A DNA stretch of 64,000 nt. It comes from Roseovarius sp. MMSF_3350 (GTDB lineage: Bacteria; Pseudomonadota; Alphaproteobacteria; Rhodobacterales; Rhodobacteraceae). Shown piece after piece: positions 1-64,000 of this stretch. Each line of letters opens with the position of its first letter. The stretch's first letter is position 1. The notes below the pieces were generated by a model that was not told the origin of the DNA, made no database searches, and was given only the letters and a program-made list of their open reading frames with translations. Made by a program: the position numbers and the translations under genes. Location: contig NZ_JASHIZ010000003.1 of NCBI RefSeq assembly GCF_030733425.1, positions 1 to 64,000 on the forward strand. Direction: 5' to 3'.

Positions 1-2
1 CG

Positions 3-1376
<1,374 letters not shown>

Positions 1377-1379
1377 CCC

Positions 1380-2321
1380 ATGAGCCTGTTCCTGATCGTC
1401 CTCACCGCTTGCATCGTCACCTTCACCGCCCTCGTGCTGTGCGTGCTGGTCCATACCGACCGCACCCGCCGCCGCCACCAGGCCCGGATGCAGCGCGGCC
1501 TCGTCCGCCCCGGCCCCGCGGCGCCCAAACCGCCGCGCCGGACCGTTCGCGACACGCCCGACATCACCGGCCTCACCCCCCGGATAGAGGCGCTGCTGGA
1601 ACAGACCGGCCTGCGTCTGACGCCCACCGACATCTGCATCCAGATCGCCATCGCCGCACTGTCGATCTACGGCCTTGCGGTGCTCTATGCAGGGCTCAAC
1701 CCGCTCATCGCGCTGGTACTCGCCGTGGCCCTACCGGTCCTTTTGGCGCTGGTCGTGCTGCGCCACGCCCGCGCCCGCTACCGGGCCGCCTTCACCGAAG
1801 GGCTGCCCGAGGCGCTCGACATCTTCGCCCGCGGCCTGCGCGCCGGGCGGCCCATCGCCGATTCCCTGCGCATCGTGGTTGACACCACCACCGGCCCCGT
1901 GCAGGCCGAGTTCGCCCGAACCCATGGCGAGATCTGCCTCGGCACCGCCCTGCCCGACAGCCTCGCCGCGCTCTACCAGCGCCTGCGCACCGCCGAGATC
2001 GGTTTCTTCGCCGTCGCCACAGCGCTCCAGGCGGACTCGGGCGGCAACCTCGTCGAGACGCTGGAGAACCTCGCCGAGCAGCTGCGCGAACGCCGCAAGC
2101 TGCGCAAGAAGGCCCGCGCGCTCTCGTCCGAGGCCCGCGCCAGCGCCATGATTCTCGCGGCGCTTCCCTTCTGCATCGCGCTCGCACTCTTCGTGTTGAA
2201 CGGCGCCTATCTGAAACCGCTCTTCACCGATCCGCGCGGCCAGGTGATGGCGGCGGCGGCCCTGACCAGCGTGGCACTCGGGGTGTTCGTGATGGCCCGG
2301 ATGGGACGTCCCGATGTCTGA
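1380..2321 (+). CDS. tadB: TadB, inner-membrane platform protein of the Tad pilus
   Basis: A 313-residue type II secretion F-domain protein. It pairs with TadC to form the membrane platform on which the CpaF ATPase acts. An N-terminal hydrophobic segment (about residues 3-22) is followed by a basic cytoplasmic stretch, a membrane region near residues 85-125, the T2SSF helical domain, and two C-terminal membrane segments. A GGAGG ribosome site overlaps the cpaF stop just ahead of the ATG. The end overlaps the tadC start by 8 nt, so translation is probably coupled. Confidence 0.92.
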   Translation: MSLFLIVLTACIVTFTALVLCVLVHTDRTRRRHQARMQRGLVRPGPAAPKPPRRTVRDTPDITGLTPRIEALLEQTGLRLTPTDICIQIAIAALSIYGLAVLYAGLNPLIALVLAVALPVLLALVVLRHARARYRAAFTEGLPEALDIFARGLRAGRPIADSLRIVVDTTTGPVQAEFARTHGEICLGTALPDSLAALYQRLRTAEIGFFAVATALQADSGGNLVETLENLAEQLRERRKLRKKARALSSEARASAMILAALPFCIALALFVLNGAYLKPLFTDPRGQVMAAAALTSVALGVFVMARMGRPDV

Positions 2322-3291
2322 GACAGCCATGGATATCCTGTCCTGGATGGCCTTCGCCGGGCTGATGCTGGTGGCCCTCGGACTCGGCGCGCTGGTCGAC
2401 ACCGAGCGGCGCCGCTCGGTCCTGATGCTGCGCCTGCGCCGCGCGAGCGGCGAAACGCTGCCCGCCCGCAACGCTGCCCCAAGTGCCGCACCCCGGACAG
2501 GCACGCTCGCCCGGGCCGGCGCGGCGCTGCGCCGGATCGTCCTGCGCATGGGCGAACGCCTGTCGGTCATTCTGGGCGGCGAGGCGCGCGACACCGCCGC
2601 CGACCTGCGCTCGGCAGGGTATCGCAGCCGCGACGCCCTTCTGGTCTTCGCTTTCCTGAAAACGGTCCTGCCCGTCGGCGCCTTCCTGTCCGGCGGCGCG
2701 TGGGTGGTGACCGTCTATCCCATCGGCATGCCTGCGCTCATCCCTTCGGCCATCGTACTGGCCGTGGCGCTCGGCCTGTCGATGGGTGTCGACATGGTGG
2801 TCGATTCCCGCCGCCGCGCCCGCATGGGCCAAATCCGCCGCAGCTTTCCCGACCTGCTGGAACTGCTGGTGATCGCCTCCGAAGCGGGGCAAGGCCCGCA
2901 GCAGGCGCTGCACCGCGTCGCGCGAGAGCTGCAATACAGCGCCCCCGAGCTTGCCGCAGAGACCCGCCAGCTGGTGGCCGAAATCGGCATGACCAACGAC
3001 CGCCGCACCGCCTATGACAAGCTGCGCGCCCGCGTGCCACTGCCCGAGATCGCCATCTTCACCCAGGCCCTGGACCAGTCCGACACCTACGGCACGCCCT
3101 TCGCCCGCGCCATGCGCAACCTGGTGTCCGAGCAGCGCGCCAACCGTCTGATCGCGATGGAGGAAAAGGCCGCCCGCCTGCCCGTTCTGATGACCATCCC
3201 GCTGATCTTCTGCATCATGCCGGCGGTCTTCGTGGTGCTGGTCGGACCCGCAGCACTCTCGATCTTCGACAACATCCTCGCGGGACGCTGA
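2314..3291 (+). CDS. tadC: TadC, second inner-membrane platform protein of the Tad pilus
   Basis: A 325-residue T2SSF-domain protein, paralogous to TadB and forming the membrane platform with it. Hydrophobic segments lie near residues 5-25, 110-155 and 285-320. Between them is the conserved helical F domain, with a SFPDLLELLVIASEAGQG-type stretch. The ATG at 2314 overlaps the tadB stop; an in-frame ATG at 2329 is the alternative start. It lies between tadB and tadE in the standard order for alphaproteobacterial tad loci. Confidence 0.91.
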   Translation: MSETAMDILSWMAFAGLMLVALGLGALVDTERRRSVLMLRLRRASGETLPARNAAPSAAPRTGTLARAGAALRRIVLRMGERLSVILGGEARDTAADLRSAGYRSRDALLVFAFLKTVLPVGAFLSGGAWVVTVYPIGMPALIPSAIVLAVALGLSMGVDMVVDSRRRARMGQIRRSFPDLLELLVIASEAGQGPQQALHRVARELQYSAPELAAETRQLVAEIGMTNDRRTAYDKLRARVPLPEIAIFTQALDQSDTYGTPFARAMRNLVSEQRANRLIAMEEKAARLPVLMTIPLIFCIMPAVFVVLVGPAALSIFDNILAGR

Positions 3292-3295
3292 GACC

Positions 3296-3730
3296 ATGAT
3301 ACTGCACCGCCTCACAACCGCCGCCCGCCGCTTCGCCCGTGACACCACCGGCGCCGTCGCCATCGAGTTCATGCTGATCGCGCCGATCCTCTTTGCGCTG
3401 ATCCTCGGCATCATCACCCTGGGCTTCTACATGGGCGTCAGCCATTCGGTGCAACAGCTGGCCGCCGGCGCCGCCCGCGCCTCGGTCGCGGGCCTGGACG
3501 AGATCGAGCGGCGCGACATCGCAACCACCTACCTTGCACAGGGCACCACCCGCTATCCGCTGCTGAAGGATGACGCACTCTCCACCTCGCTGGCCTATTC
3601 CGGCACGGCCACGGGCAGCATCACCGTCAACGTCACCTATGCCGCCGAAGGCACGCTGCTGGACGTGGCCAACGGCTTTCTCGGCCTCGGGATCGACACG
3701 ATCGAGGGGCAGGCCTATGTCGCCTACTGA
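3296..3730 (+). CDS. tadE: TadE-type pseudopilin of the Tad pilus
   Basis: A 144-residue minor pilin. After a short basic leader it shows a Flp-type prepilin signal: G-AVAIE-F followed by a hydrophobic helix (residues about 18-45). Such leaders are cut by the TadV/CpaA prepilin peptidase, and the helix anchors the protein before assembly. The remainder is a small periplasmic domain. It follows tadC by 4 nt and overlaps the tadG start, so it belongs to the same transcript. Confidence 0.87.
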   Translation: MILHRLTTAARRFARDTTGAVAIEFMLIAPILFALILGIITLGFYMGVSHSVQQLAAGAARASVAGLDEIERRDIATTYLAQGTTRYPLLKDDALSTSLAYSGTATGSITVNVTYAAEGTLLDVANGFLGLGIDTIEGQAYVAY

Positions 3731-5498
3731 CCGCATCGCCCGCTTTGCCCGCGACGATTCCGGCGTCGTGGCCATCATCGTGTCGCTGATGCTGACCGTG
3801 CTCTTCGGGTTCGTCGCGCTCGGCGTCGACGTGGCCGCGCTCTACCGCGACCGCGCCCGGCTTCAGGCCACCAGCGACCTCGGCGCGCTCAGCGCAGTGG
3901 CCGACGCCTCCGCCGCCGAGACCCGCGCCATCGACGCCATCATGGGCAACGGCCGCGCCGCCTCCACGCTCTCCGAGCTGCAAACCGGGCGATACTTCCG
4001 CAACCCCGCCATCCCCCGGACCGAGCGGTTCGTGCCGCTCGACGCCGGCACCGCCGGCGTGAACGCCGCGCGGGTCACGCTCAGCGACGCCTCGCCGCTC
4101 TATTTCGCACAGATCTTCAGCGGCACGCCCACCATCGACCTCAGCCGCAGCGCCCTGGCCACCCGTACCGGCGCGGCCAGTTTTTCACTGAACAGCCATC
4201 TGGCCGATCTCGACCCCGCAGCCCTCGATGCGGTGCTGACCGCCAAATACGGCGCCGATGCCGCGGTCGGCGTGGGCAACCTTGCCCTGCTGGCGGAAGC
4301 GCAGATCAACCTCGGCACCCTGATGGAAACCCTCGACGCCCTCACCGGCGGTGCCTCGCGCAATCCCGCCGACGTGCTGAACCTCGTCACCTCCGCCGAC
4401 ACCCTGCTCGATGCGCTCGCCTCCGACCTGCCGCCCGCCCTCGTCGGCAGTCTCGCCGGGCTTGCCGGTGCCGTCGCGGGAAAGAAAATAGACGTGGCCG
4501 CGGTCGTCGGCGGCATCGACACGCGCCTGGGCCTGACCGCCACCGACTTCCTGACCGAGATCGACGTCTCCGCCCTCGACATCGTCAAGGCCGTCGTCGC
4601 CGCCGAAGCGCTCGATCCGGCCGCATCGCTGGGCCTCGACCTCGACGTGGCGGGCATCGTCGGCGTCGACGCACAACTGTCCGCCGGCGAACCGCCCGCG
4701 CAGTCCGGCTGGGTCGGGCTGGGCGAGGAAGGCGTGCAATTGCACCGCGCCGCCGCGCGCCTCGCGCTCGATATAGATGTCGATCCCGGCCTGCTGACCG
4801 GGCTGGCCGGCGAGGTCACCGCCACCGATCTGCGCGTGCCGCTCTACGTGGAACTCGCCGGCGCCACCGCCACGCTTGACGAGATCGGCTGCAGTGCCTC
4901 GCGCGGCACGGACCTGGCCGCCTCCTTCTCGGTGTCGCACACGCCCCTGCACCCGCAGAACGGCACATCCGTCGCGGCGCTCTACCTCGGCACGCTGCCC
5001 GCGGGCGCCGGCGCCAGCGACGCGATCGACCCTGCAAGCCTCGGCTTCGCCGATCTGCTGACCGTGCGCATCGCCATCCCGGTGCCGCTCCTGCCCGACC
5101 TGGTGCTGGCCGACCTTGTGGTCCAGGCCCGCAGCCACGTCAGCGTCGGCAGTTCCGACACCGATCGCATCACGTTCACTCATGGCGATATGGCCGCCGG
5201 CGACACCGTGCGCGGCTTCGGCTCGGAACTGCTGGTGACCAACGCCGTCAGCACGCTCCTGTCGTCCGAGCATACCGAACTGCGCATCAGGCCCGACCAG
5301 CAGGGACTTGTCACCGGCCTGGCGGCCCCGGTGGTCAACACCCTGCTCGCCAACCTTCCGGCCCAGCTTCTGGCCGCGCTCACCACGCCGGTCGACGGGG
5401 TGGTCGACGGCGCGCTGGCAAGTGTCGGACTGGAACTCGGCGCAGGCGAACTGACCCTGACCGGGCATCACTGCGAACGCGTTCGGCTGGTGCAGTGA
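3717..5498 (+). CDS. tadG: TadG-like Tad pilus assembly protein
   Basis: I choose the ATG at 3717, which overlaps the tadE stop and gives a 593-residue protein that opens directly on a TadE/G-like leader (RDDSGVVAIIVS followed by a hydrophobic helix at about residues 16-38). The frame is open further upstream, but that part runs through tadE in another frame and is not credible. The helix is followed by the usual TadG 'AALYRDRARLQATSDLGALSA' type segment, then a long Ala/Leu/Asp-rich periplasmic region. A C-terminal Cys pair could form a disulfide. It is the last tad gene here. The next gene is on the opposite strand 15 nt away. Confidence 0.85.
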   Translation: MSPTDRIARFARDDSGVVAIIVSLMLTVLFGFVALGVDVAALYRDRARLQATSDLGALSAVADASAAETRAIDAIMGNGRAASTLSELQTGRYFRNPAIPRTERFVPLDAGTAGVNAARVTLSDASPLYFAQIFSGTPTIDLSRSALATRTGAASFSLNSHLADLDPAALDAVLTAKYGADAAVGVGNLALLAEAQINLGTLMETLDALTGGASRNPADVLNLVTSADTLLDALASDLPPALVGSLAGLAGAVAGKKIDVAAVVGGIDTRLGLTATDFLTEIDVSALDIVKAVVAAEALDPAASLGLDLDVAGIVGVDAQLSAGEPPAQSGWVGLGEEGVQLHRAAARLALDIDVDPGLLTGLAGEVTATDLRVPLYVELAGATATLDEIGCSASRGTDLAASFSVSHTPLHPQNGTSVAALYLGTLPAGAGASDAIDPASLGFADLLTVRIAIPVPLLPDLVLADLVVQARSHVSVGSSDTDRITFTHGDMAAGDTVRGFGSELLVTNAVSTLLSSEHTELRIRPDQQGLVTGLAAPVVNTLLANLPAQLLAALTTPVDGVVDGALASVGLELGAGELTLTGHHCERVRLVQ

Positions 5499-5513
5499 TG
5501 CCGGCGGCCCGTA

Positions 5514-6074
5514 TCAGGCCGCGTGCTGCTTGCGGCGCCCGACCAGCGGCAGGGCGTCCTTGGTGCTGATCTTGGAGGCGGGCTCCTCGGCCTCGCGCGC
5601 CATCGACACCACCTCGTCAGTGACGAAGGCGATCAGCTGGTAGCGCGATTCAAGCCCCGATTTCTGATAGATCCGGCCAAGCTGCGATTTCACCGTGGTT
5701 ATCGCGCTGCCGCGCATCTCGGCGATTTCGCTGTTGGAGAATCCCTTGGCCACGAAAATCGCCACGTCCGCCTCGGCCTGCGACAGGCTCCAGTCCGGCG
5801 CGTGGCGCAGGATGACGGTCTCCTTGGCGACGGGTTCACTCATGCCCGGGGCCAGCTTTTCACGGCGCTTCTGCACCATGTGCCGGCTCAGCTGCGTGCA
5901 GGCGACATAGGCCACCACCGACGTCAGCGCGAAGAACAGCGCGAAAAGTCCCGACAGCGCCGCAAAGCTCGGCGCGGACACTTCGCCCCCATAGGCGAAA
6001 TGGACGACAAGCAACGTCTTCAGTGCTGCGATGACCGAAACAAGGACAGATCCGAAAATCCAGATACGTGACAT
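5514..6074 (-). CDS. Membrane-anchored LuxR-type HTH regulator
   Basis: A 186-residue protein with two predicted membrane segments at the N terminus (about residues 4-27 and 38-60), a basic linker, and a C-terminal LuxR/GerE helix-turn-helix (about residues 96-152, including LSQAEADVA, GFSNSEIAEMRG and ITTVKSQLGRIYQKSGL). No receiver or autoinducer-binding domain is present. The HTH should face the cytoplasm while tethered to the membrane. AGGAG lies about 9 nt before the ATG. It is convergent with tadG with almost no gap. Control of the tad locus is only an inference from position. Confidence 0.8.
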   Translation of the reverse strand: MSRIWIFGSVLVSVIAALKTLLVVHFAYGGEVSAPSFAALSGLFALFFALTSVVAYVACTQLSRHMVQKRREKLAPGMSEPVAKETVILRHAPDWSLSQAEADVAIFVAKGFSNSEIAEMRGSAITTVKSQLGRIYQKSGLESRYQLIAFVTDEVVSMAREAEEPASKISTKDALPLVGRRKQHAA

Positions 6075-6227
6075 TAATGATTACTCCTGTGCGCGCTGCA
6101 TTCGGGCCGGACTTTTAATCGGAATTAAGGCAAATTTGAGGAAACCGTTTCCCCGCTACGGACAATTTTGCGGAAATTTCGCGCCTGACGCGCGAGTCGC
6201 CCACGACATGCAACCGCAGGCCTCACC

Positions 6228-7730
6228 TTACCCCGCGTAAACCACGCTCCAGCGCTCGATCAATCCCTGCTGAAGCTGCTTGGCCCGCCGGTTCCAGCTG
6301 GACGCGCCCGGCGGGCTCACATCCGACCGGCTGTCGATCGGCGCACGCAGGCTCTCGTTGTGGGTAAAGACGGCAAACGCCAGTTCGGTGCCGTCCGGCG
6401 CCGTGGCATACCCCGCCAGCGTGCTGACGAAATACAGCGTCCCGGTCTTCGAGGCGACCTTCACGGGATGGTCGGCCATGATCCCGCCATTGCTGTCGCG
6501 CATCCCGAACGGCTTCAGGATCGGCTTCAGCCGCCCGTCCCCGTGCACGCGCGCCAGCCCCCGCGCCATGGCCAGCGGCGTCACCCGCGATGTCTCACCC
6601 AGGCCCGAGTGATCGACCAGCATCGCGCCGGTCATGCCCAGTTCCTCTTGCGCCCATTTGCTCATCTCGGCACCCGAGGCCGCGAGGTCCGCGCGCCGGC
6701 CCAGCCGCGCGGCGCTGGCGGTCATCCCCACCAGCTCGGCGGTCAGGTTGTTGGAATATTTCAACATATCCTTCAGGATCGGCACCAGCGGCTCGCTCAG
6801 ATGGCTGACCAGCACCTCGCCCTCGGGTTGATCGTCGAACGTCTCTCCGGCGGTAACCGTCACGCCCTGCGCCTGCGCCAGCGCGGTGAACACCTCGGCG
6901 GCATAGTCCCCGGGCCGCCGCACCGGCAGCCAGCGCGCGCCGCCATTGCCCAGCGCCCCCGCCGCCACGGTCCAGCTGTCATGATCGCCCGCGTCCTCGT
7001 AGGTATAGACCGGTCCCTTGCGGTTCGTGACGCGCATCCGCGCCACACGCACCGACGGGCGATAGCGACCCGACCGCGCGTCCATCGAGACCGAGTATTC
7101 CCCGCCGGAACGCTTCCACTCGAAATGTACCCGGTTGAAGTTCAGGTTCAGCCCCGACAGCGAAGGGTTGTATCCCACGTGCAGGGGCTGCTCATCGTCG
7201 ATGAAACGGACAAAGGGCAATGCCCCGTCCCAGGCGCGCAGCTTGCCTGTCACCCGGGTCACCCCGGCCGCCTTCAGCCGTGCGGCCATGTCCGCGAGCC
7301 CATCGGTGTCCAGCACCGGGTCGCCGCCGCCCGCCAGCACCAGGTCGCCCTCCAGCACACCGTCCTTCACCGGCCCGGTCGCAATCAGCCGCGTCTCAAA
7401 GCGATAATCCTCGCCCAGCGTCTCCAGTGCGTAAATCGCGGTGACCGCCTTCATCACGCTCGCCGGCGGCATGCCTGCGCCCGCGTTGTGACCCTCCAGC
7501 ACTCTGCCGGTCTTCACGTCGATGACCGTGAACCCCACATCGCCGCCCAGCTTGGCGCGCTCGATCAGCGCATCGATGCTCGGGACCGAGCGAATGCGGG
7601 CCGCCTCGGCGCCACCCTCGGGGCGCAACTGCGGCCGCAACGAAACCTCGGGCGCATTGGCCATCGCGCCGCCCGCCAGGCTGGCCAGCGCCGTCGTCAA
7701 CAAAAAACGTCTGGAAATGTCTCTTCGCAT
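6228..7730 (-). CDS. dacB: D-alanyl-D-alanine carboxypeptidase/endopeptidase (PBP4, DacB)
   Basis: Periplasmic class C penicillin-binding protein that trims or cuts peptidoglycan cross-links. In the 500-residue product the three active-site motifs are present: SVMK (Ser91/Lys94), SNN (Ser326/Asn328) and KTG (Lys428). I start at the ATG at 7730, because this places a twin-arginine-like leader (MRRDISRRFLLTTALA, ending near AMANA) at the N terminus. An ATG at 7772 would add 14 residues without export character. It lies 78 nt downstream of nadD on the same strand, so the two may share a transcript. Confidence 0.92.
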   Translation of the reverse strand: MRRDISRRFLLTTALASLAGGAMANAPEVSLRPQLRPEGGAEAARIRSVPSIDALIERAKLGGDVGFTVIDVKTGRVLEGHNAGAGMPPASVMKAVTAIYALETLGEDYRFETRLIATGPVKDGVLEGDLVLAGGGDPVLDTDGLADMAARLKAAGVTRVTGKLRAWDGALPFVRFIDDEQPLHVGYNPSLSGLNLNFNRVHFEWKRSGGEYSVSMDARSGRYRPSVRVARMRVTNRKGPVYTYEDAGDHDSWTVAAGALGNGGARWLPVRRPGDYAAEVFTALAQAQGVTVTAGETFDDQPEGEVLVSHLSEPLVPILKDMLKYSNNLTAELVGMTASAARLGRRADLAASGAEMSKWAQEELGMTGAMLVDHSGLGETSRVTPLAMARGLARVHGDGRLKPILKPFGMRDSNGGIMADHPVKVASKTGTLYFVSTLAGYATAPDGTELAFAVFTHNESLRAPIDSRSDVSPPGASSWNRRAKQLQQGLIERWSVVYAG

Positions 7731-7808
7731 GCGCCCAATTAACCCAAGCGTGGCGTGTCGCACAATCGGCAATTCGGCTCTGTCGGCGCCATTGTCGCGG
7801 CGCTCCGA

Positions 7809-8423
7809 TCAACTTTCCGAAATATCACCCCAGTCGCCCCGGGCCCGCAGGGCGGTCGACGACAGCGCACTCATCGGCACGTTGACGAAACACCACGCCG
7901 GCGCGTCGGCAAAGCGCAACGCCCGCGACTGCCGCGCCGGGATGCGCACCGTGCGATAGATCCGCGCCGGCTTCGACATCCGTGCCGAAATCCGCTGACC
8001 GGGACGGGCCAGAACGCCGATCGGCACCGTCTCCATGATCCGCTGCCAGTCCTGCCAGTGCTCGAACTGCGCCAGGTTGTCGGCGCCCATCAGCCAGACG
8101 AACTGCACATGCGGCCGCATCCTTTGCAGCACCACCAGCGTCTCGGCGGTAAAGCGCGTTCCGACCTGCGCCTCGAAATCGCTGACCTGGATGCGCGGAT
8201 GATCGACCAGCGCCCGGCACGCCGCCATCCGCCGCTCCAGCGGCTGCGGGCCCCGCGCCTTCAGCGGGTTGCCGGGGCTCACCAGCCACCACACCCGATC
8301 GAGGCCAAAGCGCCGCAGGGCCTCGCGGCTGATATGCACATGGCCGCCATGGGGCGGATCGAACGACCCCCCCAGCAGCCCGATCACCATGCCGGGCCGT
8401 GTCATCGGCAAGCGCACACGCAT
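7809..8423 (-). CDS. nadD: Nicotinate-nucleotide adenylyltransferase
   Basis: Adds AMP to nicotinate mononucleotide in NAD synthesis (cytoplasmic). The 204-residue protein carries the nucleotidyltransferase signature [11 protein letters not shown] near residues 18-28, the SPGNPLK loop, and a C-terminal SSTALR motif equivalent to the ISSTxxR of NadD. The ATG at 8423 has an AAAGGA site close upstream; Met7 and Met12 are possible alternatives. It is divergent from the GGDEF-EAL gene and upstream of dacB. NadD often sits beside rsfS/rlmH, but those genes are not here. Confidence 0.93.
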
Positions 8424-8597
8424 GTCCTTTCCCTCCGCGCTCCCTGAAATCGCCGGGATGCCGCGCGATGTCCAGCCTTTTCAGCGCCGGGCCATATCGC
8501 GGGATTCGGCGCAATTTTAGTGATTTAGCCCTTGCGCCGGCACCGGTTGTTAAGCCGCCTGTGGCATGACGCCTCCCAGGTGAGAGACAACAAGGGT

Positions 8598-10457
8598 ATG
8601 GGCGTGGCACAAGATGGCAACAGGCCGACCCCGCATTCCCCACATGCGGCGCAGGGGACGGATGCGGACATGTTGCGCCCGCCGCCCTCCGCCGCCGACC
8701 TGCCCTATTGCCCGCAATTCCTCAACCGGATCCGGGACGCCGTCATCATCCAGGATATCGAAGGCCGCCTGGAATGGATGAACCCCGCCGCCGAGGCGAT
8801 GTTCCGCGTCACCCTCGACGCCGTCCGCGGGATCAAGGTGATGGGCCACGTCCTGCCCGATGGCGCCCGGGTCGATCCGGCCAAGATCGCCGCCTTCCGC
8901 TACGACATCGACAGCGGCATCTTCCGTCGCGACCACCTCGCCCGGCACAAGCGCGTGGGCGGCGAGACGTTCTGGAACCTGCACAGCTTCACCCTGCTGA
9001 CCACGCCCACGGGCCACAAGGTCGCCGTCACCTGCCGCGACGTGACCGAAACCGTGGAAACCGAACAGGACCTGCGCCGCGGACAGGCGCGGCTGCAACA
9101 CGCCGCCCATCACGACACCCTGACGGGGCTCGCCAACCGCAAGCGCCTCTCGCAATACATGGGGTCCGACATCCTGCGCCGCGCGCTGGCCGACCGGCGC
9201 GTCGGCGTGCTGCATCTCGACCTCGACAAGTTCAAGGAGATCAACGACACGCTCGGCCACGCCGCCGGCGACGCCGCTCTCCTTCACGTGGCCGACCTCC
9301 TGCGCCGCTTCTGCGGCCCGCAGGACCTCGCCTGCCGCATCGGCGGCGACGAATTCGTGCTGGTCTGCCTCGGCATGACGACCGAGGACGCCCTGCTGAC
9401 CCGCGCCGAACTGCTGCTCGGCGCCGCCCACGATCCGCTCAACTGGAACGACCAGGCCATCCGCGTGGGCCTGTCGATCGGCGCCTGCCTCGCGCAGGAC
9501 GGTGCCGAAAGCGGCGAAACCCTCATCCATCACGCCGATCAGGCTCTCTACGAGGCCAAGACCCGCGGTCGGGGCCGGGTCATGCTCTACACCCCCGCCC
9601 TGGGCCACGTGCAGATCGCGCAGAACCGGCTGGCCCGCGAACTGCGCCTCGCCACCGCCGAAAGACAATTGACCGTGCACCTCCAGCCCCAGCTCGACCT
9701 GGCCCGCGGCCGCATCACCGGCTGCGAGACGCTGCTGCGTTGGAACCACCCCCGGCTTGGCCTCCTGCCCCCCGGCGCGTTCTTCGAGACCGCCCGCCGC
9801 ACCGGCGTGCTGGCCGATCTCGACTACCAGTCGATGCACCTGTCGCTCGACGCGCTCACACGCGTGCACGCGGCCGGCTTCGACGATCTGACCATCGCCC
9901 TCAACGTCTCGGCCGAGGCGTTGACCGACGTGAACTATCCCGGCCTGCTGGACTGGGCGCTGCAATCGCGCGGCCTCACGCCCTCGCAGATCTGCGTCGA
10001 GATCACCGAGACCACCATCCTCCAGGGCGGCGGCCGCACCATCGCCACCGCGGTCGAACGGCTCAAGCGCATGGGCACCCGCGTGGCGCTCGACGATTTC
10101 GGCACCGGCTATGCCGGCCTCGCCCACATCTCGGAGATCGAAGTCGACGAAATCAAGCTCGACCGCTCGCTCACCGCCAACATCGCCACCGATCCGCGCA
10201 ACCGCGCCATCGTCCGCTCGATCATCGAACTGTGCCGCAAGCTGGGCACCCATGTCACGGCCGAAGGAGTCGAAACCGCCGAACAGCTTCGCCTCCTGCG
10301 CGTCGCCCGCTGCCCTGCGATCCAGGGCTTCGTGCTGGCCCATCCCCAGCCCTGCGACGACATGATCGCGTGGCTCTCCGCCAACCTGCCCCTGCCCGCC
10401 GGTTTCGGCACGGCGCAGCCCGCCGCGCCCGTCGCCCGCCTGCGCCCCGCCACCTGA
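8598..10457 (+). CDS. PAS-GGDEF-EAL cyclic-di-GMP turnover protein
   Basis: A soluble protein (619 residues from the ATG at 8598; a TTG at 8532 and a GTG at 8580 are in frame upstream). The order is a PAS-like domain (about residues 40-150), a GGDEF domain with intact GGDEF at 249-253, then an EAL domain. The EAL signature reads ETL (377-379), but the metal and catalytic positions look kept: ALNVSAEAL, EITET, DDFGTGYAGL, EIKLDRS, EGVET, IQGF. The inhibitory I-site position holds GPQD instead of RxxD. The protein is probably an active phosphodiesterase with a cyclase domain that product cannot inhibit in the usual way. Its signal is unknown. Confidence 0.9.
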   Translation: MGVAQDGNRPTPHSPHAAQGTDADMLRPPPSAADLPYCPQFLNRIRDAVIIQDIEGRLEWMNPAAEAMFRVTLDAVRGIKVMGHVLPDGARVDPAKIAAFRYDIDSGIFRRDHLARHKRVGGETFWNLHSFTLLTTPTGHKVAVTCRDVTETVETEQDLRRGQARLQHAAHHDTLTGLANRKRLSQYMGSDILRRALADRRVGVLHLDLDKFKEINDTLGHAAGDAALLHVADLLRRFCGPQDLACRIGGDEFVLVCLGMTTEDALLTRAELLLGAAHDPLNWNDQAIRVGLSIGACLAQDGAESGETLIHHADQALYEAKTRGRGRVMLYTPALGHVQIAQNRLARELRLATAERQLTVHLQPQLDLARGRITGCETLLRWNHPRLGLLPPGAFFETARRTGVLADLDYQSMHLSLDALTRVHAAGFDDLTIALNVSAEALTDVNYPGLLDWALQSRGLTPSQICVEITETTILQGGGRTIATAVERLKRMGTRVALDDFGTGYAGLAHISEIEVDEIKLDRSLTANIATDPRNRAIVRSIIELCRKLGTHVTAEGVETAEQLRLLRVARCPAIQGFVLAHPQPCDDMIAWLSANLPLPAGFGTAQPAAPVARLRPAT

Positions 10458-10539
10458 CGCGTTTTGACCGTTTGAATTCGCCGCCCGGCGCGGTTACATG
10501 ACGCGCAACGCATTCCCTTCAGGAAGAAGAGCACGGAAA

Positions 10540-12195
<1,656 letters not shown>

Positions 12196-12296
12196 CATTT
12201 GGCTTGCAGCCAGATGTCACCCGTGCGCGAAAGCGTTTCCGCAGGAAATGCGTGCGCACCCCGGTAGCAAATCCGGGTGCCACCCTCCACGCCGCC

Positions 12297-12356
12297 GTCC
12301 CGGACTTGATCCGGGACCTCCGGACCCCGAGATCCTCGGGTCAAGCCCGAGGATGA
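12297..12356. repeat. Dispersed palindrome, copy 1 (with second arm)
   Basis: GTCCCGGA-CTTGA-TCCGGGAC followed by CCTC, then after a short spacer a second palindrome ATCCTCGGG-TCAAG-CCCGAGGAT. This is the most elaborate of five intergenic copies in the window; the others are at 15411, 29983, 35712 and 57132. It lies downstream of ettA. Confidence 0.8.
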
Positions 12357-12361
12357 CACAA

Positions 12362-12422
12362 GGCGGGGTGAAACCCCGCCCTACGTCCTGCAATACCTGT
12401 AGGGTGGGGTTTCACCCCACCC
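12362..12422. repeat. REP-like palindrome pair (BIME-like), outer pair
   Basis: Two inverted palindromes: GGCGGGGT-GAA-ACCCCGCC then CTAC (12362-12384), and GTAGGGTGGGGT-TTC-ACCCCACCC (12399-12422), 14 nt apart in opposite orientation. The second contains the stop codon of the neighbouring RAYT gene. The same core recurs twice inside that gene. REP pairs beside a RAYT transposase are the expected substrate arrangement. Confidence 0.85.
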
Positions 12423-12981
12423 CCATACATCCCCGCGCATACCGCCCGTCCGCCCTGTCCCGATGCACCGACGAATACGCCCACTCCTCCGGCTCCGCCA
12501 CGAACCCATGCTTCACCGGGTTCATCCAGCAATACCGCATCAGCGCGGCATAGTCTGCCTCGCCCCGCACATGATGCTCCCAGAACCGGCGCTGCCATAT
12601 CCCCGCGTCACCCTTGCGTCGTTTGCTCGCCGACCTGCGTAGGGTGGGGTTCCACCCCACCGCGTGTCCCGCCTCCTGCGCCAGGGTGGGGTGGAACCCC
12701 ACCCTACACCCATCCCGCAAACTGCGCGTGAACCGGGCCTTGATCGCCCCCCACCGGGTCGAGAAATCCGCATCACCTTCCGGCAAGGTCCAGATCGCAT
12801 GCAGGTGATCCGGCAACACGACCCAGGCGTCGATATGGAAAGGTCGCTCGGCCCGTGTCTGCCGCACGGCAGCGCGCAACCGTTCGATTTCATCCACGAG
12901 AAGATGGCTGCCGCGTTCCGCCAGGTTGACGGAAAAGAATACCGTGGCACCGGAAACGCGGGGGCGAAGATAATGCGACAT
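12412..12981 (-). CDS. REP-associated tyrosine transposase (RAYT, Y1_Tnp family)
   Basis: Single-strand HUH-type transposase that acts on REP palindromes. The start at 12981 (MSHYLRPRVSG) matches the usual RAYT N terminus; an ATG at 12999 is in frame upstream. In the 189-residue product, His59-Leu60-His61 form the HUH metal site and Tyr150 in ALMRYCWMNPVKHG is the likely catalytic tyrosine. IWQRRFWEHH is also typical. Residues of about 92-115 are an in-frame insert encoded by two REP palindromes, and the last residues and stop codon come from another REP. The frame is intact, so it may be functional. Flanked by ettA and a BrnA-like gene. Confidence 0.88.
   Translation of the reverse strand: MSHYLRPRVSGATVFFSVNLAERGSHLLVDEIERLRAAVRQTRAERPFHIDAWVVLPDHLHAIWTLPEGDADFSTRWGAIKARFTRSLRDGCRVGFHPTLAQEAGHAVGWNPTLRRSASKRRKGDAGIWQRRFWEHHVRGEADYAALMRYCWMNPVKHGFVAEPEEWAYSSVHRDRADGRYARGCMGVG
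12639..12707. repeat. REP-like palindrome pair inside the RAYT coding sequence
   Basis: GTAGGGTGGGGT-TCC-ACCCCACC (12639-12661) and an inverted GGGTGGGGT-GGA-ACCCCACCC then TAC (12683-12707), 21 nt apart. The core is the same as in the 12362-12422 pair. The pair lies within the transposase gene between the HUH and tyrosine motifs and keeps its frame. Confidence 0.88.
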
Positions 12982-13029
12982 GGCACCATCATGCCGCAAG
13001 TTTGGTTAATGAATGGTTGGGGGCGTCTC

Positions 13030-13347
13030 TCACCCCCCGACCCTCTCCCGCAAAACCTCCTCCAACCTTACCTCCTTCGCCAGATGCATCTGCATATACG
13101 TCGCCAGAAGCCGGTTGATCCGCGCGTGCCACCCCTTGCCCATCGCCCGGTAGAACCTTACCACCGACCGATCCAGGTAGAGCGTCACCTTCTCCTTCGG
13201 CTCCTCGACCGGCACGTCCATTTCCAGCGTGTGCCACGCCTCCGGGATCTCCTCGGCGATCGTGTCGGGGATCCAGCTTTCCTGCTGCAGATAGATCAGG
13301 CTCTGCATCAGGCTGGCACGGGCGGCGCGTTCGGTCTTGGTGGGCAT
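13030..13347 (-). CDS. BrnA-like (DUF4415) antitoxin without a BrnT partner
   Basis: A 105-residue protein whose second half (VTLYLDRSVVRFYRAMGKGWHARINRLL) fits the BrnA/DUF4415 antitoxin fold, a ribbon-helix-helix DNA-binding protein that normally neutralises BrnT. The start at 13347 is supported by an AGAGGAG site 7-8 nt upstream. No BrnT-like reading frame is adjacent: the neighbours are the RAYT gene and a flavoprotein gene. It could be an orphan regulator or a remnant. The family call rests on a short motif. Confidence 0.65.
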   Translation of the reverse strand: MPTKTERAARASLMQSLIYLQQESWIPDTIAEEIPEAWHTLEMDVPVEEPKEKVTLYLDRSVVRFYRAMGKGWHARINRLLATYMQMHLAKEVRLEEVLRERVGG

Positions 13348-13497
13348 GGCGGGCTCCTCTGTGGCGAGCCTGCATCCTCGCGCAAATCCCTTACCGAAAT
13401 TTGACCTCACCGCACCGACGCGCTGCCACCCGGATACCGACGCGATACCGACACGTCTTCCCGCGCCCCTCGGGATGCTCTATCTCCCCTTCCCAAG

Positions 13498-14664
13498 ATG
13501 CCCGATTTCGACCTTGTCATCCTCGGCGCCGGCCCCGCCGGAACAGCCGCCGCCATGCAGGCCCGCACCCTGGGTCTCAGCGTGGCGCTGGTCGACAAGG
13601 CATTGTTTCCACGCCAAAAACTCTGCGGCGGGCTTGTAACGGGCCGCTGTGCAGCGCACTTGGCCGACATTTTCGGCATGCAGATCACCACTGACCTTTT
13701 CGAGACCCGGCGAAATTTCGAATTCTACCTGAAAGATCAATCCCTTGGGAATCTCCAGGACGTCCCCCCCCTGCACCTGACCATTCGCTGGGACTTCGAT
13801 CACCACCTGCTGAAACAGGCCCTTGCCGCCGGCGCCGCCGACTTCACCGGCCATCGCATAGAAGCCTTTGATTTCAAAGAAAATACAATTGATCTGGCCA
13901 AGGGCGAACCTCTCACCTACCGACTGCTCATCGCCGCCGACGGCGTGCAAAGCCCCACCGCCAAAGCATTGTTCGGCAAGCCTTTTTCCCAAGACACCAT
14001 CGGCTTCGCGCTGGAGGTCGAAGGCCCTTCGCAAGCCCCCACCGAGGCCACGCCCATCCGCATCGACTTTGCCGCCGCCGACTGGGGATACGGCTGGTCT
14101 TTCCCGAAAAAATCCAGCACGACCATAGGCTTGGGCGGCCTGCACGCCCAAAACCCCGACATGAAATTGCACCTCGCCACCTATCTCGACAAGCTGGGAA
14201 CCGGAAAGACCGCCAAGGTCAAAGGCCATTTCCTGCCCTTCGGCGCCCCAAGGCCCATCCCCGGCAAGGGCAATGTCCTGCTCGCGGGTGACGCCGCCGG
14301 CTTGGTCGACCCGATCACCGGCGAGGGCATCGGCTATGCCATCCACTCCGGAGCCCTGGCGGCCGAGGCCGCAAAAATCGCGCTGGATCAGGGAGGTACC
14401 CACCGCGCCCTACCGCTCTACACGAGCGCGACCAAACCGATCCGCCGCTCTATCGCCCAAGCCCGACTACTGCGCCCGCTGATTTTCTCGGCGCGCCTGC
14501 AGCCCTTCTTCGCCCGCACCTTCGCCACGTCCACGACGCTCAAGCGCGACTACATGCACCTGCTCTCGGGCGAGATGGAGTATCCCGCCCTTCTTCGCCG
14601 CACTGTTTTGCGCCTGCCCCGCGCGGCCCTGCGTTACCTCTCTGCCGCAGCGTCCGGAAACTGA
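13498..14664 (+). CDS. Geranylgeranyl-reductase-family FAD-dependent oxidoreductase
   Basis: A 388-residue flavoprotein. The N terminus has the dinucleotide-binding GAGPAGTAAA motif (about residues 10-19), then FPRQKLCGG, the PxxxxCGG signature of the geranylgeranyl reductase group. GDAAGLVDPITGEGIGYA near residues 263-280 contacts FAD. Members reduce isoprenoid double bonds in chlorophyll, quinone or lipid synthesis. No bch/crt genes are nearby, so the substrate is not known here. It appears to be a single-gene unit. Confidence 0.8.
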   Translation: MPDFDLVILGAGPAGTAAAMQARTLGLSVALVDKALFPRQKLCGGLVTGRCAAHLADIFGMQITTDLFETRRNFEFYLKDQSLGNLQDVPPLHLTIRWDFDHHLLKQALAAGAADFTGHRIEAFDFKENTIDLAKGEPLTYRLLIAADGVQSPTAKALFGKPFSQDTIGFALEVEGPSQAPTEATPIRIDFAAADWGYGWSFPKKSSTTIGLGGLHAQNPDMKLHLATYLDKLGTGKTAKVKGHFLPFGAPRPIPGKGNVLLAGDAAGLVDPITGEGIGYAIHSGALAAEAAKIALDQGGTHRALPLYTSATKPIRRSIAQARLLRPLIFSARLQPFFARTFATSTTLKRDYMHLLSGEMEYPALLRRTVLRLPRAALRYLSAAASGN

Positions 14665-14781
14665 GACTTGACGGTCACGGAATCGCTTGCCCTTCTCCCA
14701 TTCACTTGTTTTTGATTTCTAAATGCTCATGTGGCGGAATATCGCCATACCCAACTGCCGCCGTTTCGAGGGAAGAAAATC

Positions 14782-15345
14782 ATGATGAATCGCCGCCAAT
14801 TCGTGGCCACTGCTGCCGCGGTCGCCACCGTGCCCGCACTGCCTGCCGCCGCCCAGACATTCCAGCTCGACCAGAAATACATGCCTCAAGACGTGAACAT
14901 CTCGGCCCGCTACGCGCCCGGCCAGATGCTGATCCTGCCCAAGGCGCATTTCCTTTACCTGATCACCGAGCAGGGCCGGGCCCGCCGCTACGGTGTGGGC
15001 GTCGGCAAGGCCGGGCTGGAGTTCACCGGCCGCGCAACCATCGACGTCAAGAAGAAATGGCCGACATGGCGACCGACGCAGGAAATGATCGAGCGCGAGC
15101 CCAAGACCTACGCCAAATTCAAGGGCAATGACTATGTCCAGCCGGGCGGCAAGGGCAACCCGCTGGGGGCGCGCGCACTCTACCTGTTCCAGAATGGCCG
15201 CGACACCTATTTCCGCATCCACGGCACCAACGCGCCCCGCTCGATCGGCCGCTCGGTCTCCAACGGATGCATCCGCATGATCAACGAGCACGTGATCGAC
15301 CTCTACGAGCGCGTGCCGCTGGGAACCGTGGTCACGGTTTTGTAA
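14782..15345 (+). CDS. Exported L,D-transpeptidase (YkuD domain)
   Basis: Cross-links peptidoglycan or attaches proteins to it, in the periplasm. The start at 14782 (MMNRRQFVATAAAVATV) gives 187 residues with a twin-arginine-like leader ending at about PAAAQT; the frame is open to an ATG at 14731 without export character. The YkuD catalytic motif reads HGTNAPRSIGRSVSNGCIRM, with His, Ser and the nucleophilic Cys in place. A GAGGGAAG site precedes the start. It is followed by a dispersed palindrome, then convergent tesA. Confidence 0.9.
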   Translation: MMNRRQFVATAAAVATVPALPAAAQTFQLDQKYMPQDVNISARYAPGQMLILPKAHFLYLITEQGRARRYGVGVGKAGLEFTGRATIDVKKKWPTWRPTQEMIEREPKTYAKFKGNDYVQPGGKGNPLGARALYLFQNGRDTYFRIHGTNAPRSIGRSVSNGCIRMINEHVIDLYERVPLGTVVTVL

Positions 15346-15410
15346 AGACGGCGCGCAACAAGAGCGCAGACTTTTGCGCAATCGACGGGCCGCCCCGCCT
15401 CCAAACTCCC

Positions 15411-15434
15411 GTCCCGGGCTCGACCCGGGACCTC
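15411..15434. repeat. Dispersed palindrome, copy 2
   Basis: GTCCCGGG-CTCGA-CCCGGGAC followed by CCTC, with perfect 8-bp arms. It lies between the convergent L,D-transpeptidase and tesA genes, so it could also serve as a bidirectional RNA hairpin. There is no T-tract. Confidence 0.85.
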
Positions 15435-15483
15435 TTCCTCCGGTGCAGACTGGGATCCGGCCAGGGATCAAAGCCGCTTGGCT

Positions 15484-16161
15484 TCATTCCGCCCGTTCCG
15501 CCAATTCGGCCACCGCCGGCCCCATGGCCTCCACGATCCGGCCGACTCCGTCGGCGTTGGGATGAATCCCGTCCGACTGGAAAAAGCCCTGCAACTCGGA
15601 CGGATCGCCTTCACCCAACCCTTTGAAGAAGCTCTCGAAATAAAGCGCGCCGAACTCTTGCGACAGCTCGGGATACATCGCGTCGAACGCCGCCTTGTAA
15701 TCCGGCCCGAAATTGGTCGGCGCCTGCATCCCCACCAGTAGCACGGGCAGGTTCTGGCCCTCCGCCACCTCCAGAATCGTCCTCAGGTTCGCCCGCGCCG
15801 CGCCCGGGTCCAGCCCGCGCAGCATGTCGTTGCCTCCCAGCGCCACGATCATCGCGTCAACCTCGGGTGTCAGGCTCCACTCCACCCTTGACGCACCGCC
15901 TGCCGTGGTGTCGCCGGAGACCCCGGCATTGATCACCTCTGCCGCAACATCGTTCTCCTGCAACCAGCCCTCCAACTGCGGCACGAACCCGTTTTCCTGT
16001 GCCAGACCATAGCCCTGCGTCAAGCTGTCGCCCAAGGCGAGGATCGTCACCGGCTCTTCACCAAAGGCCGGTAAACCAATGAAAACAAGCGCCGCGACCT
16101 TGCCCGCCAAGGCCCGGACCCCATATGTGAAACGACTAAAAACGAACAGGCAGAACCCCAT
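15484..16161 (-). CDS. tesA: SGNH/GDSL acyl-CoA thioesterase I / lysophospholipase (TesA)
   Basis: A periplasmic esterase, 225 residues from the ATG at 16161. The SGNH blocks are visible: ALGDSLTQGYG with the nucleophilic Ser, GVSGDTT, GGNDMLRG, and DGIHPNADG with the catalytic Asp/His. A hydrophobic leader (about residues 3-33) ends near PAFGEE. The frame extends to 16563, but that stretch overlaps the divergent ABC gene and lacks protein character. The start codon shares the CATG at 16159-16162 with the divergent ybbA start, the same divergent tesA/ybbA pairing known from E. coli. Confidence 0.9.
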   Translation of the reverse strand: MGFCLFVFSRFTYGVRALAGKVAALVFIGLPAFGEEPVTILALGDSLTQGYGLAQENGFVPQLEGWLQENDVAAEVINAGVSGDTTAGGASRVEWSLTPEVDAMIVALGGNDMLRGLDPGAARANLRTILEVAEGQNLPVLLVGMQAPTNFGPDYKAAFDAMYPELSQEFGALYFESFFKGLGEGDPSELQGFFQSDGIHPNADGVGRIVEAMGPAVAELAERAE

Positions 16162-16858
16162 GACAGACCCCGTGTTATCGCTGCGCGAGGCCGCGCTTTC
16201 GCTGCAAGGCAATGCCGGCCCCGTCGAGATACTTGAGGCGATCAGCCTCGATGTCCACCGCGGCGACACGCTGGGGCTGGTGGGGCCGTCGGGCTCCGGC
16301 AAATCTTCGCTGCTGATGCTGATGGGCGGGCTGGAACGCGCCACCGGCGGCACGGTCAAGGCTTTGGGCCACGACCTCACCACGATGTCCGAGGATGCGC
16401 TCGCCCGCCTGCGCCGCGACCATATCGGCGTGGTGTTCCAGTCCTTCCACCTTATCCCCACCATGACCGCGCTGGAAAACGTCGCCACCCCCCTCGAACT
16501 GGCCGGTAACCCCGACGCCTTCGCCCGCGCCGAGGAGGAACTGACCACCGTGGGCCTGGGCAAGCGCCTGAACCACTATCCCTCGCAGCTTTCGGGCGGC
16601 GAGCAACAACGTGTGGCGCTGGCCCGCGCCGCCGCCCCGCGCCCCGATATCCTGCTGGCCGATGAGCCCACCGGCAACCTCGACAGCGCCACCGGCACCG
16701 CCATCATCGACCTGCTTTTCGGGCTTCAGGAACGCCACGGCGCCACGCTGGTTCTCGTCACCCACGATCCCGGCCTTGCCGACCGCTGCGCCCGCGTGGC
16801 CGAACTCAGCGACGGCCACCTAGCCGAACGACAGCCCATCAAGGCCCGCACGGCATGA
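16160..16858 (+). CDS. ybbA: ABC transporter ATPase YbbA
   Basis: The 232-residue ATPase partner of the YbbP permease, of the LolD/MacB-like class. Walker A is [10 protein letters not shown], the signature is [14 protein letters not shown], and Walker B is [14 protein letters not shown]. The ATG at 16160 is preferred over an in-frame ATG at 16079, which lies inside tesA; start codons of the two divergent genes overlap. It overlaps ybbP by 4 nt (ATGA). Proposed roles of this pair include lipid or hydrophobic-compound handling in the envelope, but the substrate is not established. Confidence 0.9.
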
Positions 16859-19356
16859 AGCTCCGCCTCGCCGCACGCCTTGCCGCCCGCGAACTGCGCG
16901 GCGGGCTGCACGGCTTCCGCATCTTCCTGGCCTGCGTGATCCTCGGCGTTGCGGCCATCGCCGCCGTCGGCACCGTCCGCGAAAGCATCACAGAAGGCCT
17001 CGCACAGGAGGGTGCAACCCTGCTGGGCGGCGATGCCGAGATCGAGCTGACCTACCGGTTCGCCAACGAGGCGGAGCGCGCGTGGATGCAAGACACCGCC
17101 ACCCGAGTGTCCGAGATTGCCGATTTCCGCTCCATGGCCGTCATGGGCGAGGAACGCAGCCTGACGCAAGTGAAAGCCGTCGACACAGCCTATCCCCTTG
17201 TGGGCGAAGCGAAATTGACTCCCGACATCCCCCTCGACGAGGCCCTCGCCAACGATGGCCTCGTCATGCACCCCACGCTCGCCGATCGCCTCGGTGCCGT
17301 GCCCGGCGACACCCTCACGCTGGGGTCGAAGAGCTTCACCCTTCGCGCCCTCATCGAACGCGAACCCGACAGCCGCACGGGGGGCTTCGGCCTCGGCCCC
17401 CGCACGATTGTCCTGCGCAGCGCGCTGGACGGCGCAGGGCTCCTGGAACCCGGCACGCTCTTTTCCTCGCATTACCGCCTCGACCTGCCCCCCGGCACCG
17501 ATCTCGACGCCACGCGGGCAGAGGCCGAGCAAGCCCTCGAAGGCAGCGGCATGCGCTGGTCCGACGCCCGCAACGGCGCGCCGGGCGTGGCCGAATTCGT
17601 CGAGCGCCTCGGCGCGTTCCTGATCCTCGTCGGCCTCTCCGGCCTTGCGGTCGGCGGCGTCGGCATCTCCGCCGCCCTGCGCGCCTACCTGTCTGGCAAA
17701 ACCCAGGTTATCGCCATCCTCCGCAGTCTCGGTGCAGATCAACGCACGATCTTCCTCACCTACCTGATGCAGGTCGCCGTTCTGGGCGTCCTTGGCATCA
17801 CCCTCGGCCTCGCCCTCGGCGTCGGCCTGCCCGTGCTCCTGTCGCCTATCATCACCGCGCAACTGCCCGTGCCTGCCGTCTTCGCCCCCTACCCGGGGCC
17901 GATGGCCGAAGCCGCGATCTACAGCGCCCTCACCATCCTCATCTTCACGCTCTGGCCGCTGGCCCAGGCGCGCGACGTCCGCCCCGCAGCGCTCTACCGC
18001 GACGCCGACACCTCCGGCACAATCCCCGGCGCGGGGTTCATCCTGACCACCGCCGCCCTTATCGCCGCGCTGGTCATGGTCGCCGCCTGGTTCTCCGGCA
18101 ATTCAACCCTCACCTACTGGACGGCAGGCTCCATCGCTGGTGCCCTCGTGGTGCTGGCCCTCGCCGGTCTCGCCCTGCGCGTCGCTGCCCGGCGCATGCG
18201 CCCTCTGGCCCGGGGCCGCACTGCGCTCGGCTGGGCGCTCGGCGCCATCGGCGGGCCGCGCAGCACCGCCAGCGCCGTGGTCCTGTCGCTCGGCCTCGGC
18301 CTTTCCGTGCTCGCCGCCGTGGGCCAGGTCGACCGCAACCTGCGCGACGCCATCACCCGCGACCTGCCCACCCGCGCGCCCAGCTTCTTTTTCGTCGACA
18401 TCCAGCGCGACCAGATGCCCGACTTTTCCGCCCGGCTCGACAGCGACGAGGGCGTCACCCGCGTCGACGCCGCCCCCATGCTGCGCGGCATTATCAGCGA
18501 AATAAACGGCCAGCCCGCAGCCCAAGTCGCGGGCGACCACTGGGTCCTGCAAGGCGACCGCGGCGTCAGCTATGCCGCCGCCCTGCCCGAGCGCAGCACG
18601 CTCACCGCCGGCGACTGGTGGGGCGAGGATTACGACGGCCCGCCCCAAGTCAGCTTCGCCGCCGAGGAAGCCGATGAAATGGGCCTGAAACTCGGCGATC
18701 AGATCACCCTCAACATCCTTGGCCGCGACCTGACGGCTGAAATCACCTCCTTCCGCGAGGTCGATTTTTCTACCGCCGGCATGGGCTTCATCATGATCCT
18801 GAACGAGTCCGCACTGGTGAACGCCCCCCACAGCTATATCGCCACGGTCTACTCCGATGCGGCCTCCGAAACCGCCATCCTCCGCGACCTTTCGCGCCAG
18901 TTTCCAAACATCACAGCAATTTCGGTACGCGACGCCGTCTCCCGCGTCAGCGACCTTCTGGGCAGCCTCGCCTCGGCCACTGCCTGGGGCGCCGCCGCCA
19001 CGCTGCTCACCGGGTTCATGGTCCTGATCGGCGCGGCCGCCGCCGACGCCCGCGCCCGCAGCTACGAGGCGGCGATCCTCAAGGTGCTCGGCGCCAGCCG
19101 CGCGCGCATCCTCTGGGGCCTCTCCCTGCGCGCCGCCCTCCTGGGGGCCGCGGCCGGCAGCGTCGCGCTTGGCGCGGGCATCGCAGGCGCATGGGCGGTC
19201 AGTCACTACGTCATGGAAACGTCCTTCGCCGTGGCATGGCCACCCGCCCTCGGCATCGTCGCGGGCGGCGCGCTGATCAGCCTTCTGGCGGGCCTGGCCT
19301 TCGCCCTCGGCCCCATTTCCGCCCGTCCCGCCCAGGTTCTGCGCAGCCGCGAATAA
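16855..19356 (+). CDS. ybbP: FtsX-family ABC permease YbbP
   Basis: An 833-residue inner-membrane permease with two FtsX/MacB-like units. A signal-anchor helix (about residues 20-42) is followed by a periplasmic domain, then a membrane group at about residues 255-380 and 390-440. A second cluster lies near 480-500, and the C-terminal FtsX unit sits at about residues 700-825. The length and the two-unit layout fit YbbP. Translation is coupled to ybbA by a 4-nt overlap. Confidence 0.88.
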   Translation: MKLRLAARLAARELRGGLHGFRIFLACVILGVAAIAAVGTVRESITEGLAQEGATLLGGDAEIELTYRFANEAERAWMQDTATRVSEIADFRSMAVMGEERSLTQVKAVDTAYPLVGEAKLTPDIPLDEALANDGLVMHPTLADRLGAVPGDTLTLGSKSFTLRALIEREPDSRTGGFGLGPRTIVLRSALDGAGLLEPGTLFSSHYRLDLPPGTDLDATRAEAEQALEGSGMRWSDARNGAPGVAEFVERLGAFLILVGLSGLAVGGVGISAALRAYLSGKTQVIAILRSLGADQRTIFLTYLMQVAVLGVLGITLGLALGVGLPVLLSPIITAQLPVPAVFAPYPGPMAEAAIYSALTILIFTLWPLAQARDVRPAALYRDADTSGTIPGAGFILTTAALIAALVMVAAWFSGNSTLTYWTAGSIAGALVVLALAGLALRVAARRMRPLARGRTALGWALGAIGGPRSTASAVVLSLGLGLSVLAAVGQVDRNLRDAITRDLPTRAPSFFFVDIQRDQMPDFSARLDSDEGVTRVDAAPMLRGIISEINGQPAAQVAGDHWVLQGDRGVSYAAALPERSTLTAGDWWGEDYDGPPQVSFAAEEADEMGLKLGDQITLNILGRDLTAEITSFREVDFSTAGMGFIMILNESALVNAPHSYIATVYSDAASETAILRDLSRQFPNITAISVRDAVSRVSDLLGSLASATAWGAAATLLTGFMVLIGAAAADARARSYEAAILKVLGASRARILWGLSLRAALLGAAAGSVALGAGIAGAWAVSHYVMETSFAVAWPPALGIVAGGALISLLAGLAFALGPISARPAQVLRSRE

Positions 19357-19452
19357 TCGCCCATCGCGCGCCCCGATCCGGTTGCGGTCCGGCGGCGGGG
19401 GTGGCACTCATCCCGCACCCCCTCGCCCCACCGAGTCGTTCAAGGAGTGCCC

Positions 19453-20352
19453 ATGACGGAAACCCTGCCCATCACCGTTTCCTCGCCGCTGACCAACGCG
19501 CAGAAGGCCGCGCTCGTCAACCTCGTCCGCCGCGCAGCGAAGGCCGAGATCATGCCCCGCTTCCGCAACCTCGCCGCTGCCGAGATCACCACCAAAGCCG
19601 GCCCCGAGGACCTGGTGACCGAGGCCGACCACGCAGCCGAAGCGATGCTCTCGCGCGGCCTGCAAAAGATGTTCCCCCACGCCCTGATCGTGGGCGAGGA
19701 AGCCGCCGGTGCCGACCCGTCGCTGCGCGGCAAGCTGGCCGAGGCCGAACTGGCCTTCATCCTCGATCCGGTCGACGGCACCTGGAACTTCGTCAACGGC
19801 CTGGCCATGTTCGGCGTCATCGTCTCGGTCACCCGGTTCGGCAAGCCGGTCTACGGCCTGCTCTACGATCCGGTCATGGACGATTTCATCGCCGCCGAAG
19901 AGGACGGCCCCGCCGAAATGACCCGCGCCACCGGCCGCGCCCGGCCCGTCTTGGCCTCGCAAGGTGGCGATATCGACAACCTTTACGGCTACATGCACTA
20001 TTACCTGATGGATCGCGCGGTGCAGGAACAGCTTGCCCCGCTCATGTCACGGTTCGGCCGCATCGGCTCGCTGCGCTGCTCGTGCCACGAATACCGGATG
20101 CTGGCGCAGGGCCGTGCCGATTTCCTGCTCTCGGCCACGCTTAACCCGTGGGACCACGCGGCGGGCGTGCTGATCGTCCAGCGCGCGGGCGGCGTGGTGC
20201 GTATGCTCGACGGGCGCGACTACAACGCCGGCATCGACACCGGCTACCTGCTTGCCGCGCCTAATGAGCCCAGCTGGCAGAAGCTGGCCGAGGTGTTCAA
20301 CCCGCGGCTCGCCCCGGCAGCCGAGCCTCCGAAGGCGAAAAAAGGCGACTGA
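19453..20352 (+). CDS. Inositol monophosphatase-family phosphatase
   Basis: A 299-residue Mg-dependent phosphatase of the IMPase/CysQ/HisN group. The motifs are GEEAAG, LDPVDGTWNFVNG (metal binding) and NPWDHAAGVLIVQRAGG (C-terminal signature). The ATG at 19453 has AAGGAG six nt upstream and is preferred to a GTG at 19447. Substrate cannot be assigned: inositol phosphate, histidinol phosphate and PAP are all possible in this family. The C terminus is a Lys/Pro-rich tail. Confidence 0.85.
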   Translation: MTETLPITVSSPLTNAQKAALVNLVRRAAKAEIMPRFRNLAAAEITTKAGPEDLVTEADHAAEAMLSRGLQKMFPHALIVGEEAAGADPSLRGKLAEAELAFILDPVDGTWNFVNGLAMFGVIVSVTRFGKPVYGLLYDPVMDDFIAAEEDGPAEMTRATGRARPVLASQGGDIDNLYGYMHYYLMDRAVQEQLAPLMSRFGRIGSLRCSCHEYRMLAQGRADFLLSATLNPWDHAAGVLIVQRAGGVVRMLDGRDYNAGIDTGYLLAAPNEPSWQKLAEVFNPRLAPAAEPPKAKKGD

Positions 20353-20706
20353 TCGGCGCTCTTTTCACCCATGAATTGAAACGTCACGACTGGGTCATTT
20401 TACCGGAACCCGGCCCCGCGCCCGGCGTTATTCCCACACTGCATATCGAACGCGCCAACAGGCCTTCGGAACAGGCAAGACGCCGCCGCGAAATGGCCGG
20501 CGCCCTGCAAGTGTACCAAATTTCCCGAGATCAGTTTGAACCGACTGACCGGCGACCACGACCGACAGGTATTCGTTCCAAGGGTCACTCCCTCCCGACC
20601 GAACGAGGGCATTGCCCCTGTCCCGGGCAAGGCCCGATCATTTTAGCGAGTGATTTCAGTACCAAGTTAGGGCGGTCTCCTTCGGGAGGCCGCCTGATTG
20701 CCTGCC
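20353..20706. other. Convergent intergenic stretch
   Basis: 354 nt between the phosphatase gene and gcvP, which converge. It contains an imperfect 10-bp hairpin, GGCGGTCTCC-TTCG-GGAGGCCGCC (20671-20694), just past the gcvP stop. This is a possible bidirectional terminator without a T-tract. A short open frame from 20376 has low-complexity, out-of-style translation, and I do not consider it a gene. Confidence 0.5.
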
Positions 20707-23559
20707 TCACTCCGCCGCCTCGGCATACGCCTCCATCGGCGGGCAGGTGCACACCAGGTTCCGGTCGCCAAAGGCATTGTCCACCCGGTTGACCGGCGGC
20801 CAGTACTTGTCGACCCTGAAGGCGCCCGGCGGGAAACAGGCCTGCTCGCGGCTATAGGGCCGGTCCCAGTCGCGCACCAGATCCTCCATCGTGTGCGGCG
20901 CGTGCTTGAGCGGGTTGTTCTCGCGGTCCATCTTTCCATCCTCGATGGCGCGGATTTCCTCGCGGATCGCCAGCATCGCATCGCAGAACCGGTCCAGCTC
21001 CGCCTTGGTCTCGCTCTCCGTCGGCTCGATCATCAGCGTGCCCGCCACCGGCCAGCTCATCGTGGGCGCGTGAAACCCGCAATCCATCAGCCGCTTGGCG
21101 ATGTCGTCCACCGTGACGCCCGCGCTCTCGGCGAAGGGGCGCGTGTCCAGGATGCATTCATGCGCCACCCGGTCATTCCGCCCCCGGTACAGCACGTCAT
21201 ACGCCCCCTCCAGCCGCTTGGCCACGTAGTTGGCGTTCAGGATCGCCACCCTGGTCGCTTGGGTCAGCCCTTCACCACCCATCAAAAGCGTGTAGGCCCA
21301 GCTGATCGGCAGGATCGAGGCCGAGCCGTAAGGCGCCGCCGACACCGGCCCCGGCCCGTCTTTCTGCCCGCGCGGATCGCCAGGCAGGTGCGGCGCCAGG
21401 TGCGCCTTCACGCCGATCGGCCCCATGCCGGGCCCGCCCCCGCCGTGCGGAATGCAAAAGGTCTTGTGCAGGTTCAGGTGGCTCACGTCACCACCCAGAT
21501 CCCCGGGCCGCGACAACCCCACCATGGCATTCAGGTTCGCCCCGTCGATATAGACTTGCCCGCCATGGTCGTGGGTAATCTTGCAGACCTCCAGCACGGT
21601 TTCCTCGAACACGCCATGCGTGCTTGGATAGGTGATCATGCACCCCGCCAGCCCGTCAGCATTGGCCTCCGCCTTGGCGCGGAAGTCGTCAAGGTCGATA
21701 TCGCCATTGGCATCGGACTTCACCGGGACCACCTTCCAGCCCACCATCTGCGCGCTCGCGGGGTTTGTGCCATGGGCACTGGTCGGAATCAGGCAGACGT
21801 TACGATGCCCCTCGCCATTCGCGGCGTGATAGGCGGCAATGGTCAACAGCCCCGCGTATTCCCCCTGCGCACCCGAATTGGGCTGCATCGACATGGCGTC
21901 ATAGCCGGTGATCTCGCACAACCGCGCGCTCAGATCCTCGATCAGCACGCGGTAGCCCTCTGCCTGGTCCTTTGGGCAGAACGGGTGCAGCCGCGCGAAC
22001 TCGCGCCAGCTCACGGGCATCATCTCGGCCGCCGCATTCAACTTCATCGTGCACGACCCCAGCGGAATCATCGCCCGGTCCAGCGCCAGGTCCCGGTCCG
22101 CCAGCCGGCGCATGTAACGCATCATCTCGGTCTCGGCCCGGTTCATGTGAAAGATCGGATGCTCAAGGTACCCGCTCTGGCGGTGCAGCTTTTCCGGCAC
22201 GCGGTACTCCGGCGTGAAGTCCTCGTCGGTCTTCTCGATCCCGAAGGCGCGCCAGACCGCCTCGATATTCTTGGGCCGGGTCGCCTCATCCAACGTGATG
22301 CCGACGCGATGCTCGCCCACCCGGCGCAGGTTGATCCCCTCGTCGACGGCCGATTTCATTACCGCTGCCTGCAATGGGCCCACGTCCACCGTGATCGTGT
22401 CGAAATAGACCTTCGGGTCCACCTTGAACCCCGCCGCCTCCAGCCCCTTGGCCAGCCGCACGGTCTTGCGGTGAATGCGCTGAGCGATGGCCTGCAAGCC
22501 CTTGGGGCCGTGAAACACCGCATACATCGACGCCATGACGGCCAAGAGCGCCTGCGCGGTACAGACGTTCGAGGTGGCCTTCTCGCGCCGGATATGCTGC
22601 TCGCGGGTCTGCAGGGACAGCCGGTAGGCCCGGTTGCCATGGGAATCCACCGACACCCCCACGATCCGCCCCGGCATGGCGCGCTTCATCGCGTCCTTGC
22701 AGGCCATGTAGGCCGCGTGCGGCCCGCCATAGCCCATCGGCACGCCAAACCGCTGAACCGAGCCCACGGCGATATCCGCCCCCATGGCGCCCGGCTCCTT
22801 CAACAACGTCAGCGCCAGAGGGTCGGCCGACACGATCCCGACCGCGTTCTCGGCGTGCAACGCCTCCATCTGCGCCGTGAAATCCCGCACATGTCCGTAG
22901 GTGCCGGGATACTGGAACAGCGCCCCGAAGACCTTGTCCGCCTCCAGCTTTTCCGGATCGCCCACGATCACCTCGATCCCCAGCGGTTTCGTGCGCGTCT
23001 GCACCACGGCGATGTTCTGCGGATGGCTATCGCGGTCCACGAAGAACGCCTTGGCCTTCGACTTCGCCACCCGTTGCGCCATGGTCATCGCCTCGGCGCA
23101 GGCCGTCGCCTCGTCCAAGAGCGACGCATTGGCCACCTCCAGCCCGGTCAAGTCGCAGATCATCGTCTGGAAGTTCAAAAGCGCCTCCAGCCGCCCCTGG
23201 CTGATCTCGGGCTGATAGGGCGTATAGGCTGTGTACCACGCCGGATTCTCGAAAATGTTGCGCTGGATCGCCGGCGGCGTGACCGTCCCGTGATACCCTT
23301 GGCCAATGAGGCTGACCAACACCTTGTTCCGCCCCGCGACCATGCGCATCTCGTGCATCAGCTCGCGCTCGGACTTGGGCTTGCCGAAATCCAGTTTCCC
23401 GGCCTGCCGGATCGATTTCGGCACGGTCTCGTCGATCAGCTGATCGAGGTCCTCGACCCCAAGCGCGGCATACATCTCGGCCATCTCCTCGGGCGACGGC
23501 CCGATATGGCGGCGGTTGGCGAAATCGTAGGGCAGGTAGTCTGTGGGCTCGAACGGCAT
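20707..23559 (-). CDS. gcvP: Glycine dehydrogenase (decarboxylating), P-protein
   Basis: The PLP enzyme of the glycine cleavage system: it decarboxylates glycine and passes aminomethyl to the lipoyl arm of GcvH. It is a 950-residue single-chain P-protein. The PLP-lysine region reads [19 protein letters not shown], preceded by [13 protein letters not shown] and [12 protein letters not shown]. The N terminus [21 protein letters not shown] is typical. It is the last gene of the gcvT-gcvH-gcvP operon, 154 nt after gcvH, a longer gap than usual that holds an A/T-rich hairpin. Confidence 0.97.
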
Positions 23560-23653
23560 GACAATCGCTCCTTGGTGTCAGACAAGAGACGGCGCCGGGG
23601 CGACGGGCGCCGCCCCTGCTTCCTCTGGCCAAAAATATCCCCGCCGGAGGCAC

Positions 23654-23674
23654 AAAAATCTTCCAAAGATTTTT
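23654..23674 (-). terminator. A/T hairpin between gcvH and gcvP (possible weak terminator)
   Basis: A perfect inverted repeat with 9-nt arms, AAAAATCTT and AAGATTTTT, around a 3-nt loop. On the gcv strand the 3' arm ends in a T run. In such a GC-rich genome an all-A/T hairpin stands out. It could reduce read-through into gcvP, or it may be part of a dispersed intergenic repeat (a CTCCGGCGGGG-ATATTTTTGGCC stretch adjoins it). Confidence 0.4.
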
Positions 23675-23713
23675 GCCAAAATTTTCCAAAAATTATGCGC
23701 CCGGCGGCGCGGA

Positions 23714-24073
23714 TCAGGCGATGAAGTCCTTGTAGGCGGCTTCATCCATGTAATCGTCCATCGGCGAGGTGTCCGACGGCTTGATCTTGAAGAACCAGCC
23801 GTCGCCCTCGGGGTCCTCGTTTATCTTGCTGGGCGTGTCGGCCAGCACCTCGTTGACCTCCACGATCTCGCCGTCCAGCGGCGCCAGGATATCCGACGCC
23901 GCCTTGACGCTCTCGATCACCACGATCTCGTCGTCCTTGGTCACCTCTGCACCCACCTCGGGCAGTTCCACGAAAACGATATCGCCCAGCTGTTCGGCGG
24001 CGTGGCTGGTGATGCCGACCGTGACGATGTCGCCATCCTGGTCCAGCCATTCGTGTTCTTCGGTGTATTTCAT
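23714..24073 (-). CDS. gcvH: Glycine cleavage system H protein
   Basis: The 119-residue lipoyl carrier that shuttles the aminomethyl group between GcvP, GcvT and the L-protein. The lipoyl-lysine site is [12 protein letters not shown], followed by [13 protein letters not shown]. The N terminus [14 protein letters not shown] is typical. It is 17 nt downstream of gcvT and in the same operon, under the glycine riboswitch. Confidence 0.97.
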
Positions 24074-24090
24074 GCAAGTCTCCCTGATGT

Positions 24091-25215
24091 TCAGCGTTTG
24101 AAATTCGCGGGCGTGAACGGCATCTCCGCCACCGCCACCGGCAGGCGCTTGCCGCGCACCTCACCATATAGCGTGGTTCCGGCCGAGGCATGGCTGGCGG
24201 CGACATATCCCATCGACATCGGCGCCTCTATGCTGGGCCCGTAGGCGCCCGAGGTCACCTGCCCCACGGCCTCGCCGCCCGTCTCGCTGCCGAAAATTTG
24301 CGTGCCGGCCCGCATCGGTGCGCGCCCCTCGGGGCGCAGGCCCACCCGGCACCGCGCCACGCCGTTCTCCAGCTGGTCCAGGATCACGTCGGCCCCGGGG
24401 AACCCGCCTTCGCGCTCGCCGCCCCGGCGACGCGCCTTCTGGATCGCCCAGCTCAGCCCCGCCTCCACCGGCGTGGTGTGCTCGTCGATATCCTGCCCGT
24501 AAAGGCACAGGCCCGCCTCCAGCCGCAAACTGTCCCTTGCGCCCAAGCCCACCGGCTCCACCGCCTCGTGCAGCAAAAGTGCCCGCGCCAGCGGTTCGGC
24601 CTGTGCCGCGGGCACCGAAATCTCGTAACCGTCCTCGCCGGTATAGCCCGAGCGCGACACCCACAACTCCCCGTAATCCGAGGTGAAAATGCCGGTATCC
24701 AGGAATTTCATGATCTCGCAGCCCGCCGCAATCGGCGCCAGCGCATCGACCGCCTTCGGCCCCTGCAACGCGATCAGCGCGCGGTCCGTTACCTCGGTCA
24801 CCTCGCACTCGGGCAACCCTTCACGCATCAACGCGATATCATCGGCCTTGCAGGCCGCGTTCACCACGACCAACAGGTGATCTCCCCGGTTGGTCAGCAT
24901 CAGGTCGTCGTGAATGCCGCCCGCATCGTTGGTAAAGAACCCGTAGCGCTGCCGCTTTTCGCCCAGCCCCAAAAGGTTGACCGGCACCAGCCGCTCCATC
25001 GACTGCGCGGCCCCGCCATAGCCCGCCTCGTGGCGAATCAGGACCTGCCCCATATGGCTGACATCGAAGAGCCCCGCGTTGTCCCGCGTATGCAGATGCT
25101 CGCCCATGACGCCCAAGCCGTACTGCAGCGGCATCTCGTAGCCCGCGAACCCGGTCATCTTCGCGCCCAGCGCCTTGTGCAGGCCCGTCAGCGGCGTTTC
25201 GCGCAGATCGTCCAA
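24091..25215 (-). CDS. gcvT: Glycine cleavage system aminomethyltransferase (T protein)
   Basis: Transfers the methylene group from H-protein to tetrahydrofolate, releasing ammonia. The recognisable protein begins at [19 protein letters not shown], and a TTG at 25215 preceded 7 nt upstream by AAGGA gives 374 residues, the family's normal length. An in-frame ATG at 25260 would add 15 residues of non-conserved leader, so I favour the TTG. Later landmarks are [23 protein letters not shown] and [18 protein letters not shown]. It is the first gene of the gcv operon. Confidence 0.94.
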
Positions 25216-25297
25216 GCGGCTCTCCTTCGCATCTCGAACCGGGCGCATCTGGCAGGGCAACCGGCATCAGTTTCGCGCATCGCCTGACGCGCCCGAT

Positions 25298-25455
25298 GCC
25301 CCCTCTGTCCTTTCGCCTGAGATCGCTATCCCTTCGGCGCCGCGGGATCTTTCCGCGATCTCTCCAGAGTCTTACATCGGCCGGTCCTTGCGCCTGAGAG
25401 TTTCCGGGGCGGTTGCTCCTTCGGCACCGGCATTGCCGGTTCTCCCGTTCCGATA
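25298..25455 (-). promoter_or_regulatory. Tandem glycine riboswitch upstream of gcvT
   Basis: Read on the minus strand there are two successive aptamers of the glycine class. The first (about 25455-25380) has CGGGAGAACC ... CTCAGGCGCAAGGACCG. The second (about 25370-25298) has CTGGAGAGA ... CTCAGGCGAAAGGACAG. Both have the GGAGA entry and the AGGCGNAAGGAC core, separated by a short linker. Such pairs usually turn on glycine cleavage genes when glycine is abundant. The expression platform would lie in the 82 nt before the TTG start. Confidence 0.95.
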
Positions 25456-25589
25456 CTTTAGTAGCGTAGTGGCCGGCCCAAGCCTCTGCAAGCAGAATGA
25501 CCGTCACCGATCACAGTTTGATGGCAGTCCTTGACCTTTGCCGCTGCGACTGTTGACATCGTGGGGCGAACAGAAAGGCGGTACCCCTC

Positions 25590-26180
25590 GTGCAACCCGG
25601 ATTCTTCTTCGGCTATGGCAGCCTGGTGAATCGCGGCACCCATACCTATGCGGATGCCCACCCCGCCCAGCTTTCGGGCTGGCGGCGCGCCTGGCGCAAG
25701 ACGACCCTGCGCGAGGTGGCGTATCTGACGGCCGTGCCCGACACCACCGCCCAGATCGACGGCCTCGTCGCCGGCGTGCCCGGCGCCGACTGGGCCGCCC
25801 TTGACGCGCGCGAGCGCGCCTACATGCGTGTGCCCGCCCGCCACCAGGTCCGCACCCACCTGCCCGAGGATGCCGACCTCGTGGTCTTCGCCATCGAGGA
25901 CGGTCAGCACCAGAACCCCGACGCGGTCAGCCCCGTGCTGCTGAGCTATATCGACGTGGTGGCGCAGGGCTACCTGCATGTCTTCGGAGAGGAGGGCGTT
26001 CAGCGTTTCTTCGACACGACCGACGGCTGGGACGCTCCCATCCTCGACGACCGCCGCCGTCCGCTCTACCCACGGCACCAGAAGCTCAAGCGACAGGAAA
26101 CCGCGCTGGTCAACGACATGCTCGACCGTGTCGGAGCCAAGGTCCAGCCGGCCTCCACCTACAACCCGCTCAAGGACTGA
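25590..26180 (+). CDS. Gamma-glutamylcyclotransferase-like protein
   Basis: A 196-residue protein with the cyclotransferase entry motif FGYGSL at residues 6-11 and a DARERAYMR segment carrying the likely catalytic Glu. Enzymes of this fold release 5-oxoproline from gamma-glutamyl compounds such as glutathione. The start is the GTG at 25590; no ATG gives a complete motif. It is divergent from the gcv operon and its riboswitch. A metabolic link (Cys-Gly to glycine) is only a guess. Confidence 0.75.
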   Translation: MQPGFFFGYGSLVNRGTHTYADAHPAQLSGWRRAWRKTTLREVAYLTAVPDTTAQIDGLVAGVPGADWAALDARERAYMRVPARHQVRTHLPEDADLVVFAIEDGQHQNPDAVSPVLLSYIDVVAQGYLHVFGEEGVQRFFDTTDGWDAPILDDRRRPLYPRHQKLKRQETALVNDMLDRVGAKVQPASTYNPLKD

Positions 26181-26268
26181 GGCGCGTCCCGCACGACCTC
26201 CGTGAACCGCTCGAAACGACGCGGCCTTTCGGTCAGGTAAATCCTAACCCGTTCAAGTCGCGCAACCG

Positions 26269-26358
26269 TCAGACGCGATTCCGCGCCGACGACGCCAGAA
26301 AAGCAAACAGAAGAACGGCCACGATTGCCATCCCGATCAGTACAATGACGCTAGACAT
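26269..26358 (-). CDS. Possible 29-residue single-span membrane protein
   Basis: The ATG at 26358 opens a 29-codon frame: Met-Ser-Ser, about 20 consecutive hydrophobic residues, then a polar and basic end (SSARNRV) and a TGA. The composition is that of a small inner-membrane protein with its basic C terminus inside. A weak GGGG stretch lies 8 nt before the start. It stands alone in a gap between two genes. It could be chance, since it is very short. Confidence 0.4.
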   Translation of the reverse strand: MSSVIVLIGMAIVAVLLFAFLASSARNRV

Positions 26359-26648
26359 GTTTCGACCCCAGGTGAAGGTATGAGCAGACCACTTGAATGA
26401 GGTGGAATCAGGGCTGACAACAAGTCACCTAGGTCATCACATCTTCGATGTGTTGCTGAAATGCGCAAGCCATCGGCAAAGAAGCACCGATCAGGGGCCG
26501 GTCTGCGCCCGGCGCAGCCAAGTTGCCGCCCCGTGGGGACGTCCCCGCGATACGCGGCCCTGGATCAGCCACATCGCCAACGGCACAATGCGGTCGTTCG
26601 GCCTGAAATGCTTCAGGGCCTGCTATGCGGCGAGCTGACCATTCCCCT

Positions 26649-26948
26649 TCAAGCTTCGGAAGAGGCCACCATCTCTCCGGCATACGCATCCATCAACTCG
26701 GCACCGAACTCTTCAGCGCCTTCGCCTCGAAGTGCCGATATGCGGGAGAAGGCTTCATCGCGCACCGTCCGGCTTGGGTAGACTGTTACAATGGCAAAAC
26801 GGTCCAGTTCGGTATCGACCAGCATCGAACGCTCTGCACCCAGGGCCAACAGTCCCGGAAAGTATTTCCGCACCATCAGGTCTTTCACGTGCTCGAGATT
26901 CTCGGTCTCGACGACCATTCGCCACGTCGTGATCGAAACAAAGCTCAT
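26649..26948 (-). CDS. Small alpha/beta protein of unknown function
   Basis: A 99-residue protein starting at the ATG at 26948, which has a strong GGAGG 7-8 nt upstream. The frame is open to 27251 but without protein-like composition there. The sequence (MSFVSITTWRMVVETENLEH, then VKDLMVRKYFPGLLALGAE, then RFAIVTVYPSRTVRDEA) alternates strands and amphipathic helices as in dimeric alpha/beta-barrel (antibiotic monooxygenase-like) proteins. No catalytic motif is evident. Its neighbour downstream of a 158-nt gap is gltX on the same strand. Confidence 0.6.
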   Translation of the reverse strand: MSFVSITTWRMVVETENLEHVKDLMVRKYFPGLLALGAERSMLVDTELDRFAIVTVYPSRTVRDEAFSRISALRGEGAEEFGAELMDAYAGEMVASSEA

Positions 26949-27106
26949 TTGATCATCCTCCGCGAAATCCAGATATAGCACAGTTTGGTGCTTCGGTCCC
27001 CTTGCGGCGACACTCATGGAGTTCGTGGCAGGATTTACCGGCGCCGCAAAGTACCGTCCCTGAAAGCTTTCGGCAGACTTCAGGGACAGGCAAGCAACGC
27101 TCGTGT

Positions 27107-28432
27107 TCAGCCCTTCGCCTTGATCACCTGCAACAGTGGCAGCACCTGGCTCATGTCCGGCCCGTGGTTCTGCCCGGTCAGCGCCTTGCGCAGCGGCATG
27201 AACAGGCCCTTGCCCTTGCGGCCCGTCTGCTCCTTGACCGTGTTCGTCCACTGCCCCCAGGTGTCGCCATCATGCGGCCCCTCGGGCAGCAGCGCCAGCG
27301 CTTGGGCCACGAACTCCCGGTCCTCGTCGTCGATCACCGGCTCCGCCCCGTCGCGGAACATCACCCACCACGGCTCCAGATCGTGCAGCGTCGTGATGTT
27401 CTCTCGCGTCACGCTCCAGAACCGCTCGGCTTGATCCTCCGGCACGCCAAGCGCCACGATATGCGCCTTCACATCCGTAAAATCGCGCCCCTGCAGCACC
27501 CGCGCCGTCAGCGGAAAGAGGTCATTCGCATCGAACTTCGTCGGCGCAGAACCGAAGCGCGAGATATCGAACCCCTCGATCAGCTCCGCCATGTCCGTCC
27601 GCAATTCCACGGGATCGGCCGAGCCCAGCCGTGCCATCAGCGACAACAGCGCCATCGGCTCCACCCCCTGCGCCCGCAAATCGCGCAAAGAAAGCGTGCC
27701 CAGCCGTTTCGACAGCGATTCCCCCTGCGGCCCGGTCAGTAGCGAATGATGCGCAAACTGGGGCACGGTGCCGCCCAGCGCCTCGATGATCTGGATCTGC
27801 GTCGCGGTATTGGTCACGTGATCGGACCCGCGCACCACATGGGTCACGCCCATCTCGGTATCGTCCACGACCGAGGCCAGCGTATACAGCACCTGCCCGT
27901 CTCCGCGGATCAGCACCGGGTCGCTGACACTCGCCGCATCAATCGAGATGTCGCCCAGGATCCCGTCATTCCACTCGATCCGCTCGTGATCCAGCTTGAA
28001 CCGCCAGACGCCATCCCCGCGCTCTGCACGCAACGCGTCCTTCTGCTCGTCGGACAACCCCAGGGCAGCCCGGTCATACACCGGCGGCCGCCCCATGTTC
28101 AGCTGCTTCTTGCGCTTGAGGTCCAGTTCCGTGGGCGTCTCGAACGCCTCGTAGAACCGGCCCATCCCACGCAGCTTCTCCGCTGCCTCGGCATAGCGGT
28201 CCAGCCGCTCCGACTGCCGCTCGACGCGGTCCCAGGTCAGGCCCAGCCACTCCAGGTCTTGCTTGATCGCATCCACGTATTCCTGCTTCGACCGCTCGGG
28301 ATCGGTGTCGTCGATGCGCAGGATGAACGTCCCGCCGCTCTTGCGGGCAATCAGGAAGTTCATCAGCGCGGTGCGCAGGTTGCCGATATGGATGTACCCG
28401 GTGGGGGACGGCGCGAAACGGGTGGTTGTCAT
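27107..28432 (-). CDS. gltX: Glutamyl-tRNA synthetase
   Basis: Class I synthetase charging tRNA-Glu. The 441-residue protein has the HIGH motif in PSPTGYIHIGNLRTAL (residues 8-23), RIDDTDPERS, and the KMSKS-type loop GESLSKRLG. The C-terminal anticodon-binding helical domain is present and ends in PLLQVIKAKG. Many alphaproteobacteria carry two gltX genes; whether this is the canonical one cannot be judged from the window. It is divergent from the exported hydrolase gene. Confidence 0.96.
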   Translation of the reverse strand: MTTTRFAPSPTGYIHIGNLRTALMNFLIARKSGGTFILRIDDTDPERSKQEYVDAIKQDLEWLGLTWDRVERQSERLDRYAEAAEKLRGMGRFYEAFETPTELDLKRKKQLNMGRPPVYDRAALGLSDEQKDALRAERGDGVWRFKLDHERIEWNDGILGDISIDAASVSDPVLIRGDGQVLYTLASVVDDTEMGVTHVVRGSDHVTNTATQIQIIEALGGTVPQFAHHSLLTGPQGESLSKRLGTLSLRDLRAQGVEPMALLSLMARLGSADPVELRTDMAELIEGFDISRFGSAPTKFDANDLFPLTARVLQGRDFTDVKAHIVALGVPEDQAERFWSVTRENITTLHDLEPWWVMFRDGAEPVIDDEDREFVAQALALLPEGPHDGDTWGQWTNTVKEQTGRKGKGLFMPLRKALTGQNHGPDMSQVLPLLQVIKAKG

Positions 28433-28624
28433 GGGGTGTCTCCTGTTGCCGCGCCAAATGTCATAAGGGGGGTCGCTTGTCCAGTATCACGGGCGCAGCA
28501 CGCGACCCTGTCCGCCTGCCGGGGTGTAGCTCGGCCTCACTTTCCCGTGACATGCTCGGGACATATGCGCGACTTTTCCACGCCCCGTCCTATCCTCTCG
28601 CTCGACATAAACAGGAGGTCCGAC

Positions 28625-29539
28625 ATGTCCACACGCTTTTCCCGCCGCGGGTTTCTCGCCTCGGCCACCGCCCTCTCCGCCGCCCCCGCGCTGCCCACAT
28701 GGGCCACGGCGCCGATGCTGGGCGCCGCCACACCGCCCTTCCGCCGCTTCACCCTGGGCGGGTTCGAGGTCACGACACTCCTGGCGGGCGAGGCCACGCG
28801 CCCCGATCCGCACACCATCTTCGGCCTCAATGTCGAGGAAGACGAGTTCAACGCCGTCTCCGAGGCCGCGATGATCCCGACCGACCAAGCGCAGTTCTTT
28901 TTCACCCCCACCGTGGTCAACACCGGCTCCGAGCTGGTTCTCTTCGACACCGGCCTGAACGCCGAGGGGCTTACGGACGCGCTCGAGGCCGCGGGCTATT
29001 CCTCCGACATGATCGACACCGTCGTGATCACCCACATGCACGGCGACCATATCGGCGGCCTGATGGACGGCGACACGCCCACATTCCCCAACGCGTCCTA
29101 TGTCACCGGATCGGCCGAGTTCGACCACTGGGCCGCGGCCGGCGACGAAAATTTCGAGGCCAAGGTCCGCCCCCTGGCCGAGCAATTCACCATGATCGAA
29201 GATGGCGGCTCGGGCTTTTCCGGCCATACGGCGATGTCCGCCTTCGGCCACACGCCCGGCCACATGGTGCACCTGATCGAAAGCGAGGGCGAAAGCCTGA
29301 TGATCGCCGCCGATTTCGCCAACCACTATGTCTGGTCGCTGGCCCATCCCGACTGGGAGGTGAAGTTCGACATGGACAAGGAAGCGGCCGCCCAGACCCG
29401 CAAGACGATCCTCGACATGCTGGCCACCGAGAAGATGCCCTTCGTCGGCTATCACATGCCCTGGCCCGCCACCGGCTTCGTCGAGAAATCGGACAGCGGC
29501 TACGCCTACGTGCCCTCGTCCTACCAACTGCGCCTCTGA
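28625..29539 (+). CDS. Exported metallo-beta-lactamase-fold hydrolase
   Basis: A 304-residue protein with a twin-arginine leader (MSTRFSRRGFLASATALSAA, ending near TWATA). The metal-binding HMHGDHIGG motif sits around residue 140, and a second His in FGHTPGHMVHL. It fits the MBL superfamily close to quorum-lactonase/methyl-parathion-hydrolase-like proteins; the substrate is unknown. The start at 28625 has an AGGAGG site 6 nt upstream. The longer open frame upstream overlaps gltX and is a shadow. The zincin gene follows after 39 nt. Confidence 0.88.
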   Translation: MSTRFSRRGFLASATALSAAPALPTWATAPMLGAATPPFRRFTLGGFEVTTLLAGEATRPDPHTIFGLNVEEDEFNAVSEAAMIPTDQAQFFFTPTVVNTGSELVLFDTGLNAEGLTDALEAAGYSSDMIDTVVITHMHGDHIGGLMDGDTPTFPNASYVTGSAEFDHWAAAGDENFEAKVRPLAEQFTMIEDGGSGFSGHTAMSAFGHTPGHMVHLIESEGESLMIAADFANHYVWSLAHPDWEVKFDMDKEAAAQTRKTILDMLATEKMPFVGYHMPWPATGFVEKSDSGYAYVPSSYQLRL

Positions 29540-29578
29540 GCGCTTGCGCACCCCGGGCGCGCGGCCTAGATCACGTCC

Positions 29579-29974
29579 ATGTCCGCGCCCGACACCTCTC
29601 TCGACTGGATGGAAGACGTGGCCCGCCGCACCGTGGCGGGCTTTCCCGACGCGTTTGCCGAGGCCGCGCGGGCCGTCGCGATCCACGTCGCCGACTGGCC
29701 GGATCAAGAGATGCTCGACAGCCTAAGCATGACCGACCCGGCCGAGCTGACCGGGCTCTATGACGGCATCCCGATGACCGAAAAGTCGGTCTTCGACCAG
29801 CCCACCGGCCCCGATATCGTCTGGCTGTTCCGCGAACCCATCCTGGCGGAATGGCGCGACCGGGGCAACGTGGACCTGGCCGATTTGGTCGCCCACGTAA
29901 CAGTGCACGAATTCGCCCACCACTTCGGCTGGTCCGACGACGACATCGCCAGCATCGACCGCTGGTGGGAATAA
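29579..29974 (+). CDS. Small zincin-type metallopeptidase-fold protein
   Basis: A 131-residue protein with HEFAHHFGWSDDDI near the C terminus, an HExxH zinc motif with a downstream Asp. This is the pattern of the 'possible metallopeptidase' (zincin_1) family found in many proteobacteria. There is no signal peptide, so it should be cytoplasmic. Substrate unknown. It lies close behind the exported hydrolase gene and may be co-transcribed. A dispersed palindrome lies just past its stop. Confidence 0.8.
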   Translation: MSAPDTSLDWMEDVARRTVAGFPDAFAEAARAVAIHVADWPDQEMLDSLSMTDPAELTGLYDGIPMTEKSVFDQPTGPDIVWLFREPILAEWRDRGNVDLADLVAHVTVHEFAHHFGWSDDDIASIDRWWE

Positions 29975-29982
29975 CAAACCCC

Positions 29983-30006
29983 GTTCCGGGCCTGACCCGG
30001 GACCTT
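29983..30006. repeat. Dispersed palindrome, copy 3
   Basis: GTTCCGGG-CCTGA-CCCGGGAC followed by CTT, a variant of the same element with one arm mismatch. It begins 8 nt past the zincin stop codon. A second half-related stretch (AGATCCCTGATCAGG) follows. Confidence 0.75.
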
Positions 30007-30091
30007 CCGCCGCAAGAGATCCCTGATCAGGTCCGCGATGACGTTACGCCACGAAGACACGCGCGGAACAAAGGCGCAACCAGCTGCGCCG

Positions 30092-30275
30092 CCGCGCGAT
30101 CGCCAGACCGCCCGTCACGCCGAAGGCGTGCCGATTATAGGCGGCGCACCTTTGGTGCGACGGGCTGGCGATTGGCCTCCGTGAGAGCTTCGATTCGAGG
30201 TTTTCAGGACGCGGCAGCCATAAAGCGCATTGAAGTCCCGTCCGTTCGCCAGCCCGCGGTCTGGCCATCGCGCGG
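30092..30275. other. Structured intergenic element (three-way junction with flanking inverted repeats)
   Basis: It lies in the 351-nt gap between the zincin and amidase genes. 20-nt ends at 30092-30111 and 30256-30275 are inverted copies with 19 of 20 matching. Inside, ATCGCCAG plus CCCGTC (30099-30116, 4-nt bulge) pairs with GACGGG plus CTGGCGAT (30159-30172). That stem encloses two perfect hairpins, ACGCC-GAA-GGCGT and GCACC-TTT-GGTGC. No coding frame is convincing. It could be a structured RNA, a leader of the amidase gene, or a small non-autonomous repeat. Confidence 0.6.
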
Positions 30276-30325
30276 CACCCTCATATTCCCGTTGCACCCC
30301 CGCGCCCCCCGTGCATTCTGGCCCC

Positions 30326-31771
30326 ATGGATGATTACCGCGCCCACGACATGACCTCCCTCGCCGGCCTCGTCGCCAGGGGCGAGGCCACGCCAGACGAC
30401 CTCCTCGACACCGCGCTGGCCCGGATGCATGCCGTGAACCCCGCGCTCAACGCCGTGGTGCACGACTATTCCGACACCGCCCGCCGCATGATCGCCGACG
30501 GCCTGCCCAAGGGCCCGCTCACCGGCGTGCCCTTCCTGCTCAAGGACATGGGCGCGGAATCGACCCGCTTTCCCGCCTCGCTCGGCTCGCATCTGCTGGC
30601 CAACACCAGCTACAAGATGAATTCCACCATCTACGACCGCCTGGAATCGTCGGGCCTCGTCACCTTCGGCCGCACCGCCGCGCCCGAGGGCGGCGTGGGC
30701 GCGGCGACCGAGGCGGCGGTCTATGGCGGCCCCACCCGCAATCCCTGGGACACTTCCCGGACGCCCGGCGGCTCGTCCGGCGGCTCGGGCGCGGCTGTGG
30801 CCGCCGGCATCGTCCCCGGTGCCCATGGCAGCGACGGCGGCGGCTCGATCCGCATCCCCGCGTCCAATTGCGGCCTCGTCGGGTTCAAGCCCACACGCGC
30901 CATGGTCCCCGATGGCCCCTACGCCGGCGAAGGCTGGGCCGGCATGGCGATCGAGGGCTTTCTCACCCGCTCGGTCCGCGACACGGCGCTCTTGCTCGAT
31001 ATCGTCTGCGGCCCCGACCTCGGCGCGCCCTATGTCGCGCCGGCTATGCCCTGCACCTTCATGGAATCGCTCGACCGCCCCAACACGCCCCTGCGCATCG
31101 CGCTATGCGACACCACCCTCACCGGCGAGGCGATCCACCCCGAATGCCAGGCCGCCGTGCAGGACGCCGCAGCGCTTTTGCACGACATGGGCCACCACGT
31201 AACGCAAGCCCGCCCCACCGCCGACACCGCAGGGATGATGCACGCCTGGACCAAAATCGTCGCCTGCGGCACCGCCTCCTGGGTGCGCCGCGCGCTGGCC
31301 AAACAGGGACGCGACCTGCGACAGGGCGACATCGAAGGCGTCGCCCGCGGCGCGGTGGAATACGCCAGGACTGTCAGCGGCACCGATTACCTCGACGCCG
31401 TGGAGACCGTGCACGCCTACGGTCGCCAGATGGCCGCGTTCTTCGAGGATCACGACATCCTGCTGACCCCCACCATGGCCGAGCCACCCGCCGCCATCGG
31501 CCGCTTCGCCCACGACACCGAGGATTACGTGGCCTACCGCATGGGCGAAAACGGCATCTTCGCTTATTCCCCCTACACCGCCGCCTTCAACGCCACCGGC
31601 CAGCCCGCCGTGTCCCTGCCGCTCTGCCGGGGCGCCGACGGGTTGCCCATCGGCATCCATCTCGCCGGCCGCTTTGGTGCCGACACGGCGCTCATGTCGC
31701 TCTGCGCCGAGGTCGAACGCGCCCGCCCATGGTTTGATCAAATTCCGTCCCTGCCTGGCGTCGATACCTGA
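30326..31771 (+). CDS. Amidase (amidase signature family)
   Basis: A 481-residue hydrolase of carboxylic amides. The Ser-cisSer-Lys triad is complete: Lys73 in FLLKDMG, Ser150/151 in [10 protein letters not shown], and Ser174 in [11 protein letters not shown]. The ATG at 30326 is chosen because the protein then begins like its family ([20 protein letters not shown]); the upstream open part covers the structured intergenic element. It lies 62 nt ahead of the polyamine-type transporter genes on the same strand, so it could act on the imported compound. The substrate is not known. Confidence 0.88.
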
Positions 31772-31794
31772 AAACACTTGAATATCGCGGTCGT

Positions 31795-31825
31795 GTCAGG
31801 AAACACTGACCCCATGAACATGGGG
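31795..31825 (+). promoter_or_regulatory. Tandem palindromes just upstream of the transporter operon
   Basis: GTCAG-N6-CTGAC (31795-31810) runs directly into CCCCATG-AA-CATGGGG (31810-31825), ending 8 nt before the potA-like start codon. These could be operator sites or an RNA hairpin close to the ribosome site. No regulator gene is adjacent. Confidence 0.4.
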
Positions 31826-31833
31826 GACTTTGC

Positions 31834-32895
31834 ATGACCGAAGCCGCGGTCGAGGCCCGATCGGCCCGCAAGGAATACGGTGCCGGCGACAAAAAGGTCC
31901 GCGCCCTGAACGATGTGTCCCTGGTGATCAACAAGGGCGAATTCTTCACCCTCCTGGGCCCCTCGGGCTGTGGCAAGACCACCCTTTTGCGCCTCATCGC
32001 CGGCTTCGAATCGCCCACATCGGGCATGATCCTGCTGGGCGCGCGCGACATAAGCACCATGGCGCCCTACGACCGCCCCGTGAACACCGTCTTCCAAAGC
32101 TACGCGCTCTTTCCGCATCTCAGCGTGGCTGACAATATCGGCTTCGGCCTGGCCATGCAGGGCACGCCCAAGGCACAGGTCGACGCCCGCGTGGCCGAGA
32201 TGCTCGCGCTGGTCAAACTCGAAGCCTTCTCCGAGCGCAGACCCCAGCAACTCTCGGGCGGCCAGCAACAGCGCGTGGCGCTGGCCCGCGCGCTCGCCCC
32301 CGAGCCCGAGGTTTTGCTCCTCGACGAGCCGCTCTCGGCGCTGGACCTCAAGCTGCGCAAGGAAATGCAGCTGGAACTCAAGCGCCTGCAAAGCGAGACC
32401 GGCATCACCTTCGTCTTCGTCACCCACGACCAGGAAGAGGCGCTGACCATGTCCGACCGCATCGGCGTCATGCGCGACGGCTCGATCTTGCAGATCGGCG
32501 GCCCGCGCGAGATCTACAACAAGCCGGTCAACCGCTTCGTCGCCGATTTCATCGGCGAAACCAACGTCCTGACCGGCACGGTCGAGACGGGCGGCGTACG
32601 CCTGCCCACCGGCGACGTCATCGCCGTGGACAACCTCGACGCCGCCGCGCAAGGTAGCAAAGTCAGCCTCGCCGTGCGCCCCGAACAGGTCCGCATCGGT
32701 GACGGCGCGCTCTCGGCCCGTGTGGCCGAAACCGTCTATTTCGGCACCGACACCCATTGCCACCTGCGCATGTCCGACGACACCGAGGTGGTCGCCCGGA
32801 TGCAAAGCCCGCCCTCGGGTGACACCGGCCTTCACGAAGGCCAGCAGGTCTCTTTCGATTTCGTCCCCGGCGCCGTCCGGGTGCTGGAGGACTAG
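31834..32895 (+). CDS. potA: Polyamine-type ABC importer ATPase
   Basis: A 353-residue ATPase driving uptake through the two permeases that follow. Walker [12 protein letters not shown], signature [14 protein letters not shown] and Walker [12 protein letters not shown] are all present. The C-terminal TOBE-like domain (from about residue 245) is typical of PotA/PotG/FbpC-type subunits. The next start codon begins 1 nt after its stop. The symbol is at family level only: spermidine, putrescine or a related cation are likely substrates. Confidence 0.87.
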
Positions 32896-32896
32896 C

Positions 32897-33793
32897 ATGG
32901 CGGGCACCACCCATGGCAGCGGACGCACCGGCTGGATCCTCTCGATCCCGGCGCTGATCCTGCTGGCGCTCGGGGCCGCCGGCCCGCTGCTGATCGTAGT
33001 GGTTTACGCCTTTCTCGAACCGGGCGAATATTCCGGCGTGGTCTGGGAGTTCACGACCGAGGCATGGTTCCGCGTCTTTTTCGAGCGCGACATCTTCGAC
33101 GATACCGTCACCTTCGCCGATGCACACCTGACGATCTTCTGGCGCTCGGTGAAACTGTCGGTCCTGACCACGCTCATCGCCTTCGCCATCGGCTTTCCCA
33201 CCGCGTGGTTCATCGCCACGCGCCCGCCCAACAAGCGCGGCTTCTGGCTGTTTTTGATCACAATTCCGTTCTGGACCAACCTGCTGATCCGCACCTTCGC
33301 TATAATGGAAGTGGTTCGCAACCAGGGCCTGCTCAACTCCTTCCTGCTCAGCTTCGGCATCATCGACCAGCCCTTGCAGATCCTCTACACCGACACCGCC
33401 GTGCTGATCGGCATGGCCTATGTCTACCTGCCCCTGATGGTGCTGCCGCTTTACGCCGCCATCGACCGGTTCGATTTCCGCCTCGTCGAGGCGGGTTACG
33501 ACCTCTACGCCACCCGTATGAAAGTGCTGCGCCGGGTGATCCTGCCCATCGTCAAACCGGGCATCGTCGCGGGTTCGATCCTCGTCTTCGTGCCCTCGCT
33601 GGGCGCCTACGTCACCCCCCGCATCCTCGGCGGCGGCAAGAACATGATGGTCGGCAACTTCATCGAGCTTCAGTTCGGCCAAGGCCGCAACTGGCCCCTC
33701 GGCGCTGCCCTGTCGCTGCTCTTGCTCATGATCGTGCTGGTCGCCCTGCTGGCCTATGTCCGCGTCACCTCACGGGACCAGACCAATGGCTAG
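32897..33793 (+). CDS. potB: Polyamine-type ABC importer permease (PotB-like)
   Basis: A 298-residue inner-membrane permease with about six hydrophobic segments and the EAA-type loop (EAGYDLYATRMKVLRRVILPIVKPG, broken here only for description) that docks on the ATPase. The ATG at 32897 follows the potA stop directly; the longer open frame upstream lies inside the ATPase gene. It overlaps the next permease by 8 nt. Confidence 0.87.
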   Translation: MAGTTHGSGRTGWILSIPALILLALGAAGPLLIVVVYAFLEPGEYSGVVWEFTTEAWFRVFFERDIFDDTVTFADAHLTIFWRSVKLSVLTTLIAFAIGFPTAWFIATRPPNKRGFWLFLITIPFWTNLLIRTFAIMEVVRNQGLLNSFLLSFGIIDQPLQILYTDTAVLIGMAYVYLPLMVLPLYAAIDRFDFRLVEAGYDLYATRMKVLRRVILPIVKPGIVAGSILVFVPSLGAYVTPRILGGGKNMMVGNFIELQFGQGRNWPLGAALSLLLLMIVLVALLAYVRVTSRDQTNG

Positions 33794-34592
33794 GAACAAA
33801 AGCTTCTCCGTCACCACGCTGCCCGGCTTTACAGCCATCGCGCTCACGACCTTCGTGCTGCTCTACGCGCCGATCGTCACCATGGTGATCTACTCTTTCA
33901 ACGATTCCGAATCCGTGGCGCTCTGGGGCGGCTTTTCCATCCGCTGGTACGTCGAGGCCTGGGACAACACGCAAGTCCAACAGGCGACCGTTCGCTCGCT
34001 GGTCATCGCCGTCTCGGCGGCGTTCATCTCCACCACCGTCGCCACCATGGCCGCGCTCGGCACCACCCGTCGCGGCCGCTTCAAGGGGCAGACGCTGATC
34101 TATGTGATGATCAACCAGCCCCTGATGGTGCCCGAGATCGTGACCGCCGTGGCCCTCCTGATCTTCTTCGCCTCGATCAAGGTCGCCACCGGCTACACCG
34201 GCCTTGCCTACCTGATCCTCGCGCATTCGGCCTTCTGCGTGCCCTTCGCCTACCTTCCCATCCGCGCCCGGCTCGAGGGCATGGACCTCGCACTCGAAAC
34301 CGCCGCAGCCGACCTCTACGCGCGCCCCTGGCAGACCTTCCGCCACGTGACCCTGCCGCTGATGATGCCCGGCATCGCCGCCGGTGCGATGCTGGCCTTC
34401 GTCATCTCTCTCGACGACGTCATCATCACCGAGTTCGTCAAATCCGCCGGGCAGGATACCCTGCCCACCTACATGCTGGGCCAGCTGCGCCGCGCCGTCA
34501 CGCCCGAGGTCAACGCGATCTCCACAGCGCTCCTCGCGCTGACCGTGCTTTTGCTCACGGCCTTCTTTATACTGAACCGAAAGCGGGACTAA
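33786..34592 (+). CDS. potC: Polyamine-type ABC importer permease (PotC-like)
   Basis: A 268-residue second permease, with about six membrane segments and an EAA loop (ETAAADLYARPWQTFRHVTL). I take the ATG at 33786 (MARNKSFSVTTLP), which overlaps the potB stop; an earlier in-frame ATG at 33756 lies deeper in potB. ISLDDVIITEFVKS is the conserved PotC-type stretch. Confidence 0.87.
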   Translation: MARNKSFSVTTLPGFTAIALTTFVLLYAPIVTMVIYSFNDSESVALWGGFSIRWYVEAWDNTQVQQATVRSLVIAVSAAFISTTVATMAALGTTRRGRFKGQTLIYVMINQPLMVPEIVTAVALLIFFASIKVATGYTGLAYLILAHSAFCVPFAYLPIRARLEGMDLALETAAADLYARPWQTFRHVTLPLMMPGIAAGAMLAFVISLDDVIITEFVKSAGQDTLPTYMLGQLRRAVTPEVNAISTALLALTVLLLTAFFILNRKRD

Positions 34593-34623
34593 CCCGCGCA
34601 CAACCTCAACAGGGAGAAAGACG

Positions 34624-35649
34624 ATGAAAACATACCTGACCACCTCAGTCGCGGTCATCGCGCTGGCCGGGGCGGCCCATGCCGAAGGGTCGCTCAATAT
34701 CTACAACTGGGGCAACTACACCAGCCCCGAGATGATCGAGAAGTTCGAACAGGAACACGACATCGACGTCACGATCACCGACTATGATAGCAACACCACC
34801 GCGCTGGCCAAGATCGAGGCCGGCGGCCACGGCTTCGACATCGTCGTGCCCACCCACAGCTACATGGGTGTCTATATCGACAAGGGCCTCCTGATGAAGG
34901 CCGGCATCCCCGAGATGGAAAACTACGACAACATCTCGGACCAGTGGAAGAACGTCGAATGGGACCCGAATCGCGAGTATTCCGTGCCGTGGCAATGGGG
35001 CACGACCGGCGTTGCCGTGAATACGTCCGCCTATGATGGCGACATCAACACCTCCGCCATCTTCCTCGACCCGCCCGAGGAACTGGTGGGCAAGGTCAAC
35101 GTCGTGCCGGAAATGCAGGACGTGATGAACCTCACGCTGTTCTACGTCGGTGGCGAGCCCTGCACCACCGACAAGGAAATGCTGAAAAAGGCCCGCGACG
35201 TGCTGATCGAGGCCAAGCCCAAGTGGATGAGCATGGATTACGGCATGACCGAGAAGCTCTCGAACGGCGACGTCATGGCCTCCGTGAACTGGAACGGCTC
35301 GACCTTCCGCGCCCGCAACAACAACGAGGACGTGGCCTATGGCTACCCCAAAGAGGGCTACCCGGTCTGGATGGACAGCGCCGCGATCCTGGCGGACGCG
35401 CAGAACGTCGAGAACGCCAAGCTCTTCCTGAACTTCATCATGGAGCCGGAAAACGCGGCCATGCTGTCGTCCTTCGCCCGCTACGCCAACGGCATCGACG
35501 GCTCCGAGGAGTTCATGCCCGAGGACATGAAGACCGCGCCGGAAATCGTCGTGCCCGAAGAGCTGAAGGAAGCGGGTCAGTTCACCACCGCCTGCCCCGC
35601 CGAGGCGCAGGAATTCTACACCGCGATCTGGACCGAACTGCAGAAATAA
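34624..35649 (+). CDS. potD: Periplasmic polyamine-type binding protein
   Basis: A 341-residue solute-binding protein. A signal peptide (residues 1-20, cut near AAHA-EG) precedes SLNIYNWGNYTSPEMIEKFE, the usual opening of PotD/PotF proteins. An AGGGAG site precedes the ATG. The protein has the size of its family. Exact ligand preference cannot be read off. It is the last gene of the operon, followed by a good terminator. Confidence 0.88.
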   Translation: MKTYLTTSVAVIALAGAAHAEGSLNIYNWGNYTSPEMIEKFEQEHDIDVTITDYDSNTTALAKIEAGGHGFDIVVPTHSYMGVYIDKGLLMKAGIPEMENYDNISDQWKNVEWDPNREYSVPWQWGTTGVAVNTSAYDGDINTSAIFLDPPEELVGKVNVVPEMQDVMNLTLFYVGGEPCTTDKEMLKKARDVLIEAKPKWMSMDYGMTEKLSNGDVMASVNWNGSTFRARNNNEDVAYGYPKEGYPVWMDSAAILADAQNVENAKLFLNFIMEPENAAMLSSFARYANGIDGSEEFMPEDMKTAPEIVVPEELKEAGQFTTACPAEAQEFYTAIWTELQK

Positions 35650-35672
35650 GCCAGTCGACGAGGGACGGGAAA

Positions 35673-35697
35673 CGGGGGCCTTCGGGCCTCCGTTTTT
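35673..35697 (+). terminator. Rho-independent terminator of the potABCD-like operon
   Basis: CGGGGGCC-TTCG-GGCCTCCG forms an 8-bp stem (one G-T pair) capped by a TTCG tetraloop, followed at once by TTTTT. It starts 24 nt after the binding-protein stop codon. Confidence 0.9.
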
Positions 35698-35711
35698 CCG
35701 TCTGATCGCCC

Positions 35712-35735
35712 CTCCCGGGCTAGACCCGGGACCTC
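35712..35735. repeat. Dispersed palindrome, copy 4
   Basis: CTCCCGGG-CTAGA-CCCGGGAC followed by CTC, the same element as at 15411 with a first-base change. It sits just past the transporter terminator, between convergent units. Confidence 0.8.
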
Positions 35736-35843
35736 CCCGCCACCCCGCCCAATGTTATCCCGCTTCCCTTAACCCGGACGCCTGCCGCCTGTCCTTGGGG
35801 TCTGCGACCTTGCATCGGGCCCGCGTCGGTCGGAGGGCCGGCA

Positions 35844-36281
35844 TCAGCCGATCGTTCGCGGGTCGGATTTCAGTTTCGCGGCAATGGACTCGATCTGCGC
35901 CTGCAACAGCGGCTTGTTGACGAACTCGTCCACCGCACAACTCGCGTTCGCCCGCTCGATGTCCCCCGGGTCGAGCGATGAGGTCAGCATCACGACGATC
36001 ATGCTGCAAAAGTCCTTGCCGAAACGTGCGGTCGCTTCCTCAAGAAACTCGAAGCCGTTCATCTTCGGCATGTTTATGTCAAGGAAAAGGACGTCGATCC
36101 GGGGCCTGTCCTCTCGGGCCAGGAATTCCAGCGCGTCTTCGGCCATCGGAAAGGCGATCAGGGTCTTCACCAGGCCCGACCGCTGCATCAGCCGCCTGCA
36201 CGCGACGTGAAAGAACGTATCGTCGTCAACCAGAAGCACGGTTTCGATCGGCGCCAGCGGTTTGTCCTGTAGTTCACTCAT
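35844..36281 (-). CDS. Stand-alone receiver-domain response regulator
   Basis: A 145-residue CheY-like receiver without an output domain. VDDD (19-21) holds the acidic pocket, Asp68 in LFLDINMP is the phospho-acceptor, and FVNKPL carries the conserved Lys. Close relatives pair with kinases in phosphorelays or act through protein contacts. The start overlaps the end of the kinase gene by 8 nt, so the kinase upstream is its likely partner. Confidence 0.9.
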   Translation of the reverse strand: MSELQDKPLAPIETVLLVDDDTFFHVACRRLMQRSGLVKTLIAFPMAEDALEFLAREDRPRIDVLFLDINMPKMNGFEFLEEATARFGKDFCSMIVVMLTSSLDPGDIERANASCAVDEFVNKPLLQAQIESIAAKLKSDPRTIG

Positions 36282-37458
36282 GTTCGGGCATTCTTAGCGA
36301 CACGGTGAACACGGAGCCGCCACCGGGGTTCTCGCCGACCTCCAGCCCACCTTTCAAATTGTGGACGATCCGCCGGCACATCGTCAGGCCAAGTCCGCTC
36401 CCCGGAATATCCTCATGCCGATGCAACCGGTTGAACAACTCGAAGATGCGGTCGCGATACTCGGGCGCTATTCCGATCCCATTGTCGCGCACCTCGATCC
36501 GGGCGCGTCCGTCCGGATCGCGCGCGCCGGATTCTACCATTATTTCGGGGGGCCGGTCGGGGCAGCGGAACTTGACCGCGTTGGAAACGAGGTTCTGAAA
36601 CAGAACGCGCAGCATGACCGCGTCGCCCAGAACCACCGGCAAATCGCCCCGCCGCACCGTGGCCCCCGCGCCTTTCACCTCGGCTCTGAGATCCGCAATC
36701 ACCTCATCGACAATCGCGTTCAGATCGCAGGGCGCTTTCCTGATGTAGGTCCCTATCAACTGCGTGTAACGCAACAGGTCCTCGATCAGAACGGACATCC
36801 GCGAAAGGGTCTCCCGGCTCATATCGACCAGTTCCGTGACGTCATCGCCAAGATCGCCCTCGTTGCATTCGGACATTTCGGACAGCAGCATCGCCACCGT
36901 CTGTACCGGCGACTTCAGGTCATGCGACACCGCGTAGGCAAAGGATTTCAATTCGGCGTTCGACGCGTTCAGTGCCTCGTTCGCCCGCTGCAGGGACCGC
37001 CGGTACGCCCGTTCACGCCGTGCCTCGGCATCGACGTGTTCGAGCTCCGCGTTGAGATCGCGAAACGTCTTACCCAGCGCGTCTCCCCGCTCCGACACAA
37101 GCACGAAGTGCCGAGGCGCGGCACCGCCATTGCGGACGGGGCTTACGCGGAACCGCATTCTCGACGGGCTGCCCGGCGCCGGGTCGCGCAGCGGAAACAA
37201 CAATATCCCGCCAGAGGCGGCAACGATTATCTCCTTTATCGCGGCTTCGGGCGAGATGTCGAAGACATCGGAAAGGCCCCACTGGTCCGGCACGGCGCTG
37301 CATCCCGTGACACCTCGGGCCAGACGCGCCGCCATGGCATTGCTGGCGCAGACACGCGCCGATCGGTCGACCAGGATCGCATGTTTCGGCAGCGCCATGA
37401 AGGCGCTGCGTTCCAGCTCTTCCTGTCCGACCCGATTAACCAAAATACTCGCGGCCAA
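36274..37458 (-). CDS. Soluble sensor histidine kinase
   Basis: A 394-residue kinase with no membrane segment. A PAS-like N-terminal part (about residues 18-120) is followed by a coiled-coil stretch (135-170), the HisKA dimerisation domain with phospho-His179 in YAVSHDLKSPVQT, and an HATPase with the N box (NLVSNAVKF), DNGIGIAPE and GSGLGLTMCRRI. The layout recalls phytochrome-like light/energy kinases, but no GAF or PHY domain is present. It overlaps the upstream sensor-like gene by 23 nt and the receiver gene by 8 nt. Confidence 0.9.
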   Translation of the reverse strand: MAASILVNRVGQEELERSAFMALPKHAILVDRSARVCASNAMAARLARGVTGCSAVPDQWGLSDVFDISPEAAIKEIIVAASGGILLFPLRDPAPGSPSRMRFRVSPVRNGGAAPRHFVLVSERGDALGKTFRDLNAELEHVDAEARRERAYRRSLQRANEALNASNAELKSFAYAVSHDLKSPVQTVAMLLSEMSECNEGDLGDDVTELVDMSRETLSRMSVLIEDLLRYTQLIGTYIRKAPCDLNAIVDEVIADLRAEVKGAGATVRRGDLPVVLGDAVMLRVLFQNLVSNAVKFRCPDRPPEIMVESGARDPDGRARIEVRDNGIGIAPEYRDRIFELFNRLHRHEDIPGSGLGLTMCRRIVHNLKGGLEVGENPGGGSVFTVSLRMPEHE

Positions 37459-37945
37459 TTTCGCCCTCTGTCAGGTGCACGACGATACGGCACCGCGAGT
37501 CACCGCGCGCGATCGTTTCGGTCTTTTCGATACGGGCATAATCCAGGTTGTTCGCGGCGAGGCGCCCGAAAACGCTGGATGTCATCATGCAAAGCGCCTG
37601 CCGTCCGTGCACGTAATCCCCGAACGGACAGGCACTGTTCACCAGCACGATACGGTCACCCGATATCTCTTCTATCTCGAACCCGCCGTTGATGCGCGCC
37701 TTGAGATCCACCAGGGCGCCGGCCACCTGCTCCAGGTCCATCCTGTCGACATCGAGAAGTCCGCGATATTCCGCATCCATTTTGTCGCCGATCCGCGCCC
37801 CGACCCGCGCGAGGAACCCCTTGGCCTCTTCAAGGCCGACGCGATCCTCCAGCACGTCTGCAAGTTCGCGCAACAGCTCACGCAAAAACTGATCGCGATC
37901 TCTGGAAATTTTTCCCTCGGTGTCCGGGAAAGACAATGCCGCCAT
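37436..37945 (-). CDS. Cysteine-containing sensor-like protein (methanogen output domain type)
   Basis: A 169-residue soluble protein. The first half is helical and charged. The second half has NSACPFGDYVHGRQALCMM and ARGDSRCRIVVHL, with three cysteines (Cys106, Cys119, Cys152). This pattern fits the V4R-related 'methanogen output domain' group, whose ligand is not established. It is first in a three-gene unit with a kinase and a receiver and is translationally coupled to the kinase. An input role for the kinase is an inference. Confidence 0.6.
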   Translation of the reverse strand: MAALSFPDTEGKISRDRDQFLRELLRELADVLEDRVGLEEAKGFLARVGARIGDKMDAEYRGLLDVDRMDLEQVAGALVDLKARINGGFEIEEISGDRIVLVNSACPFGDYVHGRQALCMMTSSVFGRLAANNLDYARIEKTETIARGDSRCRIVVHLTEGEIGREYFG

Positions 37946-38081
37946 GCGTTTTCCTCCAGTTGGGAACAGCTGCGAAAACCGATTCTAAGCGGCAAGACTT
38001 AACGAAAGCCAAACCTCCGATTGCCGGGAAATGGCAGTTCATGCCATCACTTAGTTTTTTGATAAAATTCATTTAATACAG

Positions 38082-38115
38082 GATAATAATCTCACAATTA
38101 TCGTATGTTGATAAT
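38082..38115. promoter_or_regulatory. Candidate IclR operator in an A/T-rich intergenic region
   Basis: GATAAT at 38082, ATTATC at 38097 and GATAAT at 38110 form alternating half-sites. The last two make a perfect inverted repeat with a 7-nt spacer. They lie in a markedly A/T-rich stretch (about 38040-38130) between the sensor operon and the divergent IclR gene. It could also supply the promoter of either unit. Confidence 0.45.
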
Positions 38116-38220
38116 AAAATATCACATATTGGTCAGAAAAGGGTGGACTTCCAAAGCCGTCATCCCGAGGCTCCCCATCAAGAGGCCGGCCCGCGACCCG
38201 GCTTCGCAAGGGAGGACAGT

Positions 38221-39030
38221 TTGACCGATAGCGACCCGGACACCGGCACCCTGCCTGCGGGGCAAAGCGACAGGACGGCCGAGACATCGCTGGCCAAGGC
38301 GATCCGTCTTTTGCCGATCGTGGCCGCCCGCAACGCGACCGGAATCACCCTCTCGACCGTGGCCCGCAAGGCCAACCTCAAGACCGCGACCGCCCGCCGG
38401 CTGCTGCAGGGGCTGGTCGACGGCGGCCTGCTCAGCTTCGATCCCTATTCCAAGATCTACACGCTCGGCATCGGGATCTTCGACCTCGCCGGCGCCCCCG
38501 GCTCGCCGCGCCAGTTCGATCCGCTGCGCATGGAGCTGCGGCCCGCCCTGGCCGAAATCGCCGCCGCGACCGGCGAGACCGCCTTTCTATCCGTGCCATT
38601 CGGCGACGAGGCGCTCTGCATCGACGCGGCGGGGGATACCTTCGCGCTCTGCGCCAACACGCTTCAGGTCGGCGCGCGGCGTCCCCTCGGCGTCGGCGCG
38701 GGCAGCGCCGCTCTTCTCGCCGCCCTGCCCGAGGACCAGTGCGACCGCCACATCGCCGCCAACGCCGACGTCTACAGCCGCTATGGCGAGCTCAACGCCG
38801 CCGATGTCCGCCGCATGGTCCGGCACTGGCGCGAGCACCGCTGGCTGATCAACGCCTCCATCATCATCCCGGAGGTCGGCGCCATCGGCGTCGCCGTCTT
38901 TGACCCGTCGGGCCAGCTTCGGGCGGCCATCTCGGTGGCGGCCCTCAAATCCCGCATGGCGCCTGCGCGGCGCAAGGAAATCGTATCGGTCATGACCCGC
39001 GCCATCGTGCGGTCGGGTTTCACCACCTAA
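38221..39030 (+). CDS. IclR-family transcriptional regulator
   Basis: Likely controls the catabolic operon that follows 15 nt later. The N-terminal winged HTH reads GITLSTVARKANLKTATARRLLQGL, then an effector-binding IclR domain. I choose the TTG at 38221 because GGGAGG lies 5 nt upstream, giving 269 residues; a GTG at 38143 is in frame but has no visible ribosome site. The effector is unknown. Confidence 0.86.
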   Translation: MTDSDPDTGTLPAGQSDRTAETSLAKAIRLLPIVAARNATGITLSTVARKANLKTATARRLLQGLVDGGLLSFDPYSKIYTLGIGIFDLAGAPGSPRQFDPLRMELRPALAEIAAATGETAFLSVPFGDEALCIDAAGDTFALCANTLQVGARRPLGVGAGSAALLAALPEDQCDRHIAANADVYSRYGELNAADVRRMVRHWREHRWLINASIIIPEVGAIGVAVFDPSGQLRAAISVAALKSRMAPARRKEIVSVMTRAIVRSGFTT

Positions 39031-39045
39031 GGCAAAAAAGAACGC

Positions 39046-40569
39046 ATGTACCCCATTCACTTCTTCCATCGCGCCGCCCGGCTCTGGCCCGACCAAATCG
39101 CTGTCGAACATGGCGACCAGGCACTTACGTATGACCAGCTGCACGCCCGCGTCCAGGCGCTCGCCACCGGCCTGCAAGAGCTTGATCCCGAATTCGGAAG
39201 TCGCGTCGGCATCTGCTGCTACAACACCATCGACCACCTGACCTGCTGGCTGGCGGTGCTGGCCGCGGGCAAGGTCTGGGTGCCGTTGCAACCGATGAAC
39301 GCCAGCGCCGAGCTGGTGCGCGCGGTCGGCTTCACCCGCGCCAGCATCGTCATCGTTCAGACCGATACCGCCGACAAGCTGACCGGCGCGGACACCACAT
39401 TCCTGTTTTCCGATCCCGCCGGCGGCCCCGGTACCACCGGCGACCTCATCCGCGCCAACATGGGCCAGGCACCTGTCAAAGCCAACCTGCCATTGTCCGC
39501 CACCCAGGCGATCAAGTTTACCGGCGGCACCACCGGCCTGCCCAAGGGCGTGATGCAGCCCTACCGCGCGTGGAACACCAACATCGCGACCCAGGTCGCC
39601 GCCTGGTCTCTGGGCGAGGGCCAGCGCTACCTCGCTGCTGCCCCCATCACCCACGGCACCTCCACCTATATCCTGCCGACGCTGGCAACCGGCGGCACGC
39701 TTGTCCTGCTGGACCGGCCCCGCCCCGAACAGACCCTGGACTTCCTGCAAAACGCGCGGATCACCACCACCTTCGTGCCGCCCACAGTGCTGTACATGCT
39801 GATGGAGCTCGACGGCGTGCGCGACGCCGACTATGCCCACCTCAAGAACCTGATCTATGGCGCCGGCCCCATGCGCCCCGACGCCATCGGCCGTGCGCAG
39901 GACATCTTCGGCCCCTGCCTCGCCTCCACCTACGGTCAGACCGAGGCACCCCAGATCGCCACCATGATCTCGGCCGAAGAGCTGAAGGACCCCTCCAAGC
40001 GCGCCTCGGTGGGCCGCGAGACCCTGCTTAGTCAGGTCGAGATCATGGACGACAAGGGCAATGTCCTGCCCGCGGGCGAAACCGGCGAGATCGTCATCCG
40101 CGGCGACCTTCTGATGACCGGATACTGGGACCAGCCCGAGGCCACCGCCAGGACGCTGGTCGACGGCTGGCTGCACACCGGCGACCTGGGCCAGAAGGAC
40201 GCGGACGGCTATCTGTTCATCCGCGGCCGCGCCAAGGAGATGATCATCACCGGCGGCTTCAACGTCTACCCGGCGGATGTGGAAACCGTCATGGGCGAAC
40301 ACCCCGAGATCATCGACTGCGCCGTCTACGGCGTGCCCGACGACAAATGGGGCGAGGCGGTCCACGCCGCCGTTCAGGTGCGCGATGCCAAGGCCGTCAC
40401 GGCGGACGAGATCATCGCATTCATCCGCGAGCGCCTCGGTCCCGTCCAGACGCCCAAATCCGTCAATTTCCGTGACAGCCTGCCGCGCAACGCGATCGGC
40501 AAGCTTCAGAAGAACCAACTCTCCGAAGAGCACGCCGCCGCGCGGGCCGACGAACTTCAGAAAGGCTGA
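39046..40569 (+). CDS. AMP-forming acyl-CoA ligase
   Basis: Activates a carboxylic acid to its CoA thioester with ATP. The 507-residue protein has IKFTGGTTGLPKGVM (P-loop-like motif), YGQTEAPQ, the hinge GYLFIRGRAKEMIITGGFN and the C-terminal catalytic Lys in RNAIGKLQK. It follows the IclR gene and is 3 nt ahead of the citrate-synthase-fold gene. In this context it probably activates the acid imported by the TctCBA transporter of the same operon. Annotation as a fatty-acid ligase would be too specific. Confidence 0.88.
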   Translation: MYPIHFFHRAARLWPDQIAVEHGDQALTYDQLHARVQALATGLQELDPEFGSRVGICCYNTIDHLTCWLAVLAAGKVWVPLQPMNASAELVRAVGFTRASIVIVQTDTADKLTGADTTFLFSDPAGGPGTTGDLIRANMGQAPVKANLPLSATQAIKFTGGTTGLPKGVMQPYRAWNTNIATQVAAWSLGEGQRYLAAAPITHGTSTYILPTLATGGTLVLLDRPRPEQTLDFLQNARITTTFVPPTVLYMLMELDGVRDADYAHLKNLIYGAGPMRPDAIGRAQDIFGPCLASTYGQTEAPQIATMISAEELKDPSKRASVGRETLLSQVEIMDDKGNVLPAGETGEIVIRGDLLMTGYWDQPEATARTLVDGWLHTGDLGQKDADGYLFIRGRAKEMIITGGFNVYPADVETVMGEHPEIIDCAVYGVPDDKWGEAVHAAVQVRDAKAVTADEIIAFIRERLGPVQTPKSVNFRDSLPRNAIGKLQKNQLSEEHAAARADELQKG

Positions 40570-40572
40570 CCC

Positions 40573-41337
40573 ATGTCCAAACCAGCGCCCACGACATCGC
40601 TGTGCCGCTATACCGACACCGAGATCTTCTATCGCAACCACAACCTCGTGGACGAGCTGCTGACCGATGACTGCGATTTCGTCACCGTGATGATGCAACA
40701 CATCCTGAACCGCCCGGTCAGCCCCAGTCAGAAGCGCGTGATGAACGCGATCCTGATCGTGATGATGGAACACGGGCTGACGCCCAGCGCCATCACCACA
40801 CGGTCGATCTACATGTCCGCGCCCGAAAACTTGCAAGGCGCCGTGGCGGCCGGACTTCTGGCCGTCGGCAGCCAGTTCGTAGGCACGATCGAGAACAACG
40901 CCCGCCTGCTGTCGGAGCTGGTCGATCTGGACGCCGACGCCCAGGCCGCCCGCGCGACCGAAATCGTGCGCGAACACCGCGCCCGCAAGGCCCATCTGCC
41001 CGGCTTCGGCCACCACCTGCACAAACCCGACGACCCCCGCGCTCTCAAGCTGCTGGAGATCGGCGAGAAAGAATCCGACAACCCCCGCTACCTGCCCGCG
41101 CTGAAAACACTGTCGGCTGCCGTCGATGCCGAATTCGACCGCCACATCACCATCAACGCCACCGGCGCCACCGCCGCCCTTCTGGGCGACATGGACATCC
41201 CGGTGGAACTGATGCGCGGCTTTGCCGTCATCTCCCGTGCCGCCGGCCTCGTGGCGCATATCGCCGAAGAACAACAGAAACCGTCGGGGCGCTTCATATG
41301 GGAGACGATCGACAAGGCAATGCCCTTCGAGGAGTGA
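40573..41337 (+). CDS. Citrate-synthase-fold protein (citryl-CoA lyase-like)
   Basis: A 254-residue protein corresponding to the C-terminal half of the citrate synthase fold, as in citryl-CoA lyase. GFGHHLHKPDDPRA (His147) matches the GFGHxxYxxxDPRA block, and SRAAGLVAHIAEE the C-terminal block. Two catalytic positions differ: the first His of the LHGxA block reads Gln88 (LQGAV), and the Asp of the N-V-D block reads Thr197 (NAT). It may cleave a 3-hydroxy-3-carboxyacyl-CoA made by the upstream ligase, but the altered site leaves the reaction open. Translation is coupled to its neighbours (gaps of 3 nt). Confidence 0.7.
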   Translation: MSKPAPTTSLCRYTDTEIFYRNHNLVDELLTDDCDFVTVMMQHILNRPVSPSQKRVMNAILIVMMEHGLTPSAITTRSIYMSAPENLQGAVAAGLLAVGSQFVGTIENNARLLSELVDLDADAQAARATEIVREHRARKAHLPGFGHHLHKPDDPRALKLLEIGEKESDNPRYLPALKTLSAAVDAEFDRHITINATGATAALLGDMDIPVELMRGFAVISRAAGLVAHIAEEQQKPSGRFIWETIDKAMPFEE

Positions 41338-41340
41338 TCC

Positions 41341-42054
41341 ATGAGTGATTTCGCCATCGTCACCGGCGGCGCCCGCGGCATCGGCGCAGCCATCGCCGAG
41401 CGGCTCAAGGCCGACGGTCTGCGCGTCGCCGTGGTCGACCGCATCGTGCCCGAGCATGACCATGCCGACGAGGTGCTGGAACTGGACCTGTCCGATGTCG
41501 AGGCCACGCGCACCGCGTTGGAAAAATTCTGCGACGGCCGCCGCGTGACGCGGCTCGTGAACAATGCCGGCATCGTCGAACCCGCCGACGTGGAAGGGAC
41601 CGACCCCTATTCCATAGACAAGGTCGCGGCGGTCAACCTGCGCGCGCCGCTTGTCTGCCTGCAAGCCGCGCTGCCAGCGATGAAAGAGGCGCGACTGGGC
41701 CGTGTCGTCAACATTTCCAGTCGCGTGGCTCTCGGCAAGGAGTTGCGCACCGCCTATGCGGCCACCAAGGCCGGCCTGCACGGCATGACCAAGACCTGGG
41801 CGCTGGAACTCGGTCGGCACGGCATCACCGTCAACGCGCTCGGCCCCGGCCCCATCGCCACCGAACTTTTCAACAAGGTAAACCCGCCGGGTGACCCGCG
41901 CACCGAAAAGATCATCGCGACGGTGCCCATGAAACGCACCGGAACGCCTCAGGACGTGGCGGACGCCGTGTCGTTCTTCTGTTCCGAAAGGGCGGGGTTC
42001 GTGACCGGACAGGTCCTCTACGTCTGCGGAGGAATGACGATCGGATCGGTCTGA
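41341..42054 (+). CDS. Short-chain dehydrogenase/reductase
   Basis: A 237-residue NAD(P)-dependent SDR. TGGARGIG (residues 7-14) binds the cofactor, NNAG stabilises the core, and NISS with YAATK provide the catalytic Ser, Tyr and Lys. The start is 3 nt after the lyase-like gene, so it is part of the same transcript. It may oxidise a hydroxy group of the imported acid or reduce a product. The substrate cannot be told from sequence. Confidence 0.87.
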   Translation: MSDFAIVTGGARGIGAAIAERLKADGLRVAVVDRIVPEHDHADEVLELDLSDVEATRTALEKFCDGRRVTRLVNNAGIVEPADVEGTDPYSIDKVAAVNLRAPLVCLQAALPAMKEARLGRVVNISSRVALGKELRTAYAATKAGLHGMTKTWALELGRHGITVNALGPGPIATELFNKVNPPGDPRTEKIIATVPMKRTGTPQDVADAVSFFCSERAGFVTGQVLYVCGGMTIGSV

Positions 42055-42107
42055 AGACGATCCGGACCAAGGAAAGACACGACACTTCATCAAAGGAGGA
42101 GACCAAG

Positions 42108-43091
42108 ATGAAACTCAATCGTAGAACCCTGATCGGCGCCGTCAGCGCCACCGCGATGCTGGCCTTCGGCGGCTCTGCCATGGCGCAGGACTACCCGACC
42201 AAGCGTATCACCCTGATCGTGCCCTACAGCGCCGGCGGCGCCACCGACGTTCTGGCCCGCCAGGTGGCCGATGGCCTCGCACAGGTGCTGGATGAAACCG
42301 TGACTGTCGAAAACCGCCCCGGCGCCGGCGCCACGCTGGGCACCACGCAGGCGGCCAATGCCCGTCCTGACGGCTACACGCTCTTCATGGGGCAGGTCTC
42401 GTCGCACGGTATCGCGCCCGCGGTCTACAAGAACCTGCAATACGACCCGGTCGAGGATTTCACGCCGATCAAGCTGATCCTGTCGATCCCCAACGTCATG
42501 GTCGTCAACAAGGACAGCCCCTACCAGACCGCGCAGGAATTTCTCGACGCCGCGAAATCCGAAAACATGAGCTTCGGCTCCTCGGGCGTGGGCAGTTCGA
42601 TTCACCTCTCGGGCGAGATGTTCAAGGCCCGCACCGGCGCCGACATGACCCACGTGCCCTTCCGCGGCAGCGGCGAGGCCGTACCGGCCCTCTTGTCGGG
42701 CGATGTCGACGTGATGTTCGACAACCTGCCCTCGGCCATGCCGCATATCCAGTCGGGCGCCCTGCGCGCGCTGGCGGTCACCACGCCGGAACGTTCCGAG
42801 CATCTCGAGGACGTGCCGACGCTGGACGAGCTGGACATCGCCGAGCTTGACGGCTTCGCCGCGCGCTCGTGGTTCGGCCTTTTGGCCCCCGCCGGCACCG
42901 ACGACGCGGTTGTCGCCACGCTGAACGAGGCGCTGGACGAGGTTCTTGCAAGCGACAGCTTCAAGAAATTCGCCGATACGCGCGGCGGCCAGATCGAGGG
43001 CGGCAGCCCCGAGGATTTCGCCAAATATATCGACGGCGAACTTTCCAGCTGGAAAACCGTGGTGGATGAGGCCGGTGTAACCGTCGAATAA
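42108..43091 (+). CDS. tctC: Tripartite tricarboxylate transporter binding protein, first system
   Basis: A 327-residue periplasmic binding protein (Bug/TctC family) that captures the acid for the TctAB carrier. The leader (MKLNRRTLIGAVSATAMLAF, cut near AMA-QD) is followed by the family opening DYPTKRITLIVPYSAGGATD and NRPGAGATLGT. A GGAGG-type site precedes the ATG. It sits between the SDR gene and tctB. A strong 10-bp hairpin follows its stop codon. Confidence 0.93.
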   Translation: MKLNRRTLIGAVSATAMLAFGGSAMAQDYPTKRITLIVPYSAGGATDVLARQVADGLAQVLDETVTVENRPGAGATLGTTQAANARPDGYTLFMGQVSSHGIAPAVYKNLQYDPVEDFTPIKLILSIPNVMVVNKDSPYQTAQEFLDAAKSENMSFGSSGVGSSIHLSGEMFKARTGADMTHVPFRGSGEAVPALLSGDVDVMFDNLPSAMPHIQSGALRALAVTTPERSEHLEDVPTLDELDIAELDGFAARSWFGLLAPAGTDDAVVATLNEALDEVLASDSFKKFADTRGGQIEGGSPEDFAKYIDGELSSWKTVVDEAGVTVE

Positions 43092-43107
43092 TCCTGACAA
43101 ACAACAG

Positions 43108-43130
43108 GTGGCGGCCCCGCGGGCCGCCAC
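43108..43130 (+). other. Intercistronic hairpin after tctC (first system)
   Basis: A perfect 10-bp stem, GTGGCGGCCC and GGGCCGCCAC, with a 3-nt loop, 16 nt past the tctC stop. There is no T-tract, so it probably protects the 3' end of a processed tctC mRNA or attenuates read-through, giving more binding protein than membrane subunits. Confidence 0.75.
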
Positions 43131-43159
43131 TCTTCAAAGGCGGCATGGGAGGGCCAGCC

Positions 43160-43681
43160 ATGAGCGAAACAGATATAGACACCGAGAACCGCAAGGGTCG
43201 CCGCCGCGAGATCGTCTTCGCGGTGTTGACGATTCTGGCCTCGGTGCTTTTCGCATTCTTCGTGATCCCCGCCGGGGTGACGTCGCCGGCGTCGGTCAAG
43301 CACCTGCCCCTGTCGCCCACCTTCCTGCCTTATGTATTGACGATTGGCGTCGGTCTCTTCGCCCTGATCCACCTTCTGGAAGCAATCTTTGCCGCGCATA
43401 TTCCCGGCGAGGATGACGCCTCGCTGGGGACACATCCGCACTGGAAATCCCGCGTGCTGATGCTTGTCGGCCTGCTTGTGCTCTATCTTCTGATGCCCGA
43501 GCGGCTGGGCATGCCGCTCACCGCCATCGTTGTGACCATCGCCCTCATGGCCATCGGCGGGGAACGCCGCCCGCTCATCCTGCTGGGCGTCGGCATCGCC
43601 GTGCCGCTGCTGGTCTATCTCTTTTTCGCCCATGTCGCGCAGGTGCCCCTGCCCATGGGCCTGTTCGAAGACTGGATGTGA
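43160..43681 (+). CDS. tctB: Tripartite tricarboxylate transporter small membrane subunit, first system
   Basis: A 173-residue inner-membrane protein with about four or five hydrophobic segments, typical of TctB. The ATG at 43160 has GGGAGG 7 nt upstream and is preferred to an ATG at 43145. The first 15 residues are polar. It ends 3 nt before tctA. Confidence 0.87.
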   Translation: MSETDIDTENRKGRRREIVFAVLTILASVLFAFFVIPAGVTSPASVKHLPLSPTFLPYVLTIGVGLFALIHLLEAIFAAHIPGEDDASLGTHPHWKSRVLMLVGLLVLYLLMPERLGMPLTAIVVTIALMAIGGERRPLILLGVGIAVPLLVYLFFAHVAQVPLPMGLFEDWM

Positions 43682-43684
43682 TCC

Positions 43685-45190
43685 ATGCTTGAGAATATCG
43701 CAACCGGCTTCGAAATGTTCTTCACGCTCGGCAACCTGCTGGCGATCACCGCCGGTGTCTGCCTCGGCGTGACCGTTGGCGCGATCCCCGGCCTCACGGC
43801 GACCATGGCCGTGGCCCTCGCCCTGCCTTTCACCTTCAACCTCGATCCGGTCACCGGCATCCTGCTGCTGGTGGGCGTCTACAAGGGCGGCGTCTTCGGC
43901 GGCTCGATCACCGCGATCCTGATCCGCGCGCCCGGCACGCCCGCCGCCGCCTGCACCCTTCTCGACGGCTACCCTCTTGCGCAAAAGGGCCAGGCGGGCA
44001 AGGCGCTCAACATGGCGCTCTACGCCTCCTGCATCGCCGACTTCCTGTCCAACCTGTCCCTGATCTTCTTCGCCAGCCTTATCGCGGGCCTGGCGCTCGC
44101 CTTCGGCCCGCCCGAATATTTCTGGCTGATCTGCTTTTCACTTACCGTGGTGATCTCGATCTCCGGCTCGTCCCTGACCAAGGGCCTGATCTCGGGCCTG
44201 CTGGGCCTCCTGACCTCCACCATCGGGCTCGATCTGGTCTACGGCACCCAGCGGTTCACCTTCGACAATTTCAACCTGATGGGCGGGGTCAGCTATATCC
44301 CCCTGCTGATCGGCCTCTTCGCCCTGCCAGAAGTGATCGACTTCTACGTGCGCAAGGTCGCGCCCTTCACGGTCAAGACCGCCGACAAGAGCCGCGTGAG
44401 TCTGGCCGAACTCAAATCCAGCCTCGTCACCATCGTGCGCGGCAGCTTCATCGGCGTCATCATCGGCACAATCCCCGGTGCCGGCGCCACCGCCGCCGCG
44501 TTCCTCTCGTACGGTGAGGCGCGCCGCACCTCCAAGTCCCCCGAAACATTCGGCAAGGGCAATATCGAGGGCGTCGCCGCCTCCGAGGCGGGCAACAACG
44601 GCGTCGCCGGCGCCACGCTCATCCCCCTGCTGGCGCTCGGCATCCCGGGCGACGTGGTGACGGCGGTGATCCTCGGGGCGTTCATGCTTCAGGGCCTCAC
44701 CCCCGGCCCGCTGATGTTCCAGGACAACATCACCATCATCTACGCCATATTCATCGGCATCATGCTCAGCTCCGTCGTGCTGCTGGGGTCAGGCAAGCTC
44801 GCCATCCGCTACTTCGCCCGCATCGCCGACATCCCGCGCCATATCCTGCTGCCCATTGTCCTGATGTTCTGCGTCTTCGGCAGCTATGCCGTGCAAAGCC
44901 AGATGTTCGACGTGGGCGTGATGCTGGCCTTCGGCTTGCTGGGCTACATCATGATGAAGATCGACATGGCTGCGGCCCCCTTCCTGATGGGCTTCATCCT
45001 GGGCCCGCTCTTCGAGGACAACCTGCGCCGCTCGTTCCTCATTTCCGAGGATATCACGATCTTCTTCCGCAGCCCGATCTGCTGGATCTTCATCGTCATC
45101 ACCATTCTTTCGGCCTTCGTCGGCGTCCGCCGCGAGCTGCGCGCCACCCGCGCCAAGCGTGACGCCCTGCGCTCCTCGGGGGCGGCATGA
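43685..45190 (+). CDS. tctA: Tripartite tricarboxylate transporter large membrane subunit, first system
   Basis: A 501-residue polytopic carrier with the family signatures GAIPGLTATMAVALALPFTF near the N terminus and IIGTIPGAGATAAAFLSYGEA mid-protein, plus about 11-12 hydrophobic segments. It transports the acid delivered by the TctC just upstream. It overlaps the next SDR gene by 4 nt (ATGA). Confidence 0.94.
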   Translation: MLENIATGFEMFFTLGNLLAITAGVCLGVTVGAIPGLTATMAVALALPFTFNLDPVTGILLLVGVYKGGVFGGSITAILIRAPGTPAAACTLLDGYPLAQKGQAGKALNMALYASCIADFLSNLSLIFFASLIAGLALAFGPPEYFWLICFSLTVVISISGSSLTKGLISGLLGLLTSTIGLDLVYGTQRFTFDNFNLMGGVSYIPLLIGLFALPEVIDFYVRKVAPFTVKTADKSRVSLAELKSSLVTIVRGSFIGVIIGTIPGAGATAAAFLSYGEARRTSKSPETFGKGNIEGVAASEAGNNGVAGATLIPLLALGIPGDVVTAVILGAFMLQGLTPGPLMFQDNITIIYAIFIGIMLSSVVLLGSGKLAIRYFARIADIPRHILLPIVLMFCVFGSYAVQSQMFDVGVMLAFGLLGYIMMKIDMAAAPFLMGFILGPLFEDNLRRSFLISEDITIFFRSPICWIFIVITILSAFVGVRRELRATRAKRDALRSSGAA

Positions 45191-46014
45191 CCAGCGCGGC
45201 GGACACCGGCCTTCAGGGCCGCATCGCGCTGGTGATCGGCGCCGGCTCCATCGCGTCGGGCATCGGCATCGGGCGGGCCATCGCCATTTGCCTCGCCCGC
45301 GAAGGCGCCCATGTCATTGCCGCCGACAATGATCTTTCCTCTGCCCAGGAAACCGTGACCCATGTCACCAATGCAGGCGGCAGCGCCGAGGCCGCAACGG
45401 TCGATGTCCTCGACGACGTCAGCGTCACCGCCCTGATCTCGGGCATCGAGGCCAAACACGGACGCCTCGACATCCTGCACTGCAACGTGGGCCTGGGCAA
45501 AAGCGGGCCGTCCGAAAACACCACCCCCGCCGACTGGCGCCGCATCAGCGACGCCAACCTCACTTCGCTGCACGTCGCCGCCCAGGCCGCGATTCCGATG
45601 ATGCGTGCGCAGGGTCGCGGGGTCATCACCGTCACCTCCTCGATCGCGTCGATCCGGCATGTGGGCTATCCCCACCTCGCCTATTCCGCCACCAAGGCCG
45701 GCGCCAACCAGTTCGCCCGCTCGCTCGCGGTGGAACTCGCGCCCGACAACATCCGCGTGAATTCCATCATCGCGGGCCTCATTGACACCCCCCGTATCGG
45801 CGTCACGCTCGCTAACAGCTACGGCGACCGGACCGAGGCGCAGATGCGCGCCGCCCGCGCCGCGCAATGCCCGTTGGGGCGCATGGGCACCGCCTGGGAC
45901 ATCGCCGAGGCGGCAGTCTTCCTGGCCTCCGACAAGGCCGGCTACATCACCGGAACCGAACTGGTGGTCGATGGCGGTCTGTCGGCCAGCATACGCCAAA
46001 CCGTCGATGGCTGA
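45187..46014 (+). CDS. Second short-chain dehydrogenase/reductase of the first island
   Basis: A 275-residue SDR. The cofactor loop is longer than usual (GAGSIASGIGIGRA) and is followed by NVG in place of NNAG, then TVTSS and YSATK for the catalytic residues. The C-terminal VVDGG motif is present. It is coupled to tctA and to the membrane-protein gene by short overlaps. Having two different SDRs in one transcript suggests two redox steps on the imported compound. Confidence 0.85.
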   Translation: MTSAADTGLQGRIALVIGAGSIASGIGIGRAIAICLAREGAHVIAADNDLSSAQETVTHVTNAGGSAEAATVDVLDDVSVTALISGIEAKHGRLDILHCNVGLGKSGPSENTTPADWRRISDANLTSLHVAAQAAIPMMRAQGRGVITVTSSIASIRHVGYPHLAYSATKAGANQFARSLAVELAPDNIRVNSIIAGLIDTPRIGVTLANSYGDRTEAQMRAARAAQCPLGRMGTAWDIAEAAVFLASDKAGYITGTELVVDGGLSASIRQTVDG

Positions 46015-47392
46015 CGCACCCGTCATGTTCGGGCGGGTGCGCGACGTCCTCAACCCGCTGCTGGCGCTCTACCTGCTTGCCACCGGTGCCGCGGCCATCG
46101 TCGTGCCGGTGCCGGAAATTCCCGTGGTCTTCGCCCTGCTGGCGGTGGCCCTGCTCAATCGCCGCGGCCTCAACCGACCCGCCTGGATCATCGGCGGCCT
46201 TGTTTTTGTGCTCTTCCTCTGGGGCTGGGCCGGCGGCTGGATCGCGGAAACCGGCGGCCTCGACCGTATGATCTTTCTCTCCGCCTTCCTCGTCGCGCTC
46301 GGCCTGCTCAGCCGCGCGGCCTCCCGCGCGCCGGACATTCGCAAGGCCGCGGCCGTGGTGGCAAGCCGCCCGCGCGGCGCACGCTATCTCTTCGTCACGC
46401 TCGGCACCCATATCTTCGGCATCTTCCTAAATTTCGGCGCCGCAAGCCTGATGGCCACCCTGCTCGCCCAGACCCGCGAGACACTCGAAAGACAGAACGC
46501 GGTCGAGGACCTGACCCTCTCGATGCTGCGCGGCTTCGGCGCCATGCCCATGTGGTCGCCCTTGGCCCTGTCGACGATCATCACCCTGTCCATCCTCCCC
46601 GAGGTCGATTACTTCCAGATCCTTCCCTACGGCCTTGCCGCGGCGGTTCTTTACCTCGGCGCGGGCTATGCCGCGTCGCGCGGCCCCCGCGCCACCGATC
46701 CCGACCCCGGCAAATCACCCATGACGCGCGCCCTGCCCGCCCTGCCCGAACAGCTCATCCTGCTGCGCGTCGTCGCCCGGGTCGCCCTGCTCGTGGCGGT
46801 GGCCTTCGTGCTGCACGTGGCCGCGGACCTCTCGATGCCGGCCTCGGTGCTGGTGGCGGTGCTGGGCTTCTCGCTCGCCTGGTGGGCGATCCAGGTTGCC
46901 GCGCGCATCGCCCCCGGCCTGCACCGGGAACTGGCCGCCACCGCGGCAAGCGGCGTCAACGAGATCGTCATCGTCTCCTGCGCAGGCTTTCTCGGCGCGA
47001 TCATCGCATGGTTCGTCAGCAGCTTCGACGGCGCCCTGCCCTCGCCCCCCGATGCGCTGGTGCCCGCCCTCATCGCGCTGGTTCCCCTGGGCATGGTGCT
47101 GGGGGGCGTCTCGGCGCTCAATCCCATTGTGTCGGCCAGCATCCTTTTGGGCGTGCTGCACCCGCTGGTGCCCGAACCCGCCCTGATGTGGCTGGCGCTC
47201 GCCGCGATCGTCGGCTGGGGTCTCACCGCGGGCTCCACACCCTTCACCGCCAACGTGCTGATCACAACCCGCATCATGCAACTGGAACCGGCCCCGCTCC
47301 TGCGCCGGGGCAACTTGAAACTCACCGTACTGTCCTTGACCGCACTCGGCCTCTTCCTCGCCGTCGGCACGGTCATCTCACTCCAAGGTTAG
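46007..47392 (+). CDS. Unrecognised polytopic membrane protein
   Basis: A 461-residue protein with about 11-12 hydrophobic segments, starting at the ATG at 46007 that overlaps the SDR stop. I do not recognise a named family. Two paired features recall ion-transporter (IT)-superfamily carriers: SALNPIVSASILLG and TAGSTPFTANVLITTR, each a small-residue stretch near a membrane re-entry in the second half. An inner-membrane transporter or exporter of pathway product is plausible but not shown. It is tightly embedded between an SDR and the quinone oxidoreductase gene. Confidence 0.65.
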   Translation: MADAPVMFGRVRDVLNPLLALYLLATGAAAIVVPVPEIPVVFALLAVALLNRRGLNRPAWIIGGLVFVLFLWGWAGGWIAETGGLDRMIFLSAFLVALGLLSRAASRAPDIRKAAAVVASRPRGARYLFVTLGTHIFGIFLNFGAASLMATLLAQTRETLERQNAVEDLTLSMLRGFGAMPMWSPLALSTIITLSILPEVDYFQILPYGLAAAVLYLGAGYAASRGPRATDPDPGKSPMTRALPALPEQLILLRVVARVALLVAVAFVLHVAADLSMPASVLVAVLGFSLAWWAIQVAARIAPGLHRELAATAASGVNEIVIVSCAGFLGAIIAWFVSSFDGALPSPPDALVPALIALVPLGMVLGGVSALNPIVSASILLGVLHPLVPEPALMWLALAAIVGWGLTAGSTPFTANVLITTRIMQLEPAPLLRRGNLKLTVLSLTALGLFLAVGTVISLQG

Positions 47393-47402
47393 GAGCCCTC
47401 TC

Positions 47403-48398
47403 ATGCCCCAGGCCATGCAAGCCATCTTCGCCACAAGCCCCGGCGGCCCCGAAGTGCTGGTGCCCCGCGAGATTCCCGTACCCCGCCCCGGTCCGGGCGA
47501 GGTGCTCATCCGCGTCGCCGCCGCGGGGGTCAACCGCCCCGACCTGCGCCAGCGCCAGGGCGGCTATCCCCCGCCTCCCGGCGTAACCGAGGTGCTGGGG
47601 CTTGAGGTGGCAGGCGAGGTCGTCTCCTGCGGCGACGACGTGCTGTCTTTTGCCGAGGGCGACAAGGTTGTCGCGCTGGTCGCGGGCGGCGGCTACGCCG
47701 AATACTGCGTCGCGCCAGCCCCGCAGGTCCTGCCCTGGCCCTCCGGCCTTTCGGCGATCGAGGCGGCGGCCCTTCCCGAGACCTACTTCACCGTCTGGAC
47801 CAATCTATTCCGCATCGGCCGCCTCGCCGAAGGCGAAACCGTCCTGATCCACGGCGGTGCCAGCGGCATCGGCACCACCGCCGTCCAGCTCGCCCGCGCC
47901 ATGGGGGCCACCGTCTACGCCACCGCCGGCACCGACGAGAAATGCCAGGCCTGCCGCGATCTGGGCGCGACCGAGGCGATCAATTACCGCACGGCCCGGT
48001 TCGAGGATGAAATCGCCCGCCTCACCGACGGCGGCGGCGTCGATGTCATTCTCGACATGATCTGCGCCGATTATCTCGACCGCAACCTCGCCTCTCTCGC
48101 CGTCTCCGGGCGGCTGGTCATCATCGCGTTTCTCGGCGGCGGCAAGACCGAGATCGACATCGAGGGCATGATCCGCAGGCGCCAGACCCTCTGCGGCAGC
48201 ACCCTGCGCCCGCAATTGCCGCAGGAAAAGGGCCTTATCGCCGCCGATCTGCTGGCCCGGGTCTGGCCCCTGCTGGAACAGGGCGCGGTAAAGCCGGTCA
48301 TCAACTCCGTCCACCCGCTCGCCCGCGCCGCTGATGCCCATGCCGAGCTCGAAGCGGGCGGCCACGTCGGCAAGATCGTCCTCTCGGTGCGCGAATAG
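47403..48398 (+). CDS. NADPH:quinone oxidoreductase (zeta-crystallin/PIG3-type MDR)
   Basis: A 331-residue medium-chain oxidoreductase without zinc ligands. The nucleotide-binding motif is HGGASGIGTTAVQLARAMGA (near residues 148-167). The N terminus (PGPGEVLIRVAAAGVNRPDL) is typical of the PIG3-like quinone reductases. AGGAG lies 7 nt before the ATG. It closes the first island: its stop is directly abutted by the stop of the convergent LacI gene. It may reduce an unsaturated or quinoid intermediate, or simply balance redox. Confidence 0.86.
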   Translation: MPQAMQAIFATSPGGPEVLVPREIPVPRPGPGEVLIRVAAAGVNRPDLRQRQGGYPPPPGVTEVLGLEVAGEVVSCGDDVLSFAEGDKVVALVAGGGYAEYCVAPAPQVLPWPSGLSAIEAAALPETYFTVWTNLFRIGRLAEGETVLIHGGASGIGTTAVQLARAMGATVYATAGTDEKCQACRDLGATEAINYRTARFEDEIARLTDGGGVDVILDMICADYLDRNLASLAVSGRLVIIAFLGGGKTEIDIEGMIRRRQTLCGSTLRPQLPQEKGLIAADLLARVWPLLEQGAVKPVINSVHPLARAADAHAELEAGGHVGKIVLSVRE

Positions 48399-49430
48399 TC
48401 AGTCCTCGCGCGGCGGCCCGCTGGTGGCGCGCACCATGATCTCGGGCGGGATCAGCGCCGCCACGTCCACCGCCTCCTCCGAGGTGGTCAGTTGCACGAT
48501 GGCGGCGGCCGCCCGCGCCCCGATCGTCCGTGCCGGGATGCGCACCGTGCTCAGCGACGGCTCGAACTCCTTCGAGCCCTTGAAATCCCCGATGCCCGTC
48601 ACCGTCACCCGCCCCGGCACGGCGATCCCGGCCCGGTTCAGCGCATGCAGCGCGCCCCAGGCCAGCACGTCGTTGCCGCAGAGGATGGCGGTCGGCAACG
48701 CGCCCTCCGCAATCAGCGCCTCGACCGCGCTCTTCGCCGTCGCCACGCTGTATGGCGCCACCAACTGCCACGCCTCGGGGATACTGCACCCCGCCTCCGC
48801 CAGCGCATCCTTCACCCCTGCAAAGCGTAGCGAGGCCCGGTCGTTGCCTTCAACGGGCGGGAATATCGCCGCCACCTGCCTGTGGCCCAAAGCCGCTACG
48901 TGCCGCCCGATCAGGTACCCCGCCTGATAATTGTCCGACCCCACGCAGGGAAACGGCGCTTGCGGTGAAAAGCTCCACAGCAACAGCGTCGGCATCTCCT
49001 GCTGCGCCAGCAGGTCCAGCGTATCCCGAGTATGCTCGATCCCGATCAGCGCCACGCCATCCACCCGATGTTCCAGCATCTTGCGTGTCAACGCATACTC
49101 CCGGTCCAGGTTGAACCCGTGCGAGGCCAGCAGGATCGTGAAGCCCAGCTCCTCCACCGCCTCGGAAAAACTCTGGATCATCTCGGCAAATATCGCTTGG
49201 TCCACGGTGGGCACGATCAGCCCGATCGTGCCGCTGCGAATGCCGTGGATCGTCTGTGCCGCACGGTTGCGGATATAGCCCAACCGCCGCACCGCGGCAT
49301 CTATCTTCTTGCGGGTCGTGGCCTTTACCAGGTCCGGGTGGTTGAAGCTGCGCGACACCGTCGAGGGCGACACGCGCGCCGCCTTGGCGACAGCAATGAT
49401 ATCGGTCTTTCTCTTATTTTTGTCAGACAC
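48399..49430 (-). CDS. sauR: LacI-family regulator, probable SauR-like
   Basis: A 343-residue repressor. The N-terminal HTH reads DIIAVAKAARVSPSTVSRSFN, followed by the periplasmic-binding-protein-like effector domain. It is divergent from the second TctABC-dehydrogenase-ligase operon, with a perfect palindrome in the 100-nt gap. The known sulfoacetate cluster of Cupriavidus necator likewise has a divergently oriented regulator gene (sauR). The symbol is by context, not by sequence match. Confidence 0.7.
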   Translation of the reverse strand: MSDKNKRKTDIIAVAKAARVSPSTVSRSFNHPDLVKATTRKKIDAAVRRLGYIRNRAAQTIHGIRSGTIGLIVPTVDQAIFAEMIQSFSEAVEELGFTILLASHGFNLDREYALTRKMLEHRVDGVALIGIEHTRDTLDLLAQQEMPTLLLWSFSPQAPFPCVGSDNYQAGYLIGRHVAALGHRQVAAIFPPVEGNDRASLRFAGVKDALAEAGCSIPEAWQLVAPYSVATAKSAVEALIAEGALPTAILCGNDVLAWGALHALNRAGIAVPGRVTVTGIGDFKGSKEFEPSLSTVRIPARTIGARAAAAIVQLTTSEEAVDVAALIPPEIMVRATSGPPRED

Positions 49431-49453
49431 TTGCGCGGCCCCACGCGGCCAAA

Positions 49454-49483
49454 AATGAAAACATTTGCAATATTGTTTTCATT
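49454..49483. promoter_or_regulatory. Palindromic operator between LacI regulator and tctA
   Basis: Perfect 10-bp arms, AATGAAAACA and TGTTTTCATT, flank a 10-nt spacer that itself contains CAATAT. Each arm holds a TGAAAA half of the kind bound by LacI-family proteins. It lies 24 nt from the regulator start and 48 nt from the proposed tctA start, so it can control both directions. Confidence 0.75.
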
Positions 49484-49530
49484 GCATACCCTTCCAGGTC
49501 ACTTACGACAAGCCAATGGGAGGATACGGC

Positions 49531-51060
49531 TTGGAGTTCCTGTTCTACTTCGGCGACGTGTTCACGCCGTTCAATTTCATGCTGCTTCTGATCGGCACGA
49601 TCGGCGGGCTGATCCTGGGCGCCACGCCGGGCCTGTCGCCCACCATGGCCGTGGCCCTGCTCATTCCCTTCACGTTCAAGCTCGACGCCACGCAGGGCCT
49701 CATCCTGCTGGGCGCGGCCTATACCTCGACGGTCGCGGGCGGTGCGGTCAGCGCCATCCTGCTCAAGATCCCGGGCGCGCCGGCCAACATTGCCACAACG
49801 CTCGACGGGCACACCATGGCCAAGAACGGCCAGGGCGCCCGCGCCCTGCAACTGTCGTTCATCTCTTCGGCCATCGGCGGCGTCTTCGGGGTTCTGCTGC
49901 TGATATTCCTGACGCCGGTACTCGCCGAATGGGCGCTGGCCTTTGGCCCCTCGCACCTCTTCTGGCTGGCCATCCTCGGCGTCACCGTCATCGGCTCGCT
50001 CGATTCCAGCTCGGTGGTCAAGGGCCTCTTGTCGGGCTGCATCGGGCTCTGGCTCGCCACCATTGGCTTCGACGACGTGATGGGCGCCCAACGCTTCATC
50101 TTCCATTCCAGCGTCTCGGGCGGCATCAACATCATCCCCGCCCTCATCGGCCTCTTTGCCATCCCGCAGGTCATCACCATGTTCGCCAAGGGCCGGCATC
50201 AGCATGACGCCGAAGTCCTCAAGGTCGAGAAAAGCCCGATCATGGATTCGATCCGCGAGGTCTTCCGCCGCTCCCGCGCCTTGGGGATCGGCACGATGAC
50301 GGGCTCCTTCATCGGCCTCATCCCTGGCGTCGGCGGCCAGATCGCCGGACTTGTGGCCTATGACCAAGCCCGCAAGACCAGCCGCGAGCAAAAGAAATTC
50401 GGCACCGGCCACAGCGAGGGCGTGATCGCCGCCGAAAGCGCCAACAACGCCATGGTCGGACCCTCTCTTGTCCCGCTGCTGACCCTCTCGATACCCGGCT
50501 CGCCCACCGCCGCCGTGCTGCTGGGCGGCCTGCTGATCCACGGGATCTTCCCGGGCAGCGACCTGTTCGAGAACTACCCCGATGTCGCCTGGACCTTCAT
50601 CAACTCCATGCTGATCGGCCAGATCCTGATGTGCGTCTTCGGCCTCTACGTGGCCGGGCTGGCGGCGCGGGTGGCGCAGGTCCCCAACGCGGTCATGGCC
50701 GCCGTGGTGCTGGCGCTCGCCGTCTTCGGCAGCTACTCGGTGCAGAACTCAATGGGCGACGTCTACATCATGGCCGCCCTGGGCACCGGCATGTACTTTC
50801 TCGAGCGCTTCGGCTTTTCCGCAGCACCGCTGGTGCTGGGCCTCATCCTCGGCCCCATCGCCGAGGCGAATTTCGTGCAGGGCGCCATGATCGCCAACGC
50901 CACCTCCAGCATGGGCAGCTACTTCTTCACCGGCACGCTCAACCTCACGCTCATCGGCATCGTCGTGGCCTCCATCGCCTACTCGGTCTGGATGGAACTG
51001 CGCCAGCGCCGCTTCCTCAGCAAGGAAGACACCCTCGAACAACAGGAGCGGACCACGTGA
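49531..51060 (+). CDS. tctA: Tripartite tricarboxylate transporter large membrane subunit, second system
   Basis: A 509-residue polytopic carrier with the signatures GATPGLSPTMAVALLIPFTF and GLIPGVGGQIAGLVAYDQARK. The favoured start is the TTG at 49531 (LEFLFYFGDVFTPFN), because GGGAGGA sits 7 nt upstream; an ATG at 49516 overlaps that ribosome site. It is first in the operon controlled by the divergent LacI regulator. In the sulfoacetate reading it would replace the MFS carrier SauU. It overlaps tctB by 4 nt. Confidence 0.9.
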   Translation: MEFLFYFGDVFTPFNFMLLLIGTIGGLILGATPGLSPTMAVALLIPFTFKLDATQGLILLGAAYTSTVAGGAVSAILLKIPGAPANIATTLDGHTMAKNGQGARALQLSFISSAIGGVFGVLLLIFLTPVLAEWALAFGPSHLFWLAILGVTVIGSLDSSSVVKGLLSGCIGLWLATIGFDDVMGAQRFIFHSSVSGGINIIPALIGLFAIPQVITMFAKGRHQHDAEVLKVEKSPIMDSIREVFRRSRALGIGTMTGSFIGLIPGVGGQIAGLVAYDQARKTSREQKKFGTGHSEGVIAAESANNAMVGPSLVPLLTLSIPGSPTAAVLLGGLLIHGIFPGSDLFENYPDVAWTFINSMLIGQILMCVFGLYVAGLAARVAQVPNAVMAAVVLALAVFGSYSVQNSMGDVYIMAALGTGMYFLERFGFSAAPLVLGLILGPIAEANFVQGAMIANATSSMGSYFFTGTLNLTLIGIVVASIAYSVWMELRQRRFLSKEDTLEQQERTT

Positions 51061-51521
51061 CCGACCGCCCCCGCACCCAGCACATCATCGCCAGCGGTCT
51101 GGTGGCCTTTGTCGGCATCTGGGTCGCCTGGCTCAGCTTCACCGGCGAACCCGCCCGCGCCTTTCTGTTTCCCCGCATCATCTCGGTCGTGTTCGTGGCT
51201 TTGGCCCTCTGGACCTTCGGCAAGGCGCTCCTGGGCAAGACCCGCGTCGGCCCCGGCCTCAGCGTCATCGCCATGCGCAACATCCTGCCCGGCATCCTCG
51301 TCCTGCTGGTCTATGTCTTCTGGGCCGCGCCCACGCTGGGCTTCTACACCGCGTCCACCATCGCGTTCTTCATCCTGCTGTCCCTCTACGATCCCGCCCC
51401 CCACGGCGAGCCAAGTACATGGGTCAAACGGGTGCTGATCACGGCCGGTTTCCTGGCCGTGATGTACGGTCTCTTCGCACTGCTGCTCGGGGTCTTCACC
51501 CCGCGAGAGATCCTTTTCTGA
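51057..51521 (+). CDS. tctB: Tripartite tricarboxylate transporter small membrane subunit, second system
   Basis: A 154-residue membrane protein with four or five hydrophobic segments, starting at the GTG at 51057. The start overlaps the tctA stop (GTGA), and AGGAG lies 8 nt upstream. The longer open frame upstream runs inside tctA and is a shadow. FLFPRIISVVFVALALW is typical of TctB. Confidence 0.86.
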   Translation: MTDRPRTQHIIASGLVAFVGIWVAWLSFTGEPARAFLFPRIISVVFVALALWTFGKALLGKTRVGPGLSVIAMRNILPGILVLLVYVFWAAPTLGFYTASTIAFFILLSLYDPAPHGEPSTWVKRVLITAGFLAVMYGLFALLLGVFTPREILF

Positions 51522-51564
51522 AAACCAAGAAGCGAAAGACAACTTTCCAAGGGAGGAACTACCG

Positions 51565-52527
51565 ATGAAGAAACTGATTGCAGCCGCATCCATTGCGCTC
51601 ATGGGCCTTGCCGGCTCTGCCAGCGCGCAGGACAACTACCCCGAACGCCCCGTCATGATGATGGTCAGCTACGGCGCCGGCGGCGCCACCGACTTTCAGG
51701 CGCGCATCGTCACCATGACGGCAGGCAACGAGGACGCGCTCGGCATGCCCATCGCCATCGTCAACAAACCCGGTGCCGGCGGCCGCGTCGGCTGGAACTG
51801 GCTCGCCACTCAGGTTCAGCCCGATGGCTACACTCTCGGCGCCTACAACGTGCCCCACTTCATCGCCCAGTCGATCGAGGGCGGCGTCGAATACAGCACC
51901 GACAGCTTCGAGCCCATCGCCAACTGGGGCGCCGACCCGGCGGTCTTCGTGGTAAGTGCCGACAGCCAGTTCAACTCGATGGAAGACGTGGTGAGCTACG
52001 CCAAGGAAAACCCCGGCGGACTCACCTTCTCGGGCGCCGGGCTGTTCGTCGGCCACCACATCGCCGCGCTTCAGCTTGAAAAGGCGGCAGGCGTGAAACT
52101 GGCCTACATCCCCAACAATGCCGGCGGCGCCGGTGCCATGAAAGCCGTCATCGCCGGCGACGTGCTGGGCGGGGTCAACAACCTCTCCGACGCGTTCCGC
52201 GCCGAAAAGGCCGGCAACGTCAAGATCCTCGGGGTCTTCGACAACGAGCGCAGCGATTTCCTGCCCGACGTGCCGACCATGAAAGAACAGGGCTATGACA
52301 TCGACAACGCCTCGGTCAATTTCCGCGGCGTGATGGTGCCCAAGGGTACGCCCCAGCCGATCATCGACAAGCTGGCCGAGGTGGTCCCGACCATGTTCGA
52401 GAACAGCCGCGTCAAGGGCAAGATGGAAGCGGGCGGGTCGCCCATGCACGTCATGACCCGCGACGAGGTGATCGAGATGTGGGCCGCCCGCGAGGAAACT
52501 CTCAAGGAACTGCTCGCCGGTCTCTGA
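51565..52527 (+). CDS. tctC: Tripartite tricarboxylate transporter binding protein, second system
   Basis: A 320-residue periplasmic binding protein with a clear signal peptide (MKKLIAAASIALMGLAGSAS, cut near SA-QD). The family opening YPERPVMMMVSYGAGGATDF and NKPGAGGRVGWNW follow. In this operon the order is tctA-tctB-tctC, the reverse of the first island. A GGGAGG site lies before the ATG and a 10-bp hairpin after the stop. Confidence 0.92.
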   Translation: MKKLIAAASIALMGLAGSASAQDNYPERPVMMMVSYGAGGATDFQARIVTMTAGNEDALGMPIAIVNKPGAGGRVGWNWLATQVQPDGYTLGAYNVPHFIAQSIEGGVEYSTDSFEPIANWGADPAVFVVSADSQFNSMEDVVSYAKENPGGLTFSGAGLFVGHHIAALQLEKAAGVKLAYIPNNAGGAGAMKAVIAGDVLGGVNNLSDAFRAEKAGNVKILGVFDNERSDFLPDVPTMKEQGYDIDNASVNFRGVMVPKGTPQPIIDKLAEVVPTMFENSRVKGKMEAGGSPMHVMTRDEVIEMWAAREETLKELLAGL

Positions 52528-52540
52528 GCCCCAAATCACC

Positions 52541-52567
52541 GGGGCGCGCGCCCGATCCGCGCGCCCC
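52541..52567 (+). other. Intercistronic hairpin after tctC (second system)
   Basis: A perfect 10-bp stem, GGGGCGCGCG and CGCGCGCCCC, with a 7-nt loop, 13 nt past the tctC stop and 20 nt before the next start. There is no T-tract. It has the same position and design as the hairpin after tctC of the first system. Confidence 0.75.
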
Positions 52568-52587
52568 TCACAAGAAAGGTCACCACC

Positions 52588-53991
52588 ATGAACGCCGCCG
52601 ATCCCATCGCCGAACTGGACGCCATCATCGCCCGCGCCCGCGCCGCCCAAGGCCGGTACGAGGCGGACGGCAGCCAGCAGCGCTACGACCGCGCCGCACA
52701 GGCCGTCGCATGGGCGATCATGGAACCGGGCCGCAACCGCGCACTGGCCGAACTGGCGGTCCGGACCACAGGCTTGGGCAACGTGCCCGACAAGATCACC
52801 AAGAACCACCGCAAGACGCTGGGCCTCATGCGCGACATCAAGGGCGTCACCACCTTCGGCGTGATCCGCGAAGACCCCGCCACCGGCATCACGGAAATCG
52901 CCCGCCCCAAGGGCGTCGTGGCCGCCATCGTGCCCTCGACCAACCCCGCCGCCACGCCCGCCAACAACATCATCAACGCGTTGAAATGCGGCAACGCCAT
53001 CGTCGTGGCCCCCTCGCCCAAGGGCGTGCCCAGCTGCGAGAAACTGATCGAATTCATCCATGCCGAGTTCGCCAGGATCGGCGAGGACCCCGACCTCGTC
53101 AGCATGGTCCCCGCGCCCGGCTCCAAGGACAAGACGCAACGCCTGATGGAGACCTGCGACATGATCGTCGCCACCGGCAGCCAGAACAACGTCCACCGCG
53201 CCCAGACCTCCGGCACCCCCGCCGTCGCCGTGGGCGCGGGCAACGTCACCGTCATCGTGGATGAGACCGCCGACCTCGCCGCCGCCGCCGAGAAGATCCG
53301 CGCGTCGAAAACCTTCGACAACGCCACCTCCTGCTCGTCCGAGAATTCGATCGTCGTGGTCGAGGCCGTGCGCGACGCCTTCATCGCCGCCATGGCCCGC
53401 GCCGGCGGCGCCGTGGTCGAGGACGAGGCCGCCATTGTCGCCGCCCTCTGGCCCGACGGCCACCTCAACCGTTCCGTCATCGCGCAGGATGCCGACAAGA
53501 TGATCGACGCGCTGGGGCTGACCGGCCAAGTCCCCGACGGCACCGAATACATCGCCGTGCCCACCACCGGCATCGGTCCCGACCATCCCCTGTCTGGCGA
53601 AAAGCTCAGCCGCGTCCTCGCGCTCTATTCAGCCAAGGATTTCGACGATGCCATCCGCATGACCCGCGACATCCAGCTATTCCAGGGCGCCGGCCATTCC
53701 GTCGGCCTGCACAGCACAAACGACACCCGCCCGATGACGCTCGCCCGCGCCATCCCCACCAGCCGCATCATCGTCAACCAGGCCCATACCTTCGCCACCG
53801 GCGGATCTTTCACCAACGGTATGCCCTTCTCACTCTCCATGGGCTGCGGCAGCTGGGGGGGAAATTCCATCGACGAGAACGTTCATTGGAAGCATTTCCT
53901 GCAATCCACCAAGATCGTGCACGAAATCCGCGCCAATGTGCCCGCGCTAGAGGATATCTTCGCCGACTACTGGGAGGCCGCCGGCCAATGA
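52588..53991 (+). CDS. sauS: CoA-acylating aldehyde dehydrogenase, probable sulfoacetaldehyde dehydrogenase
   Basis: A 467-residue acylating ALDH that would reduce an acyl-CoA with NAD(P)H to the aldehyde and free CoA. STNPAATPANNIINALKCGN and PSPKG bind the nucleotide, and Cys249 in NATSCSSENS is the thioester cysteine. GLGNVPDKITKNHRKT is typical of the acylating group. With an AMP-forming CoA ligase directly behind it and a divergent LacI gene ahead, it fits SauS, which makes sulfoacetaldehyde from sulfoacetyl-CoA. Its stop overlaps the ligase start. No xsc or pta gene is in the window. Confidence 0.72.
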   Translation: MNAADPIAELDAIIARARAAQGRYEADGSQQRYDRAAQAVAWAIMEPGRNRALAELAVRTTGLGNVPDKITKNHRKTLGLMRDIKGVTTFGVIREDPATGITEIARPKGVVAAIVPSTNPAATPANNIINALKCGNAIVVAPSPKGVPSCEKLIEFIHAEFARIGEDPDLVSMVPAPGSKDKTQRLMETCDMIVATGSQNNVHRAQTSGTPAVAVGAGNVTVIVDETADLAAAAEKIRASKTFDNATSCSSENSIVVVEAVRDAFIAAMARAGGAVVEDEAAIVAALWPDGHLNRSVIAQDADKMIDALGLTGQVPDGTEYIAVPTTGIGPDHPLSGEKLSRVLALYSAKDFDDAIRMTRDIQLFQGAGHSVGLHSTNDTRPMTLARAIPTSRIIVNQAHTFATGGSFTNGMPFSLSMGCGSWGGNSIDENVHWKHFLQSTKIVHEIRANVPALEDIFADYWEAAGQ

Positions 53992-55487
53992 AGCTGCGCC
54001 GCGACACACCGCCCGAGGGCACCGTCCGCGACTGGCTCGCCGCCCGCGCCCACCGGGGCGGCACCGCCTTCGTCTTCCCCGAGGATTGCAGCCACCTCGA
54101 CTGGCCCGCGCTACAGGACGCGGCACTTGCCTTCGCGCGCGCCCTCACCGCCCGCGGCGCGGGCAGAGGCGAAAGCGTGGCCATCGTCGCCCCCAACAGC
54201 CGCGAGGGGCTCGTCGCTCTCTACGGCGCGCTTGCGGGGGGCTTTCGCGCCACCATGATCAACCTCGCCGCGGGCCGGGATGCCATCGCCTACGCGCTGG
54301 AGCATTCCGAGGCCCGACACGCTTTCGTCCACGACGCCTGCGCCGAGCAATTCGCCGCCGCCAACACCACTCGTATCACCCCCGTGCCCCTCTCCGAGCG
54401 GGCCGAGGCCGACCTGCACCCGCTCACTCCGACGGACCACGCCCTCCTGATGTACACGTCCGGCACCACCGGCCGACCCAAGGGCGTGCTGCACACGCAT
54501 GCCAGCCTGCTGGCCGGGGGCTGGACGACCACCATCGCGCACGATCTTTCCGAGGCCGATCGCGGTTTCTGCGTACTGCCCGTGTACCACATCAACGGCC
54601 TCTGCGTGACCGTCATGGGCAGCCTCGTGTCCGGCGGCTCGCTCGCCGTCACGTCGAAATTCTCCGCCTCCCGCTTCTGGGATCAGGCCGCAGACGCGCA
54701 GGTCACCTGGTTTTCCGCCGTGCCCACCATCATCTCCCACCTGCTGCACGGCACGGACGAACCCGGCCCCGAGGTCCGAACCCGCCTGCGCTTCGGTCGC
54801 TCCGCCTCCTCGGCGCTGGCGGTCGAGACGCAATCGGCCTTCGAAGCCCGCTTTTCCGTGCCCATCATCGAGACCATGGGCCTGACCGAGACCGCGGCCC
54901 AGATCCTGGCCAACCCCCTGCCACCGGCGACCCGAAAGATCGGCTCGTCTGGGATGGCCTATGGCTGCGAGGTCCAGATCCAGGACAGCACCGGCGCCGC
55001 GCTGCCACCCGAAACCGAGGGGGAAATCACCGTGTGCGGCCCCAACGTGATGCAGGGCTACCTCAAGAACGCGCAAGCCACCCGCGACACTTTCCGCGAC
55101 GGCTGGCTGCGCACGGGCGACCTCGCCCGCATGGACGCCCACGGCTACGTCTTCGTGACCGGCCGCCTGAAGGAGCTCATCATCAAGGGCGGCGAGAATA
55201 TCGCCCCCCGCGAGGTCGACGAGGCGCTCTACACCCATCCCGACGTGATTGAGGCCGCCGCTTTCGCGCGGCCCTGCACCACCTACGGCGAAACCGTCGA
55301 GGCGGCGGTGCGGGTCCGCGATGGCTCCGCTCTCAAAGGCGCCGACCTGATCGAGATCTGCCGCAACCGCCTCGGCGCGTTCAAGTCACCCGACGAGATC
55401 CACTTTCTCGACGAGTTGCCCAAGGGCCCCTCGGGCAAGATCCAGCGTCTGAAACTCGCCGACATCCTCGAACCCGCCGACCGCTGA
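53988..55487 (+). CDS. sauT: AMP-forming CoA ligase, probable sulfoacetate-CoA ligase
   Basis: A 499-residue ligase starting at the ATG at 53988 (ATGA overlap with the dehydrogenase). Motifs are LMYTSGTTGRPKGV, GLTETAAQ, YVFVTGRLKELIIKGGENI and the catalytic Lys of GPSGKIQR. In the SauS/SauT scheme it forms sulfoacetyl-CoA from sulfoacetate, ATP and CoA. Other small acids cannot be excluded from sequence alone. It is the last gene of the operon. Confidence 0.72.
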   Translation: MKLRRDTPPEGTVRDWLAARAHRGGTAFVFPEDCSHLDWPALQDAALAFARALTARGAGRGESVAIVAPNSREGLVALYGALAGGFRATMINLAAGRDAIAYALEHSEARHAFVHDACAEQFAAANTTRITPVPLSERAEADLHPLTPTDHALLMYTSGTTGRPKGVLHTHASLLAGGWTTTIAHDLSEADRGFCVLPVYHINGLCVTVMGSLVSGGSLAVTSKFSASRFWDQAADAQVTWFSAVPTIISHLLHGTDEPGPEVRTRLRFGRSASSALAVETQSAFEARFSVPIIETMGLTETAAQILANPLPPATRKIGSSGMAYGCEVQIQDSTGAALPPETEGEITVCGPNVMQGYLKNAQATRDTFRDGWLRTGDLARMDAHGYVFVTGRLKELIIKGGENIAPREVDEALYTHPDVIEAAAFARPCTTYGETVEAAVRVRDGSALKGADLIEICRNRLGAFKSPDEIHFLDELPKGPSGKIQRLKLADILEPADR

Positions 55488-55537
55488 CACAGCCCTGCCC
55501 CGGCCCGACCCGGCTTTGAGCGATCCGGAAATACGCC

Positions 55538-55556
55538 CAAGGGAGGGATTCCCTTG
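55538..55556. terminator. Short hairpin in the convergent gap after the ligase gene
   Basis: CAAGGGA-GGGAT-TCCCTTG, a perfect 7-bp stem between the ligase gene and the convergent HPP-CBS gene. There is no clear T run, so bidirectional termination is only possible. Confidence 0.3.
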
Positions 55557-55623
55557 TCGTGTGATGCGTTGTCTTTGCGCCTCATCGAAACTGATCTTCT
55601 TTACATTCCAATAATTTAAGCTG

Positions 55624-56799
55624 TCAGTTCGTTGAAAGATTGCGAGAACTGTCGGTTCGACCGTATAGCGTGCTCCGCGCAAGCGCGGCGACCAGGTCCG
55701 TTCTTGTGACAATGCCGATGATCCTGCCGTATTCGATGACAGGCACAGCATCCGTATCCCCGTCGGCCATCATCGGCAGCAACGCCCCGATGGGCGTATG
55801 TGACATCGCACGGGGACCGGCGACACTCATGATCTCCCCGGCCTTTGTCGGATTCTCGCGGTTTCGGTCAAGCAGCCGTCGCAGGGCGGCACCGTACCCT
55901 CGATCCAGGCGCAATGCATCCTGTCTTGCCTGGCTGATCAGATGAACCTGGAAGATGACCCCTAGAAATTTCGCATCCCTTTCGACGACAGGAAGGGACG
56001 TGAAACGGTGTTGCCGGAAAAGGTCCGCGACCTCGCTCAGCGATGTTTCAGGACAGACCGTGACAAGGTCGCGGGACATGATGTCCTGCGCCGTCATCGG
56101 ACCGGAAAGATGTGCGGCGGCCTGAAGCTCCGCCGCTCCGATCAGGCGCGCCAGGTCCTCGACACCAAGGTTGAAGGACTGGCTGTAGCGTTCCAGGATC
56201 CCGGTCAATTCCTCTTTGGACAACCCGAGCCGTTCGGACGGGGTGCGGTCATCCGTTCCGTGCTTGCCGGGGTCGTCGAACTGGCGGAACGGATAGTGCC
56301 GCCCGGTCAGACGGGCATAGATGGCGGCAACGACGACGAGCGCGATCGTGCCTGCGCCAATTGGCGCAATCGCGAACCAGAAGCCCAGATGCGCAATGGC
56401 ATCGGGCGACATGGCCGCGGTCATCGCGACCGCCCCGGCCGGAGGGTGGATCGCGCGACACAACATCATTGCCATAATGGCAAGACCGACCGCCAGACCG
56501 ATCCGCAGGGCAGGATCTTCGACCAACAGGCAAACGGCCACAGCGACCAGTGCAGCAACCGTATTGCCGACGATCGCGGACCAGGGCTGCGCCAAAGGGC
56601 TGTTCGGGACCGCGAACAAAAGGACGGATGAGGCGCCGAATGGCGCGACAAGGTACAGACCCAGTTCCAGGTCGACATCGGGCGACAAAATGAAGAGCCC
56701 GGTCAACCCCAGACCGATGAGGGCGCCCAGCCCTGCACGAACGGCTTCAACGCCTGAAACACGCGCGACAGCAGGACCAAGGGATTTCAGAATGTGCAA
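55624..56799 (-). CDS. HPP-family membrane protein with C-terminal CBS pair
   Basis: The N-terminal half has four or five membrane segments and the HPP signature RAIHPPAGAVAM. The C-terminal half carries two CBS domains (IMSRDLVTVCPETSLSEVADL and a second near the end), which sense adenine nucleotides in other proteins. HPP proteins have been linked to nitrite transport in plastids; the bacterial role is open. The TTG at 56799 has GGGAGG 7 nt upstream and gives 391 residues; a GTG at 56826 is the alternative. Confidence 0.8.
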   Translation of the reverse strand: MHILKSLGPAVARVSGVEAVRAGLGALIGLGLTGLFILSPDVDLELGLYLVAPFGASSVLLFAVPNSPLAQPWSAIVGNTVAALVAVAVCLLVEDPALRIGLAVGLAIMAMMLCRAIHPPAGAVAMTAAMSPDAIAHLGFWFAIAPIGAGTIALVVVAAIYARLTGRHYPFRQFDDPGKHGTDDRTPSERLGLSKEELTGILERYSQSFNLGVEDLARLIGAAELQAAAHLSGPMTAQDIMSRDLVTVCPETSLSEVADLFRQHRFTSLPVVERDAKFLGVIFQVHLISQARQDALRLDRGYGAALRRLLDRNRENPTKAGEIMSVAGPRAMSHTPIGALLPMMADGDTDAVPVIEYGRIIGIVTRTDLVAALARSTLYGRTDSSRNLSTN

Positions 56800-57223
56800 A
56801 GACGCGCCTCCCGGCAAGATGTGCACAAACTTTCATCACTTGATCAAAGGTTCAACTGGTCAACGACACGCAGCCTGCCGTCCGACGCATCCTCTGCTTT
56901 TTGCGAGGCGAACGGAAACAGAGCACCTGACACGCCATCAAGCAGAGCAGGCTGTCCTGCGGATGGAGGCACACCCGAACCGATCGGACACCGTTTATAC
57001 ATCTATGGAAGCCGGGTCCGATCAACCTTCAAACGATCAAACCGATAAGGCGTCTTGAGCCGAGCTTGCAAAAGTACGGTTGGGCGTAGTCTCCAGCTAC
57101 ATCAGCGGGAACGGGTTTTGCCCCGAACCTCGTCCCGGGCTCGACCCGGGACCTCGCCCTGAACAAGCGGGCAGAGACCGGGGCGCGTCAGCCTGTGGGC
57201 AGGACCTGCAACCGCGCTGCCGC
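56800..57223. other. Intergenic stretch between HPP-CBS gene and livF
   Basis: 424 nt with no convincing gene. It should hold the HPP-CBS promoter near 56830-56900, contains TTGATCAA at about 56839, and includes the fifth dispersed palindrome at 57132. Otherwise I see nothing in it. Confidence 0.5.
57132..57155. repeat. Dispersed palindrome, copy 5
   Basis: GTCCCGGG-CTCGA-CCCGGGAC followed by CCTC, identical over its full length to the copy at 15411. It lies about 70 nt past the livF stop. Confidence 0.85.
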
Positions 57224-57910
57224 TCACACCCCGACATACCGCTCCGAAATATCCGGTGTCAGTTCCGCCATCGCGCCAGCCCAGACCGTCTTGCCCCGCT
57301 CCAGCAACACCGCGCGGTCCGCCACCTGCGCCAGTTCCCGCACCGACTTGTCGATGACCAGCAATGCCATCTCGGTCGCGTCCCGCAACTGTCCCAACGC
57401 CGCCCAGATTTCGGCCCGCACCAGCGGCGCCAGACCCTCCGTCGCCTCGTCGAGGATCATCAGCCTTGGGTTGGTCATCAAGGCGCGGCCAATCGCCAGC
57501 ATCTGCTGCTCGCCCCCCGACAACGACGCCGCGACCTGCCCCGCCCGTTCGTCCAGCCGCGGGAACAGTTCCGCCACACGCGCCCGGTCCCAAGGGCCGG
57601 GCCGGGCCGCCGCCAACAGGTTCTCCGCCACCGTCAGGTCCCGGAAACACCGCCGCCCTTCGGGCACCAACCCGATCCCCAGCCGGGCCGCCCTGTGGCT
57701 GGGCAAGCGGTGCAAGTCTTGGCTATCGAACCGCAGCACGCCCCGACTGGGGATCATCCGGCAGATCGCCCGCACGGTGGTGGTCTTGCCCATCCCGTTG
57801 CGCCCCATCAGGGCCACGGCCTCGCCCGCGCCCACGTCCAGGTCCACGCCGAACAGTGCCTGGCTTGCGCCATAGCTTGCCTCCAGCCCCTCGACCCGCA
57901 ACAGGCTCAT
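57224..57910 (-). CDS. livF: Branched-chain-amino-acid-type ABC transporter ATPase LivF
   Basis: A 228-residue ATPase. Walker A GRNGMGKTTT, signature LSGGEQQMLAIGRAL and Walker B LMILDEATEGLAP are in the form usual for LivF. It overlaps livG by 4 nt and is the last gene of the four-gene operon. Ligand class (branched-chain amino acids, amides or urea) cannot be decided without the binding protein. Confidence 0.9.
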   Translation of the reverse strand: MSLLRVEGLEASYGASQALFGVDLDVGAGEAVALMGRNGMGKTTTVRAICRMIPSRGVLRFDSQDLHRLPSHRAARLGIGLVPEGRRCFRDLTVAENLLAAARPGPWDRARVAELFPRLDERAGQVAASLSGGEQQMLAIGRALMTNPRLMILDEATEGLAPLVRAEIWAALGQLRDATEMALLVIDKSVRELAQVADRAVLLERGKTVWAGAMAELTPDISERYVGV

Positions 57911-58656
57911 ACTTGCTCTCCCAGATACGCCTCGCGCACCGCCCGGTCCGCCCGGATCTCGGCCACCGTGCCCGTCGCAATGATCCGCCCGTAGACCAGC
58001 ACGCTGATCCGATCCGCCAGGGCAAAGACCGCGTCCATGTCATGCTCGACCAGCAGGATCGGCGCCGTGCCGCGCAACTCGCTCAGGAAACCCGTCATCC
58101 GTTTCGAGCCTTCCGCGCCCAGCCCCGCCATCGGCTCGTCCATCACGAAGGCGCGGGGGCCAAGCGTCAGCGCCACCGCCACTTCCAGCTGCCGCCGCTG
58201 CCCGTGAGACAGGTCCGCACAGCGCACCGCCGCCACGTCCCCCAGCCCAACCTGCGCTAGCGCCGCTTCCGCCCGGTCCCGCAATTCCGCATCGCGCAGG
58301 GCCGCCCCGAAGAACCGCCAGGGCCGTGTCGCCGCGCCCAGCGCCCCCAACAGCGCGTTCTGCAACACCGTATCCTCCATCGCCAACTGCGAAACCTGGA
58401 AGGTCCGGCCCAGCCCGGCCCTGGCCCGCGCCGCCGCCTCCAGCCGGGTAACCTCCGCGCCCCCCAGCCACACCTGCCCCGCATCGGGGCGCATGAGCCC
58501 GCAGATCTGTTGGATCAAGGTCGACTTGCCTGCGCCGTTCGGACCGATCACCGCGTGGATTTCCCCCGCCCTCAGGTCCAGCGACACGTCCTCGCTCGCC
58601 GTCAGCGCACCGAACCGCTTCGTGATCCCCCGCGTCTCCAGTACCGGCTCAGTCAT
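57907..58656 (-). CDS. livG: Branched-chain-amino-acid-type ABC transporter ATPase LivG
   Basis: A 249-residue ATPase with Walker A GPNGAGKSTLI, the signature region LSHGQRRQLEVAVAL, and Walker B-like FVMDEPMAGLG. LSHGQ instead of LSGGQ is common in LivG. It overlaps livM by 8 nt and livF by 4 nt. Confidence 0.9.
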   Translation of the reverse strand: MTEPVLETRGITKRFGALTASEDVSLDLRAGEIHAVIGPNGAGKSTLIQQICGLMRPDAGQVWLGGAEVTRLEAAARARAGLGRTFQVSQLAMEDTVLQNALLGALGAATRPWRFFGAALRDAELRDRAEAALAQVGLGDVAAVRCADLSHGQRRQLEVAVALTLGPRAFVMDEPMAGLGAEGSKRMTGFLSELRGTAPILLVEHDMDAVFALADRISVLVYGRIIATGTVAEIRADRAVREAYLGEQV

Positions 58657-59644
58657 GCGCCACCGACCTTCCCGCCAAGAGCCCGACGAGGCCGCCCCGC
58701 GCGAACAGCACGATCACCAGCAGGATCACCCCCAGCCAGATCAGCCAGAACTCCGTCAGCCCGCCCAGCCAGTGCTCCAGCACCACAAAGACCGCCGCGC
58801 CCACGACCGGGCCAAACAGCCGCCCTACACCACCCAGAATGACAAGGATGATGATCTCGCCCGAGAACTGCCAGCTGAACATCGTCGGGCTGACGAACCG
58901 GTTGAGATCGGCAAAAAGCGCCCCCGCCAGCCCCGTGATCGCGCCCGAAATCACGAAGGCCACCAGCTTCAGCCGCACCGGGTTCAACCCGACCGTCTCC
59001 ACCCGCACCGGCACCTGCCGCGCGGCATTGAGCGCAAGGCCGAAAGGCGACCGCATCAGCCGCGCGTTCAGCCACAGCACCGCGCAGAGGATCGCGAAAC
59101 ACAACCCGAAAAATTGGATCGGCACCAAAGTGTTCAGCCCCGGAAATCCGTTGCGCACATAGATCGACAACCCGTCCTCGCCGCCATAGGCGCTCCACGA
59201 GATCGCGAAGTAGAAAAACATCTGGCCGAAGGCCAGCGTGATCATGATGAAATAGACCCCGCTCGTGCGCAGGCTCAGCACCCCGATCACCAGCGCCGCC
59301 AGCGCAGAGGCCACGACGGCCACCAGCCAGATCACCGGCATGGACTTCGTACCTTCGATCAGCATCGGCCACTCGGCGACAGCGGTGTAGGTCTGCGCAT
59401 GATGCGCCAGGATGCCCATCGCATAGCCGCCGATGCCAAAGAACACCGCATGGCCCAGGCTCACCAGCCCGCCCAGTCCCAGCGCGATGTTCAGCCCCAC
59501 CGCGGCCAGCGCCAGGATCGCCACGCGCGTGGCCAGCGTGATCGTGAATGGCTCGTCGACCGCCAGCGCCCACAGCGGCACCGCAACCAGCCCCGCCAGA
59601 ACCGCGAGGTTGATCAGGGCCTCCCGCCTCATGCCCCCGATCAT
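58649..59644 (-). CDS. livM: Branched-chain-amino-acid-type ABC permease LivM
   Basis: A 331-residue permease with about nine or ten membrane segments. GLGGLVSLGHAVFFGIGGYA and GGVGRLFGPVVGAAVF are family signatures. The ATG at 59644 overlaps the livH stop in an ATGA; an ATG at 59632 is the alternative. The longer open frame upstream reads antisense-like through livH and is rejected. Confidence 0.9.
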   Translation of the reverse strand: MIGGMRREALINLAVLAGLVAVPLWALAVDEPFTITLATRVAILALAAVGLNIALGLGGLVSLGHAVFFGIGGYAMGILAHHAQTYTAVAEWPMLIEGTKSMPVIWLVAVVASALAALVIGVLSLRTSGVYFIMITLAFGQMFFYFAISWSAYGGEDGLSIYVRNGFPGLNTLVPIQFFGLCFAILCAVLWLNARLMRSPFGLALNAARQVPVRVETVGLNPVRLKLVAFVISGAITGLAGALFADLNRFVSPTMFSWQFSGEIIILVILGGVGRLFGPVVGAAVFVVLEHWLGGLTEFWLIWLGVILLVIVLFARGGLVGLLAGRSVAHD

Positions 59645-60561
59645 GCCCTGGCTCCGAACAGGCCCGTGGGCCGCCAGACCAGCACCACGCTCATCAGGAT
59701 GTAGATCGCCATCGACGCCAACGATGCCCCCACCTGCGTACCCGCCGCCGGCTCCATGAACAGCTTGAAGAACTCGGGCAGAAAGATCCCCCCCAGCGTG
59801 TCCGTCAGCCCCACCAGGATCGCACCCACGAAAGCGCCCTTGATCGAGCCTATCCCGCCGATCACGATCACCACGAAGGCAAGGATCAGCACCGGCTCGC
59901 CCATCCCCACCTGCACCGACTGGATCGCGCCCACCAGCGCCCCCGCCAGTCCCGCCAGCGCCGCGCCCAGTGCAAAGACCAGCGTGTACAGCTTCGAGAT
60001 ATCCACGCCCAACGCCGCGATCATTTCGCGGTCGTTCTCGCCCGCGCGGATCCGGATGCCCACCCGCGTCCGCTCGATCAGCAACCACAGGCCCACGGCG
60101 ACCGCCAGCCCCACCCCGATCAGCGCCAGCCGGTACAGCGGATACTGGATCCCGCCGGGTAGCGTCACCGGCCCCGACAGCGCGTCGGGAATGTCCAGGT
60201 ACAGCGGGAAAGAGCCAAAGAGGTACCGTGTGCCCTCGGAAAAGATCAGGATCAGCGCGAAAGTGGCCAGCACCTGGTCCAGGTGATCGGTCGCGTATAA
60301 CCGCCGGATCACCGCCACCTCCACAACCGCGCCGACCGCCGCCGCCACGGCCAGCGCCGCGCCCAGCGCCAGCAGGAAACTCCCCGTCGCCGCCGCCACC
60401 GCCGCCGCGGCAAAGGCGCCGACCATGTACAGCGACCCGTGCGCGAGGTTGATGAGCCCCATCACCCCGAAGATCAGCGTCAGACCCGCGGCCATCAGAA
60501 ACAGCATGACGCCGAACTGAAGCCCGTTCAGAACCTGTTCGATGATCAGAATGCTCGACAT
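59641..60561 (-). CDS. livH: Branched-chain-amino-acid-type ABC permease LivH
   Basis: A 306-residue permease with about eight membrane segments. GVMGLINLAHGSLYMVGAF is the typical N-terminal LivH stretch, and GGIGSIKGAFVGAILVGL the conserved cytoplasmic loop. It is the first gene of the operon. A binding protein (LivJ/K) would normally precede it, but the upstream gap leads to a divergent chemotaxis operon. Confidence 0.91.
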   Translation of the reverse strand: MSSILIIEQVLNGLQFGVMLFLMAAGLTLIFGVMGLINLAHGSLYMVGAFAAAAVAAATGSFLLALGAALAVAAAVGAVVEVAVIRRLYATDHLDQVLATFALILIFSEGTRYLFGSFPLYLDIPDALSGPVTLPGGIQYPLYRLALIGVGLAVAVGLWLLIERTRVGIRIRAGENDREMIAALGVDISKLYTLVFALGAALAGLAGALVGAIQSVQVGMGEPVLILAFVVIVIGGIGSIKGAFVGAILVGLTDTLGGIFLPEFFKLFMEPAAGTQVGASLASMAIYILMSVVLVWRPTGLFGARA

Positions 60562-60877
60562 CCGCGCCGCTTTCCCCTGCCGCTATCCGCTCCCCGATGG
60601 CGCGGGGTTAAACCACGCCCGGCGCCCAAGGCCAAGCCCTGGCGGCGCGTCTCGAAGCCGGTGCGCTCCGCTGACGGTCCCCCCCGCCCCCAACGCCCGT
60701 GAACGGCCCGGCCAAAGGGGCGGGCATCCGCAGCCCACCGAGTCGCACCCCCACGGCTGCCCGGCTCAGAACCCCGTCGATTCTTTATTGATATCAGTGA
60801 CTTGGCATTTAACCCGATTTTAAGCCCACGGCTCTAGCCTGCCACGAACCAGGCATGTGCAGTGTGAAGGGCCCCGC
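60562..60877. other. Divergent promoter region between liv and che operons
   Basis: 316 nt. The first half is GC-rich and carries no gene. An A/T-richer stretch near 60780-60830 (ATTCTTTATTGATATC ... TTTAACCCGATTTTAAG) probably contains the promoter of the STAS-cheY-cheA-cheW operon. I cannot assign a sigma class. Confidence 0.5.
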
Positions 60878-61180
60878 ATGACAGAGACAGCCAATTCCGT
60901 CGACGACGCGTCGCTCGACCTCCCCGAACGATTGGATTTCGCCGCCTGCGAAACCTTGGCGGCAAGTTTTGCTGCCCGGCGCGGCGCCGCCCTGCACCTG
61001 CGGGCCGGCAAGGTCGGCTTCCTCGGGGCCCTCGCGGCCGAGATTCTTCTGCGCGCCCGTCTGGAATGGCAGGCCGACGGCACCGCCTTCGACCTGGCCG
61101 ATCCGTCTCCCGATTTTCTCAGGGGGCTGGCCCTGCTCGGCATCCCCCGACACGCCCTGCTTCAAGAGGATTCCGCATGA
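60878..61180 (+). CDS. STAS-domain protein at the head of the chemotaxis operon
   Basis: A 100-residue soluble protein with the STAS (anti-sigma-factor-antagonist-like) fold: LHLRAGKVGFLGALAAEILLR is the central strand-helix. Where SpoIIAA-like proteins have the phosphorylatable Ser (DSSG), this one reads FLGAL, so phospho-switching is unlikely. The ATG at 60878 has AAGG 7 nt upstream. It overlaps cheY by 4 nt. Function in chemotaxis signalling is inferred from position. Confidence 0.7.
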   Translation: MTETANSVDDASLDLPERLDFAACETLAASFAARRGAALHLRAGKVGFLGALAAEILLRARLEWQADGTAFDLADPSPDFLRGLALLGIPRHALLQEDSA

Positions 61181-61539
61181 CCCGCATTCTGGCCGTCGAC
61201 GATTCAAGAACCATGCGCAGCATGCTGCAACAGGCGCTGACCGGCGCCGGGTTCGAGGTCGAGCTTGCCGAGGACGGGGTCGACGGGCTCGAACGCCTGG
61301 AAGCCGCCGATCCCGACCTGATCATCACCGACATCAACATGCCGCGGCTCGACGGGTTCGGCTTCATCGACGGGGTGCGCAAGGGCGACAGGATCTCGTC
61401 CGTTCCGATCCTCGTGCTGACCACCGAAAGCGGTGACGCGCTCAAGCAGCGGGCGCGCGATGCCGGGGCCACCGGCTGGATCGTCAAGCCCTTCGACGAA
61501 GAGAAGCTCGTCCAGATCATCCAGCGTCTCGTGGTCTGA
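61177..61539 (+). CDS. cheY: CheY-like response regulator
   Basis: A 120-residue single receiver. Asp8 and Asp9 form the acidic pocket, Asp52 in IITDINMP is phosphorylated, and Lys104 in IVKPFD is conserved. The ATG at 61177 overlaps the STAS gene stop. CheA is encoded 15 nt downstream and is its likely kinase. Confidence 0.92.
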   Translation: MTRILAVDDSRTMRSMLQQALTGAGFEVELAEDGVDGLERLEAADPDLIITDINMPRLDGFGFIDGVRKGDRISSVPILVLTTESGDALKQRARDAGATGWIVKPFDEEKLVQIIQRLVV

Positions 61540-61554
61540 GGGAGGGCGCCGCAC

Positions 61555-63735
61555 ATGAACGATCTCAACCAGATGTTCTTCCAGGAATGCGACGACCTGC
61601 TGGAACAACTTTCCTCCGGCCTGAACGATCTCGAGGCCGGCACCGGTGACGCGGAAACCGTCAACAGCATGTTCCGCGCCGTGCACTCGATGAAGGGCGG
61701 CGCCGGCGCCTTCGGCCTCGATCAGATGGTCTCCTTCGCCCACGCCTTCGAGAACGTGCTCGACGATATCCGCAGCAACCGTCTCGTGGTGAGCGCCGAT
61801 GTCGTGAACCTCCTCCTCACGGCCAGCGACCACCTCGCCGACCTGGTCGAGGCCGCCAGTCAGGCCGCAGAACTTCCGCCAGACCAGGGCGCCTCGATCC
61901 TCAGCGACCTCAAGCACGTCAGCAACGCCGCTAACGGCACCTCCGGCGATGCGGGGCAGGCTGTTGCAGAGGCCGAAGAGCCCGCTTTCCAACCGACCTT
62001 CCTCGCACTCGACGGCGACCTGCCCGCGCTCGACGAGATGGGCGCGCCCGAGGGTAACGGCACTGTCGAGATCCGGTTCAGAGCCTCGCCCCAGCTTTTC
62101 GCCAACGGCCATGACCCCGCGATCCTGTTCCGCAGCCTCGAAGCTCTCGGCACGCTCGAGGTCGCGGCCGACCTCTCCGCGCTCGCACCCCTGCGTGACG
62201 GCCCATGGTCCGACCCCGCGCTCAGCTGGACGCTGACCTTCACCGCCGACGATTCCGTCGACGAGGCCGCCATCCGCGAAGTCTTCGAATTCGTCGAAGG
62301 CCTGTGCGAGCTCGAGATTTCCGCCACCGCGACCGGCCCGGGCGGCCTGCCGCCTCTGCCCGCGCCTTCGGATATGGCGCCGCTTTCGGACGCCACCTCC
62401 GCCGATATGATCGCGGCGCCACCCGGCGACAATCTGTCCACGCCCGAACACCCCGCCGCCGCGGTGCCGGCGTCCGGTGCTCCCGCCCCCGCGTCACGGC
62501 CCGCAAGTTCGCGCACCAGCACGATCCGCGTCGATCTCCACCGTGTCGACCGCCTGATCAACCTCGTGGGCGAGCTTGTCATCGCCGAGGCGATGCTGCG
62601 CCAGTCGATGGACGAGATGCCCAGCTCCGCCAACAGCGGCGTGGACGAGGCCATGAGCCAGCTCAAGACGCTCTCGGGCGCGATCCAGGAAAGCGTCATG
62701 GCGATCCGCGCGCAACCCGTGCGCAGCCTCTTCCAGCGCATGTCGCGAATCGTCCGCGAGACAGCCCGAGAGGCCGGGAAATCCGCCCGTCTGGTCACGC
62801 TGGGCGACGCCACCGAGGTGGACAAGACCGTCACCGAACGGCTGGTCGAGCCGCTTACCCACATGATCCGCAACGCCATCGACCACGGGCTCGAAATACC
62901 CGAGGCGCGGCGCAGCGCCGGCAAGGACGAGCGCGGCACGGTCACGCTCGAGGCCAGCCACCGCTCTGGTCGCGTCGTCATTCTGATCAAGGATGACGGG
63001 GCCGGCATCAACCGCGAGAAAGTGCGCCAGATCGCGATCGAGAAGGGCCTGATCCGGCCCGAGGATGATCTCAGCGACAGCGATATCGACAACCTGCTCT
63101 TCCGTCCCGGCTTTTCCACCGCGGGCGAAATTTCCAACCTGTCGGGCCGCGGCGTCGGCATGGATGTCGTTCGCAACGAGATCCAGTCGCTGGGCGGGCG
63201 CGTCAGCCTGCAATCGGTGCCCGGCCGCGGCACCTCCGTCACGGTCTCCCTGCCGCTCACCCTCGCCGTGCTCGAGGGCATGGTGGTCAAGGTCGCCGAC
63301 CAGTCGCTGATCGTGCCCACCCTGCCCCTGCGCGAAATGCTGCAACCGGGCCAGGCCAAGGTGCACACGCTCTGTGACGGCGACAACGTGCTGGCGCTCG
63401 ACGGCGAGATGGTCCCGATCAAGGATCTTGGCGCCGCGCTCGGCTTCCGCTCCACCCCGATGTGCCTGGGCAAGCAGTCCCTGCTTCTGATCGAGGGTGA
63501 TTCCGGCCACCGCTACGCCCTCGCCGTCGACGGTATCGCCGAGCAGCGCGAGGTCGTGATCAAGGGGCTGGAACAGAACTACCAGAAAATCCCGGGCATC
63601 GCCGCGGCCACGATCCTCGGGGACGGGAAAATCGCGCTCATTGTCGACACCGACCAGATGATCGCCCCCCCTGGCCAAGGCGGATGGGTCGACCGCGCCT
63701 GGCCAGACACCACAGGAGACGTTCATCATGCATGA
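61555..63735 (+). CDS. cheA: Chemotaxis histidine kinase CheA
   Basis: A 726-residue kinase. The N-terminal HPt domain has phospho-His44 in AVHSMKGGAGAFG. A variable linker of about 220 residues follows, rich in Ala/Pro near residues 260-325. Then come the dimerisation helices (TIRVDLHRVDRLINLVGELV), an HATPase with HMIRNAIDHGLE and GRGVGMDVVRNEI, and a CheW-like C terminus. It is coupled to cheW by an 8-nt overlap. Confidence 0.96.
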   Translation: MNDLNQMFFQECDDLLEQLSSGLNDLEAGTGDAETVNSMFRAVHSMKGGAGAFGLDQMVSFAHAFENVLDDIRSNRLVVSADVVNLLLTASDHLADLVEAASQAAELPPDQGASILSDLKHVSNAANGTSGDAGQAVAEAEEPAFQPTFLALDGDLPALDEMGAPEGNGTVEIRFRASPQLFANGHDPAILFRSLEALGTLEVAADLSALAPLRDGPWSDPALSWTLTFTADDSVDEAAIREVFEFVEGLCELEISATATGPGGLPPLPAPSDMAPLSDATSADMIAAPPGDNLSTPEHPAAAVPASGAPAPASRPASSRTSTIRVDLHRVDRLINLVGELVIAEAMLRQSMDEMPSSANSGVDEAMSQLKTLSGAIQESVMAIRAQPVRSLFQRMSRIVRETAREAGKSARLVTLGDATEVDKTVTERLVEPLTHMIRNAIDHGLEIPEARRSAGKDERGTVTLEASHRSGRVVILIKDDGAGINREKVRQIAIEKGLIRPEDDLSDSDIDNLLFRPGFSTAGEISNLSGRGVGMDVVRNEIQSLGGRVSLQSVPGRGTSVTVSLPLTLAVLEGMVVKVADQSLIVPTLPLREMLQPGQAKVHTLCDGDNVLALDGEMVPIKDLGAALGFRSTPMCLGKQSLLLIEGDSGHRYALAVDGIAEQREVVIKGLEQNYQKIPGIAAATILGDGKIALIVDTDQMIAPPGQGGWVDRAWPDTTGDVHHA

Positions 63736-64000
63736 TACCCAGACCGAATCCCGCACCGTCAACCGGGTGGAGATCGTCTGCTTCACCGTCGAGGATCAGG
63801 ATTTCAGCATCGAGATTTCCCACGTTCTCGAAATCCGCGGCTGGACAAGCACGACAACGCTGCCCCACGCTCCCGATTTCGTCGTCGGAATGATGAACCT
63901 GCGCGGCATCGTCCTGCCCGTGGTCGACCTGTCCCTGCGGCTGGGCTTCGGCAAGACCGAACCGGGCAAGCGCCATGTCATCATCATCGCCCAGATCGAC
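63728..64000 (+). CDS. cheW: CheW chemotaxis coupling protein (3' truncated by window end)
   Basis: The first 91 codons of a CheW: after a short polar leader, VEIVCFTVEDQDFSIEI opens the SH3-like barrel, and GMMNLRGIVLPVVDLSLRLG is the family's signature block. It would link receptors to CheA. It starts inside the cheA stop region (ATG at 63728). The frame runs off the window. Confidence 0.94.
   Translation, partial: MHDTQTESRTVNRVEIVCFTVEDQDFSIEISHVLEIRGWTSTTTLPHAPDFVVGMMNLRGIVLPVVDLSLRLGFGKTEPGKRHVIIIAQID

Follow-up and report, generated by a model that had tools for sequence, protein, structure and literature searches.

The window, the whole 64,000-nt stretch of DNA analysed here, carries between positions 38221 and 48398 a gene for an IclR-family regulator followed by nine co-directional genes (Table 1). 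Counting from the regulator gene, the intergenic gaps are 15, 3, 3, 53, 68 and 3 nt, after which the genes following that of TctA overlap by 4 and 8 nt, and a 10-nt gap precedes the gene for the quinone oxidoreductase (QOR). The presence, order and spacing of these genes as described in the first-pass annotation were borne out by the coordinates and by Pfam matches, which were counted when above cut-off and were obtained for all genes of the locus except that of the membrane protein. An in-frame GTG at position 38143 represents a possible earlier start of the IclR gene.

Table 1. Features of the IclR-linked locus (positions in the window).
Feature	Position	Strand	Basis or remark
Candidate IclR operator TTATC-N7-GATAA	38098..38114	.	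upstream of IclR gene
IclR-family regulator	38221..39030	+	PF01614, PF09339; TTG start
AMP-forming acyl-CoA ligase (LIG)	39046..40569	+	PF00501, PF13193
Short citrate-synthase (CS)-fold enzyme, Asp-less class (CCL)	40573..41337	+	PF00285
SDR1, FabG/acetoacetyl-CoA-reductase-like dehydrogenase	41341..42054	+	PF13561
TctC / Bug-type periplasmic binding protein	42108..43091	+	PF03401
TctB, small permease subunit	43160..43681	+	PF07331
TctA, large permease subunit	43685..45190	+	PF01970
SDR2 dehydrogenase	45187..46014	+	PF13561
Membrane protein, ~10 hydrophobic segments, no known family	46007..47392	+	hydropathy
PIG3-type quinone oxidoreductase (QOR)	47403..48398	+	TIGR02824; ADH_zinc_N (Pfam)

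The inverted repeat upstream of the IclR gene is the single exact match to TTATC-N7-GATAA in the window (none occurred in 100 shuffles) and the sole one in the 4.1 Mb genome, where the reversed control pattern is found twice, and it is a candidate for a single operator for IclR. Fifteen of 20 alphaproteobacterial loci match at 9-10 of 10 positions the consensus TTMTC-N7-GAKAA, which was defined after inspecting these same sites; the other five (L081, L082, L086, L089 and L101) fall below 9 of 10, and none of 23 betaproteobacterial loci, 22 of them with a divergent IclR, reaches that level.

The ligase was assigned to the ANL AMP-forming CoA ligases as both PF00501 and PF13193 exceed their cut-offs, and its sequence carries FTGGTTG-x-PKG, YGQTE, TGD and PRNAIGK. 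The stretches HGTSTY and TYGQTEAPQ, belonging to the pocket, are nearly invariant in 82 sequences, a degree of conservation which suggests that these ligases share one substrate. The possibility that it is a specific fatty-acid or aromatic-acid ligase, named in advance as grounds for abandoning the acid-degradation proposal, drew no support as far as the best 25 of 109 matched NCBIfam families reach, all of these being under their cut-offs. TctA, TctB and TctC each match their Pfam families above cut-off, and the locus thus encodes a complete tripartite tricarboxylate transporter, the solved structures nearest to TctC being 2dvz and 5oei. The solved relatives of SDR1 are FabG, acetoacetyl-CoA reductases and BbsD, while the nearest solved structure to SDR2 is 5jc8.

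A conserved-neighbourhood search, as proposed in the first-pass annotation, was performed with 80 related alpha- and betaproteobacterial loci, and the ligase gene was found to precede the CS-fold gene in 78 of these, with a median gap of 8 nt and with 75 of the 78 pairs spaced within -10 to +100 nt; the outliers L146 (-777), L149 (-121) and L112 (+609) possibly reflect frame or start errors. Such adjacency is not due to chance, and the ligase and the CS-fold enzyme constitute the kernel of the conserved set. One locus, L127, has a CS-fold gene with no ligase in the 10 kb upstream. Near the pair, TctC is encoded in 72 of the 80 loci, IclR in 61, SDR2 in 58, SDR1 in 42, TctB in 12 and TctA in 11; among the 57 non-alphaproteobacterial loci TctC is present in 53, and neither TctA nor TctB was detected close to the ligase/CS-fold pair with the cut-offs applied. 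Pairwise distances correlate at 0.95 for LIG and CCL, 0.96 for LIG and SDR2 and 0.97 for CCL and IclR, values to which shared ancestry contributes. Among the 60 largest ORF clusters of the 80 loci, those occurring in more than nine loci correspond to the core families, to TctA or to ORFs which, judged from coordinates and sequence starts, appear to be antisense shadows of these.

The nine genes had been taken to form one regulon, and co-conservation sustains this for TctCBA, the ligase, the CS-fold enzyme, both SDRs and IclR; a nine-gene unit is nevertheless rejected, since two of its members, the membrane protein and QOR, are additions restricted to particular lineages and lie outside the conserved set. 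The membrane protein is encoded within the operon in four of the 80 loci, all Roseovarius, and QOR (at least 58% identity) stands beside the set in seven, four of Roseovarius and three of Jiella/Fulvimarina; SDR2 is the last member of the set in the copies of G002 and Ponticoccus. QOR scores 462 bits against TIGR02824, over the cut-off of 296.8. The membrane protein, with 10 hydrophobic segments by hydropathy and a predicted structure of mean pLDDT 39, has no relative in Pfam, NCBIfam or PDB sequences; its homologue in L072 gives a sub-threshold CitG match and that in L065 three sub-threshold matches. Of 197 other genomes of the family, 45 encode distant relatives (23-34% identity), and no common neighbourhood was seen in eight such loci, the ORFs of which were judged by eye.

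The CS-fold protein of 254 amino acids has the short fold (about 250 residues) of citryl-CoA lyase, its best structural match being the Hydrogenobacter enzyme 6hxp (TMq 0.78, 28% identity). It passes the NCBIfam model NF004868 (261.6 bits, cut-off 193) and falls under NF004867 (365 bits, cut-off 409), the latter being passed by the orthologues L180 and L141 and missed by L085. Both models (PRK06224.1-5 and PRK06224.1-4, respectively) bear the name citryl-CoA lyase, and this functional name does not agree with the residues. The Asp of the citryl-CoA lyase NxDG motif is replaced in all 106 aligned sequences, by Thr197 in the window protein and in those of all 80 loci (81 of 81) and by Thr (14), Ser (9) or Ala (2) in 25 further homologues, with Thr (5) or Ala (1) in six more. 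The His of the HGGA motif is replaced by Phe102 and the Arg of the GHR motif by His148, and these two residues, present in 6hxp and in a class which keeps the Asp, are lost together with it. Loss of the HGGA His would not be decisive by itself, as human ACLY also lacks it. Thirty loci from the phylum separate cleanly into 16 Asp-less and 14 Asp-keeping ones, one Asp-keeping member having GHK; across the Asp-less class Thr, Ser, Asn or Ala stands for the Asp, Phe, Val or Ile for the HGG His and Pro or His for the GHR Arg. Two further candidate marks of the class were given up: His150, which Asp-keeping members possess and L191 lacks, and, as a strict mark, Glu66 for Asp, as L170 and two of the 25 further homologues retain the Asp. 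Since Asp, HGG His and GHR Arg are all replaced, citryl-CoA lyase is an unsafe name for this protein, which is probably an active enzyme nonetheless, given that Arg156 and Arg222 are found in 106 of 106 sequences and His147 in 105 of 106.

We see about an even chance that the locus is an operon under local control for breaking down a single imported carboxylic acid, which the ligase would convert to its CoA thioester and the CS-fold enzyme would cleave at a C-C bond without the Asp/His pair of citrate synthase. In its favour are the adjacency and the correlated distances of ligase and CS-fold enzyme, the conserved ligase pocket, the Arg and His residues kept by the CS-fold enzyme, the single operator-like site and the rarity of thiolase-like genes (three of 80 loci); the generic character of the ligase's family matches and the ligase-free locus L127 count against it. 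Import would be by TctCBA, or by TctC together with permeases encoded elsewhere, and IclR would sense the acid or an intermediate, with control limited to its own operon. The SDRs, where present, would prepare the cleavage by oxidising hydroxyl groups; for SDR1 the likeliest role is that of a 3-hydroxyacyl-CoA dehydrogenase. Seventeen ligase-bearing loci, however, have no SDR match (E 1e-6) within 6.5 kb; 14 of these cover at least 2.7 kb downstream, five of the 14 being Pseudacidovorax. The SDRs may thus not be steps of the ligase/CS-fold pathway. Cleavage is preferred over thioester hydrolysis because several loci keep the ligase and the CS-fold enzyme without SDRs, and because a ligase coupled to a thioesterase would represent a futile cycle. 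As the Asp is gone, cleavage through an acetyl-CoA enolate would have to proceed without its known acid.

A rather doubtful alternative is that the CS-fold enzyme performs a retro-Claisen cleavage of a 3-oxoacyl-CoA made by the SDRs, in the manner of thiolase or the BadI ring hydrolase, instead of a retro-aldol cleavage of a 3-hydroxyacyl-CoA. This would accord with the similarity of SDR1 to dehydrogenases of 3-oxoacyl/3-hydroxyacyl thioesters and with the scarcity of thiolase-like genes, which were detected with seven queries from the host's own genome in just three of 80 loci (L083, L105 and L151); thiolase counts alone were used, as the hydratase and acyl-CoA dehydrogenase queries ran partly into neighbouring genes and matched the ligase or the SDR2/TctA junction. 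It would also accord with plasmid pBB2 of C. necator, on which the ligase/CS-fold pair occurs together with maleylacetate reductase and an intradiol dioxygenase, a pathway that would yield a 3-oxo acid. Against it stand the 17 SDR-less loci, and we know of no CS-fold enzyme that carries out retro-Claisen cleavage of a 3-oxoacyl-CoA.

Ordinary citryl-CoA-lyase chemistry on a citrate-, citramalate- or itaconate-like acid, as initially put forward, drew no support. An ordinary lyase, in which Thr197 or another residue substitutes for the Asp and which acts on a citrate- or citramalate-like acid, appears unlikely: citryl-CoA lyase is the closest solved relative and lends its name to the NCBIfam models, but the three residues are replaced jointly, whereas another class of short CS-fold proteins from the same phylum retains them. 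Itaconate and citramalate degradation employs a CitE-type (TIM-barrel) citramalyl-CoA lyase, a CoA transferase and a hydratase, families of which none is found among the ten operon proteins, and no finding points to these or to citrate-like substrates. In the available part of the text of PMC10115795, the role of the equivalent Asp1026 of human ACLY, catalytic versus allosteric, is debated, which leaves an ordinary lyase some room; yet the Asp1026Ala mutant is described there as forming no acetyl-CoA. That the pair works in the synthase direction, the CS-fold enzyme condensing the ligase-made acyl-CoA with an oxo acid as do PrpE and PrpC, the ligase and CS-fold protein of the methylcitrate cycle, is very improbable in spite of the recurrent pairing, as the match to the Pfam profile of citrate synthase covers only its C-terminal part (144-350 of 357 positions), the enolate-making base is missing and no methylcitrate-cycle dehydratase or lyase is encoded among the ten proteins. 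A role of the CS-fold protein in which it binds CoA beside the ligase without catalysing a reaction is hardly credible given the near-invariance of its active-site His147, Arg156 and Arg222, even though its catalytic residues are lost and the CS-like module of ACLY has been argued to act allosterically (PMC10115795, available part).

Among the closest parallels to the preferred activation and cleavage of an imported acid is the Hydrogenobacter citryl-CoA synthetase and citryl-CoA lyase, where likewise a thioester is formed and then handed to a short CS-fold enzyme. The synthetase there is of the ATP-grasp type, whereas the operon ligase is AMP-forming, its partner lacks the three lyase residues, and the pair resides in a peripheral operon with an importer, SDRs and IclR. 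Aerobic CoA-dependent acid degradation, which runs through an AMP-forming ligase, a 3-hydroxyacyl-CoA dehydrogenase and a thiolase, has a ligase and a dehydrogenase in common with the operon, but thiolase-like genes are confined to three of the 80 loci, and the CS-fold enzyme would here occupy the cleavage position. The initial statement that the gene set matches no named pathway stands with regard to the literature searched, in which no described equivalent was found, nor any published account of a ligase/CS-fold module among the matches listed. If the Asp-less class cleaves CoA thioesters, marine, freshwater and soil Proteobacteria consume an acid which has apparently never been named.

Beyond this locus it is possible, albeit tentatively so, that the Asp-less short CS-fold proteins form an unrecognised family of enzymes cleaving C-C bonds of CoA thioesters with a rebuilt active site, standing in for thiolases as the last step of several unrelated catabolic clusters; should the class indeed cleave CoA thioesters, it would embody a new solution to C-C cleavage in a very old fold. 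In many genome records the label citryl-CoA lyase sits on proteins without the Asp that is essential to ACLY activity according to the available part of PMC10115795, and such a label can lead pathway reconstruction astray by implying that citrate is cleaved or that a part of the reductive TCA cycle is present. That Asp-less relatives often adjoin CoA ligases or CoA transferases in annotated plasmid records speaks for the pathway proposed for the operon, and two distant contexts, in whose examined stretch neither a CoA ligase nor a transferase is annotated, speak against it. If there is such a family of cleaving enzymes, its partners would be AMP ligases at the present locus and CoA transferases elsewhere.

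We found enzymes of known kinds arranged in a widely conserved, apparently undescribed module whose key enzyme, the short citrate synthase (CS)-fold protein CCL, has a rebuilt active site; no paper on this ligase/CS-fold module was found in the literature searched, preprints and most subscription papers being outside its scope. Gene coordinates bore out an IclR gene and nine further genes at 38221-48398 (+), with the intergenic gaps reported by the first-pass annotation, and Pfam supported the family of every gene except the membrane protein. The window lies on contig 33; the whole genome, 4.1 Mb in size, encodes one full-length citrate synthase, outside the operon, and a second short CS-fold protein was not found in it; the closest named record found was Roseovarius atlanticus, with 97% identity in the CS-fold protein. 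An alignment of three CS-fold proteins, used as query against named genome contigs, yielded 167 related stretches, the best 80 of which (57-97% identity) were retained. At these 80 best of 167 loci, using fixed identity thresholds, the genes detected within 6.5 kb of the CS-fold gene were the ligase (78/80), TctC (72/80), IclR (61/80), SDR2 (58/80), SDR1 (42/80), TctB (12/80), TctA (11/80) and the membrane protein (4/80), and the quinone oxidoreductase, counted separately as it lies past this limit in Roseovarius, was beside the set at 7/80. The ligase is missing at locus L158, where the contig ends, and was not found in the 10 kb upstream of the CS-fold gene at locus L127. From ligase stop to CS-fold start the median gap is 8 nt, with 75/78 loci falling within -10 to +100 nt.

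The commonest layouts among the 80 loci comprise IclR, TctC, ligase, CS-fold, SDR1 and SDR2 (20 loci) and the identical set minus SDR1 (18 loci). No SDR match (E 1e-6, up to 6.5 kb) was obtained at 17 ligase-bearing loci, 14 of which have at least 2.7 kb of downstream sequence and three of which reach the contig end earlier; the kernel is therefore the ligase plus the CS-fold enzyme, and the SDRs are its frequent partners. The final two genes of the proposed nine-gene unit (membrane protein and quinone oxidoreductase) are local additions. The membrane-protein family (L062-L080 and window 46007-47392) is diverse, at 23-34% identity, with members in 45/197 other family genomes, and six of its sequences gave no Pfam or NCBIfam model over cut-off. 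Distances of the operon ligase (LIG) and CCL correlate at 0.95 across the 80 loci, and correlations between the proteins of the set are strong, which fits joint inheritance, to which shared species ancestry also contributes. Carriers among the 80 loci include the alphaproteobacteria Roseovarius, Methylobacterium, Azorhizobium, Jiella, Acuticoccus and Stella and the betaproteobacteria Bordetella, Cupriavidus, the Acidovorax group, Rubrivivax, Variovorax and Polynucleobacter. The distribution is patchy, with copies of at least 80% identity in 2/198 family genomes and matches above 370 bits in 3/398 phylum genomes (own genome counted in both), and Ponticoccus, Polaromonas and Cupriavidus carry plasmid or megaplasmid copies.

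CCL covers only the C-terminal part of the Pfam citrate synthase profile and matches citryl-CoA lyase 6hxp by sequence and by predicted structure (mean pLDDT 86); the Asp in NVDG of 6hxp aligns with Thr197 of CCL. Position 197 is Thr in 81/81 sequences (window plus 80 loci), Thr (14), Ser (9) or Ala (2) in 25 further homologues, and Thr (5) or Ala (1) in another six; the 81 and 25 sequences are partly non-independent, L041 and L085 being one contig. The L085/L041 record, JAFKDC010000026.1, bears the title Enemella evansiae, which is the name of an actinobacterium; the same locus occurs on a 66392-base contig of the Rhodobacteraceae genome G002, and the record is probably mislabelled. Retained residues of CCL are His147 (105/106 sequences), Arg156 and Arg222 (both 106/106). 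A phylum search for short CS-fold proteins gave 39 matches, of which 30 loci (L180-L209) were retrieved and fell into two sharply separated groups: 16/30, own included, are without both the Asp and the HGG His and show GHP or GHH; the other 14/30 retain Asp and HGG together with GHR (GHK in one). Judged by these residues, the short "citryl-CoA lyase" proteins of Pseudomonadota form an Asp-keeping and an Asp-less class, which differ jointly at three positions of the active site, under one database name. The label of CCL derives from NCBIfam model NF004868 (261.6 bits, cut-off 193); its NF004867 score is higher, yet below the cut-off of that model. According to PMC10115795, an Asp1026Ala mutant of human ACLY yields no acetyl-CoA, and whether Asp1026 acts catalytically or allosterically is debated.

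Contexts of Asp-less relatives, their state verified by residue alignment, were taken from annotated plasmid records (L162-L171), some of which place them beside CoA ligases and others beside CoA transferases. One relative neighbours acyl-CoA dehydrogenase, MaoC and SDR genes, a further one has a ligase a few genes off, and around another no CoA ligase or transferase is annotated; the Polaromonas ligase, absent from the annotation, was detected by tblastn, and one further record carries no annotation. These contexts point to general CoA-thioester catabolism, not citrate, and the citrate-like substrates suggested by the first-pass annotation are unsupported. The C. metallidurans CH34 megaplasmid carries the pair, and the statement, in the C. 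metallidurans genome paper, that CH34 encodes no citryl-CoA synthetase/lyase route agrees with a different function for it. Downstream of the pair on C. necator N-1 pBB2 (L164) come genes for YciI, maleylacetate reductase and an intradiol dioxygenase; a second YciI protein, a GMC oxidoreductase and an amidohydrolase also belong to this cluster, which offers a lead to the substrate class. A Sulfitobacter-type cluster (L042, L165) has a CoA transferase immediately 5' of the Asp-less CS-fold gene, with a TRAP transporter, isochorismatase-like hydrolase, hydroxyacyl-CoA dehydrogenase, helix-turn-helix regulator and thiamine-diphosphate enzyme.

LIG contains the ANL motifs, and its HGTSTY and TYGQTEAPQ stretches are almost invariant in 82 sequences (Ser206 to Gly in 8, Thr205 to Ala in 4), which suggests a substrate common to the ligases; its nearest solved relatives are fatty-acid and feruloyl ligases, and it allows no specific assignment. 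The nearest relatives of SDR1 are FabG, acetoacetyl-CoA reductases and BbsD, that of SDR2 is 5jc8, and those of TctC are 2dvz and 5oei. Beyond the observed gene set, conservation, fold and residue losses, we propose that an acid would be imported, activated and then cleaved, cleavage being preferred over hydrolysis because a minimal ligase plus thioesterase pair would waste ATP.

The candidate operator TTATC-N7-GATAA (38098-38114) occurs once in the genome and the reversed control pattern twice. With a consensus picked after the sites had been seen, TTMTC-N7-GAKAA matched at 9-10/10 positions 5' of the regulator gene in 15/20 alphaproteobacterial loci, some with identical sites (L085 and L161; L097 and L100), but not in 5/20, and at this level in none of 23 betaproteobacterial loci (22 with divergent IclR). 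A probable sulfoacetate island (48399-55487) lies directly 3' of the operon, and its AMP-forming ligase could be SauT.

Features of the probable sulfoacetate island
Feature	Position	Strand	Model match
LacI regulator	within 48399-55487	-	
Second TctA	49465-51060		
TctC	51565-52527		
SauS, acylating sulfoacetaldehyde dehydrogenase	52588-53991		NF047625, 658.5 bits (cut-off 600)
AMP-forming ligase	within 53886-55487		

The LacI and TctA genes of the island were not found at loci L082-L084 and adjoin the operon at locus L081 as well. On the upstream side of the operon, a response regulator, a histidine kinase and a MetOD1-domain protein are encoded consecutively at 35844-37945 (-).
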